A DNA stretch of 62,432 bases, from NCBI GenBank assembly GCA_947630325.1, contig CANRHB010000009.1:1-62432 (forward strand), read 5' to 3'. A program made the translations under genes and the position numbers. The notes under the pieces were generated by a model. The model was not told the DNA's origin. It saw nothing but the letters and a program-made list of their open reading frames with translations, and did no database searches. This DNA comes from an uncultured Clostridia bacterium. Lineage in GTDB: Bacteria > Bacillota > Clostridia > Christensenellales > Borkfalkiaceae. Shown here piece after piece: positions 1-62,432 of the stretch; positions within the stretch are counted from its first letter, which is position 1; each line of letters begins with the position of its first letter.

Positions 1-406
1 TTGAAGAAAATGATAAATCCGAACCCGTCGCCAACAGGCACTACAAGGTTCGGATTATTATCATTTGGTACACCAAGACGCCCCCTGTGCAGTAAGCGCA
101 GGGGGCGTCTTGGTGTATTTGTCTACGGAAAAACCCGCGGTTCGCCCCGCCCGAGGTTTCTATTTGTGCTACTAAGGGCGGCACGAGCCGCTCCGCGGCG
201 AAGTAACCCCGGCGGGAAGAGGAGGGGAGGATGGGGGGGCGTGTTCTAATTACGTCACCCTGAGCGTAGTCGAAGGGTGTCCAAATTAAAAACAAGGACA
301 TGTTTCGACTTCGCTCAACATGACGTGATTAAAAAAATGCTGTAGAGATTTCTCCACTTCGCCTGCGGCTTCGGTCGAAATGACAAAATCGGAACGGCGA
401 GAGGAT
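1..406. repeat. Intergenic block of dispersed repeats
   Basis: I see no convincing complete gene here. A reading frame entering from the left ends at a TAA at 93-95 inside a hairpin loop and could be the tail of an upstream gene, but this is weak. Positions 144-204 hold one copy of a repeat (called family B here) with inverted GCCCCGCCC and GGGCGGC ends, seen again at 6328-6385, 36030-36088 and 36122-36179. Positions 246-390 hold fragments of a second repeat (family A here), recognisable by its TTCGACTTCGCTCAACATGACG and GGTCGAAATGACA ends. Confidence 0.6.
69..120 (+). terminator. Strong hairpin, likely terminator
   Basis: Arms of about 22 bp at 69-90 and 96-117 pair almost perfectly around a 5-base AGTAA loop. 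A short T run follows on the plus strand. It probably ends transcription of a gene lying left of the window. Confidence 0.6.
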
Positions 407-625
407 TTACTTTTGCTTTTTTATCGTATATTCATGGGAGAAACCGCAGTTGCGGCAATGGAATTGAGCCTTTTTCTTGCCCAAAACTCCCGCTACAAGA
501 CCGACAGGGCCCAATAAAATTCCTCCCACAAGCGCCTTGCCTCCGCTAAAACCCATGTTCCCCTCATCCACTTTGACCCAGCCGTCTTTTTCTCCGCACA
601 TCGGGCAGCTATCGGGAGCCTCCAT
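407..625 (-). CDS. Small zinc-ribbon membrane-associated protein
   Basis: This 72-residue protein has two CxxC pairs, CPMCG near residue 8 and CRNCG near residue 57, that would form a zinc ribbon. Between them is a glycine-rich hydrophobic stretch (about residues 28-48) that could dip into the membrane. It starts one base after the stop of the DUF2089-like gene upstream, whose last codons supply its GGAGG ribosome site, so the two are surely co-transcribed. I do not know a specific function. The fold prediction rests only on the cysteine spacing. Confidence 0.75.
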   Translation of the reverse strand: MEAPDSCPMCGEKDGWVKVDEGNMGFSGGKALVGGILLGPVGLVAGVLGKKKAQFHCRNCGFSHEYTIKKQK

Positions 626-626
626 C

Positions 627-1376
627 TTAGTCCTCCGTCATATATTCTGCATTTACGGTTATAAAACTGCCATTCCCTTGACTTTTATGGTTCGTGACGA
701 TCCCCGCCCATGCGAGAATGCCCGAATAATAAGTGGAACGGCGCGTTACCGTATCTCCGACTTTCGCCCCGAAAAATTCGGTGGAAACAAATGCGTCGAT
801 TGTTGTCAGCGGCAGCTCTTTGCTCCCTACTCTTGCGCCGCTTTGCGCTGCAACATCACCGCGATACATCATACCGCCGAGCGATCTCGCTTTTTTTACG
901 ATCGCGTCAAACACTTTCCACTCCAAAACCACGCCGCGCAGTCCTTGCGATTCAAAACCGTTTTGCGATGAAGAAAGCCAAAACGGAACGGGTTCGCCCT
1001 TCAAAACGGGCATGTAAGACTTGCCGCCGCATTCGACGATCTTTTCTTTTAGCCGTCTTACGACTTTACTGTCCTCTTCCCCGCTCGAAAAATTTTCGAT
1101 AACATTGTTATTCATACGATTTCCCTCCAATTTTTGATTGATTAGATTTAACATAGTTTTTATCTCGAAATAAGATTCGTTCCGAAGTAACTGCATTTTG
1201 GAAAGGTTTCCTTCCGTGCGCAAAAACATTTTGATGAATTCCCAATCCTCCTGGTCCAATTCGGAAGTTTCAGCAACAAAATCCCCTTGAATTTTGATCC
1301 CGCATTCCGCGCAGGATAATTCAGAAATATGCAGCTTGTTTCCGCAGACGGGACAGATTTTAAGTAACGCGCTCAT
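627..1376 (-). CDS. DUF2089-like zinc-ribbon protein
   Basis: The N-terminus has a CPVCG...CAECG zinc ribbon, followed by a segment containing LDQEDWEFIKMFL and GNLSKMQ. That matches the DUF2089 family, in which a zinc ribbon precedes a helix-turn-helix-like region. The remaining 160 residues have no family I recognise. I start at the ATG at 1376 because GGAGG lies 7 bases upstream; a GTG at 1385 overlaps that site. Its promoter is at 1400-1428, and the small zinc-ribbon gene follows directly, so the two form an operon. A transcription-linked role is an inference from family resemblance only. Confidence 0.75.
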   Translation of the reverse strand: MSALLKICPVCGNKLHISELSCAECGIKIQGDFVAETSELDQEDWEFIKMFLRTEGNLSKMQLLRNESYFEIKTMLNLINQKLEGNRMNNNVIENFSSGEEDSKVVRRLKEKIVECGGKSYMPVLKGEPVPFWLSSSQNGFESQGLRGVVLEWKVFDAIVKKARSLGGMMYRGDVAAQSGARVGSKELPLTTIDAFVSTEFFGAKVGDTVTRRSTYYSGILAWAGIVTNHKSQGNGSFITVNAEYMTED

Positions 1377-1399
1377 TTGAAGCACCTCCGTTTTTCTTT

Positions 1400-1428
1400 A
1401 TGATAGCACACGTGAAAAGAATTGTCAA
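1400..1428 (-). promoter_or_regulatory. Sigma-A promoter of the DUF2089-like operon
   Basis: On the minus strand TTGACA (1428-1423) and TATCAT (1405-1400) are separated by 17 bases, about 25 bases upstream of the start codon. Confidence 0.75.
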
Positions 1429-1499
1429 CAGTTTTTCAGCACAATTTTTACTTGTGAAGAAAAATTTTTAATCATAAGTGGAATATGATAAATTTATTT

Positions 1500-1818
1500 T
1501 TCTATATGGGGAAACTAAGAAACAAGGTGCCCCCTCCTCTACCCCTCCCCCGCGCGTTCCGCGCGGGGGAGGGCGAGAACGGCGCACACTGTTTGAAATG
1601 TCATGTCGAGCGCAGGCGTTAGCCGTAGTCGAGACATCTCTACCGCATTATAATAAGGTGAGATTTCTCCACTTCGCCTGCGGCTTCGTCGAAATGACAA
1701 ATTGGGAACAAACCCCCACCACCCGCTCCGCGGGAGCCTCCCCCTTACAAAGGGGGAGGCCTTACCCCCTCCATCGGAGGGGGACTAAGGGGGTGGGCAG
1801 AAATATGCGTCTAAAAAA
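1500..1818. repeat. Cluster of dispersed repeats
   Basis: No gene is supported here. A GC-rich palindrome lies at about 1530-1575 with arms around CCCCGCGCG. A full-length family A repeat lies at about 1599-1702: it opens with TGTCATGTCGAG, closes with CGTCGAAATGACA, and its two halves are imperfectly complementary. Positions 1722-1800 hold a C/G-run repeat (family C here) with AAGGGGGAGG and CCCCCTCCATCGGAGGGGG units. Confidence 0.65.
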
Positions 1819-1858
1819 GCACGAAAAAAGGAACGGCAAGCCGTTCCTTTTTTCGTGC
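1819..1858 (-). terminator. Perfect-palindrome terminator of the aquaporin gene
   Basis: Two perfectly complementary 20-base arms meet at position 1838/1839, with A and T runs inside the stem. It lies 30 bases downstream of the aquaporin stop. Confidence 0.8.
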
Positions 1859-1888
1859 AAAATATCGCTTATTCCTTCAAAAATTCTC

Positions 1889-2620
1889 TTATTCTTTTTC
1901 CGCGGGCTGTTCGGGCTGTTCTGTCTTTTCCTGCTTCTTCCCTTCGAGGAATTTATACAGCACCGCCGCAAGCACCGCGCCCAAAATGGGTCCGACAATG
2001 AAGATCCAAATTTGCGAAATTGCCGTAAAGTTTCCGCCGATCATCTGCAAAAGCGCGGGACCGATGGAACGGGCGGGGTTGACGGACGTGCCCGTAAGAC
2101 GGATGCCGAGCAGGTGCACGAGGGTAAGCGCAAGCCCGATGACAACGCCCGTGACCGCCTTATTCTCCGTTTTGCTCGTGACGCCCAAAATGGCAAGCAC
2201 GAACGCAAACGTCAAGACAATTTCCACAACGAGCCCGACAAACAGCGAAGGTGTGCTCCCGTAAGCGTTTATAAGCGTCTCCTGCACGGCGTTCCCGCCC
2301 AAATTTTCAAAACTGCCGAAAAAGAGCCCGACGACCGCCGCACCCGCAAGCGCGCCGAGAATTTGGCTCAAAACATAGCCGACATACTCCTTTACGGTCA
2401 TTTTGCCGCTCACAAGCATTGCGGTGGACACGGCGGGGTTGATGTGACAGCCCGAGATATTTCCGATGGAATACGCCATGGCGACGATGACGAGCCCGAA
2501 CGCAAGCGCGGTGGCGACAATGCCGTCGTTGCCCGTGCAACCTGTGGCGACCGCCACGCCGCAACCGAACACGACGAGCACAAAGGTGCCGATACATTCG
2601 GCAATACATTTTTTCAACAT
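1889..2620 (-). CDS. aqpZ: Aquaporin of the AqpZ (water-selective) type
   Basis: This 243-residue integral membrane channel has both MIP-family NPA boxes: HINPA at residues 59-63 and SVNPARS in the second half. The segment around LTLVHL..LTGTSVNPAR keeps a histidine and an arginine at places matching the water-selectivity filter of AqpZ, which argues for water rather than glycerol. I start at the ATG at 2620, behind AAAGGAGG; a start 12 codons earlier has no such site. The C-terminal tail is rich in Lys, Glu, Gln and Pro and should be cytoplasmic. The gene is monocistronic between a consensus promoter and a terminator. Confidence 0.92.
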   Translation of the reverse strand: MLKKCIAECIGTFVLVVFGCGVAVATGCTGNDGIVATALAFGLVIVAMAYSIGNISGCHINPAVSTAMLVSGKMTVKEYVGYVLSQILGALAGAAVVGLFFGSFENLGGNAVQETLINAYGSTPSLFVGLVVEIVLTFAFVLAILGVTSKTENKAVTGVVIGLALTLVHLLGIRLTGTSVNPARSIGPALLQMIGGNFTAISQIWIFIVGPILGAVLAAVLYKFLEGKKQEKTEQPEQPAEKE

Positions 2621-2646
2621 AAAAAGCCTCCTTTTTTTCTTTCTGC

Positions 2647-2675
2647 ATTGTAGCACTTTTGCGCCCCTCTGTCAA
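2647..2675 (-). promoter_or_regulatory. Sigma-A promoter of the aquaporin gene
   Basis: Minus-strand TTGACA (2675-2670) and TACAAT (2652-2647) are spaced by 17 bases just upstream of the ribosome site. Confidence 0.8.
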
Positions 2676-2733
2676 ATGCCGAACCCCGTTTTTTGGGAAA
2701 TGAGGAAAGTTCTGTGAAAATTTTTTCGGCATA

Positions 2734-2762
2734 TTGACTTATTTTCCGTTTTATGGTACACT
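2734..2762 (+). promoter_or_regulatory. Sigma-A promoter of the SecB-like gene
   Basis: TTGACT at 2734-2739 and TACACT at 2757-2762 are 17 bases apart, 44 bases before the start codon. Confidence 0.75.
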
Positions 2763-2806
2763 ATTTGTGGTATAAAAGAAAAAAATAAAAAGCGAGGTTT
2801 ACATCC

Positions 2807-3256
2807 ATGATCCAATACTCCCTCAAGGCGCTTTCGGCGGACGAACTTTCCTTTAAGGTCAATCCCATGAAAGCGGCGCCCGACACCAAGTTCGAGATCA
2901 AGCCCTTCTTTTCCCGCCAGATCCGTCAGGCAAACGAGAACCCCAAGATCAACATCGTCATTCTCGAATGCAAGATCGAGAGCACCGAGGAATCTCCCAA
3001 GCCCTTCAACCTTCTCGCGCGCTTTGTGGGCGTGTTCGAAGTCACCAATATGACGACCGACGAGGACAGACGCATTTTTGCGATCAATGCGACGGAGACG
3101 ATGTTCCCCTATCTCCGTGCGGCGGTGACGAACCTTACGGCGGACGCGCTCATCAATCCGCTTACTCTTCCCGTCGTCCCCGGCGCGACCCTCTTTCCCG
3201 ACGACCGCGGCCCCAACCAATACACCCTCAATTTCGACCCGACGGTGCTCAACTAA
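2807..3256 (+). CDS. SecB-like protein-export chaperone
   Basis: This 149-residue soluble protein resembles the SecB fold family. The part from about residue 90 (NATETMFPYLRAAVTNLTADA...LTLPVVPG) follows the SecB pattern in which a Tyr-Leu-Arg helix is followed by a Thr-Ala segment and a Leu-Pro-Pro-like turn. SecB holds secretory preproteins unfolded, or in some systems serves toxin-antitoxin modules. No toxin or antitoxin is adjacent. A GAGG site lies 9 bases before the ATG, and a terminator follows. The family assignment rests on this C-terminal pattern, so I hold it with moderate confidence. Confidence 0.7.
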   Translation: MIQYSLKALSADELSFKVNPMKAAPDTKFEIKPFFSRQIRQANENPKINIVILECKIESTEESPKPFNLLARFVGVFEVTNMTTDEDRRIFAINATETMFPYLRAAVTNLTADALINPLTLPVVPGATLFPDDRGPNQYTLNFDPTVLN

Positions 3257-3302
3257 AGCACCCCTATGATCATTAAAACGGCTCGTTTGAGAGCTTAGGT
3301 AG

Positions 3303-3331
3303 AGAGCAACGGAAAAACCGTTGCTCTTTTT
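3303..3331 (+). terminator. Rho-independent terminator of the SecB-like gene
   Basis: The 10-bp arms AGAGCAACGG and CCGTTGCTCT enclose an AAAAA loop and are followed by a T run. Confidence 0.85.
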
Positions 3332-3348
3332 ACAAAAAATTGTATAAT
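3321..3348 (+). promoter_or_regulatory. Promoter overlapping the upstream terminator
   Basis: TTGCTC at 3321-3326, inside the terminator stem, and TATAAT at 3343-3348 are 16 bases apart. This is the only good promoter for the next gene. Confidence 0.5.
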
Positions 3349-3390
3349 AGAATTAAGAATACGGCGCGCGTATGATTATTGAGGAAAATT

Positions 3391-3846
3391 ATGAGCAAGA
3401 AAAATCCATACAAAGAAGATAAACCCGGCATCTGCACAGTCTGCGGAAAGATCGCCTTTTTCGACGAATTCGGAAACGGAACATGCCCGCACTGCGGCTG
3501 GGAAATGTGCAAGGATGAGGAAAAAATGGGACAAGAGCAGGGGATCAGCTATCCCATGCTTGTTCCTGTATGGCGGGCGAGAGAACAATACAGGCAGGGA
3601 AAGCCTTTCAAGGCGACCTTTGAAGATTTCGTCAACGGACTGTATTTTTACAGCGAGATGTCCTTTCTCCATAAAGGGATTCATTACTACGTCATGTCTT
3701 CAAACGGGAAAATATGCGTCGGGCATGGCGATGTCTATCAATTATATGATACCCGCGAAGAATTTACGGAAAAAGCAAACATTGACGGACGACTCTTGAA
3801 GGACATCTGGGACGAAGTGGAAAATCCGAGCTATATGTTCGATTAA
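3391..3846 (+). CDS. CPCC-type small cysteine-rich protein, function unknown
   Basis: The 151-residue protein begins with CTVCGKIAFF...GTCPHCGWE near residues 16-38. This resembles the paired CxxC signature of the CPCC cysteine-rich family and should bind zinc. The rest is aromatic-rich and soluble with no membrane segment. I start at the ATG at 3391 behind GAGG; a TTG four codons upstream would extend it but lacks a ribosome site. An 18-codon frame follows after 9 bases. I do not recognise a specific function. Confidence 0.7.
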   Translation: MSKKNPYKEDKPGICTVCGKIAFFDEFGNGTCPHCGWEMCKDEEKMGQEQGISYPMLVPVWRAREQYRQGKPFKATFEDFVNGLYFYSEMSFLHKGIHYYVMSSNGKICVGHGDVYQLYDTREEFTEKANIDGRLLKDIWDEVENPSYMFD

Positions 3847-3855
3847 GGGAGAGGT

Positions 3856-3912
3856 ATGCAGGAAAGACTTACGGAATACGATAAACAGAAAGCACAAAAG
3901 AAGCGCGAATAG
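3856..3912 (+). CDS. Possible 18-residue peptide or gene remnant
   Basis: An ATG behind GGGAGAGGT opens an 18-codon frame that ends at TAG 3910-3912. The product is very polar and rich in Lys, Gln and Arg (it starts MQERLTEYDKQ). It could be translated with the CPCC-type gene or be a leftover of a truncated gene. A good ribosome site and operon position are the only support. Confidence 0.35.
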   Translation: MQERLTEYDKQKAQKKRE

Positions 3913-3937
3913 CGTAAGTTGCTTTGAATATAAATTT

Positions 3938-3967
3938 AAGGGAGACAATCGTCTCCCTTGTTTTTCA
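3938..3967 (+). terminator. Terminator
   Basis: AAGGGAGAC and GTCTCCCTT arms surround a short loop and are followed by TGTTTTT. Confidence 0.75.
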
Positions 3968-3970
3968 GAT

Positions 3971-3995
3971 GGCTCCCGAAAAAGGAGCCTTTTTG
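3971..3995. terminator. Second, possibly bidirectional terminator
   Basis: GGCTCC at 3971-3976 and GGAGCC at 3984-3989 enclose CGAAAAA and are followed by TTTTT. It sits between convergent genes and could serve the hydrolase gene as well. Confidence 0.6.
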
Positions 3996-4020
3996 CATAA
4001 ACGTATGAAGTTTTACCTCG

Positions 4021-4920
4021 TTATACTTTTTCGTCAAACACTTTGTCGAAGAAGGAGAGGACGGTCCCCCACTTCTCCTCTCTGCCGTCGCGCTCGTTCA
4101 AGAATTCGTGGCGGGACTTTTCAAAGAGCACCATGCGCAGATTCTTCATGCCCTGTTCGCGGTAGTACGACGCGAGTTTTTTTACGCCCTTCCCCATGTC
4201 TCCCACGGGGTCGTCCGCGCCCGAGATGAGGAGCACGGGCAATTCGCGGGGCAGGCCCATGGCGTACTTTTTGGTGTAGAGCCCGCGCAAGCCCTTGAAA
4301 AAGTCCTTGTAAAAGCGGTTGGAGCAGGTAAAGCCCGAGAGCGGATCCTGGTCATAGCCGAGATTGTTGGAGAGGTCGTTGCTCAGCCACTGCCCGTTTT
4401 CGAACTTCTTGGCATACGCGCCGAAGGAGAGCTTTTCGATGAGTTTGGAGGGTTTCTTCGCGCCGAAAATGCAACCCATTCCCGCAACAAAGGAGCCGAG
4501 GTACACCTCGAAGTCCTTTTTGTGATTGCTCCCGCCGATGACGATGCCGTCCAGCTTGTCGCCGTATTGCCCGAGATAGGCTTGCGCGATAAAAGAGCCG
4601 TAGGAAAAGCCGAACAAAAAGTAAGGGAGCCCCGCATATTTGCGGCGGTAAAAATCGGTAAGCGACGCCTCGTCTTTGAGGGTGTCGGCGAACATATTCC
4701 CCTTGCAGTAGCCGAGCGTCTCGCGGTCGGTAAGCCCGTGCCCGCGGTGATCGTCGGCGATGACTACATACCCATGATCGTTCAAATAGCGGGCGAATGC
4801 GTCATAGCGGGCGGCGTGCTCCGCCATTCCGTGGACGATCTGCACCACCCCCTTGGGCTCCTTGACGTCCGTCCACTCGTGCACATAGATATTTTTTCCG
4901 TCAAAACTCGTAAATTCCAT
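4021..4920 (-). CDS. Alpha/beta hydrolase, lysophospholipase / monoacylglycerol lipase type
   Basis: The 299-residue cytoplasmic protein has an HGM..H oxyanion turn near residue 30. A GFSYG nucleophile elbow puts the catalytic serine at about residue 106. A late acid follows in SGADDPVGD and a catalytic histidine in SRHEFLNE. This order is typical of the COG2267 lysophospholipase group, which cleaves acyl esters; the true substrate cannot be read from sequence. I start at the ATG at 4920 behind AGAGG; an upstream in-frame ATG at 5034 would place the promoter inside the gene. The gene is monocistronic. Confidence 0.88.
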   Translation of the reverse strand: MEFTSFDGKNIYVHEWTDVKEPKGVVQIVHGMAEHAARYDAFARYLNDHGYVVIADDHRGHGLTDRETLGYCKGNMFADTLKDEASLTDFYRRKYAGLPYFLFGFSYGSFIAQAYLGQYGDKLDGIVIGGSNHKKDFEVYLGSFVAGMGCIFGAKKPSKLIEKLSFGAYAKKFENGQWLSNDLSNNLGYDQDPLSGFTCSNRFYKDFFKGLRGLYTKKYAMGLPRELPVLLISGADDPVGDMGKGVKKLASYYREQGMKNLRMVLFEKSRHEFLNERDGREEKWGTVLSFFDKVFDEKV

Positions 4921-4942
4921 AACGTTACCTCTTTTCTCCTCT

Positions 4943-4971
4943 ATTATACCGCCGCGGGCGGGAAATATCAA
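4943..4971 (-). promoter_or_regulatory. Sigma-A promoter of the hydrolase gene
   Basis: Minus-strand TTGATA (4971-4966) and TATAAT (4948-4943) are 17 bases apart, 23 bases before the start codon. Confidence 0.8.
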
Positions 4972-5041
4972 GTGTTTTCCGCATATTTCCCCAAGCGGAG
5001 ATTTTTCCCTCCCCTTCCGAAAAGTCACCTGCATGATTTTG

Positions 5042-5071
5042 TTGCATTCGGGCGGCGCGGTCTGTTACAAT
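5042..5071 (+). promoter_or_regulatory. Promoter that fixes the start of the NlpC/P60 gene
   Basis: TTGCAT (5042-5047) and TACAAT (5066-5071) are 18 bases apart. The -10 box overlaps an in-frame ATG at 5070, so the start at 5103 must be used. Confidence 0.65.
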
Positions 5072-5102
5072 GCGGACGAGAAAAAGATTTTGGGGGTACA
5101 AA

Positions 5103-5981
5103 ATGCGATACGGTTGCAAAATTGCCGCGCTTGCGGGGGCGATGCTCTTTGCCTTCCCTTTCGGCGCGTGCGGAGAAAATCGGGAGACCTCCGCCCCGCT
5201 TCCCTCCGAAACGGAGACCTATTTTCCGCAGAATGAAGAGCCCACGCTTCCACAAGAAGAACCTGTTCTGCCGCAAGAGGAGCCGCCGAAGCAGGAGGAG
5301 CCCGCTTCTCCCAAGGAGGAAGAACACGAACCTGCGCCGAAAGCGGCGAAAAAGACGTACATACAGGTGCTTGTGAACGGTTTGAACGTGCGCGCGGGCG
5401 CGGGGACGGAATATGAGGCGGTGGCGCAGGCGGAGAAAGGGACCCTCCTCGCCTATGCGGGAAAGAGCGGAAATTGGTATGAGACTTACTATCTCGGCAA
5501 AAAGGCTTATGTAAGCGCGGACAGCCGCTATACCGCGCTTTCAGAATGGGAGACGGGAAGCGAAACCGCCGAAAAGATCATCGAGGAAGGGACGAAACTG
5601 CTCGGCACCCCCTATGTGTACGGTGCGGTGCGCCTCCATGACGGCAGAGGGACGATGTTGAAAAATTTCACGACGGCGCAGTTCGACTGTTCCTCCCTCA
5701 TGCAATACATCTTTTACAAGGGGGCGGGAATTCTGCTCGACGTCACCACCCGCACGCAGATAAAGCAGGGCGAAAAGGTCGAATGGAAGGACATCGAGCG
5801 GGGGGATCTTCTCTTCTTTACCAACGCCTCCCGCCAGAACAAAACGGGGATCGAACGGGTGGGACATGTCGCGCTCTATTTGGGCGGGAACTACATTCTG
5901 CACACCGCCTCCGATTTTGCCAAGATCGAACAGATCACGCCCCTCAGAAAGAGTTATTTTATAGAGGGAAGAAGAATCTGA
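5103..5981 (+). CDS. SH3-NlpC/P60 peptidoglycan hydrolase lipoprotein
   Basis: The 292-residue precursor has a lipobox FGAC with the lipidated cysteine at residue 23, so it should be anchored outside the cell membrane. Residues 28-80 form a Pro/Glu-rich linker. Residues 84-142 are a bacterial SH3 domain (VNGLNVRAGAGTEYE), and residues 155-292 an NlpC/P60 domain with catalytic Cys196 in DCSS, His255 in GHVALYLG and a third His at 267. Such enzymes cut the D-Glu-diamino-acid bond in cell-wall stem peptides. It is a single gene between a promoter and a terminator. Confidence 0.92.
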   Translation: MRYGCKIAALAGAMLFAFPFGACGENRETSAPLPSETETYFPQNEEPTLPQEEPVLPQEEPPKQEEPASPKEEEHEPAPKAAKKTYIQVLVNGLNVRAGAGTEYEAVAQAEKGTLLAYAGKSGNWYETYYLGKKAYVSADSRYTALSEWETGSETAEKIIEEGTKLLGTPYVYGAVRLHDGRGTMLKNFTTAQFDCSSLMQYIFYKGAGILLDVTTRTQIKQGEKVEWKDIERGDLLFFTNASRQNKTGIERVGHVALYLGGNYILHTASDFAKIEQITPLRKSYFIEGRRI

Positions 5982-6010
5982 AAAGGGCGGTTTTCCCCGC
6001 CCTTTGAATT
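5982..6010 (+). terminator. Terminator of the NlpC/P60 gene
   Basis: AAAGGGCGG and CCGCCCTTT arms surround TTTTCC directly after the stop codon. Confidence 0.7.
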
Positions 6011-6026
6011 GTAACCGCATTGAATT

Positions 6027-6224
6027 TTAACCGCAACCGTTGCAGTGTTTGCAATCGCCGTTGCAATGCTTGGGAGGCTTGCCCGTGGAGGAGTACATCT
6101 CCCCCGACCACTCCCGCTCCGCTCTGTGTTTGCAGACGGGACAGGTCACCTCTTCGTCATAGCGTTTGACGAGTTCTTCGAATTTCTTCCCGCAATGGGG
6201 GCATTTGTACTCCAAGATGGGCAT
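6027..6224 (-). CDS. FmdB-type zinc-ribbon regulatory protein
   Basis: The 65-residue protein starts MPILEYKCPHCGKKFE and carries a second CPVC at residues 28-31, which is the FmdB/CxxC_CxxC_SSSS zinc-ribbon pattern. A Cys/His-rich tail (CNGDCKHCNGCG) may bind another metal. I start at the ATG at 6224 because GGAGG lies close upstream. Family members are often annotated as regulators, but a role is rarely proven. Confidence 0.85.
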   Translation of the reverse strand: MPILEYKCPHCGKKFEELVKRYDEEVTCPVCKHRAEREWSGEMYSSTGKPPKHCNGDCKHCNGCG

Positions 6225-6280
6225 TGTTCTCCTCCGCCCACTATTATAATCCCCCGCCCCGCCCTTTGCAAGCATTTTTG

Positions 6281-6737
6281 AGGAAAAATGAGAGAGATGG
6301 CGAAAGGCCTTCTTAAAGCGTCATGTTGCCCCGCCCGCACATTCTATGTTGTCTAAGGGCGGCATGAGGAGCTTGCGACGAAGTAGCCGTAATGAGAAAA
6401 CACAGTCCGTGTGTATATGCGTCATGCTGAGCCGAAATGTGTTTACGCAGTCCCGTTAACAAGTCCGCGAAGGCATCTTGGTACGTTCGGGTTTGGTTTT
6501 AAGCGTACTTAAACGTAACAAGATTCCCTCGAAGAATTTCCATGTCGGACTTCGTTATTGCCTCTACGGCTCGGAATGACGCGCTTGTACGAGGCTTTGC
6601 CCACCCCCTTGATCCCCCGAGGGTGGAGGGGGTTCCACTTGCCCCCTCCGTGGGAAGTGATTCTACATACATGCCCCCTCCTCAGGAGGGGGGTAGGGCT
6701 TACAGGCGAGGAGAAAAGAATTGTGCGAAACCTAAAC
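6281..6737. repeat. Repeat-rich gap with no gene
   Basis: A family B repeat lies at 6328-6385. Family A-like fragments lie at 6420-6580, and a family C block with CCACCCCCTTGATCCCCC and CCTCCTCAGGAGGGGGG lies at 6598-6695. Short frames across it are made of repeat sequence and have no ribosome sites, so I do not call genes. Confidence 0.65.
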
Positions 6738-8183
6738 TTATATTACACATGCGCCGTCGGTGAAGGAATTGAACAGCCCCTCCACGTTTGCGCCCGCCTT
6801 GCGGAAGCAGGAGATGAGTTCCTCGGGCGAAGCGATCTTGCCCGTGTATGCCGCCACATAATTTTTCAAACCCGTGAAGAACTTCCTGTCCCCCACCGTG
6901 GCGCGCAGGCGGTCGAATAAGATCACGCCCTTGTCGTAAGCGATGTTGCGGTACTCATACTCTCCCGAAAACGCCGTTAAGGGGCGGTTCATGGTGGTGT
7001 CCGCCTCGCCCGCGATCTGGCTCTTATAGGAGAAGAAGGCGCGATAGCCGCTCTCGGAGCGCTTCATCGCCCCCTCGTAAGTGTCGCCGTACTCGGGAAA
7101 CGCCCCCAAAAAGAGCGCCGCCGAATATTCGGCAAGCCCCTCGTCCTGCCACGCGTTTTCGAATTGGTTGCTCCCCACCATGCCGTACCACCACTGGTGC
7201 GCCGTTTCGTGCGCAACAACCGCGGGCACGTCTGCACGTTGCAGAGCGGAGGAAATCATCGCAAGCCCCGAATACTCCATTCCCCCATAGGGAAAATCAG
7301 TCTCCACCAGCACATAGCGGGGATAGCCGTAATCGCCGAAGGTGTCGGAAAAATAGGAGAGCGCGTCCGTTGCCGCCTTCAAAGTGCTCTCGGGAGCGGG
7401 ATCGGAGGTGTACCAATACTCCACGGGGATCTCCCCCGCCTCCGCGGTGACGCAACTCAGTTCCTTTCCCAAAACGAGGCTTATCTCCCTGACCCCCTCC
7501 GCGGTGACGTTGAGCGTCTGCTTTGTTCCCGACACCTCAGAAGAGCCCACGCCGTTGTGGGCGATGCGGTACTCCGCGGGCAGGGTAAGGGAGAGGGTGT
7601 AATTTGCGCAGTCGGCGACAAACGGATCGCCGTTGCTCGAATAGACGTATTCGCAAAACCCGTTTTCGCCGAAACTGCAGAGCACGGGATAGAAATGGGA
7701 CAGGTTGACGTTCTTTTCCCCCACGCCGAGGCGGTGGTCGACCTTGGCGAGTGTGGTGGAGAAGGAGAGGGTAAGCGCGGCGCACTCCCCGGGATAGAGC
7801 GGTTCTTTGAGCGTTACGGAGAGAATGTTCTCATCCTCGCCGCACACTTGGAAACTCTCCGCCCCCTCCACCGAAGAAATTTCGATGCCGCCGTAACTCT
7901 CGCCCGCATAGTAGGCGGAGGAGCGGTAGAGTTCGGAGACGGGCGTATATTTCGCGCCCTCGCGGTAGGCGTTCGCCCACAGTTCAAAGGAGAGAGCCTC
8001 GAGCGTCCCCTCCGTGGGATTGGGCACGGAGACGTCCATTTCGGCGACGAGTTTATTTTCGGCGGGAAAGTACTCCCCGCGGATATCATAGCGGGCAAGA
8101 CCTTCCTCCCTCCCGCAGGCGGCGATCCCCATTGCGCCGAGGACGATCCCCGCGCCCGCCGCCAGACAAAGAAATTTTCGCAT
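6738..8183 (-). CDS. M1-family metallopeptidase lipoprotein
   Basis: This 481-residue protein begins with a signal peptide ending IAAC, a lipobox with Cys about residue 23, so it should sit outside the membrane. The middle contains GGMEYSG, the M1 aminopeptidase substrate motif. HETAH at residues 325-329 is followed 18 residues later by Glu348 in DEGLAEY, which completes the HExxH-18-E zinc site of gluzincins. The family trims N-terminal residues from peptides. I start at the ATG at 8183 behind GGGAGGT; 44 codons upstream are not supported. It is shorter than full aminopeptidase N, as in the compact M1 forms. Confidence 0.9.
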   Translation of the reverse strand: MRKFLCLAAGAGIVLGAMGIAACGREEGLARYDIRGEYFPAENKLVAEMDVSVPNPTEGTLEALSFELWANAYREGAKYTPVSELYRSSAYYAGESYGGIEISSVEGAESFQVCGEDENILSVTLKEPLYPGECAALTLSFSTTLAKVDHRLGVGEKNVNLSHFYPVLCSFGENGFCEYVYSSNGDPFVADCANYTLSLTLPAEYRIAHNGVGSSEVSGTKQTLNVTAEGVREISLVLGKELSCVTAEAGEIPVEYWYTSDPAPESTLKAATDALSYFSDTFGDYGYPRYVLVETDFPYGGMEYSGLAMISSALQRADVPAVVAHETAHQWWYGMVGSNQFENAWQDEGLAEYSAALFLGAFPEYGDTYEGAMKRSESGYRAFFSYKSQIAGEADTTMNRPLTAFSGEYEYRNIAYDKGVILFDRLRATVGDRKFFTGLKNYVAAYTGKIASPEELISCFRKAGANVEGLFNSFTDGACVI

Positions 8184-8255
8184 ATTGACCTCCCGAGGGA
8201 ACACCCTCCGCACAATGTATGCGCGCCCTTTCCCAAATAGAACAAAGAGACCCGT

Positions 8256-8303
8256 CAAAAAAAGCCGCCGCGTACTTTCGTCCCCGAAAGCGCGCGGCGG
8301 CTT
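8256..8303 (-). terminator. Terminator of the purine permease gene
   Basis: AAGCCGCCGCG (8262-8272) and CGCGGCGGCTT (8293-8303) pair; on the minus strand the stem is followed by seven T residues. Confidence 0.85.
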
Positions 8304-8319
8304 AAAAAATTGCAAACGT

Positions 8320-9819
8320 TTAAGTCACGAGGAACATCGCAAGGAAGAGCGCACAGATGATCCACGTGGTGACGCCGATCTCCTTTACCTTGCCCGTGCA
8401 CACTTTGACGAGCACATAGGCGATGATGCCCATGCCGATCCCCTTTTCGATGGAATAGCCGAGCAGCATGACGACGAAGGTGATGAATGCGACGACCGCC
8501 TCCAAGGGCTCCGCCCAATCGATGTCCTTGATCGTCTCCATCATGAGCACACCCACCCAGATGAGTGCGGGCGCTACCGCGCTCCGCGGAATGAGCTGGG
8601 CGATGGGCGAAAGGAACATGGCTACGATGAACAAGATCGCCGCAGTAAGAGCGGTGAAACCCGTCTTTCCTCCCTCCGCGACCCCAGAAGAGGACTCCAC
8701 GAAGGTCGTGACGGTGGTCGTCCCCGCCATGGAGCCGACGCAGGTCGCAAGCGCGTCGCAGAACATCATGCGCTTCATCCGGAGGGGCGCCCCGTTTTCG
8801 TCCAAGAGGTTGCCCCGCTTGCAGGTGCCGTACAAAGTGCCGATGGTATTGAACATATCGATCATGCAGAGGGAGAGCGCGGAGGTAAGCAGAACGACCA
8901 CGGCGGTCGCCGCTCCTCCCTCTATCCCGCTAAAATCGAAGCCCGCCGTGAACACCTTTCCGACCGCCTCGCTCCCCCACTCCTTGAACGCCGCGAAGGG
9001 GCTTACAAAGGTGATGGAGGAAAAGTACGCCTCCGCGCCCGCCGAGCCGCATCCATAGGCGATGCCCGCAAGAATGTAAAAGAGGCCGGCGGAGCCGAGG
9101 ATCCCCCAAAGAATGGAACCCTTGACTTTTTTATGCGACATGACCGCGATGGCTATCACCCCCGCAAAGGCAACGATGGCGGGGAGCATACCCGTGACCC
9201 CGTTTTTGGCGTCCCACGCCATAAAGCTGTTCCCCGCGTTCGGCATGACGCTGATCGAGAAGAACTTGACGAGGGTGGAGTCGTCCGCGACGATGACCTT
9301 CGCCTGTTGCATTCCGATGAAGGCGATGAAAAAGCCGATACCGATGGGGATCGCCTTTCTGACCGCCTGCGGAATGGCTTCGAAGATCTTCTGCCTTAGA
9401 CCCGTCGCCGTCAGAATGAGGAAGATCACCCCGTCGATGAGGGTAAACAGCATACAGTTGGCATACGTAAGCCCCGAATATCTCAGAAGCAGGGTGTAGA
9501 TGACGAAGGCGCCGACGCCGATCCCCGGAGCCTGCGCAAGGGGCATTCTCGCAAGCAATGCCATGAGAAGGGTGCCCGCGATCGCGCCGATCGCCGTGGC
9601 GATGTACGCCGCCCCGTAAGAGAGTCCCACCCACTCCTCCGAACACACGCTTGCGTTCACCATGAGGATATACACCATGGACATGAAGGTGGTAAAGCCC
9701 GCTATGATCTCCATGCGGAAGGTGGAGCTCATGCGCGAGATCCCGAAAAACCCGTCCAATTTGCCGAGGAACCCGCGGCGGGCGCTCTTTTCGGGAGCTT
9801 CGGTTTGATTGTTTTCCAT
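8320..9819 (-). CDS. Purine permease, AzgA/PbuG (NCS2-like) family
   Basis: The 499-residue protein has about 12-13 hydrophobic segments. The opening GFFGISRMSSTFRMEIIAGFTTFMSMVYILMV matches the hypoxanthine/guanine permease AzgA/PbuG group. So do the AQAPGIGVGAF segment, the GLRQKIFEAIPQAVRKAIPIGIGFFI segment and the late ESSSGVAEGGKTG. It should import purine bases with protons or ions. I found no purine riboswitch in the short leader. It is monocistronic with its own promoter and terminator. Confidence 0.92.
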   Translation of the reverse strand: MENNQTEAPEKSARRGFLGKLDGFFGISRMSSTFRMEIIAGFTTFMSMVYILMVNASVCSEEWVGLSYGAAYIATAIGAIAGTLLMALLARMPLAQAPGIGVGAFVIYTLLLRYSGLTYANCMLFTLIDGVIFLILTATGLRQKIFEAIPQAVRKAIPIGIGFFIAFIGMQQAKVIVADDSTLVKFFSISVMPNAGNSFMAWDAKNGVTGMLPAIVAFAGVIAIAVMSHKKVKGSILWGILGSAGLFYILAGIAYGCGSAGAEAYFSSITFVSPFAAFKEWGSEAVGKVFTAGFDFSGIEGGAATAVVVLLTSALSLCMIDMFNTIGTLYGTCKRGNLLDENGAPLRMKRMMFCDALATCVGSMAGTTTVTTFVESSSGVAEGGKTGFTALTAAILFIVAMFLSPIAQLIPRSAVAPALIWVGVLMMETIKDIDWAEPLEAVVAFITFVVMLLGYSIEKGIGMGIIAYVLVKVCTGKVKEIGVTTWIICALFLAMFLVT

Positions 9820-9851
9820 AAATTACTTCCTTTTTTTGAAAATTTTAAGTA

Positions 9852-9880
9852 ATTTTATCATATTCTTGACAAAAATGCAA
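9852..9880 (-). promoter_or_regulatory. Sigma-A promoter of the purine permease gene
   Basis: Minus-strand TTGCAT (9880-9875) and TAAAAT (9857-9852) are 17 bases apart. Confidence 0.65.
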
Positions 9881-9981
9881 GTTTTTTGACCGCAAAATCA
9901 GAAAAAATTCACATCAGATGAAAAAAATCTTCATTCGGAGAAAAAGTTTTACGATTTTTTTATCTTTTTTATCTTTCCCAC

Positions 9982-10009
9982 TTGATTTTTCCCGAAAATG
10001 CTGTATAAT
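9982..10009 (+). promoter_or_regulatory. Promoter of the EF-G-like gene
   Basis: TTGATT (9982-9987) and TATAAT (10004-10009) are 16 bases apart. The leader of about 60 bases contains a small TGTTCGAACA palindrome. Confidence 0.7.
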
Positions 10010-10077
10010 GGAAAAGGTGGGCTCTTGTTCGAACAGGACAACTTCTGCCCGCAATTTACCATTCCAAGGGGAACATT

Positions 10078-12138
10078 ATGAGTATTTCGGCAACAAATAT
10101 CCGCAACATCGCCATCGTCGGCCACGGCGGCGAGGGCAAGACGACGCTCATGGAGGCGATCCTTTTCAACGGCGGCGTCATCGAACGCATGGGCAAGACG
10201 GACAACGGCACCACCGTCTCCGACTTCGACGAGCAGGAGATCGCAAGAAAGACCTCCATTTCCCTCGCCGTCGCCAACCTTACGTGGAAGGACGTCAAGA
10301 TCAATCTTCTCGACGCGCCCGGGTTCTATGATTTCGAGGGCGAAGTCATCGCCGCAATGCGCGCGGCGGGCGCGGCGCTCGTGGTGGTGGGGCCGAACGG
10401 CTCGGTCACGGTGGGCACCGAGAAGGCGCTCGACCGCTGTCTCAAACTCAAAAAACCTTCCATCGTCTTTATCAACGGCATGGACAAGGAAAACGCCGAC
10501 TATCCCGGCACCGTGCGCGCGTTGCAGGAACGCTATAAGGGCAAGATCGCGCCCGTGCAGATCCCCATCATGGAGGGGAACAAGATGACGGGCTATATCA
10601 ACGTCATCACGGGCGAAGCGTATAAATTCGGCGCAAAGGGCGTGGAGGCGGTCGAAGTCCCCGCCGCCTATGCCTCCGAACTTACCGAAATGCAGGGCGT
10701 TTTGCAGGAATCCGCCGCGGAGAACGATGAAGAACTCCTCGAAAAATACTTCGAAGAGGGCGCGCTTACTCCCGAAGAGACGGCGCTCGGCCTCCGCAAG
10801 GGCATCCAGACGATCAGCGTCATTCCCGTACTCGCAGGCAGCGCCCTCCTCAACAAGGGGGTCATCAACCTCATGAACGCGCTCGTCGAATATCTGCCGC
10901 AGGCGGCCGAACGCGCGGGACTTCCCGCGACCGACCTCAAGACGAAAGAGCAGATCTCCGTTGCGTGCGACGAGAGCGCTCCCTTCGCGGCGCAGATCTT
11001 CAAGACTGCCGTCGACCCCTTCGTGGGCAAACTCAACTACTTACGCGTCTGCCGCGGCGTTCTCCGCTCGGGCATGACCGTCTATAATCCCAATACCGAC
11101 ACCGAGGAGCGCATCAACGCCATCTATCTTCTCGTCGGCAAGAAGCAGATCCCCGTCACCGAACTCGTCGCGGGCGACATCGGCGCGGTGAATAAGCTGA
11201 GCAACACGGGCACGGGCGACACCTTGTGCGATCCCGCCGCTCCCGTGCAGTTCGAGCCCATCCACTTCCCCGAACCCGTGCTCTCGATGGCGGTCAACGC
11301 CACCGTGCGCGGCACCGAGGACAAAGTGTTCGGCGGGCTCTACCGCCTCGCCGAAGAGGACAAGAGTTTCCAGGTGCGCAAGAACACCGAGACGGGCGAG
11401 ACGCTTGCCTGCGGGCAGGGCGAAGTCCAGCTCGAGATCATCAAGCGCAGGCTCAAGAGCAAATTCGGCGCGGACGCCGATTTCTCCACCCCCACCGTCG
11501 CCTACCGTGAAGCGATCACAGGGAAGGCGGAGGCCGAGGGCAAGCACAAGAAGCAGACGGGCGGCGCGGGACAGTTCGGCGTCGTGGAGATCCGCTTCGA
11601 ACCGGGCGCAGAGGACGGCGTGTTCGAATTCGTGGACGCAGTCGTCGGCGGCACGGTGCCCAAGCAGTTCATTCCCGCCGTGGAAAAAGGTCTGCGCGAA
11701 GCCATCCAGAAGGGCGTGCTTGCGGGCTATCCCATGGTCAACTTGAAAGCGACCCTCTTCGACGGCAAATATCACCCCGTCGACAGTAAGGAAGTTGCCT
11801 TCGTCTCGGCGGCGAAACTCGCTTACGAGGACGGCATCCGCCGCGCAAGGCCCGTCATTCTCGAGCCCGTCTGTTCGATGAAGATCACGGTGCCCGAACA
11901 GTACGTGGGCGACATCATGGGCGACCTCAACAAGCGCCGCGGCCGCATCATCGGCATGGACACCGTCGAGGGGTTGCAGGTCATCACGGCGGAGGCTCCC
12001 GAGGGCGAGATCCTCACCTATGCGACCTCCCTCCGCTCCATGACGCAGGGAAGAGGCACCTTCTCGCAGGAGTTTGCCCGCTATGAGCAAGCGCCCGAAA
12101 CCGTTTTGCAGGCAGTCGTCAAAGCACAGCAAGGCTGA
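10078..12138 (+). CDS. Elongation factor G-like GTPase (EF-G paralogue)
   Basis: This 686-residue protein has the full EF-G layout: GTPase domain, domain II, and the domain III-V region with GGAGQFG and a C-terminal domain containing MGDLNKRRGRI. The P loop reads GHGGEGKTT (15-23) where canonical EF-G has a GHIDAGKTT-type loop, and the switch region carries DFDEQEIARKTSI. These traits mark the EF-G-like paralogue group (FusA2-type), not the main translocase. DAPG is at 79-82. The guanine-specificity motif is NGMD at 133-136 instead of NKMD. AGGGGA precedes the ATG. Its exact role, possibly stress translation, cannot be settled from sequence. Confidence 0.88.
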   Translation: MSISATNIRNIAIVGHGGEGKTTLMEAILFNGGVIERMGKTDNGTTVSDFDEQEIARKTSISLAVANLTWKDVKINLLDAPGFYDFEGEVIAAMRAAGAALVVVGPNGSVTVGTEKALDRCLKLKKPSIVFINGMDKENADYPGTVRALQERYKGKIAPVQIPIMEGNKMTGYINVITGEAYKFGAKGVEAVEVPAAYASELTEMQGVLQESAAENDEELLEKYFEEGALTPEETALGLRKGIQTISVIPVLAGSALLNKGVINLMNALVEYLPQAAERAGLPATDLKTKEQISVACDESAPFAAQIFKTAVDPFVGKLNYLRVCRGVLRSGMTVYNPNTDTEERINAIYLLVGKKQIPVTELVAGDIGAVNKLSNTGTGDTLCDPAAPVQFEPIHFPEPVLSMAVNATVRGTEDKVFGGLYRLAEEDKSFQVRKNTETGETLACGQGEVQLEIIKRRLKSKFGADADFSTPTVAYREAITGKAEAEGKHKKQTGGAGQFGVVEIRFEPGAEDGVFEFVDAVVGGTVPKQFIPAVEKGLREAIQKGVLAGYPMVNLKATLFDGKYHPVDSKEVAFVSAAKLAYEDGIRRARPVILEPVCSMKITVPEQYVGDIMGDLNKRRGRIIGMDTVEGLQVITAEAPEGEILTYATSLRSMTQGRGTFSQEFARYEQAPETVLQAVVKAQQG

Positions 12139-12152
12139 TCGGATATGAATAC

Positions 12153-12186
12153 GCCGCCCCCGAAGTTACGCTTCGGGGGCGGCTTT
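12153..12186 (+). terminator. Terminator of the EF-G-like gene
   Basis: Perfect 13-bp arms GCCGCCCCCGAAG and CTTCGGGGGCGGC enclose TTACG and are followed by TTT. Confidence 0.85.
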
Positions 12187-12222
12187 CCTGTTTCTTCCAA
12201 CAGGGAATTTAGGTGAAACCGC

Positions 12223-12251
12223 TTTACAAAACAAGAAATTTGTTGTATGCT
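12223..12251 (+). promoter_or_regulatory. Promoter of the YcjF-like gene
   Basis: TTTACA (12223-12228) and TATGCT (12246-12251) are 17 bases apart. Confidence 0.55.
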
Positions 12252-12270
12252 TTTAACAGGAGGCAATGGG

Positions 12271-13320
12271 ATGAAACAAAAGGAAGAAAAGGGCCTTACC
12301 GTTTACGAGAAAAAGGCGGGCGAAAGTACGGCGAAAAACGGAAAGATCACCATATACGAATATGAGCAGAAGTACACCAAGCGGCAGAACGTGCGCGGCG
12401 CGAAATTTTTGTTGCGCCTTGTCGCCACGGTCATCGGCGTGTTCCTCTTTGCCGTGCTCGCGCTCATCTCCCTCGACGTGTATAAGATCAACGAATATGT
12501 GGGATACGGCGTGGCAGGCGGGTGCCTCATCCTCTACATATTCGTGTTTATCGTGCCCATGTGCAAGATCATGAAGTCGGACTACTTCGTCACCAACGTC
12601 AACGCCTTTACGGCACGGGAGGCACAGCGGCACAACAAAAAACTCCGCCACGACATCGCGGAGAAGATCATCGACCTAACCGCCAAGGTGGAGGGCGTGG
12701 GCTGGTACGATTCGCAGGTCGTGGGCCGTCTCGCCATCGCCTCCAAGACGGGGGACGAGGAGGGCATCAAGAGGAACCTTACCGCCCTTTACGAGGGGTC
12801 GGTGAAGAAGTCGGCAAAGGACCTCATTTTCAAGAGTTCGCTCAAAAGCGCCACCTATTCGATGGTCTCGCAGGCGGCGCACGTGGACGCCGCGCTCATC
12901 GTGGTGGTCAATCTGCAACTCATCAAGGATCTGATCTTCCTCTATGGGTTTCGCCCGTCGGACGCAAAACTCGTAAAGATCTTCGGGCGAGTGATCACCA
13001 ACTCTCTGACCGCCTATGGGCTCGGGAGCATGAACGTGGGGAACACCGTTGCAAAGACGATGGGCGAAGTGGTGCGGGATATTCCGATTTTGGGCTCTGC
13101 CATCGCCACGATCGTCGACAGTTCGGTGCAGGGGCTCGTGAACGGGACCCTTACTACCGTCATCGGCTATCAGACGATCAAATATCTCAACAAGGAATAT
13201 AAATTGCAGGACATTTTGGACGGCGTGGACGTAAGCGAGACGCCCGTGGAACTCCAGGAGGCGTGCACCGAACTCGAAACGCAACTCAAAAAGAAGAAAA
13301 AATACGCTCCCGCAGTTTAA
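12271..13320 (+). CDS. YcjF/DUF697-like membrane protein
   Basis: The 349-residue protein has a polar N-terminus, two adjacent membrane segments at about residues 50-105, and a long cytoplasmic part. The segment AALIVVVNLQLIKDLIFLYGFRPS, followed by a glycine-rich hydrophobic region (DIPILGSAIATIVDSSVQGLVNG), matches the DUF697 domain of the YcjF/UPF0283 group. These proteins are often linked to stress operons and have no proven activity. I start at the ATG at 12271, 7 bases after GGAGG. It stands alone between a promoter and a terminator. Confidence 0.78.
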   Translation: MKQKEEKGLTVYEKKAGESTAKNGKITIYEYEQKYTKRQNVRGAKFLLRLVATVIGVFLFAVLALISLDVYKINEYVGYGVAGGCLILYIFVFIVPMCKIMKSDYFVTNVNAFTAREAQRHNKKLRHDIAEKIIDLTAKVEGVGWYDSQVVGRLAIASKTGDEEGIKRNLTALYEGSVKKSAKDLIFKSSLKSATYSMVSQAAHVDAALIVVVNLQLIKDLIFLYGFRPSDAKLVKIFGRVITNSLTAYGLGSMNVGNTVAKTMGEVVRDIPILGSAIATIVDSSVQGLVNGTLTTVIGYQTIKYLNKEYKLQDILDGVDVSETPVELQEACTELETQLKKKKKYAPAV

Positions 13321-13330
13321 CGAATTTAGA

Positions 13331-13377
13331 AAACCGCCGCGCGCGGGCCTTCGGCCCACGCGCGGCGGTTTTTTATT
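13331..13377. terminator. Bidirectional terminator
   Basis: AAACCGCCGCGCG and CGCGCGGCGGTTT arms are followed by T runs in both directions. It ends the YcjF-like gene and, from the other side, the XRE regulator gene whose stop overlaps it. Confidence 0.85.
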
Positions 13378-13597
13378 TATCCTTTCCGATTTCGAGAATA
13401 TCGTCCGCCGAAATGCCGATAAAGTTACACAATTTTGACAAATTGGCAAGCGTCGGCTGGGAGCGTCCTGAACAATATTGGGAAACGGAGGAGGAATCTA
13501 TCCCCAACGCCCTTGCAATGTCTATCTTCCTTTTCCCGCAGTGCTCGATCTCAAATTTCAAATTTTCGGTAATTTTTTCGTCCAAACTTTTATCCAT
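13373..13597 (-). CDS. XRE-family repressor
   Basis: This 74-residue protein is one HTH_XRE domain: KRKIDIARALGIDSSSVSQYCSG forms the helix-turn-helix near residues 22-44 and PTLANLSKLCNFIGISADDILEI follows it. It is divergent from a 44-codon gene, and the shared gap holds three related operator-like sequences. It probably represses both itself and that gene. A -10-like TAAAAT ends only about 6 bases before its ATG, so its transcript may be nearly leaderless. Confidence 0.9.
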   Translation of the reverse strand: MDKSLDEKITENLKFEIEHCGKRKIDIARALGIDSSSVSQYCSGRSQPTLANLSKLCNFIGISADDILEIGKDK

Positions 13598-13610
13598 GCC
13601 AACATTTTAT

Positions 13611-13675
13611 TGGGCAATGCTTAAAAATCACTTGACATTTGGGCATTGCCCAGATTATAATTTAAGCAATGCTAA
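13611..13675. promoter_or_regulatory. Three operator-like sites for the XRE repressor
   Basis: TGGGCAATGCTTA (13611-13623), TGGGCATTGCCCA (13640-13652) and TAAGCAATGCTA (13663-13674) share a GCAATGC core in one or the other orientation. Their centres are at 13617, 13646 and 13669. The middle site is a near-perfect palindrome between the -35 and -10 boxes, and the last one abuts the -10 box. I infer operators from position; no binding data are implied. Confidence 0.75.
13632..13661 (+). promoter_or_regulatory. Sigma-A promoter of the 44-residue gene
   Basis: Perfect TTGACA (13632-13637) and TATAAT (13656-13661) are 18 bases apart, with the palindromic operator in the spacer. Confidence 0.85.
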
Positions 13676-13700
13676 AATAATAATGAAAGGAGAAAAGAGA

Positions 13701-13835
13701 ATGAGTGCAGAAGAATTGACCGCTTTGCTTGTTGCAGAACTCAAAGACGATGTGATCGGAACGATCGAAAAGACAGAGAACGGGTTAAAGCTGATATTTA
13801 CCGACGGAACGGTAAGAATGATTTTTGTGAAATAA
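13701..13835 (+). CDS. 44-residue protein controlled by the XRE repressor, function unknown
   Basis: The ATG at 13701 follows AAAGGAG and opens a 44-codon frame. The product is acidic at the start (MSAEELTALLVAELKDD) and ends in a beta-rich GLKLIFTDGTVRMIFVK stretch. There is no membrane segment and I recognise no family. Its perfect promoter overlaps three operator-like sites, and a terminator follows directly, so it is a deliberate, tightly regulated single gene. An antitoxin, anti-repressor or small effector are all possible. Confidence 0.75.
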   Translation: MSAEELTALLVAELKDDVIGTIEKTENGLKLIFTDGTVRMIFVK

Positions 13836-13840
13836 ACGAT

Positions 13841-13881
13841 CGCCGCGGAAGGACCCCTCAGTCCTCCCGCGGCGGTTTTTT
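13841..13881 (+). terminator. Terminator of the 44-residue gene
   Basis: CGCCGCGG...AGGAC and GTCCT...CCGCGGCG arms are followed by TTTTTT. Confidence 0.85.
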
Positions 13882-13889
13882 AGTGATAC

Positions 13890-14260
13890 GCGTCTCAGCA
13901 GTCTCTTGCCCAACCCTTGAGGGGTGGGTGTCGCGCGCTCCGCGCGTGACGGAAGGGGTGTCTGCTATTTGGAACAAAGCACCCCCTCAGTCTCGGCTGG
14001 CGCCTCGACAGCTCCCCCTCAAGGGGCAGCCAAGAAAATAAGGTGCCCCTCCCCACCCCTCCTGCTGAGGGGGCAAACGAAACCCCCTCCATTGGAGGGG
14101 AATCAAGGGGGTGGGCACTATTCTAAAATGTCATGTCGACCGAAGCGGAGACATCTCTTCCAAATTATAATAAGGCGAGATTTCTCGACTGCGCTCGAAA
14201 TGACAATAAAGGAAAGTACGGGTCGAAATGACATAATAAGAACTGCGCGATGGACAGCAA
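13890..14260. repeat. Repeat cluster, no gene
   Basis: Family C sequence at about 13900-14120 includes CTTGAGGGGTGGG, CGACAGCTCCCCCTCAAGGGG and CCTCCATTGGAGG units. A short family A copy (TGTCATGTCGACC to GCTCGAAATGACA) spans about 14130-14205. No frame here has a ribosome site or protein-like composition. Confidence 0.65.
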
Positions 14261-14262
14261 AA

Positions 14263-14293
14263 CCCCCGCCGCCCGCAGAGCGGGCGGCGGGGG
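14263..14293 (-). terminator. Terminator of pheST
   Basis: CCCCCGCCGCCCGC and GCGGGCGGCGGGGG arms enclose AGA; a short T run follows on the minus strand, 12 bases beyond the pheT stop. Confidence 0.75.
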
Positions 14294-14304
14294 TAAATTT
14301 ATTT

Positions 14305-16707
14305 TTACCTCAATTCGGCGTTTAGGTTGTGCTTTAAGTTGCCGACGATCTTATTGAAGAAGCCGTCCACCGCCTCGGGAGAAAGCCCCTTTTCCGCCTT
14401 TTCGTCGGGCTCGAAGGTAAGGCGGAACGCCATGCTCTTCTTCTCCTGCCCGAGCTGTTTGCCGCGGTAAACATCGAACAGTTCCGCCTTTTTCACCGCT
14501 TTGCAGGCGCGGAGAATGCACTCCTGCACCTCGGCGCAGGTCACCCTCTCCTCCACCACCACCGCAAGGTCGCGGCGGACGCTCTCGAACTTGGGCAGAT
14601 TGTGATAAGAAATTTCCTTTGCAAACCGCTTGGAAATCGCCGCATAGTCGAGCTCGCCGAGGTACACTTTTTTCTCCAATGCCAAACCGTTTGCGATTTC
14701 GGGGTGCAATTCGCCCAAAAAGCCCACTTCCTTTTCTCCCATTTTCACGACTGCCGTCACGCCGGGATGAAGGAAGGGTCGCTCCCCTTTCACGAAATTC
14801 AACCTGACATCGAACGCCTCCGCAAGCGCCTCGATTGCTCCTTTGAGGTCGAAGAAGTCCCCCTCTCCCCACAGCCCGAACACGAGGTGTTTGCGCTCCT
14901 CGGGCAGGGTTTTGAGCGGCAATTCTTCACACAGGTACACATTTGCGAGTTCGAACAGCCGCCCCTCATAGTTGCCGCGGCGGACGTTGCGCACCACGTT
15001 TTGAAGCATGGAGGGAATGAGGATGGTCCGCATGACGGACAGATCTTCGCCGATGGGATTGAGAATTTTCACGGCCCTCCGCTCGGGCGCGTTTTCGGGA
15101 AGGCGCAGAAGGTCGAAGTCCTTGGGCGAATAGAAGGAATAGTTGCACGCCTCGAAGAAGCCCTCCTTTTCCAAAGTGCGCTTTGCCTTGCGCTCCTGCT
15201 CCTGCGCGGGCGTCCTGCCGCCGTGCGTCACGGTTGCGTTTTCGAGGAAGGTGGGCGTGATGTGGTCGTAACCGTACATACGGATGACCTCTTCGGCGAG
15301 GTCGGGATAGCCGTCCACATCGTCCCGCCAGAGCGGAACGGTCGCCGAAAACTCCTCTCCCCTCTCGCCGATCTCGAAGAAGAGCCGCTCCAAAATGCCG
15401 TTCACTTCCTCTTTGGGAACGTGGATGCCGAGCACTTTGTCGATGGCGGCATAGGAGGTGCAGATGACCTTTTGCTCCGAAGAGACGCCGAGCACGTCCG
15501 CACCGCGGTCGGTGGGCGCGCCGCAACCGAGTTCCTCCACGAGATGGAGCGCGCGCGCCATGCCGAGTTCGGGGGTATAGAGCGGGTCCACTCCCTTTTC
15601 GAAGCGGGCGGAGGAGTCGCTCCTCTGACCCAAACTCCTCGAAGTTTTCCGCACACTGTCGCGCGCAAAGCTGGCCGCCTCGAAGAAAACTTCATACGTA
15701 TCGTCTTTTATCTCGCTGTTGAGGCCTCCCATGATGCCCGCGAGCGCCACGGGACGCTCTCCGTCGCAGATGAGAAGGTTCTCGGGGTGGAGAGAAAATT
15801 CCTTCTCGTCGAGGGTGACGATCTTCTCCCCCTCCTCGGCACAGCGCACCACGATCTTGTCGCCGCGCAGAAATCTTCTGTCGAACGCGTGCATGGGCTG
15901 GCCGATCTCGAGCAGGACATAGTTGGTGATGTCGACGATGTTGTTGACCGAGCGCAACCCCATGAGAGCGAGACGGCGGCGCATAAGACGCGGGCTCTTG
16001 CCGATCTTCACGTCCTTTACAAAGTGTCCGATGTAGCGCGGGCAGAGTTTGGGTTCTTTGACCTCAACGGAGACATTCACCTCCGTTTTTGCGCAACCGT
16101 ATGCAGTTTCGGGCGTTTTGAGAGGCAGTTTGCAGACGGCGGCGACCTCGCGCGCAAGCCCGAAAATACTCTGGCAGTCGGGGCGGTTCGCAGTTACCGC
16201 GATGTCGAAAATGTAGTCGTCGATGCCGACGATCGGGCGAATGTCCAGACCGAGCGGGGTATCTTTGTCGAGAATGAGAATGCCGTTGACTTCGGCTCCC
16301 TCATAAAAATCATCGTTGATCCCGAGTTCCTCGCCCGAGCAGAACATCCCCTCGGAGACGACCCCGCGGAGTTTGCCCGTCTTGATCTTCTGTACGCCGC
16401 CCTCGTGCTTGACGGTGGCGCCGTCCAGAGCGACGGGAACGATCGCTCCCTCAAACACGTTGGTTGCGGCGGTAACGATCTGCTTTGCGCCCTTCTCGCC
16501 GCAGTCCACCCCGCAGACGGTAAGCCTGTCCGCGTCGGGGTGCTTTTCGCATTTTACGATCTTCCCCGTGTACACCCCCTCCACGTCCTTGCCGAGGTAG
16601 GTGAGTTCCTCCACTTCGAAGCCGCAGGAGAAGAGTTTTTCTTTGAGTTCCTCCGCGGGAAGGGAGACGTTGACGTATTCTTTTAACCAGCTGTAAGGCA
16701 ATAACAT
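14305..16707 (-). CDS. pheT: Phenylalanine-tRNA ligase beta subunit
   Basis: The 800-residue protein has the usual PheT order. First come a tRNA-binding OB domain (GKIVKCEKHPDADRLTVCGVDCG near residue 48), then the B3/B4 editing region (VDITNYVLLEIGQPMHAFD near residue 258). The B5 region (FFEIGERGEEFSATVPLWRDDV..YPDLAEEVIRMYGYD), the catalytic-like core and a C-terminal anticodon-binding ferredoxin fold (PKFESVRRDLAVVVEE) follow. With PheS it forms the alpha2-beta2 enzyme that charges tRNA-Phe. It starts 14 bases after the pheS stop and is controlled with it by the T-box. Confidence 0.97.
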   Translation of the reverse strand: MLLPYSWLKEYVNVSLPAEELKEKLFSCGFEVEELTYLGKDVEGVYTGKIVKCEKHPDADRLTVCGVDCGEKGAKQIVTAATNVFEGAIVPVALDGATVKHEGGVQKIKTGKLRGVVSEGMFCSGEELGINDDFYEGAEVNGILILDKDTPLGLDIRPIVGIDDYIFDIAVTANRPDCQSIFGLAREVAAVCKLPLKTPETAYGCAKTEVNVSVEVKEPKLCPRYIGHFVKDVKIGKSPRLMRRRLALMGLRSVNNIVDITNYVLLEIGQPMHAFDRRFLRGDKIVVRCAEEGEKIVTLDEKEFSLHPENLLICDGERPVALAGIMGGLNSEIKDDTYEVFFEAASFARDSVRKTSRSLGQRSDSSARFEKGVDPLYTPELGMARALHLVEELGCGAPTDRGADVLGVSSEQKVICTSYAAIDKVLGIHVPKEEVNGILERLFFEIGERGEEFSATVPLWRDDVDGYPDLAEEVIRMYGYDHITPTFLENATVTHGGRTPAQEQERKAKRTLEKEGFFEACNYSFYSPKDFDLLRLPENAPERRAVKILNPIGEDLSVMRTILIPSMLQNVVRNVRRGNYEGRLFELANVYLCEELPLKTLPEERKHLVFGLWGEGDFFDLKGAIEALAEAFDVRLNFVKGERPFLHPGVTAVVKMGEKEVGFLGELHPEIANGLALEKKVYLGELDYAAISKRFAKEISYHNLPKFESVRRDLAVVVEERVTCAEVQECILRACKAVKKAELFDVYRGKQLGQEKKSMAFRLTFEPDEKAEKGLSPEAVDGFFNKIVGNLKHNLNAELR

Positions 16708-16720
16708 TGTTTGCTCCTCC

Positions 16721-17737
16721 TCAGTCCTTGAATTGTTCGAGGAAACGGGTGTCGTTTTCCGTTAAAAGTTTGATGTTGTTGATGCCGTATTTTAGCATGG
16801 CGATGCGCTCGATGCCCATGCCGAAGGCAAAGCCCGAATATTCGTCGGGATCGACGCCGCAGTTTTCGAGCACCCGCCTGTTCACCATGCCCGCGCCCAA
16901 AACCTCGATCCAGCCCGTTCCCTTGCACAGAGAACAGCCCTTGCCTCCGCAGGCGGCGCAACTTACGTCCACCTCGACGGAGGGCTCGGTGAAGGGGAAA
17001 TAACTCGGGCGGAGCCGCGTTTTGCTCGTTTCGGAGAACATCTTCTTTGCGAACTCGTCGAGCATCCCTTGAAGGTCGCACAGCGTGATGTGCTTGTCCA
17101 CCACGAGCCCCTCCATCTGGTGGAACATGGGAGAGTGGGTGGCGTCGTCGTCCGAACGGAACACTCTGCCGGGCGAGAGGATCTTGATGGGCGGCTTTTT
17201 CTGCTCCATCACGCGGATCTGCCCCGCGCTCGTCTGCGTGCGCAGGAGAAATTCCTCGGTAAGATAGAAGGTGTCCTGCATGTCCCGCGCGGGGTGGTCG
17301 GCGGGGGTGTTGAGGGCGGTGAAATTGTAGTATTCGCTCTCGATCTCGGGGCCTTCGAACACTTCGAAACCCATGCCCGAGAAGAGGTCGATGAGCCGAT
17401 CCTTCACCCGCGTGACGGGGTGGAGCGCCCCCTGCTTTGTGTGCCGCCCCGGCATGGTGACGTCGATATTCTCGCCCGCCAGCTTCTTTTCAAGTTCCCG
17501 TTGCTTGATCTTTTCCTCGAGCGAGGCGAATTTTTCTTCGAGCGCCTCGCGGAGGGCGTTCACCTTTTTGCCGAACGCGGGACGGGACTCCTGCGCGATC
17601 TCCTTCATCCCCTTGAGGAGGGCGGTCACCTTGCCCGTGCGCCCCAAAAACTTCATCTTGACTTCATAGAGGGCGCGGCTGTCCTCTGCCGCCTCCGCCT
17701 CTTGCGTCGCTTCCTGCAACAAATCAAAATCGTCCAC
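16721..17737 (-). CDS. pheS: Phenylalanine-tRNA ligase alpha subunit
   Basis: The 338-residue class II synthetase subunit has an N-terminal coiled coil. Motif 2 lies around [22 protein letters not shown], and motif 3 in [31 protein letters not shown] insert could bind zinc. I start at a GTG at 17737, 7 bases after GGAGG; the frame extends upstream into the T-box terminator and that part is not coding. It is the first gene of the pheST operon. Confidence 0.96.
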
Positions 17738-17764
17738 TGTTTGCCTCCCTTTTTTGAAAAAATA

Positions 17765-18008
17765 AACGCCTGTCAACCTTTTTCGGTTGACAGGGCGTGA
17801 AAATGACGCGGTACCACCTGTCTTTGCGCGCGGGACGCGCGCCTCGTTGTCCCTTGACGCGGGGAACGGCTCTCCTTAAAGTTCGGTTCGGGAGAGCGGC
17901 TTGCGGGGGAATACCGCCGCCCCTTCCTTGAAAGACCTCCCAGCCGCGGGTCCTTCTCTCTGCGAAGAAAGTATTGGGCAAACGTCTCTTCCGCTTCAAA
18001 CGCCTCTG
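17765..18008 (-). promoter_or_regulatory. T-box leader controlling pheST
   Basis: On the minus strand the conserved antiterminator core AGGTGGTACCGCG lies at 17819-17807. It is followed by a terminator with arms GCCTGTCAACC and GGTTGACAGGC and a T run that ends just before the pheS ribosome site. Upstream, GCAGAGAGAAGG and a CTCTCC...GGAGAG stem resemble T-box stem I and stem III elements. A possible Phe specifier UUC lies at 17911-17909, though I could not draw the loop with certainty. Uncharged tRNA-Phe should stabilise the antiterminator and raise pheST transcription. Confidence 0.9.
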
Positions 18009-18013
18009 CCGAT

Positions 18014-18042
18014 ATTATAAGTTACTTTTTTTGCAAAGTCAA
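18014..18042 (-). promoter_or_regulatory. Sigma-A promoter of the T-box-pheST transcript
   Basis: Minus-strand TTGACT (18042-18037) and TATAAT (18019-18014) are 17 bases apart. It begins only 16 bases after the mreB-like stop. Confidence 0.85.
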
Positions 18043-18057
18043 ACGATTTTCGGCAGT

Positions 18058-19044
18058 TTATTCCATTCTGATGCGGCGAAGGAGGGAGGCGTTCCCCACC
18101 GCCCTGCCGCCGCCGAGCACCACGGACATCTGCGGATCGCCCGAGATGTGCGCTTCCATCTGCATTTTTTCAGAAACATAGTCGGCAAGCCCCGCAAGAC
18201 CTGCGACGCCGCCCGAAAGATATACCCCGCTCTTGCCCACCGCCGCGGACACCTCCGCGGGCAGTTTTTTGAGCACGAGTTCGGCATACTCGACGATCTT
18301 ATCCACATAGATGCGAACGGGGAATTCGATGTCCGCCGAGGAGACGGACACGGAGCGCGGTTTGCCCGTCGTGATGTCCCGTCCGTTGATGATGGTGGAC
18401 TGGTTGTCGTCCTCGATGAGGCTCCCCACCGTGTTTTTGAGTTTTTCGCTCGTAAGAGAGCCGATCTTCAAATTGAATTTGTCGGCGATATGGTCGATGA
18501 TGTGGATGTCCATGTTGTTCCCGCCGACGTTCATGGAGATGCCCGCGATGATGCCGTCGAGGGAGAAGGTAGCGATGGAGGTGACCCCCGCGCCGATGTC
18601 GATGGCGAACACGGGATTGCTCTCGCTCAAAGGCACGTCCTGCCCGAGGGCGCTCAAAAAGGGCGTCTCGGCAAAGTTGACGCGGGAGATCCCCGCCGTT
18701 TTCGCAACGCGGTAGATCTTTTCGCGCGATTCCTGCTTGAACCCGCAGGGCACGCAGAAGAGCGCCTCCACCGAGAGCGCGCGGCCCGCGGCCTTCTTCA
18801 AAAAGTGTTCGAGGAGCGCCGCGGCAAGTTTTTCGGAGACGATCTCCCCCTCATACACGGGGAAACAGACGTCCGTCTGGTCGGCGGTCTTTCCCAAAAG
18901 ACGCTTCGCGTCGTTCCCATAGGCGCGGAATTCTCCCGTGTCCTTCTGCACGGTGATGCAGGTCGCTTCGGCAAGCACGATGCCGCTCCCGAGGCGGTAA
19001 ATTTTGGTGACGGACGTTCCGAAATCGATAGCAAGTTTTAGCAT
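18058..19044 (-). CDS. mreB: MreB/Mbl-like actin homologue
   Basis: The 328-residue protein has the actin-fold nucleotide motifs of rod-shape proteins. The phosphate-1 loop IDFGTSVTKIYRLG is at residues 6-19, the phosphate-2 loop is AIDIGAGVTSIATFS near residue 147, and a late GVYLSGGVAGLAGL completes the set. It should form membrane filaments that guide wall synthesis. It differs from standard MreB in many positions, so it may be a paralogue. It overlaps the maf stop by 7 bases, and its ribosome site AAGGAAG lies inside maf. Confidence 0.85.
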   Translation of the reverse strand: MLKLAIDFGTSVTKIYRLGSGIVLAEATCITVQKDTGEFRAYGNDAKRLLGKTADQTDVCFPVYEGEIVSEKLAAALLEHFLKKAAGRALSVEALFCVPCGFKQESREKIYRVAKTAGISRVNFAETPFLSALGQDVPLSESNPVFAIDIGAGVTSIATFSLDGIIAGISMNVGGNNMDIHIIDHIADKFNLKIGSLTSEKLKNTVGSLIEDDNQSTIINGRDITTGKPRSVSVSSADIEFPVRIYVDKIVEYAELVLKKLPAEVSAAVGKSGVYLSGGVAGLAGLADYVSEKMQMEAHISGDPQMSVVLGGGRAVGNASLLRRIRME

Positions 19045-19589
19045 AAATGTACTTCCTTGAAAAACGCTTTCACCGTCTCCACGGGGAGCCCGATGACGTT
19101 GGTATAACTTCCTGTATAATGGGCGGCAAGTCCGCCGTCCTGGATGCCGTATGCGCCCGCCTTATCCATCGGCGAACCGCCCGCAACATACTCTTCGATA
19201 AATTCCTCGCTCAAGGGGAGGAAGGTGACCTTCGTCTCGGCGACCTCTTTCAAAAGGGTCCCCCGCCCGACGAGGCACACCCCCGTGAACACGGAGTGGG
19301 TATTCCCGCTCAAAAGACGGAGCATCCGCTTGGCGTCCTCTTTATCTTTGGGCTTTCCCAAAATCTCCCCTTCAAAGCAGACGACGGTGTCCGCGCCGAG
19401 CACATACGCCCCGGGGTAGCGCGAGGACACCTCCTCCGCCTTTCCCGCGGCAAAGCGCAAAACGGTCTCCCGCGCCGAACTCCCCTCCTGCCTCTCTTCG
19501 AAACGGGAAGGGATAACCCGGAAGGGAACGCCGAGCGCGCTCAGAAGTTCTCTTCTTCGCGGCGAATTGCTCGCCAAGATGAGTTCCAT
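19038..19589 (-). CDS. maf: Maf nucleotide pyrophosphatase
   Basis: The 183-residue enzyme starts MELILASNSPRRRELL, the Maf signature, and continues with GADTVV near residue 67, GKPKDKEDA and SPMDKAGAYGIQDGG. Maf proteins hydrolyse non-canonical or modified nucleoside triphosphates to monophosphates and are linked to septum control. The ATG at 19589 shares its A with the TGA of ppx, and a GTG one codon earlier is an alternative start. It belongs to the ppx-maf-mreB-like operon. Confidence 0.95.
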   Translation of the reverse strand: MELILASNSPRRRELLSALGVPFRVIPSRFEERQEGSSARETVLRFAAGKAEEVSSRYPGAYVLGADTVVCFEGEILGKPKDKEDAKRMLRLLSGNTHSVFTGVCLVGRGTLLKEVAETKVTFLPLSEEFIEEYVAGGSPMDKAGAYGIQDGGLAAHYTGSYTNVIGLPVETVKAFFKEVHLC

Positions 19590-21103
19590 CACAGAATTTC
19601 CAGATTTTTCTTGAAGGTGCGCTTGAACTCGGGGTTGGCCTTTGCCGCCTGCGCGAGTTCGAGCGCCGCGTCGCCCGCAAGCTCCGTTTTCATGATGACC
19701 GAATCGCCCAACACGTCGCAGTTCACCCCCGTCACCATGCCGAGGCCGCTTCTGTCCAAACTCTCGGCGATGCGGAGAAGGACGCCCAATTTGCGCACGA
19801 TGTCCAGATCCTCGTCGGTGACGATGTCCTTATAGCGCGCCCAATCGGCGGGGAGAAGGTCCTCCTTGCGGTGGCACCCCGCCACGAACGCGGCAAGCAC
19901 GATCTCGCGGTGGGTGACGCCGTAAATGGCGGAATTCAAAATCATGTAGCGGCTGTGCTTTTGGTTGTTGTAATAGCGCACGCTCAGCCCGCAGTCGTGC
20001 AAACTCGCCGCCACCTTCAAAACGCGCAGATAGACGCGCGGGAACTTGTGCAACACCCTCAGCTGTTTGAAGAGCTGGATGGCGAGGTGCACCACGTGCT
20101 CGACGTGCTTTTCGTCGCAATGATAGTACTTGACGAGGGTATTGAGGGAGTAGCCGAGCACATCCGAAAGGGGCCGCTCCTCCGTGATGGGCACCGCCTG
20201 GTTGAACATGATGCCCTCGCGGAGCCCGCACCCGCTGATCTGGAAGGATTCGATGTGCAGATAGTCGGTAAACGCCTTGATGATGGCAAGCGCGGCGGGC
20301 ATGATGTCCGCACGGGCGGGAGAGAGCCCGCGGATGCGCTTGCGCTTCTCCACGTCCAAAACGCGCACCATTTCGTAAACGGAGCGGAAATCTTCCACCG
20401 CAAAGGTGTAGTTGTGCACCACGTTGAGCGGATATTTGCGCACCATGCGGTTCATCTTGTAGAGGTTGCGGAAGGAGCCGCCGACGCCAATCATCTGCAC
20501 GTCGGGATCGACTTCGGAGAGCCACTCGATCTTTTTGAACTGCTCGGTGAAGAACTCCTCGATCTTGGCGGTCTGCTCCTCGGGAGAGACCCCCTCCTCC
20601 GCGAAGAGGTCGGTGAGGGTCACCGCGCCGAAGGGCAGGGTGATGTGCTGCAAAATGCAACGGCGGTTGTAGTAGACGATCTTGGAACTGCCCCCGCCGA
20701 TCTCCAGAATGATCCCCTTGGGGACGTCCATGGAGTTGATGACCCCGCGGTAGACGAGGGTCGCCTCCTCCTCTTCGGAGAGAACGGTCATTCTCAGCCC
20801 GCAGGTCGCCTGGATCTCGTCGAGGAAGGAGCGCTGGTTTTTGGCGCGGCGGACCGCCGCAGTCGCCACAGCGATGATGCGCTCTACCCCCGACGCCTCG
20901 CAGAGGCGTTTGAACATTTTTAACGTTTTGATGGTTTCGGCCACGCGTTGCGGCTTCAAAAAGCCGTCCCTGTCCATATCCTGTCCCAAACGGACGCTCT
21001 CTTTGAGCTCGTCCTCGACCATGAAATACCCCTCTTCAAAGAGGTTGACGATGACAAGACGCGCGGAATTGGACCCTAAATCGATGATCCCTATCTTAGA
21101 CAT
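19589..21103 (-). CDS. ppx: Ppx/GppA phosphatase
   Basis: The 504-residue protein has the actin-like motifs IDLGSNSARLVIV (residues 6-18), ATAAVRRAKN and GIILEIGGGSSK near residue 150. An HD-domain-like C-terminal half includes HDCGLSVRYY and a later GCHRKEDL. The family degrades inorganic polyphosphate or pppGpp from the chain end. GAGG lies before the ATG, and the stop overlaps the maf start. Substrate choice between polyphosphate and pppGpp cannot be seen. Confidence 0.93.
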   Translation of the reverse strand: MSKIGIIDLGSNSARLVIVNLFEEGYFMVEDELKESVRLGQDMDRDGFLKPQRVAETIKTLKMFKRLCEASGVERIIAVATAAVRRAKNQRSFLDEIQATCGLRMTVLSEEEEATLVYRGVINSMDVPKGIILEIGGGSSKIVYYNRRCILQHITLPFGAVTLTDLFAEEGVSPEEQTAKIEEFFTEQFKKIEWLSEVDPDVQMIGVGGSFRNLYKMNRMVRKYPLNVVHNYTFAVEDFRSVYEMVRVLDVEKRKRIRGLSPARADIMPAALAIIKAFTDYLHIESFQISGCGLREGIMFNQAVPITEERPLSDVLGYSLNTLVKYYHCDEKHVEHVVHLAIQLFKQLRVLHKFPRVYLRVLKVAASLHDCGLSVRYYNNQKHSRYMILNSAIYGVTHREIVLAAFVAGCHRKEDLLPADWARYKDIVTDEDLDIVRKLGVLLRIAESLDRSGLGMVTGVNCDVLGDSVIMKTELAGDAALELAQAAKANPEFKRTFKKNLEIL

Positions 21104-21244
21104 TTCTCTTTGTCCTCAAACTGAAAAATTTTATCGGACCCTCATGAGAGCAAATACGCAAATTTTTGCCCATAATACTCTATGTGCTATTTTAACACAG
21201 GAAAGGAGGTTTGTCCATACCCTTTTTGAAAATTTTTTCCTTTT

Positions 21245-21634
21245 TTAAGATATTTTTTCTTTTCGCTTCTCTCTTCCCGAAAACGCCGCGGAGAGCGGGA
21301 ACCCCGCAAGGAGGATGAGGAAGAGCCCGAACCCCTTTCTGAGGATCTTTGCGGGCAGAACGAGGGCGCATAAGCCTCCCAGAGCCGAAAAGAGAAGCGC
21401 GGGCACGATGAACTGCCACAGCCCCTCTCTTTGAAGCAAGCCGTTTTTGGCGTGCACCGAGAGGGCGACAAAGGACATGGGGAGAAAGGAGAGAAGGTTG
21501 ACCCCCTGCGCCGCGCCCTGCGGCACGCCGAGAAAGAGGGTAAGAAGGGGGATGAGGAGGGTGCCGCCGCCCATGCCCATGCCGCCGATGAGCCCGCCCG
21601 CGACCCCGCAGAGAAAGAGCAGATAGAAGGACAT
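21245..21634 (-). CDS. TauE/SafE-type exporter, second half-size subunit
   Basis: The 129-residue protein has about four membrane segments and a glycine-rich GGLIGGMGMGGGTLLIPLL loop near residue 15, which is the repeat signature of TauE/SafE anion exporters. The family usually has one chain of about 250 residues with two such halves. Here the other half is the gene just upstream, which ends TAATG over this start. The two small proteins probably form one transporter, perhaps for sulfite or organosulfonates. Confidence 0.82.
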   Translation of the reverse strand: MSFYLLFLCGVAGGLIGGMGMGGGTLLIPLLTLFLGVPQGAAQGVNLLSFLPMSFVALSVHAKNGLLQREGLWQFIVPALLFSALGGLCALVLPAKILRKGFGLFLILLAGFPLSAAFSGREKRKEKIS

Positions 21635-21990
21635 TACAGGAGCATCCTCCACCCCGCGAGGAGCATGAGCGCGCCGAAGAGCAGATCGACCGCCCGCACG
21701 GGAAGAACGCCCAAAAGTTTTGCGCCGACCGCTCCCCCTGCGGCAACGCCGAGCGCGACGGGCACGAGAATAGGAAAGGGCACGAGCCTGCCGAAGAGGT
21801 AGACGAGCCCGCTTACCGCCGACGCGGGCAGGATGACGGCGATCGCCGTGGCGTGCGCCCGCCGCGGAGAGAGCCCGCCCGCCTTGAGAAGGGGAACGGC
21901 GAGCATCCCGCCCCCTCCGCCCAACAGCCCGTTGACCGCCCCGATGAGCGCTCCTCCCGAAAACCGCATCCCGATATTTCCCCTCTTCAT
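21634..21990 (-). CDS. TauE/SafE-type exporter, first half-size subunit
   Basis: This 118-residue protein has the matching half-motif GGALIGAVNGLLGGGGGMLAVPLL and about four membrane segments. I start at the ATG at 21990, preceded by AAAGAGG; a start 13 codons upstream would only add a very charged tail. It overlaps the second half-gene by one base. I see no frameshift joining the two: each has its own start and stop. Confidence 0.78.
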   Translation of the reverse strand: MKRGNIGMRFSGGALIGAVNGLLGGGGGMLAVPLLKAGGLSPRRAHATAIAVILPASAVSGLVYLFGRLVPFPILVPVALGVAAGGAVGAKLLGVLPVRAVDLLFGALMLLAGWRMLL

Positions 21991-22075
21991 CCCTCTTTTC
22001 CTCTCTTTCTCTCCTTTAGATTGCGACATTTCCGAATTTTTTCTCTTTTTTTTCTCCGATTGCCCGCATAATTGC

Positions 22076-22104
22076 TTGCCATGCGCAAAGTTTTAAGTTA
22101 AAAT
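22076..22104 (+). promoter_or_regulatory. Promoter of the large lipoprotein gene
   Basis: TTGCCA (22076-22081) and TAAAAT (22099-22104) are 17 bases apart. Confidence 0.6.
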
Positions 22105-22189
22105 AGAAAAGGTATTTTGCGAAAAATCGATTGCGGGCGCGTGCGCGACTTTTATTGCTCTGCGCCCAAAATAAAACAAAAGGTGTTAT

Positions 22190-25100
22190 ATGGCAAAGAT
22201 CTTTGAAAACAAAAAATGGAAGAAAAAGACGCTGACGGCGCTCTCCGTCGCACTCGCGGCATCCCTTTCGTTCGGGGTGCTTGCCGCATGTGCGACGACG
22301 ACCGAAGAGCCCGAGGAGGAAGGAAAAGTCGCCCCCACCGATACGCAGGTGATCAAGAACGGCAACTTCGAATTCTACTCGGACAAGCTCGTCGATCCCG
22401 ACGACAACGGCAAGCCCCTCGGCAAGTACAACATCATCTCCACGCCCGACAGCTGGTCGTTCACTTCGGGCTCCCCCTCCTCCGACACCAAGTCGGGCGT
22501 CATCGACAGCAAGGACTGGAATTACTTCACCAAGACGGGCGGCTACAGCTTTAAGACCTTTACGAAGGGCGAAGGCGACGACGCCAAGGAAGTGACCACC
22601 TTCCAGACGATCGCCGAGGCATATGCGAATTGGGAGAACGAGAACGTCTCCGCTTACGACCGCCTCAAATTCCTCGACATCTTCTCCGAGGAGATCGAGG
22701 ACCTCGACAGCGCTTCGGACGAGGCGAAGCTGTTTGCAAAGTACAGCTACTCCGTCGACTTCGAGGACGTGGAAAAGTTCAACGAAGAAGTGGCCCTCGG
22801 CTCGAGCGGCAACGTCTTTGAACTGCACGACGGCGCCACCAAGGACGACGAAAACAACACGAGCGTGCTCATGATCCATAACAGCCGCACCGCGGACGAC
22901 GGTGTGCGCGGCACGGCGCAGTACTATACCTCGAGCACCACGATCACGCTCTCCGCGGGCACCGCGGCAGAAGTCTCCGTTTGGGTGCGCACGGACGCGC
23001 TCTACCACTACAAAGACACCGAACTTACCCAGCGCGGCGGCGCCTATATCGGCGTGACCAACACCGTGGGCGGCACCACCCTCGACCAGATGCAGATCTA
23101 CAACATCCACACGGACGGGAAGTGGCAGCAGTACACCCTCTATGTGCGCGCAAGCACCTTTGCGACCAGCACCTTCCGCATCGTGCTCGGCCTCGGGCAG
23201 GGCTCTTCGGACGACAAGTACTTCGCCGTGGACGGCTATGCCTTCTTCGACGATGTGAATTGCAAGATCATCTCCCACACCGATTACGACAAGGCGACCC
23301 GCACGGAGAACGGCGAGGGCGACCTCAAAAACGGCGTGCTCGAATGCACCGTCGATTCCCTCAAAGACGCAAAACTCTTCGACTCCGACAAATACTCCTT
23401 CGACGAATACAAGACCTTTGCGCTCGACCTCTATGCGCCCAACGACGATCCCGCGACCGTTGAAGAATTGCTCCAAGATCCTTCGGTTGCGCTTACCTCC
23501 GAAAAGGCGGGGAGCAACACCTACACCTCCGAGAAGATCGACTCCTCCCTCGGCGAGAGCGACAGCAACGTGACGGGGCTCGTTACCCTCGACGCCATCA
23601 AAAATTCGGACAACAAATATCTCAAGAACGTCTACACCAACGACTTTGAGAACAAGTTCCCCTTCGGCGAGGACGAAAAGGTCGTGATGCTCTTGTCCGC
23701 GAACGGCGCGGCGTACACCGCAAAACTCCAAAAACCGGAGACCGGCAGTGACAACAGCCTCTTCACCCTTGCTCCCGATTCCCGCATCCTCATCTCCTTC
23801 TTTGCCAAGACGAGTAAGATCCAAAGCGGGCTGACGGGCGCGAGCGCGACAATTACCGACGGCGAGAACAAGACGACGATCACCGCCTTCGACACCACCA
23901 CCCTTGCGGCAGTGGACATCGACTCCAAGAGCGACGACGAGAACTTGAAGGACATCTACAAGGGCTGGGCGCAGTGCTTCTTCTTCATCGAAAACGACAC
24001 CGAGACCGAGAAGACGTTCTCTTTGGAACTCTCTTACGGCCCCACCACCATCGTCGGCACCGATAAGTTCGATTACGGCGAAGGCTATGCGGCGTTTACG
24101 GGCTTCGAGATTAAGAAACTTACCAAAACCGAATACGGCTATGCTTCCACGGGCGACCGTGCGAAGAAAGTTTCCTTGACGGGCGAAGTGGCGGAGACCA
24201 AGAAGTTCGACTCCGTGTCCGCGACCGCCGAAGAGGACATCAAGACGGGTCCCGCCCTTCCCGCGAACTTCCGCGGCGTGCTCGGCGGCAGTAACTATGT
24301 GCAGAGCGGCGGCGTCGAGAACGTCAAGCCCGAAAATGTTTATGCGGGTCTCTTGAACTCGGAGTATGCCGAAACTTACTTCACAAGCCCCGAGGCGTGG
24401 AAAACGGCGCTCGACAATGCGGCAGGCACAGTCTCCGATGACGCAACAGGTTGGTGGACGGGGCTCTTCGGAAGTTCCCGCCAGCCCCTTGCGATCGTCA
24501 ACGGCGACGCGGCGGCTTACGGCTACTATGCCGAGACCGAGACGCTCTCCGCCTCCTCTTACCGCAGGATCTCCATGCGCGTGAAGGCTTCGGTCGGCGC
24601 GAAGGCAAACATCTACCTCATCGACACCACCGCGGAGCAGACGGGCTCCCTCCTGCAACCCAACATCCCCTCCTATACCTATTGGTATGACGAGGACGGG
24701 AACATCGTGGACTCCGATCCCACTTCCGAAAACTTCGGCAAGACGGGCAAGGTCCTCTATGAACTGCAACCCAACGGGCTCTACCTCAAAGCGGGAAGCA
24801 ACGACGGCAAGTATTATGCCAACCTCCACAACTATGATGTGGACGCGGACAACAACTATGTGACCAAGGACGGCACCATCGCCTACTTCTTCAACAAGGC
24901 CGACCGCCGTTACTATGCTTACCGCGAAGAGAACGTGCAGACGGGCGAGTACACCTACACCACCCCCGTTACCCCCCTTCCCACCGAGTACTTCCGCTAT
25001 GCCACCCTCGACGTGAGCAAGGTCCCCACGGCGCACATGGAGATCGAAGGCACGGGCGAATGGGTGACCGTGAGTTTCTACCTCCACACGGGGAGCGACG

Positions 25101-25798
25101 CGAAAACTTACCGCCTCGAAGTTTGGAGCGGGAGCCGCGACGGTTTGACCAAGAACGCCGCAAACAGCTATGTGTTCTTCGATAACTATTCCTCCGCGGA
25201 CGCTTCCTCCAACTTCGAAACCCTCCGCGACGAGGCGGTGCAGGCAATCAAGGATACGGAGAACGAGGGCAAGACGCCCGACACCGACGGCTTCATCGGC
25301 AGGAAGGACAATCTTCCCGACAAGTACGCGGGATATTACACCTTCACCCTCTTCGATTCCAACACTTATCTCCGCTATGACGAGACGACGGACACCGAAG
25401 AGCTCGGCAACCCCTACTACTCTTACGACCAATCCTCTTACAGCGAACAGATCGTGTGGCTTCTTTATAACGAAGAGGCGCGGGAGGGGCAGTCCGCAAG
25501 CCGTTCCTTCTTCCTCGACTACTCCGCGACCGACGTCACCGTGGAACGCCAATATCCCTCGCAGGATGACACGGACACCGACACCGATCATACCCATGAT
25601 GACGAGAACGCCGACGAGTCCATGAACATCTGGCTCCTCATCGCCTCGGGAAGCCTCGCCGTCGTCCTTCTCTTTGCGATCGTGGCAGTCATCGTCCGCC
25701 GCGTGCTCAAAAACAGGAGCAAGCGCACGAGGGTCAAGGCGCCCAAGGATAAGCGCGTAAAACCCGCGAAGTCCAAGAAGTCCGATGACGGCGAATAA
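22190..25798 (+). CDS. Very large acidic surface lipoprotein with C-terminal membrane anchor
   Basis: This 1202-residue protein has a signal peptide ending LAAC, a lipobox with Cys about residue 34. A very acidic Asp/Thr/Tyr-rich ectodomain follows. The C-terminus has one membrane helix (IWLLIASGSLAVVLLFAIVAVIV) and a Lys/Arg tail, so it appears tethered at both ends. Segments such as VIKNGNFEFYSD near residue 60, and several blocks mixing beta-type phrases like VSVWVRT and VTVSFYLHTGS, suggest repeated carbohydrate-binding or jelly-roll domains. I see no catalytic motif. It stands alone with its own promoter and terminator. A role in surface binding is only an inference. Confidence 0.8.
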   Translation: MAKIFENKKWKKKTLTALSVALAASLSFGVLAACATTTEEPEEEGKVAPTDTQVIKNGNFEFYSDKLVDPDDNGKPLGKYNIISTPDSWSFTSGSPSSDTKSGVIDSKDWNYFTKTGGYSFKTFTKGEGDDAKEVTTFQTIAEAYANWENENVSAYDRLKFLDIFSEEIEDLDSASDEAKLFAKYSYSVDFEDVEKFNEEVALGSSGNVFELHDGATKDDENNTSVLMIHNSRTADDGVRGTAQYYTSSTTITLSAGTAAEVSVWVRTDALYHYKDTELTQRGGAYIGVTNTVGGTTLDQMQIYNIHTDGKWQQYTLYVRASTFATSTFRIVLGLGQGSSDDKYFAVDGYAFFDDVNCKIISHTDYDKATRTENGEGDLKNGVLECTVDSLKDAKLFDSDKYSFDEYKTFALDLYAPNDDPATVEELLQDPSVALTSEKAGSNTYTSEKIDSSLGESDSNVTGLVTLDAIKNSDNKYLKNVYTNDFENKFPFGEDEKVVMLLSANGAAYTAKLQKPETGSDNSLFTLAPDSRILISFFAKTSKIQSGLTGASATITDGENKTTITAFDTTTLAAVDIDSKSDDENLKDIYKGWAQCFFFIENDTETEKTFSLELSYGPTTIVGTDKFDYGEGYAAFTGFEIKKLTKTEYGYASTGDRAKKVSLTGEVAETKKFDSVSATAEEDIKTGPALPANFRGVLGGSNYVQSGGVENVKPENVYAGLLNSEYAETYFTSPEAWKTALDNAAGTVSDDATGWWTGLFGSSRQPLAIVNGDAAAYGYYAETETLSASSYRRISMRVKASVGAKANIYLIDTTAEQTGSLLQPNIPSYTYWYDEDGNIVDSDPTSENFGKTGKVLYELQPNGLYLKAGSNDGKYYANLHNYDVDADNNYVTKDGTIAYFFNKADRRYYAYREENVQTGEYTYTTPVTPLPTEYFRYATLDVSKVPTAHMEIEGTGEWVTVSFYLHTGSDAKTYRLEVWSGSRDGLTKNAANSYVFFDNYSSADASSNFETLRDEAVQAIKDTENEGKTPDTDGFIGRKDNLPDKYAGYYTFTLFDSNTYLRYDETTDTEELGNPYYSYDQSSYSEQIVWLLYNEEAREGQSASRSFFLDYSATDVTVERQYPSQDDTDTDTDHTHDDENADESMNIWLLIASGSLAVVLLFAIVAVIVRRVLKNRSKRTRVKAPKDKRVKPAKSKKSDDGE

Positions 25799-25820
25799 CG
25801 AAAATATGCGCAAATATAAA

Positions 25821-25847
25821 AACCCGACAAAAAAGTCGGGTTTTTTA
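25821..25847 (+). terminator. Terminator of the large lipoprotein gene
   Basis: AACCCGAC and GTCGGGTT arms enclose an A run and are followed by TTTT. Confidence 0.85.
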
Positions 25848-25876
25848 TTGCAAAAAAAGGGAAATTGTGCTATACT
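25848..25876 (+). promoter_or_regulatory. Promoter of pnuC
   Basis: TTGCAA (25848-25853) and TATACT (25871-25876) are 17 bases apart; transcription should start near 25884, about 120 bases before the start codon. Confidence 0.75.
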
Positions 25877-25883
25877 ATAAATA

Positions 25884-26005
25884 GAATCGAATGTGCCACC
25901 GGGCACGGAGAATGCAGAGCGCATTCCGTATTTGCGTTGACAGGTCTTTGGCGAACGCCTCAGGTAAACGCAGTGCGGAGCGCTTTTTTCAAAAAGGAGG
26001 GAAAA
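25884..26005 (+). promoter_or_regulatory. Structured pnuC leader, candidate riboswitch or attenuator
   Basis: The leader can form GTGCC/GGCAC, then GAATGC-AGAGC-GCATTC. A composite terminator-like stem can form in competition: AGCGC, TCCG and TGCG pair with CGCA, CGGA and GCGCT, and the last is followed by a TTTTTT run just before the ribosome site. The second hairpin and the terminator stem share GCGCATTC, so they exclude each other, as in transcription attenuation. The enclosed domain contains GGCG-AA-CGCC and CTCAGGTAAA. The latter vaguely recalls glycine riboswitches, but I cannot assign a class. Confidence 0.55.
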
Positions 26006-26713
26006 ATGAACGCCGTTAAAACGTTTTTCAAAGAAGTGCGCCCGATCGAGTATGCCCTCTTCTTTTGCTCGGTCGCGGCGATTTTGCTCTCCTTTTTTCT
26101 GACGGGGAATACCGATTATATGCAGCTTGCCGCCTCCCTCATCGGCATGCTTGCCCTCATTCTAATGGCAAAGGGAAACGTGGCGGGGCAAATTCTGAGC
26201 GTTGTTTTCGCCCTCTTCTATGGAACGGTGTCCTATTTCTGTAAGTACTATGGGGAACTCATCATCTGCCTCGGCATATCCGCGCCCGTCGCCATTCTCG
26301 CCGTGATCTCGTGGCTGAGAAACCCCTTCGGCGAAAAAAGGGCGGAGGTGCGCGTCGGCCGCCTCAAACCGCGGGAATATCCCGTGATCCTTGCGATCGC
26401 GCTTGCGGTGGGCGTCGCCTTCTTCTTTATTTTGCGCGCCCTCGGCACCCCCAACGTTTGGTGGAGCGCCGTCTCCGTGTTCACGAGTTGCGCCGCGATG
26501 CTTCTTTCGGTGCGGAGAAGTCCCCTTTACGCCTTTGCATACTGCTTCAATGACATCGTTTTGATCGTTCTCTGGTCGCTGATGTCCGCGACCGACAAGA
26601 GCTATCTTGCCATGGTCGTCTGCTTCGCGGTGTTCCTCGCAAACGACATTTACGGCCTGTTGAATTGGTTTCGATTAAGAAAAAAGCAACAATCCACAGA
26701 ACCTCAAACATAA
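26006..26713 (+). CDS. pnuC: PnuC-family vitamin transporter
   Basis: The 235-residue protein has about seven to eight membrane segments and fits the PnuC family, which takes up nicotinamide riboside by facilitated diffusion, with PnuT and PnuX variants for thiamin and riboflavin. Supporting segments are GNVAGQILSVVFALFYG, the mid-protein WWSAVSVF and the end FLANDIYGLLNWFRLRKKQ. I start at the ATG at 26006 behind AAAGGAGGG; an upstream in-frame ATG lies inside the structured leader. No NAD gene is adjacent, so the vitamin carried is uncertain. Confidence 0.85.
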   Translation: MNAVKTFFKEVRPIEYALFFCSVAAILLSFFLTGNTDYMQLAASLIGMLALILMAKGNVAGQILSVVFALFYGTVSYFCKYYGELIICLGISAPVAILAVISWLRNPFGEKRAEVRVGRLKPREYPVILAIALAVGVAFFFILRALGTPNVWWSAVSVFTSCAAMLLSVRRSPLYAFAYCFNDIVLIVLWSLMSATDKSYLAMVVCFAVFLANDIYGLLNWFRLRKKQQSTEPQT

Positions 26714-26717
26714 TAAT

Positions 26718-26745
26718 AAAACTCCCCTGACGGGAGTTTTTATTT
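26718..26745. terminator. Terminator between pnuC and rsmF
   Basis: AAACTCCC and GGGAGTTT arms enclose CTGAC, with T-rich sequence after it. It lies between convergent genes and may serve both. Confidence 0.75.
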
Positions 26746-28164
26746 TATCTTTCTGAGCCCTTTGGGGAGGTGGTTTTTGACGGAGCCATTCACGCACTTT
26801 CCAAAACCCAAAGGGAACTCCTCGGCGCAGACGACGCACCAGCCGTTTGCAAGGCTTGTCTGCAGGGTCTCGCCGCGGAGATATTTTTCGCTCTCCTCCC
26901 TCGAAAGGGACAGCTTCCGCTTCGCTTTCCCCCCGAACGCCATTGCGAGGGCGTGCGCGGGTTTGAACAGCTTGCCGTCCCACTCGCCGAGTTCCACGCC
27001 GAGCCGAAGAAGCCGCACGCCCACATCGGGCATCCCCGCGGGCACGAGGTACATTCTGCCGTCGGGAAGAGTTGTGATCTCCCCCTCGACGGGCAAGCCG
27101 ACCTCCTCCCTAAACGATGAAAATGCCCTGTTCGCCAAGGCGTTTCTCCGCACGGGATAGGGTTTGATGGAAGAACGGGGGCGGACCCCCTCCCCTACCC
27201 CTCCCCCTGACGCAGGGGGAGGGCAAGAAAAAGCCCCCTCCCCTACCGCAAACGGGCAAGAAGATGAACCAACTCCCGATGTAAGCAGACAAGAAGATGC
27301 ATCACCCCTTTCCGCAGGGGGAGGGCTGGCGATTCCTTTCTTTTCGAGCAGGGCGCAGAAGTGGCCTTCGCCGCAAAACTCGTGCGGGTAGAGCTTATTC
27401 AGCCGCAAAAGCGTGAATTCGGAGTGGCGGCAAAGAAATGCTTCGATCTGCCACTCGTCCTCCTCCTCGGCGAAGGTGCAGGTGGAATAGAGGAGCCGCC
27501 CGCCCGAAGAGACCGTTTTTGCCGCCTCTTCGAGGATCTCCCTCTGCCGCAGGGCGCAACGGGCGACGTTTTCCTCGCTCCACTCGGGAATGGCGTTGGG
27601 CTCTTTTTTGAACATTCCCTCCCCAGAACAGGGCGCGTCCACCAAAACGAGATCGAAATAGGCGGGGAACTGTTCGGCAAGTTTTTCGGGCGGCGCGCAG
27701 GTGACGGCGCAGTTCGTAATTCCCATGCGCTCCACGTTCTGGGAGAGCGCCCTTGCACGCGCGGGGTCGATCTCGTTGGCGATGAGGATCCCCTCTCCCC
27801 CCATTTCGGCGGCGAGGTGGGTCGTCTTTCCCCCCGGCGCGGCGCACAGGTCGAGCACACGGTTTTTCGGGCAGTCTTTCGCCGTCTCCCCCACCGTCAT
27901 CGCGGACGGCTCCTGCAAATAGTAGAGCCCCGCAAAGTGCCAAACGTCCGCTCCCGGCTTTTCCTCCGAGACGTAAAACCCGCAGGACGTTCCCTCCACG
28001 GGAGAGAGCGGGAAGGGCGAACGGCGGACGAACTCCTCGGGCGAAATTTTCAACGTGTTGACCCTGAGCCCCTTTTTGGGCGGCTCTTCATAGGACGCTA
28101 AAAAGGCGGGGAAATCTCCCAGCCTTTCTTTCATTCTTCTTAAAAATGCTTCGGGTAAAGTCAT
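26740..28164 (-). CDS. rsmF: NOL1/NOP2/Sun rRNA cytosine-5 methyltransferase, RsmF type
   Basis: The 474-residue protein has the SAM-binding motif LDLCAAPGGKTTHLA at about residues 104-118. It has both family cysteines: Cys179 in DAPCSGEGMF, and catalytic Cys229 in YSTCTF. The C-terminal part from residue 346 is the RsmF-type RNA-binding region. It methylates cytosine in 16S rRNA or tRNA. Residues 279-332 are an unrelated Gly/Ser/Pro-rich stretch encoded by an inserted family C repeat, and the frame stays open. I start at the ATG at 28164, three bases after the exonuclease stop. Confidence 0.92.
   Translation of the reverse strand: MTLPEAFLRRMKERLGDFPAFLASYEEPPKKGLRVNTLKISPEEFVRRSPFPLSPVEGTSCGFYVSEEKPGADVWHFAGLYYLQEPSAMTVGETAKDCPKNRVLDLCAAPGGKTTHLAAEMGGEGILIANEIDPARARALSQNVERMGITNCAVTCAPPEKLAEQFPAYFDLVLVDAPCSGEGMFKKEPNAIPEWSEENVARCALRQREILEEAAKTVSSGGRLLYSTCTFAEEEDEWQIEAFLCRHSEFTLLRLNKLYPHEFCGEGHFCALLEKKGIASPPPAERGDASSCLLTSGVGSSSCPFAVGEGAFSCPPPASGGGVGEGVRPRSSIKPYPVRRNALANRAFSSFREEVGLPVEGEITTLPDGRMYLVPAGMPDVGVRLLRLGVELGEWDGKLFKPAHALAMAFGGKAKRKLSLSREESEKYLRGETLQTSLANGWCVVCAEEFPLGFGKCVNGSVKNHLPKGLRKIK
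27169..27330 (-). repeat. Family C dispersed repeat inserted in-frame in rsmF
   Basis: The stretch contains CCCCTCCCCTACCCCTCCCC and a CGCAGGGGGAGGGC unit seen in non-coding gaps at 1530-1575 and elsewhere. It encodes a low-complexity loop between the methyltransferase core and the C-terminal domain, and it keeps the reading frame. Confidence 0.75.
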
Positions 28165-28166
28165 CG

Positions 28167-29126
28167 TTACACCGTTTCGAGGAGCGCAGATTCGAGCTGT
28201 TCGAGGGGAATGAACGCCGCGCCCGATGTGATGGCGTTTTTGCAGCGCGCGCCGCTCTCGTCGCGGGCGATGTACACGTTGCACTCGGTGGGGTGGGAGG
28301 TGTACTGCCCGCCCGAATTGAAGATCGCCTCCACGAGTTTGCGGGAGACGGGCACGTCGTCCTCGATGTCCCGCGAAAAGCAGAAAATTTTGCCCTCGAG
28401 CGCGCCTCCCTTCTTGCGGCGGTGCATGTGCTTGTTCACATAGCGGTAGAATTCTTCGTGCGCCTTGATGTGCTTTTCGCGCTCCTCCTCCCGCTCCTGA
28501 TAGTATGCCTTTAAGCCGAGCGAAGTGGGCGGCTGTATTTTATAACCCGCGATCCTGCCCGCGCGGACGGCGTATTTTTCGGCAAGGCCGTTGAGGTCGG
28601 CGCCCTCGCGCGCGCACAGCCGTTCGCACACCCGCATGGTGGCATAGGCGTCGTCCACGGCGCGGTGAGGCGTGAATTCCACCCCGAGTTCCTCCGCCAT
28701 CGCCTGCAAGCCGTATTGCCGCGTAAACTCCTTCTGCGCGTTCATAAAGAGGAACTGCGTGTCGTGAAAGGAAAAGCGGAAGGACGGGAGTTTATAGCGT
28801 TTTGTCTCTAAATTGAGATAGTTGACGTCGTTGATGGTGGCGTGCCCGCAGACGATACTCTCCTTGTCCTCGAGGAGGGCCTTGATGCGGGGGTACTCCG
28901 CGGGAAAGACGGGATATTTTTTGAAATCCTCGTATTCATAGGGGAGCACGAGCCCCTCGCCGCCCTTGCGGTCGGTAAGGTGGAACTTCCCGCGCGGGTT
29001 GAGGAGGATATCCTCCCGCGCAAGCACTTGGAATTTTTCGTCCGTAAGTACATAGCCGAACGCGCACATCTTGGCGACGTTCTTATATACGCACGCACAT
29101 TCAATGTCGAAAAACAGATACTTCAT
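28167..29126 (-). CDS. DEDDh 3'-5' exonuclease with BRCT-like C-terminal domain
   Basis: The 319-residue protein opens with FFDIEC (Asp7 and Glu9 of the exonuclease I motif) and has a HATINDVNY segment for the second motif. HRAVDDAYATM supplies the DEDDh histidine and last aspartate. This is the DNA polymerase III epsilon / RNase T superfamily. Residues about 245-319 (ALEGKIFCFSRDIE...GGQYTSHPTECNVYIAR) look like a BRCT domain, as in DNA ligase-type proteins. It lies three bases upstream of rsmF and 16 bases after serS, so an operon is likely. Confidence 0.85.
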   Translation of the reverse strand: MKYLFFDIECACVYKNVAKMCAFGYVLTDEKFQVLAREDILLNPRGKFHLTDRKGGEGLVLPYEYEDFKKYPVFPAEYPRIKALLEDKESIVCGHATINDVNYLNLETKRYKLPSFRFSFHDTQFLFMNAQKEFTRQYGLQAMAEELGVEFTPHRAVDDAYATMRVCERLCAREGADLNGLAEKYAVRAGRIAGYKIQPPTSLGLKAYYQEREEEREKHIKAHEEFYRYVNKHMHRRKKGGALEGKIFCFSRDIEDDVPVSRKLVEAIFNSGGQYTSHPTECNVYIARDESGARCKNAITSGAAFIPLEQLESALLETV

Positions 29127-29141
29127 GAAAAACAGCGGGCG

Positions 29142-30425
29142 TTACTTTACGCAGATCTCTTTTGTGCCGCCCATGTAGGGCCAAAGGACTTCGGGGATCT
29201 CCACACTGCCGTCGGCGCGGAGATGATTCTCGAGAAAGGCGATGAGCATACGGGGAGGCGCGACGACCGTGTTGTTGAGGGTGTGCGCGAACTCGCTCCC
29301 CTTCTCCGTTTTGTAGCGGATCCCGAGGCGGCGCGCCTGTGCGTCCGTCAAATTGGAGCAGGAGCCCACTTCGAAATACTTCTTCTGGCGGGGGGACCAT
29401 GCCTCCACGTCGCAACTGCGGAATTTGAGGTCGGCAAGGTCGCCCGAACAGCACTCGAGCTGGCGGACGGGAATGCCCATGGAGACGAACAGTTCCACCG
29501 TATAGTTCCACATTCTCTCATACCACATGCAGCTGTCCTCGGGCTTGCAGATGACGATCATCTCCTGCTTCTCGAATTGGTGGATGCGGTAGATGCCCCT
29601 CTCCTCGATACCGTGCGCGCCCTTCTCCTTGCGGAAACAGGGGGAATAGCTTGTAAGCGTCAGGGGAAGTTTGCTTTCGTCGAGGGTCTGCCCCATAAAT
29701 CTGCCGATCATGGAGTGTTCGCTCGTGCCGATGAGGTAGAGATCCTCCCCCTCGATCTTGTACATCATGCCGTCCATTTCCTCGAAACTCATCACGCCCG
29801 TGACGACGGAGGAGCGGATCATGAAGGGAGGAATGCAATAGGTGAACCCCTTGCCGATCATAAAGTCGCGCGCATAACTCAAAATGGCGGAGTGCAGGCG
29901 GGCGACGTCTCCCGTCAGATAGTAAAAACCCTGCCCGCTCGTGCGGCGCGCGCTGTCGATGTCGATGCCGTCGAGTTTTTCCAAAATATCGAGATGATAG
30001 GGAACTTCGAAGTCTGGAACTTTGGGCTCCAAGAAGCGTTTGCGCTCCACGTTCTCCGAATCGTCCTTGCCGATGGGCGTGTCGGGCGAGATGATGTTGG
30101 GAATGCTCATCATCACCTTTTTGAGCTGTTCGGAAACTTCGGGCTCCTCCTTTTCGATCTCGGCAAGGCGGGCGGCGTTCGCGCTGACCTGCGCCTTGAC
30201 TTCCTCCGCTTCCGCCGTCTTTTTCTCCCGCATGAGCTGTCCTATCTGCTTGCTGAGCGTGTTGCGGGAAGAGCGGAGAAGATCCCCCTCCTGTTGGAGA
30301 GCGCGCTTTTTCTTGTCGAGCGCGATCGCCTCGTCCACGAGGGGAAGTTTTTTGTCCTGGAATTTCTTTTTGATATTTTCCCGCACCAAGTCGGGATCGT
30401 TGCGGATGAGAGCAATATCTATCAT
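29142..30425 (-). CDS. serS: Serine-tRNA ligase
   Basis: The 427-residue class II synthetase begins MIDIALIRNDPDLVRENI and has the long antiparallel coiled-coil arm at about residues 30-105 that binds the tRNA-Ser variable arm. Motif 2 appears in SPCFRKEKGAHG...IYRIHQFEKQE, and motif 3 lies near the C-terminus in LNNTVVAPPRMLIAFLENH. It charges tRNA-Ser with serine. It leads the minus-strand group serS-exonuclease-rsmF. The leader is short and has no T-box. Confidence 0.97.
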   Translation of the reverse strand: MIDIALIRNDPDLVRENIKKKFQDKKLPLVDEAIALDKKKRALQQEGDLLRSSRNTLSKQIGQLMREKKTAEAEEVKAQVSANAARLAEIEKEEPEVSEQLKKVMMSIPNIISPDTPIGKDDSENVERKRFLEPKVPDFEVPYHLDILEKLDGIDIDSARRTSGQGFYYLTGDVARLHSAILSYARDFMIGKGFTYCIPPFMIRSSVVTGVMSFEEMDGMMYKIEGEDLYLIGTSEHSMIGRFMGQTLDESKLPLTLTSYSPCFRKEKGAHGIEERGIYRIHQFEKQEMIVICKPEDSCMWYERMWNYTVELFVSMGIPVRQLECCSGDLADLKFRSCDVEAWSPRQKKYFEVGSCSNLTDAQARRLGIRYKTEKGSEFAHTLNNTVVAPPRMLIAFLENHLRADGSVEIPEVLWPYMGGTKEICVK

Positions 30426-30455
30426 ACAAATTACCTCTTTTTACGTTCGCCCTTT

Positions 30456-30484
30456 ATTATACATCATTTTGCTCCCGATTGCAA
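30456..30484 (-). promoter_or_regulatory. Promoter of the serS operon
   Basis: Minus-strand TTGCAA (30484-30479) and TATAAT (30461-30456) are 17 bases apart. Confidence 0.75.
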
Positions 30485-30508
30485 GGAAATTCAAACATTT
30501 CTTTCCTG

Positions 30509-30537
30509 TTGACATTTTGCGCGCGCGCGTGTATAAT
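30509..30537 (+). promoter_or_regulatory. Consensus promoter of the P-type ATPase gene
   Basis: Perfect TTGACA (30509-30514) and TATAAT (30532-30537) are 17 bases apart, with an alternating GC spacer. It diverges from the serS promoter. Confidence 0.9.
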
Positions 30538-30580
30538 AGAAGAAAAGCAAAAAACGCAACTGCGCGTTTGAGAGGTGACT

Positions 30581-33271
30581 ATGAAAACACCGTCCGGCGA
30601 CCCTTTGGAAGAGGGAGCCGAAAAGAAACCGTCGGGAAGAAAGCCTTCGGCGAATAAAAAGCCCGCGGCAAAAGAAAACGCGGTCCAAGACATTCCCGCG
30701 CCCGCGGAGGAAACCGCGCCGCAGAGTACGGTGAAACCGCTCTCCGAAGCGCCCTCCCCCGTTTCCCGCGCCCGCTCTTTTTTCGCGCGCATTCTCGACA
30801 GAAACGGCTCCGAGGACACAAAGTCCAAAAAACAGCATAAAAAACTCATGCGCAAGTTCCGCCGCATGAAGGAACCCCCTTCGGGAGCGGAGGTCGAACG
30901 CTACTCCCCGCCCATCGAGGAGGGGCTCTCCGAGGAGCAGGTGGAGGAGCGCAACAATCTCTTCCTCTTCAACGACGTCAACAAAAAGTACTCCAAGTCT
31001 TACGCGGCCATCTTCATCGGCAACATCTGCACGGTATTCAACTTTCTGTGCGTCGCCGTTGCGGTCGCGCTTGCGATCGCGGGAGCCGATTTGCCGCAGT
31101 TCCTCTTTGTCGTCATCTTTACGGCGAACCTCGTGATCGGCATCGTGCAGGAGATCCTCGCAAAACGGCAGATCGATAAACTCGCCGTGCTCATCTCCGC
31201 CACCGCCAAAGTGGTGCGGGGCGGGGTGAAAAAGGAGATCCCCATAAAGGAGATCGTCCTCGACGACGTGCTTCTGCTCGAAGCGGGACAGCAGGTCCCC
31301 GCCGACTGCATTCTCGCCGAGGGGAACGTGGAACTCAACGAGAGCCTCTTGACGGGCGAATCCACGGCGGTCAAGAAACAGATCGGGGATACCCTGTATG
31401 CGGGGTCCTTCGTCTCGAGCGGGAGCTGCTGGGTGCGCGCCGACAAGGTGGGCAGAAATACCTACCTCAACCAGCTGACTTCCCGCGCCAAAAAGTATAA
31501 GCGGCCGAAGTCGGAGATCGTGAACTCCATCCGCCTCTTCATCCGCGTGATCGGCGTGATGATCCCCGTCGTCGCCGCCCTCATGCTCTGGACGAGTTTG
31601 AGAAGTTACGGCGTGCCCTATTCCGAACTCGATTGGGAGAGCATTTCCCAATCCATCCAATACACGGGCGCGGTCATCATCGGCATGATCCCCTCGGGGC
31701 TGCTCCTGCTTACCTCCCTTGCCATGGCGGTGGGCGTAAGAAGGCTCGCCAAACAGCAAACTCTCGTGCAGGATATGAACTCCCTCGAAATGCTCGCCCG
31801 CGTCAACGTTCTGTGCCTCGACAAGACGGGCACCATCACGGACGGCAGAATGACGGTGAGCGACTGCATGATCATCGCCAACGACACCGAACACTCGGTG
31901 GAAGAGATCATGGGCAGTATGCTGACCGCCCTCGATGACAACAACCAGACTTCCATCGCCCTCCAGGACCGTTTCGGGCATTCCAACTCCATGCAGGCGA
32001 CGGCGACCATTCCCTTCTCCTCCAAGCGCAAACTTTCGGCGGTGACGTTCGGCGACGAGGGCACCTTCGCGTTCGGCGCGCCCGAGTTCGTGCTCCGTCC
32101 CATGTCTCCCCGCATCGAGCGCATCGTCAAACAATATGCGCAGATGGGTTTAAGAGTGCTCCTCCTCGCCTATGCGCAGGGGCAGATCGCGGGCGACCGC
32201 CTGCCGGGGCCCTTCCGCCCCATGGCGCTTATCACCCTTGCCGACAACGTTCGCCCCGAGGCGGTGGAGACGATCAAGTCCTTCAAGGAGAACGACGTGG
32301 ATATCCGCATCATCTCGGGCGACAATCCCGTCACCGTCTCCGAAGTCGCCCGCCGTGTGGGCGTGGCGAACGCGAACAAGTACATCTCCCTCGACGGCCT
32401 TACCGACATCGAGGTGGAGAACGTTGCAAACGAATACACCGTGTTCGGAAGAGTGACCCCCGAGCAGAAGGCGATTTTGGTGCGCACCATCAAGCGGGCG
32501 GGCAATACCGTTGCGATGACGGGGGACGGCGTGAACGACATCCTCGCCTTGAAGGAGGCGGACTGCGCCATCTCAGTTGCCTCGGGGAGCGAGGCGGCGC
32601 GCAACGTAAGCCACCTCGTGCTCATGAACAATAACTTCATGAACCTCAACGCGGTGGTGAACGAGGGGCGCAGGGTCATCAACAATATCAAAAACAGCGC
32701 CTCCCTCTACATCATGAAAACGCTGTTCGTCACCCTGCTTGCCGTCATCTGCGTGCTCATGCGGGAGCAATATTTCTTCAAGACGAACAACCTCTTCCTG
32801 TTTGAATTTTTCGTGGCGGCGATCCCCTCCTTTATCATCTCCCTGCAACCCAACAACAATCGCGTGAAGGGAAAATTTATTCTATACGTGCTGTCACGAA
32901 GTATCCCGGGGGCAATCACCCTCATTCTGTGCGTGCTTGCAGTGTACTTCGGCAGACAGTTTATCCCCGGTTACGGGTTCGGGACCAACTTCCAGCCCAT
33001 GCTCGTGGTTGCGGTGACCTTCGGCGGCATTGTGATGCTCTACCGCATTCTCAAACCGCTCAACCTACTGAGGTCCATTTTGTACGGCGGATGCCTTGCG
33101 GTCTGCATCATCGCCCTTGCCGTCCCCACCCTCGGGAATTTCGTCTATCCCGGTTGGGAGGAGGTCGAGTTCAATCTTTCCCAGATCTTGTATCTGCTCG
33201 TTGTGATCCTCGCCGCCTTCCCCATCTCGGGCTGGCTGACCGCCGCCTGCGATTTGATGAACAGCGATTAG
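30581..33271 (+). CDS. P-type cation-transporting ATPase, CtpE-like
   Basis: The 896-residue pump has the actuator motif LLTGES, the phosphorylation motif CLDKTGTITDG with Asp414, and the hinge TGDGVNDILAL. Ten hydrophobic segments fit the fold. The overall pattern, including NVNKKYSKSYAAIFIGNICTVFN-like N-terminal phrasing and few metal-binding features, resembles the CtpE-like branch linked to calcium transport. The membrane M4 motif reads IPSGLL. The first 90 residues are a disordered Lys/Pro/Ala-rich extension. The ATG at 30581 follows GAGG. The transported ion is uncertain. Confidence 0.88.
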   Translation: MKTPSGDPLEEGAEKKPSGRKPSANKKPAAKENAVQDIPAPAEETAPQSTVKPLSEAPSPVSRARSFFARILDRNGSEDTKSKKQHKKLMRKFRRMKEPPSGAEVERYSPPIEEGLSEEQVEERNNLFLFNDVNKKYSKSYAAIFIGNICTVFNFLCVAVAVALAIAGADLPQFLFVVIFTANLVIGIVQEILAKRQIDKLAVLISATAKVVRGGVKKEIPIKEIVLDDVLLLEAGQQVPADCILAEGNVELNESLLTGESTAVKKQIGDTLYAGSFVSSGSCWVRADKVGRNTYLNQLTSRAKKYKRPKSEIVNSIRLFIRVIGVMIPVVAALMLWTSLRSYGVPYSELDWESISQSIQYTGAVIIGMIPSGLLLLTSLAMAVGVRRLAKQQTLVQDMNSLEMLARVNVLCLDKTGTITDGRMTVSDCMIIANDTEHSVEEIMGSMLTALDDNNQTSIALQDRFGHSNSMQATATIPFSSKRKLSAVTFGDEGTFAFGAPEFVLRPMSPRIERIVKQYAQMGLRVLLLAYAQGQIAGDRLPGPFRPMALITLADNVRPEAVETIKSFKENDVDIRIISGDNPVTVSEVARRVGVANANKYISLDGLTDIEVENVANEYTVFGRVTPEQKAILVRTIKRAGNTVAMTGDGVNDILALKEADCAISVASGSEAARNVSHLVLMNNNFMNLNAVVNEGRRVINNIKNSASLYIMKTLFVTLLAVICVLMREQYFFKTNNLFLFEFFVAAIPSFIISLQPNNNRVKGKFILYVLSRSIPGAITLILCVLAVYFGRQFIPGYGFGTNFQPMLVVAVTFGGIVMLYRILKPLNLLRSILYGGCLAVCIIALAVPTLGNFVYPGWEEVEFNLSQILYLLVVILAAFPISGWLTAACDLMNSD

Positions 33272-33289
33272 AAATTTCGCACAATTAGT

Positions 33290-33525
33290 TCGGAAACACA
33301 CCCCCTTGCCCACCCCTCGAGGGGTTATGGAGGGGGTACCGCTTGGCGCCCCTTTAGGGGAGCTGTCACGAACTTGCGAGTGACTGAGGGGTTCTCCGAG
33401 AGTATGTAAAAAACCCTTTCCCCCGCTTCGCGGGTACTTTCCCTAAAAGGGACAGCGAGAGGGCTTTCATGCCTCCCCTCAACTTGTTGGGGGGAATGGT
33501 AGCAAGAAGAAACAATCAATATACA
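33290..33525. repeat. Family C composite repeat block
   Basis: The block contains CTTGCCCACCCCTCGAGG, CCCCTTTAGGGGAGCTGTCACG, a GAGTGACTGAGGGG unit and CGGGTACTTTCCCTAAAAGGG. The same modules occur inverted at 47510-47775. No gene is supported. Confidence 0.7.
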
Positions 33526-33554
33526 AAAAAGGAAAAAACAAAGGGAAAACAGAT

Positions 33555-36002
33555 ATGTCGGTGTTTTTATTGATCATAGCGAGTTTGCTTCCGATGGTCG
33601 CTTGCATCGGATTTTATCTGCTCGAAAAAAAGACGCCCTTCGGGAAATTGCGCTATTTCGTCCGCCAGATCATCATCGGCGTGGTGTTCGGCGGGATCAC
33701 GATCATGGCGACGGAGGTCTTCAGCACCAACATCGGCACCGCGCTCATCAACGCGCGCGACGCGGCTCCGCTCACCGCAGGCTTGCTCCTCGGCGGCCCC
33801 GCGGGGATCATTGCGGGCGTCCTCGGCGGCGCCGAGCGGGCCCTCTGCGTCCTTTGGAACGAGAGCGCGGCCTACACCGCCATCGCCTGTTCGGTCTCCA
33901 CCGCGCTTGCGGGCGTGTTCGGGTTTTTGGGCCGCAAGTTCCTCTTCGAAAACAAGGCCCCCTCGTGGTCGAATGCCCTCCTCATTGCGCTTACCACCGA
34001 AGTCTTGCACATGCTGCTCATCTTCCTGACCAACATGACGGACATCCAAAAGGCGTTTTCGGTGGTGGAGCAGGCGTCCGTCCCGATGATCCTCGTGAAT
34101 ACCCTCTCCGTGACCGTCTCCGCCATGATCTTCTCCCTCCTCGAAGGGAGAAAGCCCTTCACCTTCGGAAAACGGACGATCGCGCAGATCTTTGAGACCC
34201 TCCTCTTCCTCTGCGTCGCCGTGGCGTTTGCGGCAACGAGCATCTTCACCTACTTTTTGCAGGACAACATCGTAAAATCGGACACCAAGCGCACCCTCTC
34301 CATGGTCACGCGGGACGTCACCGAGGACATCCGCGACGCCTCCGATTTGAAACTTTTGGAGAATGCGCGGAGCGCCGCCGAAGAACTCAAAAAAGACCGT
34401 CACCAAAGCGGGGCCGACTTCTCCTTCCTCGACGCCTATGGGGATGAGATCAACATCGTGAACGAAAACGGCATTATCGTACAGTCCACAAAGGAGGAGT
34501 TTATCGGCTTCGACATGCATTCCGACGGGGACGGCGGGGAGCAGTCGGCGGAATTTTTGTGCCTTTTGGGGAATACCGAGGAATATGTGCAACCATACGG
34601 CCCTATCTCCATAGACGCGAACATCTTCATGAAATATGCGGGCAAAAAACTTTCCCCCGGCGAATGTGAATTCTTGCCGAACGGCGGCTTTGTGCAGGTC
34701 GGGCTCAATTCGGAGAGCTACTATCGAGCGCTCGAAGAGCGCGTGAAGATCGCGGCGGAGAACAGACACCTCGGGCGGGAGGGGTTCGTGCTCATCTTCG
34801 ATGAAACGTTCAAACTCATCAGCGCGCCCGAAGGACACAGGGAAGATACCTTTTCCCACCTCGGCGCAGAGGGCTACCGCTTTGACGAGGGCGAGCCCTT
34901 CCTCACCGAAGTTTCGGGCATAAAAAGTTACTGCCAATACAGCCATACCGAGGGCTATTATATCATCGCGGTCTACCCCGAGCGGGATGCGGCGCTTACC
35001 CGCAACATTTCGGTGTATGTCCTCCTCTTTGTGGAGATCATCGTCTTTTCGGCTCTCTTCATCTTCATTTACCTGCTCATCAACAGGCGCATCGTCGGCA
35101 ACATCGACAAGGTGAACACCTCCCTCGCACAGATCACCGAGGGCAACCTCGACGTTGTGGTGGACGTGCGCGACGGCGTGGAGTTTTCCCACCTTTCGGA
35201 CGACATCAACGCCACCGTCGCCGCTTTGAAACATTACATAGAGGCGGAGGCGAAGCGGCTCGACAAAGAACTTGAATTTGCACAGCGCATCCAGCTCTCC
35301 GCTCTGCCCTCGGTGTTCCCGCCCTACCCCGACCACAGCGAGTTCGACATCTTCGCCTCCATGGACGCGGCAAAGGAAGTAGGTGGCGACTTTTACGACT
35401 TCTACTTTGCGGGTCCCAATAAGTTCGTGTTTATGATCGCGGACGTCTCGGGCAAGGGGATCCCCGCCGCCATGTTCATGATGACCGCGAAAACCCACCT
35501 GCGCAACATGACCGAGAGCGGCATGGACATTGCAGAAGTCTTTACCAAAGTCAACCGCAGGCTCTGCGAGAGCAACGCGGCGGACATGTTCGTGACGGCG
35601 TGGATGGGCGCGATCGACCTTACGACGGGGACGCTCTCCTTTGTGAATGCTGGGCACAACCCGCCCCTCATCAAGCACAAAGACGGGACGTTCGAATATC
35701 TGCGCACGAAAGTCAACTTTATTCTCGCGGGCATGGACATGACCCGCTACAAAAAGCAGGAACTGCAACTCGCGCCCGGGGATGAGATCTTCCTCTACAC
35801 CGACGGCGTGACGGAGGCCACCAACCCGCAGGTGGAACTCTTCGGCGAGGAACGCCTCCAAAATTGCCTCAACGAGGCGCACGCGCCCGACCCCACCGCT
35901 CTTTGCAAGAAGGTGAAGAGCGCAGTGGACGCCTTTGCCGACAGCGCGCCGCAGTTCGACGACATCACGATGGTCGCAGTCCGCTTCAACCATTTTGCGT
36001 GA
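33555..36002 (+). CDS. Membrane SpoIIE/RsbU-type PP2C phosphatase with sensory domains
   Basis: This 815-residue protein has six or more membrane helices in residues 1-250, resembling a 5TM-LYT sensor. An extracytoplasmic Cache-like domain spans about 255-485. Another helix, a HAMP-like segment (NRRIVGNIDKVNTSLAQITEGNLD) and a SpoIIE-type phosphatase domain from about 575 follow. That domain has AQRIQLSALP, VGGDFYDFY, IADVSGKG and FDDITMVAVRF, which give the metal-binding Asp set. Such enzymes dephosphorylate STAS proteins to free anti-sigma kinases. A STAS/kinase pair lies 8 kb away in the export operon and is its likely target, by inference. Confidence 0.9.
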   Translation: MSVFLLIIASLLPMVACIGFYLLEKKTPFGKLRYFVRQIIIGVVFGGITIMATEVFSTNIGTALINARDAAPLTAGLLLGGPAGIIAGVLGGAERALCVLWNESAAYTAIACSVSTALAGVFGFLGRKFLFENKAPSWSNALLIALTTEVLHMLLIFLTNMTDIQKAFSVVEQASVPMILVNTLSVTVSAMIFSLLEGRKPFTFGKRTIAQIFETLLFLCVAVAFAATSIFTYFLQDNIVKSDTKRTLSMVTRDVTEDIRDASDLKLLENARSAAEELKKDRHQSGADFSFLDAYGDEINIVNENGIIVQSTKEEFIGFDMHSDGDGGEQSAEFLCLLGNTEEYVQPYGPISIDANIFMKYAGKKLSPGECEFLPNGGFVQVGLNSESYYRALEERVKIAAENRHLGREGFVLIFDETFKLISAPEGHREDTFSHLGAEGYRFDEGEPFLTEVSGIKSYCQYSHTEGYYIIAVYPERDAALTRNISVYVLLFVEIIVFSALFIFIYLLINRRIVGNIDKVNTSLAQITEGNLDVVVDVRDGVEFSHLSDDINATVAALKHYIEAEAKRLDKELEFAQRIQLSALPSVFPPYPDHSEFDIFASMDAAKEVGGDFYDFYFAGPNKFVFMIADVSGKGIPAAMFMMTAKTHLRNMTESGMDIAEVFTKVNRRLCESNAADMFVTAWMGAIDLTTGTLSFVNAGHNPPLIKHKDGTFEYLRTKVNFILAGMDMTRYKKQELQLAPGDEIFLYTDGVTEATNPQVELFGEERLQNCLNEAHAPDPTALCKKVKSAVDAFADSAPQFDDITMVAVRFNHFA

Positions 36003-36004
36003 AA

Positions 36005-36275
36005 GCAAAAATGTCATTTCGAGCTTGTCGCCCCGCCCGCACGTTCTATGTTGTCTAAGGGCGGCACGAGGAGCCTGCGACGAAGTAGAAATCTCTACCG
36101 CATTTTTTTAATTACGTCATTCCGCCCCGCGCGCAGTTCTGATTCTCTAAGCGCGGCACGAGGAGCCTGCGACGAAATAGCGAAGTCGAGGAATGTCCTT
36201 ATTACAATGCGGACACCCTTCGACAAGCTCAGGGTGACGTAATTTAGAACCCGTTCCCTCCTGAGGAGGGGGCAA
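36005..36275. repeat. Two family B repeats nested in family A sequence
   Basis: Family B copies at 36030-36088 and 36122-36179 lie where family A reads TGTCATTTCGAGC...CGACGAAGTAGAAATCTCTAC, as if inserted into it. A fragment ending CTTCGACAAGCTCAGGGTGACG follows at about 36210-36240. Confidence 0.7.
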
Positions 36276-36279
36276 AAAA

Positions 36280-36318
36280 CCTCAAAGAAGCCCGCGCTCC
36301 GCGCGGGCTTCTTTGAGG
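36280..36318 (-). terminator. Strong terminator of the Nif11-like precursor gene
   Basis: Perfect 18-base arms (36280-36297 and 36301-36318) enclose a 3-base loop, and the minus-strand side is followed by a T run. Confidence 0.9.
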
Positions 36319-36338
36319 ACTTCATTATATTCGCTTCG

Positions 36339-36641
36339 TTATTTGTATTTGACCTGACAGCGGCACCTGCAATGGTAGCAATAGTAGCCGCAACCCGAGA
36401 CGTCGATCCCAAGCCCGTCGCTCCTACCACAGAGCGCGCAGACGAGACTGCCGCTTTGGTCGACCCCGCCGCTGACGAGATCGAGGTCGTCGTCCGAAAG
36501 TTCGCCCATGCCGTGCCAACGGTCGAAATAAATTTGCGCGTCCTCCTCCGAGAGTTCGATCCTCTGCTCCCGCGCAAGCGCGATCAACTCCTGCGCCGAT
36601 CCCGCCCGCTTGGAAAGTTCAATCAAATCAAATGGCGTCAT
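36339..36641 (-). CDS. Nif11-like leader peptide with cysteine-rich core, candidate RiPP precursor
   Basis: The 100-residue product has a helical acidic leader (residues 1-57) ending ELSDDDLDLVSGG. That fits the Nif11-type leader with a double-glycine site at 58-59. The 41-residue core has seven cysteines (68, 71, 84, 88, 91, 93, 95) arranged CALC then CGYYCYHCRCRC, with several Ser. Nif11 leaders direct precursors to modifying enzymes and C39 exporters, and such an exporter is encoded 4 kb away. No LanM, radical SAM or YcaO gene is seen. A simple zinc-binding role is the alternative. Confidence 0.78.
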   Translation of the reverse strand: MTPFDLIELSKRAGSAQELIALAREQRIELSEEDAQIYFDRWHGMGELSDDDLDLVSGGVDQSGSLVCALCGRSDGLGIDVSGCGYYCYHCRCRCQVKYK

Positions 36642-36670
36642 TCCTGTTACGCTCCGTTATATTGTGCTAA

Positions 36671-36702
36671 TTGCGCCGATTCCGTTGATTTTTCGGCGCG
36701 AA
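36671..36702. promoter_or_regulatory. Inverted repeat over the response-regulator promoter
   Basis: GCGCCGA (36673-36679) and TCGGCGC (36693-36699) are inverted across a 13-base gap. The repeat overlaps the -35 box of the regulator gene and lies in the region shared with the divergent precursor gene. It could be an operator for the regulator. Confidence 0.5.
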
Positions 36703-36713
36703 TATGTTATAAT
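36685..36713 (+). promoter_or_regulatory. Promoter of the response-regulator gene
   Basis: TTGATT (36685-36690) and TATAAT (36708-36713) are 17 bases apart, about 35 bases before the ATG. Confidence 0.75.
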
Positions 36714-36748
36714 AAATTTATCCGATCAAGATACGGAATTCAGAAACC

Positions 36749-37414
36749 ATGGACTGTCTTTTTGCCCGAAGGATCCTCATCATAGACGGCAACGCCGAAA
36801 CTCTTTCCAAATATTTGGAGGAGCTCGGCAACGTCTGCCGCATTGCAAACACGCTCGAACGCGGGCGCGCTTTTCTTGCCGCCGAACCGTTTGACGGCGT
36901 GATCTCCGAATGGGTCCTTCCCGACGGAAAAGCCGCCGATCTTCTCGGCGAAGGGATCCCTCCCCTCGTGGTGTATTCGGACAGAACGGACGACGCCGAC
37001 GTCATAGACGCCCTCTCGCGCGGCGCGGCGGATTATGTGTTCAAACCCTGTTCGCCCCGCGTTCTGGCGCTCCGCCTCGCCCTTCGGCTCCCGCCGCGCG
37101 GCAACCGCATGGAGCGGCACGGCCTTGCGCTCGACATGGATCTGCGCGCCGTGACCTACCGCGGACAGCCCGTGAAACTCACGTCCTCCGAATTCAACAT
37201 CCTCTGCTTTTTGATGGCGCACCCGGGGGTATTTTTCACCACGGACACCATCTATGAAAAAGTTTGGAACGCCTCGAGTATGCAGACGAGCGTGGTGCGC
37301 TTCCACATTGCCAACCTAAAGCGCGCTCTTCTCTCGGCAACGGGCAAGAATTTGATCGTCTCCGAATTCGGCGCGGGCTATGCCTTTGCGAAGGAGAGCG
37401 ATCTCCCGAAGTAA
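36749..37414 (+). CDS. Orphan OmpR-type response regulator with atypical receiver
   Basis: The 221-residue protein has a receiver-like domain (residues 7-112) and an OmpR/PhoB winged helix (about 120-217; LTSSEFNILCFLMAHPGVFFTTDTIYEKVW and RFHIANLKRAL). At the phosphorylation position a Glu (E54 in ISEWVLPDG) replaces Asp, and the acidic pair is reduced to Asp13-Gly14. The conserved Lys99 remains. So it may be permanently active or sense something else. No histidine kinase is nearby. It is divergent from the Nif11-like gene, so I infer it controls the peptide genes. No clear ribosome site is seen. Confidence 0.85.
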   Translation: MDCLFARRILIIDGNAETLSKYLEELGNVCRIANTLERGRAFLAAEPFDGVISEWVLPDGKAADLLGEGIPPLVVYSDRTDDADVIDALSRGAADYVFKPCSPRVLALRLALRLPPRGNRMERHGLALDMDLRAVTYRGQPVKLTSSEFNILCFLMAHPGVFFTTDTIYEKVWNASSMQTSVVRFHIANLKRALLSATGKNLIVSEFGAGYAFAKESDLPK

Positions 37415-37443
37415 AGAGCCGCCCCTTTCCGAAACGCTTGATG

Positions 37444-37485
37444 AAAACCGCCCTTCCGCCTGTCTCGCGGGGGGCGGTTTTATTG
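37444..37485. terminator. Bidirectional terminator between regulator and peptide genes
   Basis: AAAACCGCCC (37444-37453) and GGGCGGTTTT (37472-37481) pair, with T-rich flanks. Confidence 0.75.
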
Positions 37486-37519
37486 CTTTTTTGCGCTCGG
37501 CGCGGCTTTGCCCTTTCTT

Positions 37520-37735
37520 TTAGCGTCTGGGACGGATGGTCTCCGAGGGACCGGGAACGGTGCCGCCGACTTTGGGAATGACCGTCGCCTTATGCGCAGG
37601 ATCCCCTGCCGTGGTGCCCTGCACGACTTTGCCCATCTTCTCCCATTCGCCTGCGCCGCCGACGACCTCTTCGGTCTCTTCGTCGGAGAGCGGCGCGCTC
37701 TTCACATCATTCGGTTTTTTGAAAGATTCTTCCAT
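37520..37735 (-). CDS. Double-glycine peptide precursor 1, no cysteine
   Basis: The 71-residue product has an acidic leader ending LSDEETEEVVGG (GG at 26-27), a typical C39-peptidase cut site. The core AGEWEKMGKVVQG... ends PKVGGTVPGPSETIRPRR and has no Cys. It parallels the gene just upstream in leader, in GEW.KMGKV and in the C-terminal GTVPGP..T..PRR. Its ATG follows GGAGG. It is the second gene behind the shared promoter. The transporter genes upstream are the likely exporter. I do not know the activity; bacteriocin, signal or surface peptide are all open. Confidence 0.8.
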   Translation of the reverse strand: MEESFKKPNDVKSAPLSDEETEEVVGGAGEWEKMGKVVQGTTAGDPAHKATVIPKVGGTVPGPSETIRPRR

Positions 37736-37753
37736 TTCGGTATCCTCCGAAAG

Positions 37754-37963
37754 TCAACGTCTGGGATTGACCGTGGTCGTGGGCCCGGGAACGGTGCCGC
37801 CTACCTTGGGTGCGCCCGTCTGCTGCTTTAATAAAGTCTGGCCAAGCGTCGTGCCGCCCGGCACTTTGCCCATCTTCGTCCATTCGCCTGTGCCGCCCGC
37901 AACGCCGTCGAGTTCTTCGTCGTTGAGTTCTTCCGCTTTGTTCTTTGTTTCTTTGTTTTCCAT
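37754..37963 (-). CDS. Double-glycine peptide precursor 2, no cysteine
   Basis: The 69-residue product has the leader ELNDEELDGVAGG (GG at 23-24). The 45-residue core starts TGEWTKMGKVPGGTT and ends PKVGGTVPGPTTTVNPRR. It is Gly, Thr, Pro and Lys rich with no Cys and no membrane segment. It starts behind CGGAG and lies 18 bases upstream of its paralogue. A strong separate promoter lies between it and the ABC transporter gene, which fits a high-copy exported peptide. Confidence 0.8.
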   Translation of the reverse strand: MENKETKNKAEELNDEELDGVAGGTGEWTKMGKVPGGTTLGQTLLKQQTGAPKVGGTVPGPTTTVNPRR

Positions 37964-38032
37964 TTTTTATCTCCGTTTTTTTATTTTCGGTCGGCGAAAC
38001 GCTCCCCGAATCCCTTTCGGTTTTACAGTGAC

Positions 38033-38061
38033 ATTATATCATCTTTTCAGCGCAAATGCAA
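38033..38061 (-). promoter_or_regulatory. Sigma-A promoter of the two peptide genes
   Basis: Minus-strand TTGCAT (38061-38056) and TATAAT (38038-38033) are 17 bases apart, lying between the ABC stop at 38095 and the first peptide ATG at 37963. Confidence 0.85.
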
Positions 38062-38094
38062 TATCTGCGGGCCCGCTTAAACAAATTCAAACAA

Positions 38095-40302
38095 TTATCC
38101 CTCGGAGGACTCTTCCGCGGGTGCGTCGAGCAGCTGGCGTTCAACGAGCGCCGCAAATTTCCCCTTCTTTGCGATGAGTTCTTCATAGGTCCCCTCCTCC
38201 GCGATCTTGCCGTTTTCGAGGTAGATGATCCTGTCGCACTGCTTGATGGTGGAAAGCCTGTGCGCGATGACGACGCGCGTGCATTTGAGGGAGGCAAGCG
38301 AATCGGACACCTTCTTTTGGGTAAGGTTATCGAGTGCGCTCGTCGCCTCGTCGAACATGAGGATCTTCGGCTTGGGAGCAATGGCGCGGGCGATCATCAG
38401 CCGCTGGCGCTGTCCGCCCGACACGCCGCCGCTCCCCTCCGAGATGAGGGTATTCATGCCCATGGGCATTTTGCGGATGTCGTCGGCGATGCCCGCAAGT
38501 TCCGCCGCCTCCCACGCCTCGTCTACCGTCAGCCACGGCGCGGAGATGGTGATGTTCGAAAAGATGTCCCCCTGGAAGAGTTTGCCCTCCTGCATGACCG
38601 TGCCGATCCTGCGGCGGAGGGACTTTAAGTCGATACTCGCAAGGTCCTTTCCGTCATAATAGACGGCGCCCTTCTGCGGCGTTTCGAACCCGAGCATGAT
38701 GCGCATCAAGGTGGACTTTCCGCACCCTGTTGCGCCCACAAAGGCGACGTATTGCCCCGGGCGGATCTTGAGAGAGAGATCGTCCACGACGTTGGGCATG
38801 TTCTCGCTGTAGCGGAAGGAGACGTTGTTGAGCTCGATCCCGCCCGAAAGACGGGAGATGACCTGCTTGCCCTCCGCGATCTCGGGGACCGTCTCCATGA
38901 TCGGCTTTACCATTTCGAGCACGGGCTTGATGTTTGCGATGGTAAGCGTGATGCCCGCAAGCGACATAAACGCACCCGAAAGCATGGAATAGGCGGTGTT
39001 GAAGGCGTAATAGTCCGCCACGGACACGCCGCTTAAAACCGCCGTGAAATACAGGACAAAGGTGCCCGCAAGGGTGATAAGCAGGGTGATGACGTTGCCG
39101 TAAGTAAGGATCGCGGGCGGGTCGAAGTAGGTTTTCACATAGTGGGCGAAATGCTTCCCCCACCGCGAGAAGGCGCGTTTCTCCGCCCCCGCAAGTTTGA
39201 TCTTCTGCACGCCAGAAATGAGGGCGTAACTCAAACCGTTTTCATCTGCCTCGAGCATCATCGTCTTGCGCAGGACTTTCACCTGCACGACGGTGGAGAC
39301 GGCTGAAAAGACCAATGTCACCAAAATGATGACGATCGCGGGGAATACGAGCGCGGGTGCGAAGGAGACGATCTGCGTGATGTACACGAGGGAGAACAGC
39401 GTGGTAAGCCCCGTGGACAGAATGGCGTCCACGAGCAATTCACAGAGGGTGTTGAAAAATTCGGCCCGCGTGGAGAGTTCGCCCGCGCTGTACTTTTTGA
39501 AGAAGTCGGCGGGAAGGGACAAAATGCGCGCCATCGACGCCGCCTGCACGGTGACGTTGAGTTTGGTCGTGATCCGCGCCAAGATGAGCGACTTCGCCCC
39601 GCCGATGAGAAGGGAGGAGAGGGCGACGCACACCATGAATACCGAGATGGAGAGGAGCAGTTTTACCTCCCCGCTCTCGAAAACCTCCCCCAAGAGCAGT
39701 TGGTTGAGTTTGGGGGTGATGAGCCCCACAAGGGTAAGCGCAAGCGCGGAGACTGCCGCCATGATATAATCTGCGGGAGAGAGGATCCCCGCGATGTATT
39801 TGAGAAGGGCGCCCATCCTGAGTTTTTTGAGCGGGAAAGGCTTGTAAAAGGCGATCGCCTCGGGCTCGAACATCTCCTCGTTCTTGCGGGAAACGCGCAC
39901 CCGTTTGCCCTTTTCCTCGTCGAAAAAGGTGTAGCCCGAAATGCCCGAAGGAATGAGCGCAACGACCGTGCCGTCCGACTTTTTGACGCCGAGCATGGCG
40001 CCGACCGCGTCGCGGTACCACTTCTTTCCGAGTTGTACGTTCCGCCACATGATCCCATAGGGCCTCATGAGAAATTCAAGCTGTTCGTTTGTATCTTTGA
40101 TGTTTTCGGGAACGTCCCGCGTTTTGACATGATAGTATTTGAGGATCTCGTCGATGGCGTTCTTCGCCTTGCTCCTCTCGTCTTGAAGAGCGGCGGAAGG
40201 GCGCGTCCCCGTAACGGAGTGCGAAATGTCCGACAAGGCCTCTTCGATCGCTTCGCGGTCATGTTCTTTGCGTTCTTTGATCTGTTCATCAAACCAACCC
40301 AT
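38095..40302 (-). CDS. NHLM-type peptide exporter, ABC transporter 2 (no peptidase)
   Basis: The 735-residue protein has a 165-residue soluble N-terminal region in place of a peptidase, then six membrane helices and an ABC ATPase. The ATPase has Walker A GATGCGKST, signature SGGQRQR, Walker B ILMFDEAT and the H-loop in IAHRLST. This layout matches the second ABC protein of NHLM (nitrile-hydratase-leader microcin) secretion systems. It begins 12 bases after the ABC 1 stop behind GAGGAGG. The two ABC proteins probably form one heterodimeric exporter. Confidence 0.92.
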   Translation of the reverse strand: MGWFDEQIKERKEHDREAIEEALSDISHSVTGTRPSAALQDERSKAKNAIDEILKYYHVKTRDVPENIKDTNEQLEFLMRPYGIMWRNVQLGKKWYRDAVGAMLGVKKSDGTVVALIPSGISGYTFFDEEKGKRVRVSRKNEEMFEPEAIAFYKPFPLKKLRMGALLKYIAGILSPADYIMAAVSALALTLVGLITPKLNQLLLGEVFESGEVKLLLSISVFMVCVALSSLLIGGAKSLILARITTKLNVTVQAASMARILSLPADFFKKYSAGELSTRAEFFNTLCELLVDAILSTGLTTLFSLVYITQIVSFAPALVFPAIVIILVTLVFSAVSTVVQVKVLRKTMMLEADENGLSYALISGVQKIKLAGAEKRAFSRWGKHFAHYVKTYFDPPAILTYGNVITLLITLAGTFVLYFTAVLSGVSVADYYAFNTAYSMLSGAFMSLAGITLTIANIKPVLEMVKPIMETVPEIAEGKQVISRLSGGIELNNVSFRYSENMPNVVDDLSLKIRPGQYVAFVGATGCGKSTLMRIMLGFETPQKGAVYYDGKDLASIDLKSLRRRIGTVMQEGKLFQGDIFSNITISAPWLTVDEAWEAAELAGIADDIRKMPMGMNTLISEGSGGVSGGQRQRLMIARAIAPKPKILMFDEATSALDNLTQKKVSDSLASLKCTRVVIAHRLSTIKQCDRIIYLENGKIAEEGTYEELIAKKGKFAALVERQLLDAPAEESSEG

Positions 40303-40314
40303 GCCGTCGCCTCC

Positions 40315-42498
40315 TCATTCGTTGGAAACAAGTTGGGTGTAAAACCCGCCCTTGCGATACAGTTCTTCGTGAGTGCCACGCTCTACGACCTTGCCGTGAT
40401 CCATAACGACGATCTCGTCGCAGTCGCGGATGGTGGAGAGCCTGTGCGCCACCACGATACAGGTGATGCCTCTGTTTTTGATGGAGTTTACGACATCGTA
40501 TTCGGTCTTGGCGTCGAGCGCGCTCGTCGCCTCGTCCAAGATCATGATCGTGGGGTCCTGCGCAAGCACTCTGGCGATCTCCATGCGCTGGCGCTGGCCG
40601 CCCGAGAGGTCCTTTCCGCCCTCGGTAAGCACGTAACTATAACCCCCCTCCCTCTGCATGATGTCCTCATGGAGCTGGGCGTCCTTGGCGGCGAGGATCA
40701 TCTCGAAATCTTCGATGGAGGTGTCCCACATTTTGATGTTGTTGCGGATGCTGTCCTCGAAGAGAATGATGTCCTGGTCGACGACGGCAAGCGACCCCGT
40801 GAACACACTGCGGTCGATCGCCTTGATGGGTTTGCCGTCGAAGAGGATCTCCCCGCTCCACGGCTGGTAGAGCCCCGAAATAAGTTTGGCGAGGGTGGAC
40901 TTTCCGCACCCCGAACCGCCGACGAACGCGACGCGGCTGCCCGGTTTCAAATGAAGGTCGAAGTCCTCGATGAGGGGCTCCGAGAGGCGGGAATAGCCGA
41001 ACGTGACGTGTCTCATCTCCACTTCGCCCGAGAGTTTGCCGTATTCGGCGTCTCCGCTCTCATCCTCTTCCCGTTCATAGTTGACGTCGGTGGGATACTC
41101 CATGACGTCCTCCACCCGCTCCATCTGCGTGCGCATCTCTTGAAGGGTCTGCCCCGCCGTGATGAGGGTCATTGCGGGCTCGGTGAAGGAGGCGAGGAAC
41201 CCTTGGAACGCCATCACCATACCGATGGTGAACTGCCCCTGCATCGTCAGCCATACGCCCACAACGAGGACTGCGATGTCCGCAAGGGAGGTGATGAGCG
41301 GAGGAATGAGCCCGAGATATTGGTCGATCCTTCCGTAACGCACCTGCTGGGTGTTGACGCTCGCCTGGTACCCCGCCCATTTTTCGAAATAGCCGTTCTC
41401 CGCGCCGCTCGCTTTGATCGTCTCGATCATTTCGATGCCTGCGACGGTCGCGCCCGCAAGTTTTCCTTCGTCGCGCATCTGCACGCGGGTGATGTTCACT
41501 CTCTTTTTGGAGATGATGCGGGCCATGAACAGGTTCAAGACGATGGACGCCATGCCGATGACGGCAAGAATGGCGCTGTAACGGATCATGACGATGAGAT
41601 AAAAGATCATCATCGCCCCATTGAGAATGAGGGGGGCGAAGGTATTGACGAGGGTCGTTGCGATCTCGCCGTTGGCCTTTCCCCGAAGTTGAATGTCCCC
41701 CGCCATGCGCTGGGAGAAGAATTCCATGGGCAGGCGGAGCACCTTCCACATGAAGGAAGTCTCCCCGACCGAAGTAAGTTTTGCCTCGACCTTCCACTTG
41801 GTGTGCGCCTCGATGAATGCCACGACGAGCTGCAAAAGGGAGACGGCGGCGAGGATCCCGAAGAAGGGATATACCCAATCGGGGTCCTGTCCCGTAAGCA
41901 GGCGATCGAGGAACACGTTGGAAAGGACGGGCTGTATCACCCCGAATAGAGAGGTCAGCACGGTGGTGACGACGACAAACGTGACCGCCACGCTTGCGCC
42001 GACGAGCCGCTTTTTGGCAAAAGAGAGCATACTCTTGGGCTTGCCGCTTGGCACGAACGCCTCCGTCGGCTCGAACATCAGGCACACGCCCGTAAAACTC
42101 TTGTCAAATGTCTCCATGGAGACGGTGTAGCTTCCCCGCGCGGGGTCGTTGAGCACCGCACGCTTGCCGCGGAACCCGCACAAAACGACGAAATGGTTGA
42201 AATTCCAATGCACGATGCAGGGGAATTTCCCGTTCGCTTTGAGCTGTTCGGGCTCAAATTTATATCCCTTCGCCGAAAGCCCGTAACTGCGGGCTGCTTT
42301 TAGAATGTTGCGGGCGTTGGAGCCGTCCCGCGAGACGCCGCAATCGGCGCGCACCTGCTCGAGAGGGATCCACTTCCCGTAATAGGCGAGGATCATCGTA
42401 AGCGCGGCGGCGCCGCATTCGAGCGCCTCCATCTGCATGACGACGGGAACTTTCGCCGCGCCCTTTGTACGGGGGATGTTTTGTTTGCGCTTTGCCAT
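40315..42498 (-). CDS. NHLM-type peptide exporter, ABC transporter 1 with C39 peptidase
   Basis: The 727-residue protein starts with a peptidase C39 domain. Gln22 and Cys28 lie in QMEALECGAAAL, His102 in FNHFVVLCGF and Asp118 in LNDPARG, so all catalytic residues are present. It should cut leaders after Gly-Gly. Six membrane helices and an ABC ATPase (GGSGCGKST, LSGGQRQRMEIARVL, IMILDEAT) follow. I start at the ATG at 42498 behind GAGGTGGGG. It fits the first ABC protein of NHLM systems. Its natural substrates are probably the three GG peptides encoded nearby. Confidence 0.94.
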   Translation of the reverse strand: MAKRKQNIPRTKGAAKVPVVMQMEALECGAAALTMILAYYGKWIPLEQVRADCGVSRDGSNARNILKAARSYGLSAKGYKFEPEQLKANGKFPCIVHWNFNHFVVLCGFRGKRAVLNDPARGSYTVSMETFDKSFTGVCLMFEPTEAFVPSGKPKSMLSFAKKRLVGASVAVTFVVVTTVLTSLFGVIQPVLSNVFLDRLLTGQDPDWVYPFFGILAAVSLLQLVVAFIEAHTKWKVEAKLTSVGETSFMWKVLRLPMEFFSQRMAGDIQLRGKANGEIATTLVNTFAPLILNGAMMIFYLIVMIRYSAILAVIGMASIVLNLFMARIISKKRVNITRVQMRDEGKLAGATVAGIEMIETIKASGAENGYFEKWAGYQASVNTQQVRYGRIDQYLGLIPPLITSLADIAVLVVGVWLTMQGQFTIGMVMAFQGFLASFTEPAMTLITAGQTLQEMRTQMERVEDVMEYPTDVNYEREEDESGDAEYGKLSGEVEMRHVTFGYSRLSEPLIEDFDLHLKPGSRVAFVGGSGCGKSTLAKLISGLYQPWSGEILFDGKPIKAIDRSVFTGSLAVVDQDIILFEDSIRNNIKMWDTSIEDFEMILAAKDAQLHEDIMQREGGYSYVLTEGGKDLSGGQRQRMEIARVLAQDPTIMILDEATSALDAKTEYDVVNSIKNRGITCIVVAHRLSTIRDCDEIVVMDHGKVVERGTHEELYRKGGFYTQLVSNE

Positions 42499-42506
42499 AC
42501 CCCACC

Positions 42507-42980
42507 TCAATGAAACAGAAAGGAAATGGGCGAAATGCTGTCCGTGACGATGGACGCTTCATACACGCCCGCCGCAAGGTCGCCGTTTACCGTGACGACA
42601 TACACCCACTCCCCCACCGTAAGCCCGCCGATCCGCAGGGTGTAGGGGGTAAAACTCTCGTCCACCGCGATGGGTTCGACCGAGACCGAAGCGACCGAGT
42701 ATTCGTTTCCGTTGATCCGCACCGTTTTGCCCTCCGCGACGTTTGCGATCTCCGAATCGCGCACATAGCAAACGACCGTCCCCTCCGAGGAGACGGCGGC
42801 GGCGGAGACTTTGCTCTCGAGTTTCCCCACCACGGCCCAGACGACGAACCCGATGAGGAGCGCGATCACCGCGCCAAGAACGAGCCAGATGCCGGGGCTC
42901 GTCACTCTGATGTAGTCGTTGAGTTGTTCGGGCGAGGACACCCGCTCCATACTTTTTTTCCGGAAAATGGAATTTGCCAT
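42507..42980 (-). CDS. Short NHLM HlyD-like adaptor protein
   Basis: This 157-residue protein has the N-terminus IFRKKSMERVSSPEQLNDYI, which is typical of the NHLM secretion-protein family, and one membrane helix at about residues 30-52. An outer domain of beta type follows. The long coiled-coil hairpin seen in full HlyD adaptors (usually about 300 residues or more) is missing. This could suit an envelope without outer membrane. It is translated in line with the ABC genes and probably docks with them. Confidence 0.85.
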   Translation of the reverse strand: MANSIFRKKSMERVSSPEQLNDYIRVTSPGIWLVLGAVIALLIGFVVWAVVGKLESKVSAAAVSSEGTVVCYVRDSEIANVAEGKTVRINGNEYSVASVSVEPIAVDESFTPYTLRIGGLTVGEWVYVVTVNGDLAAGVYEASIVTDSISPISFLFH

Positions 42981-43052
42981 ATCTTTCCTCCGTGTGAAAT
43001 GAGGGGCAGGGGCGATTTTAACGCCCGCGCCCTCCTTTAACGCCTTTCAAAT

Positions 43053-43460
43053 TTATAGATTTTTGGTGATGCGCAGAATGTTCTGCCCATCCTTATACTC
43101 ATAGGCGATGCCGTCCATCGTCTTTTTGACCATGTAGATGCCCAGGCCGCCGATCCCCCTCTCCTCCGCGGAGAGCGCGGTGTTGGGGTCCTCTTTTGCA
43201 AGGGGATCGTAAGGCACGCCGCGGTCGATAAAAGTGACCACGACGGCGATCGGATCCTCCCTCAGCTCCACACGCACAGTGGCGGGCCCCACGCCCGGAT
43301 GATAGGCATATTGGGCGATATTGCCGAAGAGCTCATCGATGGCGATATCGATCTGCATACGCGTTTTGAGCGAACAGCCGAGTTTTTCAAGCTGTTCGTT
43401 GACAAACTCCGTAACGGGGTCGATGTTCTCCACCGTGGCGTCGATCGTAAGTTCTTTCAT
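43053..43460 (-). CDS. RsbW/SpoIIAB-like anti-sigma factor kinase
   Basis: The 135-residue HATPase_c protein has the N box IAIDELFGNIAQYAY near residues 41-55 and the ATP-lid glycines GIGGLGIYMVKK near residue 102. These are features of the RsbW group that phosphorylates STAS proteins and binds a sigma factor. It lies just after the STAS gene and before the HlyD-like gene. No sigma factor gene is in this window. Confidence 0.9.
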   Translation of the reverse strand: MKELTIDATVENIDPVTEFVNEQLEKLGCSLKTRMQIDIAIDELFGNIAQYAYHPGVGPATVRVELREDPIAVVVTFIDRGVPYDPLAKEDPNTALSAEERGIGGLGIYMVKKTMDGIAYEYKDGQNILRITKNL

Positions 43461-43487
43461 AGTTCCCTCCGCCCTCTCTGCCCGCGC

Positions 43488-43784
43488 TTATTCCACGGTG
43501 AGGATCTCGGAAAAGCCCGTGATCTCGAACACTTCCATGATCGTCTCGTTGACGTGGCGGATGACCATCGTCCCCTGGCGGTTCATGATCTTCTGCGCCG
43601 CAAGCAGGACGCGCAGACCCGCCGATGACAGATATTCGAGTTCCGAAAAATCAAAGACAAGCGAAGTGACGCCGTCCACACTGCGTTTGAGTTCCGCTTC
43701 GAGCTGGGGCGCCGTGGTGGTGTCGAGCCGTCCGCTCACCGCAAGTTCCAACTCCGTTCCCTGTACTTTTGTTTCGATCGTCAT
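43488..43784 (-). CDS. STAS-domain anti-anti-sigma factor
   Basis: The 98-residue protein has VSGRLDTTTAPQLEAEL and the loop SELEYLSSAGLRVLL, where one of the two serines is the phosphorylation site in SpoIIAA/RsbV proteins. When dephosphorylated it would bind the RsbW-like kinase. I start at the ATG at 43784 behind GGAGG; a TTG five codons upstream overlaps that site. It is the first gene of the transporter operon. Confidence 0.92.
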   Translation of the reverse strand: MTIETKVQGTELELAVSGRLDTTTAPQLEAELKRSVDGVTSLVFDFSELEYLSSAGLRVLLAAQKIMNRQGTMVIRHVNETIMEVFEITGFSEILTVE

Positions 43785-43822
43785 ATTGAATTCCTCCAAA
43801 AAGATTCATTTATTTCTATGAT

Positions 43823-43851
43823 ATTATAGCACCTTACGGCGGCGTTGTCAA
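43823..43851 (-). promoter_or_regulatory. Perfect consensus promoter of the STAS-to-ABC operon
   Basis: Minus-strand TTGACA (43851-43846) and TATAAT (43828-43823) are 17 bases apart, so STAS, kinase, HlyD-like and both ABC genes form a unit of their own. Confidence 0.92.
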
Positions 43852-43861
43852 CCGAACGCCC

Positions 43862-45094
43862 TCAGAAGAACAGATAGATCAGCACGATAAAGACGATGAC
43901 CAAGGCATAGACGGCGCTAAAGAGAGAATAGGCGCGTTTGCGCGTGGGCTTGCGGTCGTCGAAGAAGAAGAGGAAGGGAATGCACAGGGCGGCATAATAG
44001 AACTTGCCCAGGCCCCACTTCCCCGCGAAGGAGAAGGTGCCGAGGAGGTAGTCGAGCGCGCACAGCAAAAGCAGGCATCCTCCCAAAAATACCGCCGAAT
44101 AGAGCGCGCGCCGCTTTGCAAGGGTGGCCGTCTCGAACATCCGCGGCGCATACTTTTTCTTTGCGAGGAAAATCGGCGTAAGTCCTCTTTCCACGCGGAG
44201 CGGACGGACGGGATAAAAACGGTTACAAAGAAGAATGCACCCGATGAAGAGGAAGGGCGGCAGATGCCTTGAGGGGAAGAGACACAGAAGGGTCGGATCG
44301 GGCGGGACGACCCCCGACCGCGTAAGCCCGTTGAACACAAACAGGGTAAGGATATAGGCGACGGGAATGAGCCCGAGAGAGCGGAACAGAACGAGTTTTG
44401 CCCGCGTATTCGCCCACTTCGGACGGGTGCAGAAACAGATGCACATCAAAAGGCAGAGCATCTGGTCGATGAAGAGGTTGAAAGAGGGCATGTTCTTCAA
44501 AAGAACGATGATGATCTGGTCGGTCAGAAAGTCCTGCGCGATCTCCAAAAGCCCCGCCACGCTGTCCGCGGGAAGAAGTTGCCCCTCGGAGTTCACCGCC
44601 GCGATGAGTTTGTTGACGAGGTCGACGATCTCGGCATATCCCCCCAATTCCGTCTCGATGAGGGAAAACATCTGCATCACCAACACGGTGATAAACCCGA
44701 TGAGGATGGAATAGACGATGAGTTCGGCAAAGAAGAGGAGAATGGATAAAATGGCGGTGCGCCGCGTGAACCGCCCGATCTCGGCTCGGTCCAAATTGAG
44801 CACGAAGGACACCGTCGCCACAAAGTAGAGCGGAATGACGAGGGTCCCCAAGTTGCGCATGAAGTCGACCAGAACGCCGAACCCTCCGGGGATGTGCAGG
44901 GAGGAAAACGCCGCCACCGCGCCCGCAATGTCGCCCGCTTCCATGGCGTTGAGGGCGTTTCCTGCCTGTAGGAGGGCGTTCAAAATGACGTAATAGGTCG
45001 CCAGCTGTGAAAGGAAAAAGAAGATCATGGCGACATAGCGAAGGTAGACAAACCCTCCCCGCTTGCCATAGACGAACGTCTCGTAAATGTTCAT
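43862..45094 (-). CDS. Polytopic membrane protein of unknown family
   Basis: The 410-residue protein has about ten hydrophobic segments and an extracytoplasmic or loop region at about residues 145-195 rich in Glu and Leu. The early MNIYETFVYGKRGGFVYLRYVAMIFFFLSQL is repeat-free and matches no family I can name. I start at the ATG at 45094 behind GGAGGGGAG; a TTG six codons earlier is inside that site. It lies just before the export operon promoter and after the DUF3089-like gene, so a link to export is possible only by position. Confidence 0.75.
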   Translation of the reverse strand: MNIYETFVYGKRGGFVYLRYVAMIFFFLSQLATYYVILNALLQAGNALNAMEAGDIAGAVAAFSSLHIPGGFGVLVDFMRNLGTLVIPLYFVATVSFVLNLDRAEIGRFTRRTAILSILLFFAELIVYSILIGFITVLVMQMFSLIETELGGYAEIVDLVNKLIAAVNSEGQLLPADSVAGLLEIAQDFLTDQIIIVLLKNMPSFNLFIDQMLCLLMCICFCTRPKWANTRAKLVLFRSLGLIPVAYILTLFVFNGLTRSGVVPPDPTLLCLFPSRHLPPFLFIGCILLCNRFYPVRPLRVERGLTPIFLAKKKYAPRMFETATLAKRRALYSAVFLGGCLLLLCALDYLLGTFSFAGKWGLGKFYYAALCIPFLFFFDDRKPTRKRAYSLFSAVYALVIVFIVLIYLFF

Positions 45095-45155
45095 TCTCTC
45101 CCCTCCGCTCAAAAAGTTCGCTTGCCCTATTTGCTATGCCTGCCCTTTCTTTCGG

Positions 45156-47327
45156 CTATGCCGTAAACGCCGTGATCCGCGCGAGGACGTTCTCCTCGAG
45201 ATTGCGGTAAAAGAACTGATAGTCGTAATAGTGGTAGACCCCCTCTTCGAAGATCCCGAGCGTGTTATCATATTCCTTCGGGTCGATGTCGGTCATTTTG
45301 AGCGCGCCGCGCTCATCGTCGATATACGCCCCCGTAAGTTCTTCTTTCTCCTCGATGAAAGAGCCGTCCGCCTTGTAGAAGCACGCCCCCTTGTTGAGGG
45401 ACTTCTCCGCACGCGTTGTATCTGTTTGCCAATTCAAGGGATTGATGCAGAGCGCCTTTGTCCCCGCGGGGATCATGAGCGAATCTTCGATCTCGGGCGC
45501 TTCGCAGTTAAAGGAGACGATGACCCCCGTGTCCTTTTCCCCCGTTGCGAACTTCAATTTCGCGTCTTGGACCTCCTCCTTCGTGATGCTCCAACCGATG
45601 GCATAGCACGCGACGAGGCGATCTTTCAACGTGCTGTCATAGAACTCCTTCAGGAGGCGGAGGCAGTGGTCGGCCCCCTGCGAAAACCCTGCAAGGATGA
45701 TGGGCCGCCCCTCGTTCCAATTCTTGAGATAATAGGTAAAGGCGTTTTTCACGTCCGCATAGGCATAGGTGAGATACTCTTCCCGCTTCTCCGTGCTCAC
45801 CGCGGTGGAATAGGTGTAGAGCACCGCCTGACGGTAGAAGGGAGCAAAGAAACGGGCGTTGTCGTCGTAAATGCCCTTCTCCATGTCGATCGCGCCGATA
45901 AAGCCGTTGCGCGCGCTCGAGCGGGTGAAGTCGAGGATCTCCCGTCCCGCTCCCCCGTTGACGGCAGAAGGGGCGACAAAGAACACATCCGCCTCCTTGC
46001 CTTCTGCGTCCGTCTCTTGGTACGCCCAGTTGAAGAAATTGGCGTAATCGACGGCGGCGGTTGCGTCCGACTTTTCAACCAGAATGCGCAGGTACTCGCC
46101 GCCCTCTTCGATCTGCAGTCTGAGCCCGATCACCCATCTACTATCGTCCTCCGTGACCGCCACGATTGTACTTTCGTCGAGCGTTTCCGTCTTTGTTACG
46201 GTAAAGGGCGCAATCGTTTTGTCCTCCGTAAAGTCGCCGAATGCAAACAGATGACCGAGCGCGTACACGCCATCTGCAGGGGTGTAGCAGAAGGCGTCGG
46301 CGCCGTAATGGCCGTCCGCGGTGTGCAAGACTGCCCGCCAACCGTAGCGCACGGTCTCGGGGTCGGGTCGCCCGTTTTGCAGGGTAAACGCGAGAACGCC
46401 CACGTCGCCGTCGCCGATGTCGAAATAGTAGAGCAGTTCGCTCTCAGACAAAAATTCCCGTTTGTAGCAGACGGTGAGCCGATCGTGCTCGGTGCCGTCG
46501 GGCCACGTCCAGCCGCCGTCCTCGAACACATAGAACGTTCCTTTCCCCGTTTGAGCGCTGTCCTCCGCATACTTGCATTCGCCGTACCTGATCCTCATGT
46601 CAATGAAGTAGAGAGAGAAATCGACGCACTCCGCATCGGGGGAATAAAATTCGATGTCCGTCACACGCATTTTATCTTCGCCGCTCACTTGGAGAAGGTC
46701 ATAATAGATGATATAAGTTCCCCCATCGTTCATGGTATAGTTCAAATAGAAGTGCTCCTCCCCGTCCATCTCGTAGGGGATTGCGCTGTCGACGTCAAAA
46801 CGGAGATAGTCGCTCTCCGAGCTCTCCATATCCTCAAAATGATAGTAACAGACGGGGCCGCTGAGATCGAGCGCACCTAAGCCGAAGTAGCCCTCCTCGA
46901 AGTAGTGCCGCTTCCCCTCTTCGTGCGCTTCGTAATCGCCAACGGTGCGGGTCACGACATATTCGCCGTGCACGGTCACAAAGGTTTTCCCGTTTTGTTC
47001 GGTACATTCGATATGATAACTCTTCCCCTCCGCGTCCGTGAGAACGCTCTCTTCAAGGGAGAGGGTGAAACCGTCCTTTGTCACTGTTTCGCCTTCGGCG
47101 TTTTCAAAGGAAAGGGTCGCGGGATCCTCCGAGCGTTCGCTGTCTCCCGAGAAATAGGAGAGTTCGATCGCGGTGTCATAAGGATTGCCGCTCTCGTGCG
47201 TAAAGACGACTTCCCCTTTGAGGGTGACGATCTCCTCCTCTTGCCCGCAGGCGGCAAAAACCGCCCCGCAGAGGGACAGCGCAAAGCAAAACACAAGCGC
47301 ATAAAAAAGTTTCGCATATTTCTTCAT
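45156..47327 (-). CDS. DUF3089-like alpha/beta hydrolase lipoprotein
   Basis: The 723-residue precursor has a signal peptide ending VFAAC, with lipidated Cys about residue 26. A 410-residue beta-rich region follows. The C-terminal DUF3089-type hydrolase has ADVFFVAPSAV, APFYRQAVLY, a serine elbow AGFSQGADH and DRLVACYAIG. Substrate is unknown for this family. It has a consensus promoter, and no clear terminator separates it from the next gene, so it may be co-transcribed with the membrane protein gene downstream. I start at the ATG at 47327 behind GGGAG. Confidence 0.82.
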   Translation of the reverse strand: MKKYAKLFYALVFCFALSLCGAVFAACGQEEEIVTLKGEVVFTHESGNPYDTAIELSYFSGDSERSEDPATLSFENAEGETVTKDGFTLSLEESVLTDAEGKSYHIECTEQNGKTFVTVHGEYVVTRTVGDYEAHEEGKRHYFEEGYFGLGALDLSGPVCYYHFEDMESSESDYLRFDVDSAIPYEMDGEEHFYLNYTMNDGGTYIIYYDLLQVSGEDKMRVTDIEFYSPDAECVDFSLYFIDMRIRYGECKYAEDSAQTGKGTFYVFEDGGWTWPDGTEHDRLTVCYKREFLSESELLYYFDIGDGDVGVLAFTLQNGRPDPETVRYGWRAVLHTADGHYGADAFCYTPADGVYALGHLFAFGDFTEDKTIAPFTVTKTETLDESTIVAVTEDDSRWVIGLRLQIEEGGEYLRILVEKSDATAAVDYANFFNWAYQETDAEGKEADVFFVAPSAVNGGAGREILDFTRSSARNGFIGAIDMEKGIYDDNARFFAPFYRQAVLYTYSTAVSTEKREEYLTYAYADVKNAFTYYLKNWNEGRPIILAGFSQGADHCLRLLKEFYDSTLKDRLVACYAIGWSITKEEVQDAKLKFATGEKDTGVIVSFNCEAPEIEDSLMIPAGTKALCINPLNWQTDTTRAEKSLNKGACFYKADGSFIEEKEELTGAYIDDERGALKMTDIDPKEYDNTLGIFEEGVYHYYDYQFFYRNLEENVLARITAFTA

Positions 47328-47364
47328 AATTTTTTTCTCCCGATTTTCAAAAAAATCATAACTC

Positions 47365-47393
47365 ATTATATACGAAATTTGTCGATAATGCAA
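47365..47393 (-). promoter_or_regulatory. Sigma-A promoter of the DUF3089-like gene
   Basis: Minus-strand TTGCAT (47393-47388) and TATAAT (47370-47365) are 17 bases apart. Confidence 0.85.
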
Positions 47394-47429
47394 ATAAATT
47401 CGACGCCCGCCGCAACACTTAAACAATTT

Positions 47430-47780
47430 TTAACAAAACACCCCTTCCGTCATGCGCGGAGCGCGCGGCACTTGGCTCCTCCTTAGGAGGAGCTGTCGCC
47501 GCAGGCAACTGAGGTGGTGAATAAGGTAATGAACATTTTAGGACAAAGGACACCACCCCCTTGATCCCCCTCCTCAGGAGGGGGTGAAAAAGGGAGACCC
47601 TTGCTGTCCCTTTTAGGGAAAGTACCCGAGCGAAGCGAGGGGGAAAGGGTTTTTGAAGGGCTTGCTTAAACCCCTCAGTCTCGCTCCGCTCGACAGCTCC
47701 CCTAAAAGGGGCGCCGAGAGAAACCCCTTCCTTTACGCGGGGAGCGCGCGGCACCCGCCTCAAGGGGTGGGCAAGTCCTT
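47430..47780. repeat. Composite family C repeat block reaching into gltS
   Basis: GATCCCCCTCCTCAGGAGGG, TGTCCCTTTTAGGGAAAGTACC and CGACAGCTCCCCTAAAAGGGG modules repeat the block at 33290-33525 in inverted order. The end at 47760-47775 supplies the last codons and the stop of gltS. Confidence 0.75.
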
Positions 47781-49238
47781 GCTGTCGGAGGCGTCCGAAC
47801 CTTCCGCCGAACCGTCTGCAGAAGATGAACCATCGCCGTCCGGCGGGGGCGTTGATCGCTTCCTTCGCTTAAATATCTTTGTGCGAAACAGAACGAGCGT
47901 AAAGACAACGAATGCAACAAACAAAATAGCAAAGGTCACGATGGATTCGACAAGTCCCTTCGGGCAGTACCCCAAAAGAAGAAGCAATCCCCCGCCGAAA
48001 ACGATGGCGGGCAACCCCGAATACACCATGTTCGATGCGGCAGGCGTTTCGAGTTTCGGGTCGATCTCCCGCAAAAGGATCATGCCGTTGCTCGCCGTGC
48101 CCGTCAACATGCCGAACATCGAGATAAACCCCTCGTGTTTATACCCTTGATATATGTGGTTGGAAACGAAACGAATATATGCAAACGTCGCCACAGTCCC
48201 CACCAGGCAAATGATAAGAAGCTGCCACCACATGGAGGAAAATTGGCTCCAATCGATCGCCGCAACGCCGGCGATTATCATCATATCGAACATAAAGCCG
48301 CTGATGCGGTCGAGCAGGAAGTTGTTGGTAAGTTCGCGCTTGATGATCTTCTTTTTCATGAAAAAGTTGAGGATCTGGCGCGTCAATAAGGCGAGAAGAG
48401 AACCGAGCAAGAAGTTGAATCCCCAGATGAGATTGACATTGACGAGCCGCATGATCAGATACACAATGCCATAGATGAGGATCACAAGCCCTATATTGAT
48501 GGTAAACTTGTCTACCGATTCCGTGTTGGGGATCTCGTTTTCGCCCACAAAGTCTTTTAACTCGTCCACAGGGCTCTCACTGCGTTCTATTACGCGAAGT
48601 TTCCCGCGTCTGCGCAAAATATTGAGATAAACAACGCCGACAATGGAAGCAACAAAGAACCCGATCGCCGCAATGGAAAGACCGAATGTCGTTCCGCCGG
48701 CAAAGCCGTATGAAGTCTCGAATATCTTGCCATAGTTGAGAGCTTGTCCCGTGCCCTGCCCAAAGCCGAGCGCAAGCAAAACGCCGCCCGCCGCAAAAGA
48801 AAATCCGCCTAAAACATAGAGCAGAATGCTGATCCCGATGCCGAGCATGGCCTGCATAGAATATACGCCGCCCTGCAAGACGCTCGATTCGAGCACCGCT
48901 TTTACGGTGGTCCGCCGATTCCCGCCCGTCTTTTTGAGCGCCGTTGCGATAAACCCCAGCGCAAGACAGTGGTATGTGATGATCTCCATAAGGTCGTTGT
49001 TGATGAAATTGTTGACCGCGGGGATCAGCTTCAAAAGCAAGACGATCGTCCCGCCGATAAGCGCAGACGGGATCAGGCTCTTTCGCAAAAAGGGAATGAG
49101 GCGGCGAAGCAAATTCCCCAACAAAAGCGCCGCGAAGAGAATAAAAATTTGCACAAGTGCGACCCATACCGTCCCCTCCGAAAAAGAATTTACGGTGAGT
49201 AGCTGTGAACCGTTAACGCTTGCCTGGAGCAAGTCCAT
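47760..49238 (-). CDS. gltS: Sodium/glutamate symporter, GltS (ESS) family
   Basis: The 492-residue protein has about 12 membrane segments in two inverted halves, with glycine-rich GFGQGTGQALNYGKIFE and GMLTGTASNGMILLREIDP loops that are typical of ESS-family glutamate-sodium carriers. The last 40 residues are a disordered Ser/Asp/Gly tail ending in codons that come from a family C repeat. It starts at 49238 behind GGAGGAG, inside the end of plsC (26-base overlap), so the two are co-translated. Confidence 0.88.
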   Translation of the reverse strand: MDLLQASVNGSQLLTVNSFSEGTVWVALVQIFILFAALLLGNLLRRLIPFLRKSLIPSALIGGTIVLLLKLIPAVNNFINNDLMEIITYHCLALGFIATALKKTGGNRRTTVKAVLESSVLQGGVYSMQAMLGIGISILLYVLGGFSFAAGGVLLALGFGQGTGQALNYGKIFETSYGFAGGTTFGLSIAAIGFFVASIVGVVYLNILRRRGKLRVIERSESPVDELKDFVGENEIPNTESVDKFTINIGLVILIYGIVYLIMRLVNVNLIWGFNFLLGSLLALLTRQILNFFMKKKIIKRELTNNFLLDRISGFMFDMMIIAGVAAIDWSQFSSMWWQLLIICLVGTVATFAYIRFVSNHIYQGYKHEGFISMFGMLTGTASNGMILLREIDPKLETPAASNMVYSGLPAIVFGGGLLLLLGYCPKGLVESIVTFAILFVAFVVFTLVLFRTKIFKRRKRSTPPPDGDGSSSADGSAEGSDASDSKDLPTP

Positions 49239-50406
49239 AATACTTGTCTCCTCCTTTTTTTACGATCTGTTCGCAAACGCGGTTGAAAAACAGCAGATAT
49301 TTGATCCCGTTGAAACGCTCGTCCCCTATGACGATGTAGGACTTATCCCCCGCGTTGAAGGAAAATTTGTTGCCGTCGTTTGCGCTTCCGCCGAATATTT
49401 CCGACGTGGAAATGCTCCATTCTCCTACCGAAAGAAGTTCCTTACTGAGGGTAATTTCCCCTTCCGCCACCTTGACGCGCTCCTGCGTCGTCTTGTCGAA
49501 CAGGCGAACGCTCTTGTCCGTGCAAAGCGTCTGTTCCTTTTCGATATGGAACTCCCGAACATAGCCGAGTTGATAGTCGTACCATTCGACAAGTCTGCCG
49601 AAATGAAAGTCCGGGTCGGCGGACTTCAGGCGGAGATCTTCCCCATAGGCAACGGTAAGCCCGCACTTTTTGCAAGAGATCTCGTTCCCGCTTGAGACGA
49701 GAGTATCCTGTGCCCCGCACTTTGGACAGACGAACAGTTCGCGTTCGAGATATTCCGCACGTCTTTTTGAACGGTACAATTCGCCGCTCTCCGAATCGAC
49801 GACGTTGAGTCCGGAAACGATCTCCTCATATAGTTCGTCGTCACTCATGGCATTGAGCCGCTCTACCGGAATGATCTCTTTGATCCCGCCCGTATATTTC
49901 CCTTTACGGATCCCCTTTCCCCAACGCGGTTGCACACCGTATCCGCCGTGAAAATTGTATAAAATGACGGGGATCTTGAAGAGCCGGACGAGTTTGACGA
50001 CCGAACGCTCAATGTGGAAACAGCTGTCGTTCCATTGACGGTTGCCCTCGGGGAAAATGGCGACCGTTCCGCCCTGTTTCACCACCGAATACAGCGCGCG
50101 GATACAGGATATATCCGCCGTACCCTTGCGGATCCTGATGGGCCCGAAAGCGTATAGAAGCAGACGGACATACCACTTGCGCGACCAAAGCGCGTCGCTT
50201 GCCGCAAAGTAAATGGGGCGTCTGATCGATATAGCAACAAAAGCGGGATCGAGAAAACTTTGATGATTGGATAAGATCAGATAGTTCTGCTTTTTGTCGA
50301 GGGTCTCTTTTTTTGTTTTGAAGTGATATCTGCACGCCAAAAGCCGCGCAACGGGGCGCAATACGGGGAAGAAAATTCTATGCCGAAATTTGACGTGTTT
50401 TTTCAT
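49213..50406 (-). CDS. plsC: PlsC-like lysophospholipid acyltransferase with zinc ribbon
   Basis: The 397-residue protein has the acyltransferase motifs NHQSFLD near residue 48 and FPEGNR near residue 120, the HX4D/FPEG pair of 1-acyl-glycerol-3-phosphate acyltransferases. Beyond residue 230 is an unusual extension with a CPKCG...CKKCG zinc ribbon and a beta-rich region. It should acylate lysophosphatidic acid at the membrane. I start at the ATG at 50406 behind CGGAG. Its promoter sits close to the end of the integrated element. Confidence 0.88.
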   Translation of the reverse strand: MKKHVKFRHRIFFPVLRPVARLLACRYHFKTKKETLDKKQNYLILSNHQSFLDPAFVAISIRRPIYFAASDALWSRKWYVRLLLYAFGPIRIRKGTADISCIRALYSVVKQGGTVAIFPEGNRQWNDSCFHIERSVVKLVRLFKIPVILYNFHGGYGVQPRWGKGIRKGKYTGGIKEIIPVERLNAMSDDELYEEIVSGLNVVDSESGELYRSKRRAEYLERELFVCPKCGAQDTLVSSGNEISCKKCGLTVAYGEDLRLKSADPDFHFGRLVEWYDYQLGYVREFHIEKEQTLCTDKSVRLFDKTTQERVKVAEGEITLSKELLSVGEWSISTSEIFGGSANDGNKFSFNAGDKSYIVIGDERFNGIKYLLFFNRVCEQIVKKGGDKYYGLAPGKR

Positions 50407-50428
50407 TGTCCGCTCCGAATATACCGTC

Positions 50429-50457
50429 ATTATAGCATACTTTTTGTCAAAAAACAA
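50429..50457 (-). promoter_or_regulatory. Promoter of plsC-gltS
   Basis: Minus-strand TTGTTT (50457-50452) and TATAAT (50434-50429) are 17 bases apart. The left end of the mobile element lies just beyond it. Confidence 0.65.
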
Positions 50458-50493
50458 CAAAAAACCACCGATAACGCAAGAATGAGTATAGAA

Positions 50494-50525
50494 AGGGCTT
50501 ATCCCTGTTACGGAATAAGCCCTAA
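50494..50525 (-). terminator. Terminator of the recombinase gene
   Basis: AGGGCTTAT (50494-50502) and ATAAGCCCT (50515-50523) pair and overlap the recombinase stop codon. Confidence 0.7.
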
Positions 50526-52405
50526 TGTTTGATTACGATTCGTTCGGCGGTACGCTTTGCCTTGCCGCGGAAGTTACTTTCTCGGGTTCTTGATGTTAGC
50601 CTGTGCAGTACTCCACTTTGATATGTATTTTTTGCGATACTGTCAATTTCCGTGAAGTACTGATTGTGAAAAAAAGTAGGCAACACCCCGTCGTCCTCTA
50701 CCGTTCTCACATCCAACCGCAAGGTATTTTTACGACCTTCCAACGTGCAGAACGATTGATGATACTCACCTTCATCAAGCGTCAAGAACCAACTGAAATG
50801 CGTTGGACTATCGACAATGATCGTAGCGACAAACTTCTCGATGAGCGCAGCGGGAACCTTCCCCGCTTTATACTCCGATAACTCTTGAAGTCTCGCTTTT
50901 AGTTTTGTGATGTCGATCTCTTTCCGCGTTTCTATTGTATCAGAGGGGCTCGCCTTTGTCAAGTCTTGCTGTAACTTTTCTAATTCAGATTCGGTTTCCC
51001 CTCGCAATCTCAAATAATCTTCTTTTCCAATCTCACCGTCTGCCCTCATATTCATGAGATTGGCAAGTCTGTTTTTTGCTCTTTCGATCTTCCCCTCTAT
51101 CCCTGCAATTTCTTCTTTTGTCATTGCCGTGTCGCTTTGGAAATTACGATTAAAAATCTCTATTGCCTCCAACACGGCATCTTTTCGGTCTACCCAAAGT
51201 TCACGGAACAGATGTGCCGCCATAACTTCAAACTTCCAGTCACAAATCATGGAACCGTCGCAGTAGCCTTCTGTATCCAGTCCGCTTTGCTCGCGCAGCG
51301 TTTTGGACCCGTTATTTAGGACTCGATAGCATCTGTATCCGTATGACCAACTTCCGTCTTTCCTCTGATGCCATCTGTTTTTTCTTAACTTTGATCCGCA
51401 GGAGCAACGCGCCTTATGGAGAAAAACATCGTCGGTCTGTTTCACCCCGAAGGGGCGCATTGTTCCGTCCTCACGCCTCAAATGCTGTGTCTTTTTCCTC
51501 CTCAATTCAGCACAATAGTCCCAAAGTTCTTCGGAAACGATTGGCTCAAAATCCCCTTTTATATATAGGTAAGAGGTTTCGTCAAGATTTTTGATCCGTT
51601 TTTGATCGAGGTAGTTGTTGCAAAATGATTTCAAATAGCATTTATAGCCCTTATATGTCGCATTGCGCAAAATCCTCCCCACCTTTGAGCATTCCCAACT
51701 GACCTTTCCCACCCCGTCTTTGCGTTTCAAACGTGTGAGTTCATTAACGATCCGTTTCTCGCCGTACCCTTTGGAATACAAATCAAAAATGATTCTTACA
51801 GTTTCCGCTTGCTCCGAATTGATTACATAGGTTCCTTTTGCTTTATCCCTATCGTAACCTATGATGTTTCCGTTGCCATAAAGAACGCCGTTATCGCGGC
51901 TTATCTTTTGTCCTGCTCGCACTCGTTCGGAAGTTTTTCTGCTTTCTTCTTGCGCTAATGTTGCCATGAGCGATAAGCGCAGTTCTCCATCGCCGTCCAT
52001 AGTCCATATATTATCTTCGACAAAGTAGACTTCAACGCCATATTCTTTCAACTCACGGGTAACTACAAGGGTATCAACCGTATTACGCGCAAATCGGCAG
52101 ACCTCACGGGTGACAATCAAATCGAATTTGCGTTTTTTTGCGTCGGCAATCATTTCCATAAAAGACGGACGCTTTTTTGCTTGTGTCCCTGTAATACCCT
52201 CATCGATATACTTGCGCAAAACATGCCAGTTCTTATGATACCTTGCTTGATCGTCATACCATTGCATCTGATTTTCAAGCGCGGCAAGCTGCGCTTCATG
52301 TTCCGTGGAGACTCTGCCATAAAACACAACTTGCCTATCTCTGAAACGATCCGTATTAACATTTGTCGGCAATACAACTTTATTTTGGTTTTGCACAAAA
52401 TTCAT
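50522..52405 (-). CDS. Large serine recombinase, element integrase
   Basis: The 627-residue protein has a resolvase catalytic domain with nucleophile Ser33 in FYGRVSTEHEAQ. A recombinase domain (KVGRILRNATYKGY near residue 245) and a zinc ribbon (CSCGSKLRKN and a later GYRCYR) follow, then a coiled coil at about 430-480. This is the large serine integrase type used by Tn4451-like and ICE elements for att-site integration and excision. It starts behind GAGGAG, next to a small SHOCT-like frame. Confidence 0.95.
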   Translation of the reverse strand: MNFVQNQNKVVLPTNVNTDRFRDRQVVFYGRVSTEHEAQLAALENQMQWYDDQARYHKNWHVLRKYIDEGITGTQAKKRPSFMEMIADAKKRKFDLIVTREVCRFARNTVDTLVVTRELKEYGVEVYFVEDNIWTMDGDGELRLSLMATLAQEESRKTSERVRAGQKISRDNGVLYGNGNIIGYDRDKAKGTYVINSEQAETVRIIFDLYSKGYGEKRIVNELTRLKRKDGVGKVSWECSKVGRILRNATYKGYKCYLKSFCNNYLDQKRIKNLDETSYLYIKGDFEPIVSEELWDYCAELRRKKTQHLRREDGTMRPFGVKQTDDVFLHKARCSCGSKLRKNRWHQRKDGSWSYGYRCYRVLNNGSKTLREQSGLDTEGYCDGSMICDWKFEVMAAHLFRELWVDRKDAVLEAIEIFNRNFQSDTAMTKEEIAGIEGKIERAKNRLANLMNMRADGEIGKEDYLRLRGETESELEKLQQDLTKASPSDTIETRKEIDITKLKARLQELSEYKAGKVPAALIEKFVATIIVDSPTHFSWFLTLDEGEYHQSFCTLEGRKNTLRLDVRTVEDDGVLPTFFHNQYFTEIDSIAKNTYQSGVLHRLTSRTRESNFRGKAKRTAERIVIKH

Positions 52406-52421
52406 TTTTGTTCTCCTCTAC

Positions 52422-52577
52422 TTATTTTTTCGTCGCCTTGTCCTTTATACAGGTTTTCCGTTCTTCCTCTATCTTCTTGTAGGTCGCAAAATTTATCAAA
52501 CCCTCTTCAAAAAGAATTTCTAAAAGTTTATAGGCGACAAATTTATTATCGAATTTTTTCTCTGCGCTTTCCGTAAT
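52422..52577 (-). CDS. Small SHOCT-like protein without a standard start codon
   Basis: A 51-codon frame reads ITESAEKKFDNKF... and ends ...KDKATKK. Its AYKLLEILFEEGLINFATYKKIEEE core resembles SHOCT-type small proteins that often precede element recombinases. A GGAGG lies just upstream, but a TAA precedes the frame and only ATT or ACG is available near the site. Either it starts at a rare codon, starts inside at TTG, or is decaying. It ends 16 bases before the recombinase start. Confidence 0.5.
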   Translation of the reverse strand: MTESAEKKFDNKFVAYKLLEILFEEGLINFATYKKIEEERKTCIKDKATKK

Positions 52578-52657
52578 TCCTCCTTACGATGAAGCGCAGG
52601 TGGCAAGTTGCGCCTCATCTTTCGATGAATCCGCAACTTGCCTTTGCAGTTCGGTTT

Positions 52658-52885
52658 TTATCCCTTTTGTCCTTGTTCAGTTTGCTTTTTCAAACTTTCA
52701 TATCCTTGACGGATCAATTCCACTTTTGTGATCTCATGCTCTTTCAAAAAAGCATTGATCTCTTCGAGTTCGCCTCGCGGCAAATAGGTACTAAATGTCC
52801 CATTTGTCGCTTTGCGTTTTTCTTTGTGCTTATCCTCATACCTACGCTTTATAATGCGGCTCGGCGTATCTTCTTTTCTTTCCAT
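52658..52885 (-). CDS. Small ribbon-helix-helix-like DNA-binding protein
   Basis: The 75-residue basic protein has a Lys/Arg-rich N-terminus and the stretch GTFSTYLPRGELEEINAFLKEHEITKVELIRQG. This resembles a beta strand followed by two helices of an Arc/MobC-like ribbon-helix-helix fold. On mobile elements such proteins help nick DNA or repress genes. It lies 9 bases after the TnpV-like gene. Confidence 0.7.
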   Translation of the reverse strand: MERKEDTPSRIIKRRYEDKHKEKRKATNGTFSTYLPRGELEEINAFLKEHEITKVELIRQGYESLKKQTEQGQKG

Positions 52886-52894
52886 AGCGCCCCT

Positions 52895-53257
52895 TTAACT
52901 TACATAGACAAGTTCATTCAAGATCTCTTCTTCGATTGCCGCATTCATTGCGTTCAGTCTGCGCACGTCCGTCAAGTAGTCACCCGTCCGTTTGTATTGC
53001 TCGCTCTTGGAAAGTTTTTCGCGCAACACTTCGTCCATCTCCTCCGCCCGCCGGTCAATGCCGTGCAAGTATTCGGGAAGATTTTCTATCGTCCACATCT
53101 TTGCTTGGGCACGGTTTTCAAGGTAGTCGCGTGCAAGCGTTCCGTACTTCCCATACACATGGTGTACGGGCGGCACAAGCTCTTCATAGCGCATGACTTC
53201 CTCTTCCGTCAAGCCCTCTCCCCTCTCGGCTTTCGTCAAAATTTCAGCGTCGTTCAT
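52895..53257 (-). CDS. TnpV-like element protein
   Basis: The 120-residue protein resembles TnpV of Tn4451-type elements: YGKYGTLARDYLENR..., then an IDRRAEEMDEVLREKL helix and a final IEEEILNELVYVS. The function of TnpV is not known. It starts behind AAAGGAGGAAA and leads the small operon with the ribbon-helix-helix-like gene. Confidence 0.75.
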   Translation of the reverse strand: MNDAEILTKAERGEGLTEEEVMRYEELVPPVHHVYGKYGTLARDYLENRAQAKMWTIENLPEYLHGIDRRAEEMDEVLREKLSKSEQYKRTGDYLTDVRRLNAMNAAIEEEILNELVYVS

Positions 53258-53292
53258 GTTGTTTCCTCCTTTTAAGTACAGGTCGTAAGCAT

Positions 53293-53321
53293 ACGATATA
53301 CTATTTTTCCGTGTTTGTCAA
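53293..53321 (-). promoter_or_regulatory. Promoter of the TnpV-like gene
   Basis: Minus-strand TTGACA (53321-53316) and TATCGT (53298-53293) are 17 bases apart. Confidence 0.65.
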
Positions 53322-53359
53322 GAGGTTTCGGAAAATTTCTTCGCTCAATCTTTTGGTTG

Positions 53360-55774
53360 TCATGTGACAAGTGCGGCGATGCCTCTCATGAGGTAGGGAC
53401 AAGCGACGACGATTGCAAAGATGACGACCAAGCCGATGACATAGTTCACAAGCATTTTCTTTGCCTTTGCCTTGTCCTCGTTTTTGACGGCTATAATGAT
53501 TGCCACGCCGATTGCAATGCTCCACAGTCCCGCCGTCGCAAGGAGTACCCAATACATATAGGGCGCGTACTGCTCGAACAGATATTCCACATAGTTCGTC
53601 ACCTGTTCATATTGATTTCCGAGTTCCTGCGTATAGCTGTCGCCGCAGACCGAACAGGTATATTGTCTTATCGTATTGTCGCCCGAAGTGGTTGAGCTTG
53701 TGATTTCATAGTGATGACCGAGCGCGGGAATACGGCTTTCTACCGCCTCGCCGCATTTGTCACAAACTTGCTTTCTCATGCCGTCCGTGGTACAGGTCGC
53801 GGCGTTCACGATCATGTTCGTAAAACTATGCCCTGTCGGGTATGTTCCGTCGCTTTCCCGTTTCTCATAGCCGCACACTTGGCACGAGTACACCGTCATT
53901 CCAAATTCGGTGCAAGTCGGTAATTCTGTCTCGGTGATAAAGTTATGCCCGAGCGGTTGCGTTTCGTTGTCTCGGTAATTCGTACCGCAGATCTCGCACT
54001 CATGCAGGGTATAGCCTCCCGTCTCACAAGTGGCGGGGTAGGAGCTTGACACATAGCGATGTCCCGTGGCTTGTGTTTCTCCGCTTCGGTAACTGCTCTC
54101 GCAACGAGAACAGTTATAAACGGTGTAGCCGCTTGTAGTGCATGTCGGCGATACAACGGTGGCGATGTAATTATGCCCGAGTGCTTGTGTTTCGTTGTCT
54201 CGGTAACTGTCACCGCAACGGGAGCAAACATAGACAGTATATCCTCTATCCACACAGGTCGGCGCAGTTATGGAGGCGACGTAACTATGCCCCAAACCTC
54301 CTTGCGTGGACTCCGAGTAGGTCTGCCCGCAACGGGAACATTTATAATTTGTCGTCCCGCCCGTACAGGAATTACTTTGCGTGATAGTGTAGTTGTGTCC
54401 GAGCGGTTGCGTCTCATTGTCGCGGTAGCTGTCGCCGCAGTTGGAACAGGTAAAGATCGTATAGCCGCCCGAAGTACAGGTCGGCTCGGTGACAGACGGC
54501 ACATAGTCATGCCCATACCCTTCTCCCGTCGATACCGTGCTGTAATTGCAACGGGAACAGGTATAAACGGTCGTCTCCAACGTGCAGGAGATCGAGCGCG
54601 CCGCCGAAAGGCTATGCCCGAGTGCGGGCGCTTTGCTTTCCGTATAGGAGTCCCCGCAACGGGAGCATGTATAAGTTGTGTACCCGTCCGCAGTACAGGT
54701 AGGAGCGGTCGTTTTCGCCGTGTAGCTGTGTCCGAGTGCCGATGTCTTATTCCCCGTATAAGAACTTCCGCAACGGGAACATGAATAAGTCGTGTACCCG
54801 TCCGAAGTGCAGGAAGGAGAGGTTGTCGTTGCCGTGTAGCTGTGTCCGAGTGCCGATGTCCTGTTCCCTGTATAAGTGTCCCCGCAACGGGAGCATGTAT
54901 AAGTTGTGTACCCGTCCGCAGTACAGGTGGGAGGAGTCGTCGTTGCCGTGTAGCTATGTCCTATCCCGTCGCCCGTCGTTTTGGAATATGTATCTCCGCA
55001 ACGAGAACAACGATATATGGTCGTTTCGCCCGTACAAGTTGTGGTCTGTGTTTCTTTGTAGTCATGCCCGAGCGCGGACGTTTTGTCGTCTGTGTAAGAG
55101 TAGCCGCACGAACATTTATAAGTCGTGTAACCGCCCGCCGTGCATGTCGGTTTCGTCACGGTTGGGGTGTAACTGTGAACATGACCGCCGATTTTGAAAT
55201 TGAACGTACACTCAATTATGACTACACGGCGCACATTGCGGAGTGGACCTGTCTGTGTCCAATTCGATTGTCCTACATACGTCACATAATATGTCCCGTC
55301 GTCAAGAGTAGCGGATATTTTTTTTGTTGACGCAGACGCGACAACCGTTCCAGACGCTTTCTTGATTTGGAAAGAGTTTTTGTCGTAAATCGAATTTAGC
55401 ACGTTTATCGTAACTTCTTTCGAGTTTAGCGTGCCTCCTTGTACGAGCGTCCCTGTCCCTGCTGTACTATCGGGATAGCTCCCATAAATTTCAAATTCAA
55501 TCTCGCATTTTTCGGATACGCTTTGGGCGATGTGTGCGTCAGATTTCAACACGTTCTTTTTTTCCGCCTCAACATTCATTTTGGGGTCGGCACTTGGATC
55601 AGTAGTCGCACCCGCAGAATACTTGTAGTCGAAGTACATCTTGTACCGAGGCGTTCCTGCCGCCGAAACTGTTTTTGCACCCGCCCTTATTGAAAAGCCG
55701 AGAAAAAGTGCAAGCGCACAAAGTAAGAGCGCAGAAAGGACTACCGCAAAAGTGCCTTTTCTTTTAATCCCCAT
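53360..55774 (-). CDS. Surface zinc-ribbon-repeat protein fused to a VirB2-like pilin module
   Basis: This 804-residue precursor has a signal peptide, a 150-residue N-terminal domain, and 14 repeats of about 38 residues from residue 170 to 710. Each repeat reads GH.Y.......C......Y.C..CG, with His, Cys and a CxxC pair. The last 80 residues have two membrane helices and resemble the separate pilin at 59706-60008: IAVKNEDKAKAKKMLVNYVIG here, IAHRNEEKINARDMVKNLIIG there. It overlaps the VirB4 stop by 11 bases. I infer an adhesin displayed by a pilin-type membrane anchor; zinc binding or disulfides are both possible. Confidence 0.85.
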   Translation of the reverse strand: MGIKRKGTFAVVLSALLLCALALFLGFSIRAGAKTVSAAGTPRYKMYFDYKYSAGATTDPSADPKMNVEAEKKNVLKSDAHIAQSVSEKCEIEFEIYGSYPDSTAGTGTLVQGGTLNSKEVTINVLNSIYDKNSFQIKKASGTVVASASTKKISATLDDGTYYVTYVGQSNWTQTGPLRNVRRVVIIECTFNFKIGGHVHSYTPTVTKPTCTAGGYTTYKCSCGYSYTDDKTSALGHDYKETQTTTCTGETTIYRCSRCGDTYSKTTGDGIGHSYTATTTPPTCTADGYTTYTCSRCGDTYTGNRTSALGHSYTATTTSPSCTSDGYTTYSCSRCGSSYTGNKTSALGHSYTAKTTAPTCTADGYTTYTCSRCGDSYTESKAPALGHSLSAARSISCTLETTVYTCSRCNYSTVSTGEGYGHDYVPSVTEPTCTSGGYTIFTCSNCGDSYRDNETQPLGHNYTITQSNSCTGGTTNYKCSRCGQTYSESTQGGLGHSYVASITAPTCVDRGYTVYVCSRCGDSYRDNETQALGHNYIATVVSPTCTTSGYTVYNCSRCESSYRSGETQATGHRYVSSSYPATCETGGYTLHECEICGTNYRDNETQPLGHNFITETELPTCTEFGMTVYSCQVCGYEKRESDGTYPTGHSFTNMIVNAATCTTDGMRKQVCDKCGEAVESRIPALGHHYEITSSTTSGDNTIRQYTCSVCGDSYTQELGNQYEQVTNYVEYLFEQYAPYMYWVLLATAGLWSIAIGVAIIIAVKNEDKAKAKKMLVNYVIGLVVIFAIVVACPYLMRGIAALVT

Positions 55775-58406
55775 TTCCTTCCTCCTTTTTGTTTTCGTCG
55801 AACAAGCTCTGCGCATAGTCGCCAGCCTTGATACGAACGCAAGCACGAAGTTCGGTAGAACCTACAAAGAACGCCTGCCCCGTCACCGCCGAGATGATCA
55901 TGCGCTGTTCCTCGTCGTTGAAACTATCCCCCGCACGGTACACGTCCAAAACGTCTTTCATGTCGGGCGCGGCGAGCTTGAAGATAAAGTTGTACTGACT
56001 GTTCTTTAAGATCGTCGAGGTCTTATTGCGAAGTTCCTCGTTTGCGTTCCAGTCCGCGATGTTCTGCGTGGCGGGAATGAACGCGCCGTCGTACTTTCGG
56101 ATACGCTTGTTCATGGAATAGAAGAAGTCGAGCGCGATCGGGAACTTCGCATCAATGAACAGGTGCGCCTCGTCCACGACGATCATGGTGTGCAGATTCG
56201 CCCCGTTCTTGTTGCGCTCTCTCGCGTTGATAACTTCCTGCTCGATGAAACGGAACACAAGCAGCATCTGCGCGTTTGCAACGACGTTGTTCTTGTTCGC
56301 AAAGAGCGATTGGAAGTCGAAGTCGATGAGGTCTGCCCCCACTTGCAATGTAGACGGCGCGTTCCAAATGTCACTGTAACGCCCCGTGACAAATTTCTGC
56401 AAGTACAGTTCCGCCGTGCGCAGATCCCGCTGTGTGAGCGCGTCCATGTCCTCTGTCTTTTTGCTTTGGAGCGTTTCCATGAGATCGGAAAAGAGCGGGA
56501 AGTAGTCCGCAGGGAAGTTCGAGCAATCGGTATTCTCGGTGATCCCCATTCTCGCATACGTCTCCACCGTAAGATTGTTGATGAGTTCAATCACGTCCGT
56601 CGGCGCATCCGCAAGCACGATCTTAAAGAAACTTTCAAGCATCTTCAAGTGCGTATTGAATGTCACTTTGCTGTCTGCGGGCGTTCCGTCCTCGGTGAGT
56701 ATCTTATAGATGTGGAACGGGTTGATCCTTCCCTCCCGCGCATTGCCGACGTTGATGATATTGCCGCAAAGATTTCTCGTGAGCGCAAGATACTCCGCTT
56801 CGGGGTCGAGGACAATGACTCTCGTCCCGTTCGCCCACTCATTGAGAATGAGATTTTTGAGGAAGAACGACTTCCCGCTGCCCGACTTCCCTATTATCAT
56901 CGCGTTTGAGTTCTGATACAGATTCCCTCTCTTCCAAAGATTGAAGATGAAGGGATAGCCGTTGGTCTTATTCTCGCCGAGAAGGATACCGCCCTCGTCC
57001 ATGACGAACGTCCGCACGAACGGGAACGCCGCCGCAAGGGAAGAGCTGTTGATGCCTCGCTCTTGGTTTTTGAGCGTAGACACGGGCGATACCGCCGCGC
57101 TCTTGAACCCGTCGATCTGCAAGCCGTACAGCGTAGACGGGCGGAAGTTGCCCGTGAGCATTGCCCGCCGCACCGCTTTCTTGTAGCTGTCGCTTTTGAG
57201 ATAGTTGTAAGCCGTGACAGTCAACGTGACGTCAAACAGACTTTCGTTCTCCGTTTGCAATGCGTCGAGTAGGGTGTTCATCGTTTCTTGATGAATTTCC
57301 GCGCTGTTCGCGTCACTTGCCTTGTCAGAGATGATCTGCTTGGTCTGCATTTCTCCTATCACCTTGTCGATGCGGCGAATGGCTTTCACCTTATCCACAG
57401 GGGAAACGTGCATGACGATTTTCGTATTGGGGATATTGAACAGCTCCGCGCCCCATGCGTTCTTGACGCGGAGCGGATAATCCGATACCGCAAATGTCGC
57501 CGCCTCTGTGCCGTCAATCTCGTACTTGTTGCCGTGAAATATCACTTCTTTCGGCTTGACCCACGCGACGAGTTCCTCGCTTGGAATATCCTTGCTCTCC
57601 CGCTCGTCGAAGTTGCGGGAAAAGCTGTATTTCAAGAATACCGCCGTTTCCCTCATGCCGAGAAGTTTCGTGTTCAGCCCGCACTTTGCGATCTCGGCTG
57701 CGACGTTGACCGCCGTGCTTTCAAGATCGAGTTCGTTTCTGCCATACAAAACTATGTAGTAGTCCGAAAGATACTGTTTGCGGATATTGTTGAGCTTGTC
57801 GATACGGTCGATGCGCTCCCGCAAGATATCTTCCTTGATCTCCTTGACATCGGAATATTCATCGCCCTCTGCGACCGTTGAAAGTCTTCCAAACAGTTCC
57901 TCGGCAAATCCGTCCAAGTTCACAGGGCGGTCGATCTTCACGATGTCCGCACTTTGGTTTTGGTCGAGAAGTTTTAAGGCGTTCGCAAAGTAATTGATGT
58001 CGATGTTCTGCTCCGTAACGTCCTCGATCCCGAAGTTCTTCTGCCCGACCTTGATGACGCGCCCGAGCGTACCGCTGCCATATACGAGCAAACCGTTATC
58101 TTTGATCTCCTTTAAGGAATAGAGCGCGTCCACGTTCTCTTTGGGGTTCTTCGCGTCCGACGTGTATTTCTTCTTCGCAAACAGGAATTTGACATTCTCA
58201 AAGATGAACGTAAAGAAGATACCGTCGGGAGTAGGCATGAACATCACCACGGCGCACAGCCCCATGATGACGGCAAACACCCATGCACCCGCCGTGATCG
58301 CTATGAAGATGATCGCAAACACCACAAGGGCGACGATCACATCTGCCATTGAGTAGCACTTCCATACCGTGTTTTTTACTTTTATTTTTTTGGGAATGAT
58401 CCTCAT
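55764..58406 (-). CDS. virB4: VirB3-VirB4 fusion, conjugation ATPase
   Basis: The 880-residue protein has an N-terminal region with two membrane helices (residues 20-65) resembling PrgI/VirB3, then the VirB4 ATPase. Walker A is AMIIGKSGSGKS near residue 505 and Walker B is MIVVDEAHLF near residue 750. ATQNIADW completes the family signature. VirB4 powers assembly of the type IV secretion channel. It starts in an ATGA overlap with the VirB6-like stop, behind GGAG. Confidence 0.93.
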   Translation of the reverse strand: MRIIPKKIKVKNTVWKCYSMADVIVALVVFAIIFIAITAGAWVFAVIMGLCAVVMFMPTPDGIFFTFIFENVKFLFAKKKYTSDAKNPKENVDALYSLKEIKDNGLLVYGSGTLGRVIKVGQKNFGIEDVTEQNIDINYFANALKLLDQNQSADIVKIDRPVNLDGFAEELFGRLSTVAEGDEYSDVKEIKEDILRERIDRIDKLNNIRKQYLSDYYIVLYGRNELDLESTAVNVAAEIAKCGLNTKLLGMRETAVFLKYSFSRNFDERESKDIPSEELVAWVKPKEVIFHGNKYEIDGTEAATFAVSDYPLRVKNAWGAELFNIPNTKIVMHVSPVDKVKAIRRIDKVIGEMQTKQIISDKASDANSAEIHQETMNTLLDALQTENESLFDVTLTVTAYNYLKSDSYKKAVRRAMLTGNFRPSTLYGLQIDGFKSAAVSPVSTLKNQERGINSSSLAAAFPFVRTFVMDEGGILLGENKTNGYPFIFNLWKRGNLYQNSNAMIIGKSGSGKSFFLKNLILNEWANGTRVIVLDPEAEYLALTRNLCGNIINVGNAREGRINPFHIYKILTEDGTPADSKVTFNTHLKMLESFFKIVLADAPTDVIELINNLTVETYARMGITENTDCSNFPADYFPLFSDLMETLQSKKTEDMDALTQRDLRTAELYLQKFVTGRYSDIWNAPSTLQVGADLIDFDFQSLFANKNNVVANAQMLLVFRFIEQEVINARERNKNGANLHTMIVVDEAHLFIDAKFPIALDFFYSMNKRIRKYDGAFIPATQNIADWNANEELRNKTSTILKNSQYNFIFKLAAPDMKDVLDVYRAGDSFNDEEQRMIISAVTGQAFFVGSTELRACVRIKAGDYAQSLFDENKKEEGNGD

Positions 58407-59626
58407 TCTCCGCTACCTCCCTCTGATGCTCCTTCTTCCGCGCCGCTGTCCGACGCGCCGCTTTCACTCTCCGAGTACTTGTCGCCGTCGTCCGAACCTG
58501 ACGAACCTCCGCTTTCTCCCGAGTCGCCGTCCTTTCCCTTCTTTTTATGGGAAACAATGTGTGCGACCCCTTTGATACCTTTCGCCGCAAGTCCTATCGT
58601 CATGCCGCCGATGATCCTACTTCCATAGAACGCACTTCTGAGGAAACCGCCGCCCGCATGATAATCTTCCGCCTGCCCGAAAAGCCGCGCAAACAGAGTT
58701 TGCCCTGCGGGGATCACCATAGCGCCGCCGATGATCATGACGAGCATGAACATGGCGTTCCCGAACCCGCCCAGTCCGTCGAGTTTCATCTGCATGATAA
58801 ACGGCAATATGATTGCAAACACGTTGACCGAGAACACTGCGCCAAACGCGAGGATGATTTTTGTGAGAAACATTTCCCGCCAATTCTTGAATCGCGCCCC
58901 GTCGTCGAGCGGAAGCGCAGACATGGAGATCGGCATACAGAAGTACAGATACACGACTTCAAAGATGCGCTTTGCAAGATTGACAAGCGCGATCAAGAGC
59001 GCAATCGTCACCGCAACGCCCGCAATTAGCGCGGGCAGATAGTAGAACGTGTCGGGGTTGACCATGCCGTTGAGTTTCCACGAGGTGGGCCATATCCCAA
59101 AGAGAGCTGCATTGTATGTACCAAAGATGTCCCCGACTTTGAGCGACGTCACGTCGATGTCGTTAATGGAATATCCGTTTACCCAGTCCCCCACGCAAGC
59201 GTTGAACAGCGCGTTGGAGATTTTCGTCGTGTTCCCGATCTGGAATATCTGCGCCACGAGTTTAATGCCCGACCCTGCGATCATGATTCCAAGGAATACC
59301 ACGGCAAGCATGGCAAAAGTGCCGAGAATGGAAAGAAAAAATTTGCCGACGATAGACGAAAGGTTTCTGTTGTTGGCAATGAAGTTTTTGATGATGCCGA
59401 CAATGGCAAAGATACAGGCAAGCCCCACCGCCAAAATGAGGATGCACCAAAAGACGTTCGCCACAACGGGGTCCCCGATGATAAGTTCAAGGATATTGAC
59501 CTTTTGTCCTTGATAGTTCACGTCCGCAATTCCCGATATGGCATTGAAAAGTTCCATGATACCGTCTATGAGCTGTAAGAGCCATAGAAAGAGTTGCAGA
59601 CCGAGTTCTTGAAAAAATAATAGCAT
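58403..59626 (-). CDS. VirB6/TrbL-like conjugation membrane protein
   Basis: The 407-residue protein has seven to eight membrane helices, a central GIWPTSWKLNG loop and a Ser/Gly/Asp-rich acidic tail from residue 365. Its position between pilin and VirB4 fits VirB6, the membrane channel of type IV systems in Gram-positive conjugative elements. It resembles the ICE transmembrane protein group described in mycoplasma-type elements. It starts behind AGGAGG. Confidence 0.85.
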   Translation of the reverse strand: MLLFFQELGLQLFLWLLQLIDGIMELFNAISGIADVNYQGQKVNILELIIGDPVVANVFWCILILAVGLACIFAIVGIIKNFIANNRNLSSIVGKFFLSILGTFAMLAVVFLGIMIAGSGIKLVAQIFQIGNTTKISNALFNACVGDWVNGYSINDIDVTSLKVGDIFGTYNAALFGIWPTSWKLNGMVNPDTFYYLPALIAGVAVTIALLIALVNLAKRIFEVVYLYFCMPISMSALPLDDGARFKNWREMFLTKIILAFGAVFSVNVFAIILPFIMQMKLDGLGGFGNAMFMLVMIIGGAMVIPAGQTLFARLFGQAEDYHAGGGFLRSAFYGSRIIGGMTIGLAAKGIKGVAHIVSHKKKGKDGDSGESGGSSGSDDGDKYSESESGASDSGAEEGASEGGSGE

Positions 59627-59649
59627 AATTGCCTCCTGTGAAAGATATA

Positions 59650-59674
59650 GGGCGGCGAGTTTCCCCCGCCGCCC
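59650..59674 (-). terminator. Hairpin between pilin and VirB6-like genes
   Basis: GGGCGGCG (59650-59657) and CGCCGCCC (59667-59674) pair. No long T run follows, so it could be a weak terminator or a processing site that raises pilin levels over downstream genes. Confidence 0.45.
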
Positions 59675-59705
59675 CGTTTCATGTCAGACCGTTATGCGGC
59701 GCTAT

Positions 59706-60008
59706 TTACGCTCCCGTCCCGACCCACGCGGACAGACCGTTGATGAGGAGCGGCGCGCCCATAGCGACGACGAAGATGATGATAATACCGATGATAAGGT
59801 TCTTCACCATGTCGCGGGCATTGATTTTTTCCTCGTTGCGGTGTGCAATGGCGATCTTGATACCGACGTATGCGCCCCAAATGACGACTACTGCCGCAAG
59901 CGCAAGTACAATGTAGATCCAAAAGCTGTCCATGAGCGATTGGAGTTTTGCCACGATTTCGGCAAGACTGCCGTTGAGTCCTTCTTCTGCTGCCAAAAGA
60001 TTAAACAT
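59706..60008 (-). CDS. VirB2-like pilin subunit of the conjugation system
   Basis: The 100-residue protein has a short amphipathic start, two membrane helices (about 30-53 and 70-92) and a basic loop RNEEKINARDMVKN. This is the layout of VirB2/TrbC pilins and of small pilin-like proteins in Gram-positive ICEs. Its ribosome site is AAAGGAG. The C-terminal half is clearly related to the end of the repeat protein at 53360-55774. Confidence 0.85.
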   Translation of the reverse strand: MFNLLAAEEGLNGSLAEIVAKLQSLMDSFWIYIVLALAAVVVIWGAYVGIKIAIAHRNEEKINARDMVKNLIIGIIIIFVVAMGAPLLINGLSAWVGTGA

Positions 60009-60035
60009 GTAATTTCTTCTCCTTTTACTTTGATT

Positions 60036-61673
60036 TTAGTTTTGTTTGTTCTTCTTTTTCTTCTTGATGATGAGGTATGCCGCAAGCCCGCCGCCCGCAA
60101 GTACGATGAGTACAAAGAACAGCACAAGCGATGTCACGCCGCTGTTTCCGCTCTTTTGCTCCCCGTCGTCTGGGTTTTCGGGCGGTTCTTGTTCGCTCGG
60201 GTTTCCTTGCCCTTCGGGCGGTTCTTGTTCGCTCGGGTTGCCTTGTCCTTCGGGAGGTTCTTGTCCGCTCGGATTACCTTGTTCCTCGGGCGGTTCTTGT
60301 TCGCTCGGGTTGCCTTGTTCCTCGGGCGGCTGTTGTCCGCTTGGATTTTCTTGTTCCTCGGGCGGCTGTTGTCCGCTTGGATTTTCTTGTTCCTCGGGCG
60401 GCTGTTGCCCGCTCGGATTTGACGGGTTATCGGGCGTATCGGGAGTTTCGGGCGGTTGCTCGGAAATTCCACGGGAAGAAAGCCAAAATGTTCTTTGCTC
60501 TCTGCCTTGTCCGTCTACGATCTTCACTTCATAAGTCCCGCTCAAATCGGAGTAGAACACTTGCCCATAGGCATTCGCTTTCAGCTCGGTGAAATTGTTT
60601 CCGTCCTTTGAGCCAAGAACGCGCAGACCGCCGCTTTTCACACTTCCGCAGTTGCAAACCAAGAGAGCGATAAAAAATTTGTTCTCGGGGTTGTCTTGCA
60701 CATAAAGTTGGAACGAATGGCTATGCGGTTCGGACGGCTCTACGGGTTCGGGGATATATCCTGTGTCCCCGCTCGTAACGAAGTCGGAGAGATAGCTGTA
60801 ATTACACTTGATACAAATGTGCCGCGTGTAACCGACACTCTCGGGCGTTGCTTGCACCATAACGTGTAGGTATTCATGCTCTGTCGGAATCTCATAGTCC
60901 GTCACATATCGGTCATTGCAAACCGAACAAATATGCTCGGTGTAGCCGTAACTGACGCACGAGGGCGGCGTGACGGTGAGAACATAGTCGTGTCCTCGTT
61001 TGTCCGTATAGTTGGCAATGTAGCTGTCCTCGCAATTCAGACAGGTATAGGTGGTGTAGCCACCCGTCGTGCAGGTCGGTTCTACAACGCTCCGCTCATA
61101 GTTGTGTGACAGCTTGTCCGAAAAACCGTCGTTATAGGAATAACCGCAGACGGAACAGGTGTGTTTCGTGTAGCCCTGCTCCGTGCAAGTCGCAGGGAAA
61201 GTTTCGTCCTTATAGAAATGCCCCGTCTCGTCCTCGTACTTGTCCGAGTACTCATAGCCGCAGACCGTGCAGAAATGCGTCGTGTAGCCCTTGTGCGTAC
61301 AGGTGACGGGAACGACGATCTCCGCAAATTGGTGTCCGAGTTCGGGCGCGGTCGTCTGCCTGTATGTATCCCCGCAATATTGACAGGTGTAGAGGTCATA
61401 GCCCTTTGTCGTACAGGTTGCCGCAACCGCTTGCACGGTGTATTTGTGGTCGGTCGCCGAGGTGTAGTTGTCATTCTTTGTCTCCCCGCAGAGCTGACAG
61501 GTATATAGGGTGTATCCCTGTGCAGTACACGTTGGAAGGACAATTCTCTCCGTGTATTGATGTTGGCAAGGTTCGGCAGCCGAGGCTTCCGTTCCCGCCG
61601 CATTCCCCATAAAAAAGCACGTTGACAGCATGATCAACGCGCCCAATACGGGAATGAAAAATTTAACTTTCAA
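60036..61673 (-). CDS. Surface protein with seven zinc-ribbon-like repeats and Pro-rich stalk
   Basis: The 545-residue precursor has a signal peptide and seven repeats of about 38 residues (H.Y........C....GY.....C..C). The seventh lacks its first Cys. A beta-domain at about 310-395, a stalk of seven 12-residue Asn/Pro/Ser/Gly/Gln/Glu units and a C-terminal membrane helix with a Lys tail (IIKKKKKNKQN) follow. I start at a TTG at 61673, seven to eight bases after AGGAGG. It could contact recipient cells during transfer. No LPxTG motif is present. Confidence 0.82.
   Translation of the reverse strand: MKVKFFIPVLGALIMLSTCFFMGNAAGTEASAAEPCQHQYTERIVLPTCTAQGYTLYTCQLCGETKNDNYTSATDHKYTVQAVAATCTTKGYDLYTCQYCGDTYRQTTAPELGHQFAEIVVPVTCTHKGYTTHFCTVCGYEYSDKYEDETGHFYKDETFPATCTEQGYTKHTCSVCGYSYNDGFSDKLSHNYERSVVEPTCTTGGYTTYTCLNCEDSYIANYTDKRGHDYVLTVTPPSCVSYGYTEHICSVCNDRYVTDYEIPTEHEYLHVMVQATPESVGYTRHICIKCNYSYLSDFVTSGDTGYIPEPVEPSEPHSHSFQLYVQDNPENKFFIALLVCNCGSVKSGGLRVLGSKDGNNFTELKANAYGQVFYSDLSGTYEVKIVDGQGREQRTFWLSSRGISEQPPETPDTPDNPSNPSGQQPPEEQENPSGQQPPEEQENPSGQQPPEEQGNPSEQEPPEEQGNPSGQEPPEGQGNPSEQEPPEGQGNPSEQEPPENPDDGEQKSGNSGVTSLVLFFVLIVLAGGGLAAYLIIKKKKKNKQN
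60172..60425 (-). repeat. Tandem 36-base coding repeat
   Basis: About seven near-identical 36-base units encode the 12-residue stalk repeat NPSGQQPPEEQ(E/G) of the surface protein. Copy number here may vary between strains. Confidence 0.85.
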
Positions 61674-61686
61674 AATTTGCCTCCTT

Positions 61687-62432
61687 TTATTCTCTTGCTT
61701 TTTCTTGCAGTTCCGCCATGCGGGGAAGAGCGTCTCCCGCAAGGTAGTCCGCAAAGTTCTGTATCTTCTGTGCGGTCGTTTGGTCGTAGTTCTCCATGAA
61801 CGCATACAAAAGCGTTGTCTTATCCTCATAGGGCGCGTTCATAAGTGCTTTGGCGTCCCTGCCGTTCAAGATCACTGCAAATTGTTGTTGCTTGCGGATG
61901 ATCTCGTTTTCAACTTCGAGCCATTGCTCATCAAGCGTTTTGATCTTCTCTTCGCGCTCCGCTTTTTCTTGCGCCTCCGTTTGCTTGTCGCGCTCGTCAA
62001 TGAGTTCGAGTATCTCCTCCTCTTTGCTCTTGATGTTGCCGCCGACAATATCAAAGACGTAGTTCTCTTTTTCAAAGAGCCGCGCCTCACGCTTTCCAAT
62101 GTCCGTTTTGCCGGCGGCAAAGTAAACGTCTTTGAGCAGATAAGACGGCGTGAACTTCGTCCAAATGGGTTCGTACCCACGGACGGAAACAATCGCGTCT
62201 CCTTTTTCGTCGCCGTTCAGACGTTCGAGCATCCCTACCGTGATAAGCGGTTGATTGGCGGCTCCCGTATTGCTTGATGCGGGGTTTTCGGCGTTCGTAT
62301 TCACGGAGAAGTTTTTGACCTTCTTCTGTCCGCACAGCTCCGAAAACTCCTTTCTCGTTTCGGGGTCGTCCGAGCCGATGAAGATCTTGATATTCCTATT
62401 TGCTCCATAGGGATAGGACAAAAAGAAAAACG
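61687..62432 (-). CDS. virD4: VirD4/TraG-type coupling protein, C-terminal part
   Basis: The frame runs off the right edge, so only the last 248 residues are visible. They contain FFFLSYPYGANRNIKIFIGSD, then GQKKVKNFSVNTNAENP, QPLITVGMLERLN and VSVRGYEPIWTKFTPSY, which fit the end of coupling proteins that hand relaxed DNA to the channel. A coiled coil with Glu/Lys repeats follows, together with a final helical region. It ends 14 bases before the surface protein gene, in the same operon. The Walker motifs must lie outside the window. Confidence 0.85.
   Translation of the reverse strand, partial: FFFLSYPYGANRNIKIFIGSDDPETRKEFSELCGQKKVKNFSVNTNAENPASSNTGAANQPLITVGMLERLNGDEKGDAIVSVRGYEPIWTKFTPSYLLKDVYFAAGKTDIGKREARLFEKENYVFDIVGGNIKSKEEEILELIDERDKQTEAQEKAEREEKIKTLDEQWLEVENEIIRKQQQFAVILNGRDAKALMNAPYEDKTTLLYAFMENYDQTTAQKIQNFADYLAGDALPRMAELQEKARE

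Follow-up and report, generated by a model that had tools for sequence, protein, structure and literature searches.

Here we describe P0001, an 804-residue protein of a Clostridia transfer operon whose C-terminal end is, by profile and shuffling tests, homologous to the pilin encoded in the same operon, and whose remainder is a predicted ectodomain of one β-rich domain and 14 Cys/His repeat units. The gene lies in a 62,432-nucleotide stretch of DNA from an uncultured Clostridia bacterium (the window). Taking sequence comparisons and predicted models together, we propose, with a probability of about one half, that P0001 belongs to the conjugation machine of a Clostridia ICE as a minor pilin or a pilin-anchored surface protein, most likely a mating adhesin. 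Related elements carry the fusion at the same place in the operon, where the outer part of the protein has been exchanged and the hairpin has been conserved. We call the element an ICE on the strength of a sister element, G100, which encodes a MobL relaxase together with a coupling protein and ArdC, the copy in the window being truncated where the contig ends.

The fusion gene and its operon

The P0001 gene starts at the ATG at 55774, with AGGAGGAAGGAA immediately 5′ of it as a strong ribosome site (Table 1). This ATG falls within the 3′ end of virB4, with an overlap of 11 bases, in agreement with a first-pass annotation of this DNA. The same annotation had placed the gene last in the transfer operon. 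No T4SS gene comes after it, but three other reading frames of the same strand do: a TnpV-like gene, a 75-aa ORF and a serine recombinase. The N terminus of the virB4-like ATPase may be PrgI/VirB3-like.

Table 1 Features of the element and of P0001 in the window
Feature	Position	Strand	Details
Pilin-fusion giant gene (P0001)	53360..55774	-	804 aa
Signal-peptide-like N terminus of P0001	55658..55774	-	Residues ~1–39; from hydropathy and predicted helix 6–28 only
N-terminal β domain of P0001	55187..55657	-	Residues 40–196; pLDDT mostly 84–96, the model's best-predicted part
14 GH..C..CxxC repeat units of P0001	53624..55186	-	Residues 197–717
Pilin-like C-terminal hairpin of P0001	53363..53623	-	Residues 718–804: acidic lead, TM1, basic loop with 5 Lys, TM2
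Stretch of the P0001 gene without DNA match in sister element G100, flanks matched	53662..55756	-	blastn
virB4-like ATPase	55764..58406	-	Mbov_0397 family 572.4 bits (cut-off 590); P-loop_TraG 53.2
VirB6-like membrane protein, MMCAP2_0566 family	58403..59626	-	178.5 bits (cut-off 90)
Bare pilin (P0002), 100 aa	59706..60008	-	T4SS_pilin 21.7 bits (cut-off 26.6); Mbov_0395 family 25.4 (cut-off 40)
REP2, second repeat protein	60036..61673	-	Repeats, a proline-rich stretch and a single C-terminal TM; probably starts at the TTG at 61673, preceded by AGGAGG
virD4-like coupling protein, end only, cut by contig end	61687..62432	-	TraG-D_C 30 bits
TnpV-like gene, common downstream neighbour	52895..53257	-	PF14198 39.1 bits
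Conserved 75-aa ORF	52658..52885	-	Recurs in fetched loci
Large serine recombinase of element	50522..52405	-	Resolvase 101.1 bits, Recombinase 62.3 bits

The AlphaFold model of P0001 has a mean pLDDT of 69.5 (about 52–67 in the hairpin), and its repeat units are β-rich. No adhesin family in Pfam or NCBIfam matched P0001, nor did any VirB5 family in the same collections at E up to 0.1, and its C-terminal end is the hairpin, without an LPxTG motif. No solved structure matched by sequence; a further search gave zinc-finger chains alone, none better than E 0.19. Foldseek returned nine matches to the P0001 model at E up to 0.001, all with meaningless TM-scores of 0.11 or less, and none to the bare pilin model.

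Fetched loci of sufficient length repeat the order virD4, REP2, pilin(s), virB6, virB4, fusion, TnpV, 75-aa ORF and recombinase, with REP2 and the recombinase more variable and sometimes undetected. TnpV was not seen in L047, L048 and L095. In a comparison of 61 loci, TnpV is present in 57. The virB4 end is included in 34 loci, and in 32 of these the fusion lies directly behind virB4, the hairpin ORF starting −66 to +30 bases from the virB4 end. The two exceptions, L124 and L135, are each a single reading frame cut by an in-frame stop, which in L124 lies within the late repeats. Separate genes for the repeats and the hairpin, the arrangement that would have spoken against a fusion, were thus not found among the 34 checkable loci. 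In L135, from Pumilibacter intestinalis CLA-AA-M10, the stop is a TAG (5019–5021) immediately ahead of the hairpin, and the frame reads open before and after it; the same stop recurs in L167 (G481). The distant elements L047, L048 and L095 (virB4 57% and 50% identical) retain a signal-like start, CxxC repeats and the hairpin behind virB4.

Several further arrangements were seen. A second transfer operon, different from the first and truncated at both ends of its contig, is present in the genome of the window (L050; G000:C37:1-6500). In L084 and L100, virB4 is in two pieces with a gap of about 2.6–2.8 kb, perhaps an inserted intron or element. In the distant element L048, an ORF of 2140 aa lies between pilin and virB6 (5049–11471); it starts with a signal-like segment and contains Cys-rich repeats.

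The C-terminal hairpin and the element's pilin

Residues 718–803 of P0001 align without gaps to the bare pilin, with 25 of 86 positions identical (29%; BLASTP E 2e-11), and a profile–profile comparison of 17 fusion ends with 16 pilins gave a probability of 98.8 and an E value of 1.3e-16 over 88 columns. A VirB6 profile, used as control, had no similarity to the fusion ends (hhalign probability 0.2) or to the bare pilins (0.4). The hairpin–pilin pair has a Smith–Waterman score of 139. None of 2000 full shuffles reached it, nor did any of 2000 shuffles with the hydropathy pattern preserved (mean 50.8, maximum 102); 303 hydrophobic windows drawn from ten further proteins encoded on the contig scored at most 57. 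The profile match, the VirB6 control and the shuffles together rule out generic hydrophobicity as the source of the C-terminal similarity, a doubt that the first-pass annotation had itself raised, and the probability of 0.2 rules out a VirB6 origin of the hairpin. These comparisons establish the P0001 C terminus as a homologue of the element's own pilin, and the proposed fusion of 14 repeats with a pilin-type end is real. Against VirB6-type NCBIfam models, P0001 scored weakly, at 12.6 and 13.5 bits (cut-offs 90 and 70), as did the bare pilin, at 22.0 and 21.6 bits.

The pilin kind itself is already known (PF18895, Mbov_0395 family). PF18895 was the family matched most often by bare pilins and fusion ends alike: in one-by-one scans at E up to 0.01 all 16 bare pilins matched it, as did 16 of 17 fusion ends, some of which also weakly matched the unrelated membrane families COX1, SpoIIM and Polysacc_synt (3/17 each). 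Measured against the curated cut-off of 26.6 bits, P0001 scored 18.6 as a whole and 25.0 as a hairpin cut-out, and P0002 scored 21.7; one of the 15 fusions scanned whole passed it (L095, 35.3 bits), the rest scoring 17–26. Because its scores stay under the cut-off, we label P0001 pilin-like rather than a formal member of PF18895.

The same helix pair appears in both AlphaFold models, at residues 721–764 and 768–803 of P0001 and at 12–58 and 64–96 of the bare pilin (mean pLDDT 74.2), at modest confidence, and residues of the loop and helices are common to fusion hairpins and pilins. The segment before TM1 has three acidic and no basic residues, whereas the loop has five Lys, one Asp and one Glu. 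From this charge distribution and the signal-peptide-like N terminus, P0001 is predicted to be exported, with the N-terminal ectodomain outside, the basic loop inside and the C-terminal end outside. VirB2 pilins have the same orientation, with the loop inside and both termini outside. By a median dN/dS of 0.077 (maximum 0.184; 29 usable of 303 pairs, with dS near saturation in most of them, median 1.18), the hairpin is under purifying selection.

Repeats, exchange and distribution of the ectodomain

Counting GH and CxxC positions gave 14 units in P0001, from GH197 to the CxxC at 707. Units 2–13 follow the pattern C-x8/9-C-x2-C with His on both sides; unit 1 has CxC, and unit 14 is missing its first Cys. 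Adjacent units are near copies in DNA over 54640–54961 (114-base period, 2.8 copies), and the unit copy number changes, since P0004, a near relative with 97.3% identity apart from the gap, has exactly one 38-residue unit fewer. Across 121 proteins, 665 of 808 CxxC units have three Cys and His on both sides; because three Cys per unit cannot all form disulfides inside one unit, the units are likely to bind metal. The earlier description of the repeats as zinc-ribbon-like stands for the Cys/His motif but goes no further than the motif, zf-CHY scoring 15.4 bits with P0001 against a cut-off of 31.3. Scores of the zf-CHY type in relatives reached 35.0 (L032) and 31.3 bits (L094).

Comparison with related elements shows that the outer part of the protein can be replaced as a block. 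The window and G100 share 94.1% DNA identity over a region that begins shortly ahead of the pilin and reaches the opening bases of the fusion gene; 2.1 kb without any blastn match of at least 100 bases follows, after which identity resumes at 84.7%, from about 100 codons before the fusion stop onward. At the protein level, VirB4 is 98.9% and the hairpin 93.5% identical, and the N-terminal 205 residues have no tblastn match in G100. A wider survey took 36 complete fusions with adjacent virB4 (of 41), which formed 23 pairs with VirB4 ends at least 93% identical, 19 of them measurable; the pairs are non-independent and the domain cut is crude. The N-domain was less than 40% identical in 11 of the 19, with hairpins 78–94% identical. 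Exchange is not universal, because the other 8 pairs keep the N-domain 46–98% identical. Recognisable surface modules occur in some ectodomains, with BspA-type LRR above cut-off in L095 and P0063 (74.9 and 82 bits) and OmpL47-type domains above cut-off in P0034 and P0032. REP2, whose units match the kind found in P0001 and which has a 36-base proline-rich tandem repeat at 60178–60420, also diverges fast, being 55% identical in G100 as against 98.9% for VirB4.

A database search with P0001 residues 712–804, confined to proteins of about 440–1400 aa, found 318 hairpin matches among 881 candidate proteins. The 120 matches listed were 75–100% identical over 98–100% of the hairpin, and 119 of them had at least four CxxC motifs by motif count, so P0001 is no isolated case; without five chimera-like proteins, four of which belonged to the 119, the count is 115 of 115. 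The fusions have about 500–1100 aa and 4–14 CxxC motifs, with a signal-peptide-like N terminus, judged by hydropathy, in 113 of 121 proteins (P0001 included). As a query, residues 1–205 found only three proteins; tblastn placed N-domain relatives in the fetched loci at about 29–65% identity, plus an 89% identical copy on C37. In the chimera-like sequences (P0008, P0042, P0044, P0066 and P0089, and loci L101, L137 and L152), hairpin or repeats are joined to other genes, several joins lying near a KQELG motif; misassembly or recombination is possible.

Hairpin matches occur in 16 of 103 genomes of the genus, two of which (G009, G035) look like bare pilins, in 35 of 297 of the order, mostly bare pilins, and in 10 of 291 of the class. 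Nine order matches, in families f1, f3, f6 and f32, are of the giant type represented by P0001, and three of these are incomplete (stops in G111 and G481, a contig end in G540). A spread beyond the order was rejected, the four large ORFs outside it being VirB6-like by eye (L209, L210) or unrelated (L211, L212); L213, a large ORF inside the order, is also unrelated. Named records (60 loci) are mostly Clostridia or Clostridiales MAGs, and named carriers include Candidatus Borkfalkia, Candidatus Coproplasma and Pumilibacter intestinalis CLA-AA-M10, with single records labelled Bacilli, Intestinimonas or Gastranaerophilales. One viral-collection contig matched; two plasmid records matched in the repeats only, and the hairpin was not found in them. 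Across the window's phylum, PF18895 is above its curated cut-off in 35 of 398 genomes, some matches falling in VirB6-like proteins; in 12 of 30 such loci, inspected by eye, the large ORFs looked polytopic and VirB6-like, and none had the repeats.

Other elements carry two bare pilins, or one or two medium pilins of about 210–290 aa, in which a CxxC-free N-terminal domain precedes a terminal hairpin; several medium-pilin ORFs are cut by contig ends. The two N-terminal domains of this type that were scanned had no convincing family match. The medium fusions L081, L082, L083, L084, L085, L090 and L091 precede virB6, sometimes two in a row. A tree of 44 rows, with 18 of its 41 inner branches unresolved and with some long rows, puts the 19 giant hairpins in a single group (100/100) far from the bare pilins; the nine medium hairpins make up one clade (99/93), which falls inside the bare pilins if the root is placed on the giant branch. 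As giant and medium hairpins group separately, the pilin-plus-ectodomain architecture probably arose twice.

Possible functions and known systems

In the reading we favour, a duplicated VirB2-like pilin hairpin would have come to anchor an exported protein at its C terminus and to serve as its assembly module. The hairpin would dock with the pilin/VirB6/VirB4 apparatus, and the β domain and the 14 probably metal-binding units would extend across the cell wall, either at the foot or at the tip of a pilin-built structure, where the ectodomain would contact the partner cell as a mating adhesin. Ectodomains swap between elements and the hairpin stays; a conserved hairpin with an exchanged ectodomain suggests a fit to the inner machine and changing outer partners. 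A role at the pilus tip or in mating adhesion, as first suggested, is compatible with the ectodomain exchange and the surface modules of relatives. More tentatively, the machine might build a VirB2-type pilus-like structure crowned by a pilin with its own partner-recognition domain, an exchanged cassette that sets which cells are contacted. We know of no pilus for this T4SS type, and the low hairpin pLDDT, the lack of a useful fold match in the searches above and the Pumilibacter copy with its pre-hairpin stop count against the favoured reading, as do the single fusion in 15 above the PF18895 cut-off, the bare pilin's score below it, the weak matches of some fusion ends to unrelated membrane families, the eight pairs with N-domains 46–98% identical and the near-saturated dS.

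Exclusion or wall scaffolding would produce a pattern similar to that of an adhesin. The repeat ectodomain could be a structural rod that supports the T4SS channel across the thick wall in place of VirB8- or VirB1-type parts, with the hairpin as its tie to the channel; two repeat proteins are encoded, the units are β-rich in the model, and no hydrolase or VirB8 was recognised by eye between virD4 and the recombinase in five operons. Such a rod, however, has no need for whole-ectodomain replacement while virB4 remains 98.9% identical, nor for differing module types and 4–14 CxxC motifs per protein, and we consider it unlikely. We give still less weight to surface or entry exclusion, in which cells holding the element would display the protein to block redundant entry and its variation would define exclusion groups. 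A predicted surface protein of a transfer operon, with diverse ectodomains among otherwise similar elements and a second operon copy in the same genome, would suit this role, yet a passive exclusion protein needs no pilin hairpin under purifying selection. Improbable, and the least favoured of the three, is a hairpin that is a plain two-TM membrane anchor without a pilin role, its ectodomain functioning apart from conjugation: the giant hairpins do form their own tree group far from bare pilins, but the place behind virB4, the dN/dS of 0.077 and the loop and helix residues common with pilins argue against it.

Among known proteins, the VirB2-like T4SS pilins of PF18895 (Mbov_0395 family, mycoplasma ICEs) share the helical hairpin, the basic loop and the virB6–virB4 operon. 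Known PF18895 members are small, and the profile spans 71 positions, whereas the fusions described here have about 500–1100 aa with a predicted ectodomain. FimH-type two-domain tip adhesins of chaperone–usher pili also join a binding domain to a pilin domain, but are unrelated and serve as an analogy only. Our search of the open-access literature found no pilin–ectodomain fusion in a T4SS.

A 2025 review (PMC12857230) offers two further parallels. Extended VirB6 proteins are likewise T4SS membrane proteins with a large hydrophilic domain, but the giant hairpins have no profile similarity to the element's VirB6 (probability 0.2). PrgB of pCF10 and TIE of pLS20 (PMC8092201) are large surface proteins encoded by conjugative elements, to which a role in the formation of mating pairs is ascribed; the PrgB anchor is of the LPxTG sortase type (PMC12857230), whereas that of P0001 is a pilin-like hairpin. 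The available sections of a study of Patescibacteria (PMC12102498) describe VirB2-like pilin genes near virB4 in monoderms, in arrays of 2–11 divergent pilins; those sections mention no fused ectodomain, and most of the clusters they cover are without a relaxase, unlike the sister element G100 with its MobL relaxase.

The 2025 review describes Gram-positive systems as being without conjugative pili and VirB2, Patescibacteria excepted (PMC12857230), with which the PF18895 matches in 35 of 398 phylum genomes fit badly. The Clostridia ICE family encodes VirB2-like pilins, sometimes two, plus pilins with predicted surface domains, and the fusion makes the question of Gram-positive VirB2 pilins testable. 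Assembly of these parts would mean that Gram-positive bacteria can conjugate with an adhesin borne on a pilus; failure to assemble would mean that a pilin has become a membrane anchor, and either outcome would be new. A pilus crowned by such a protein, if real, would merge adhesin and pilus, two strategies that have been described as alternatives.
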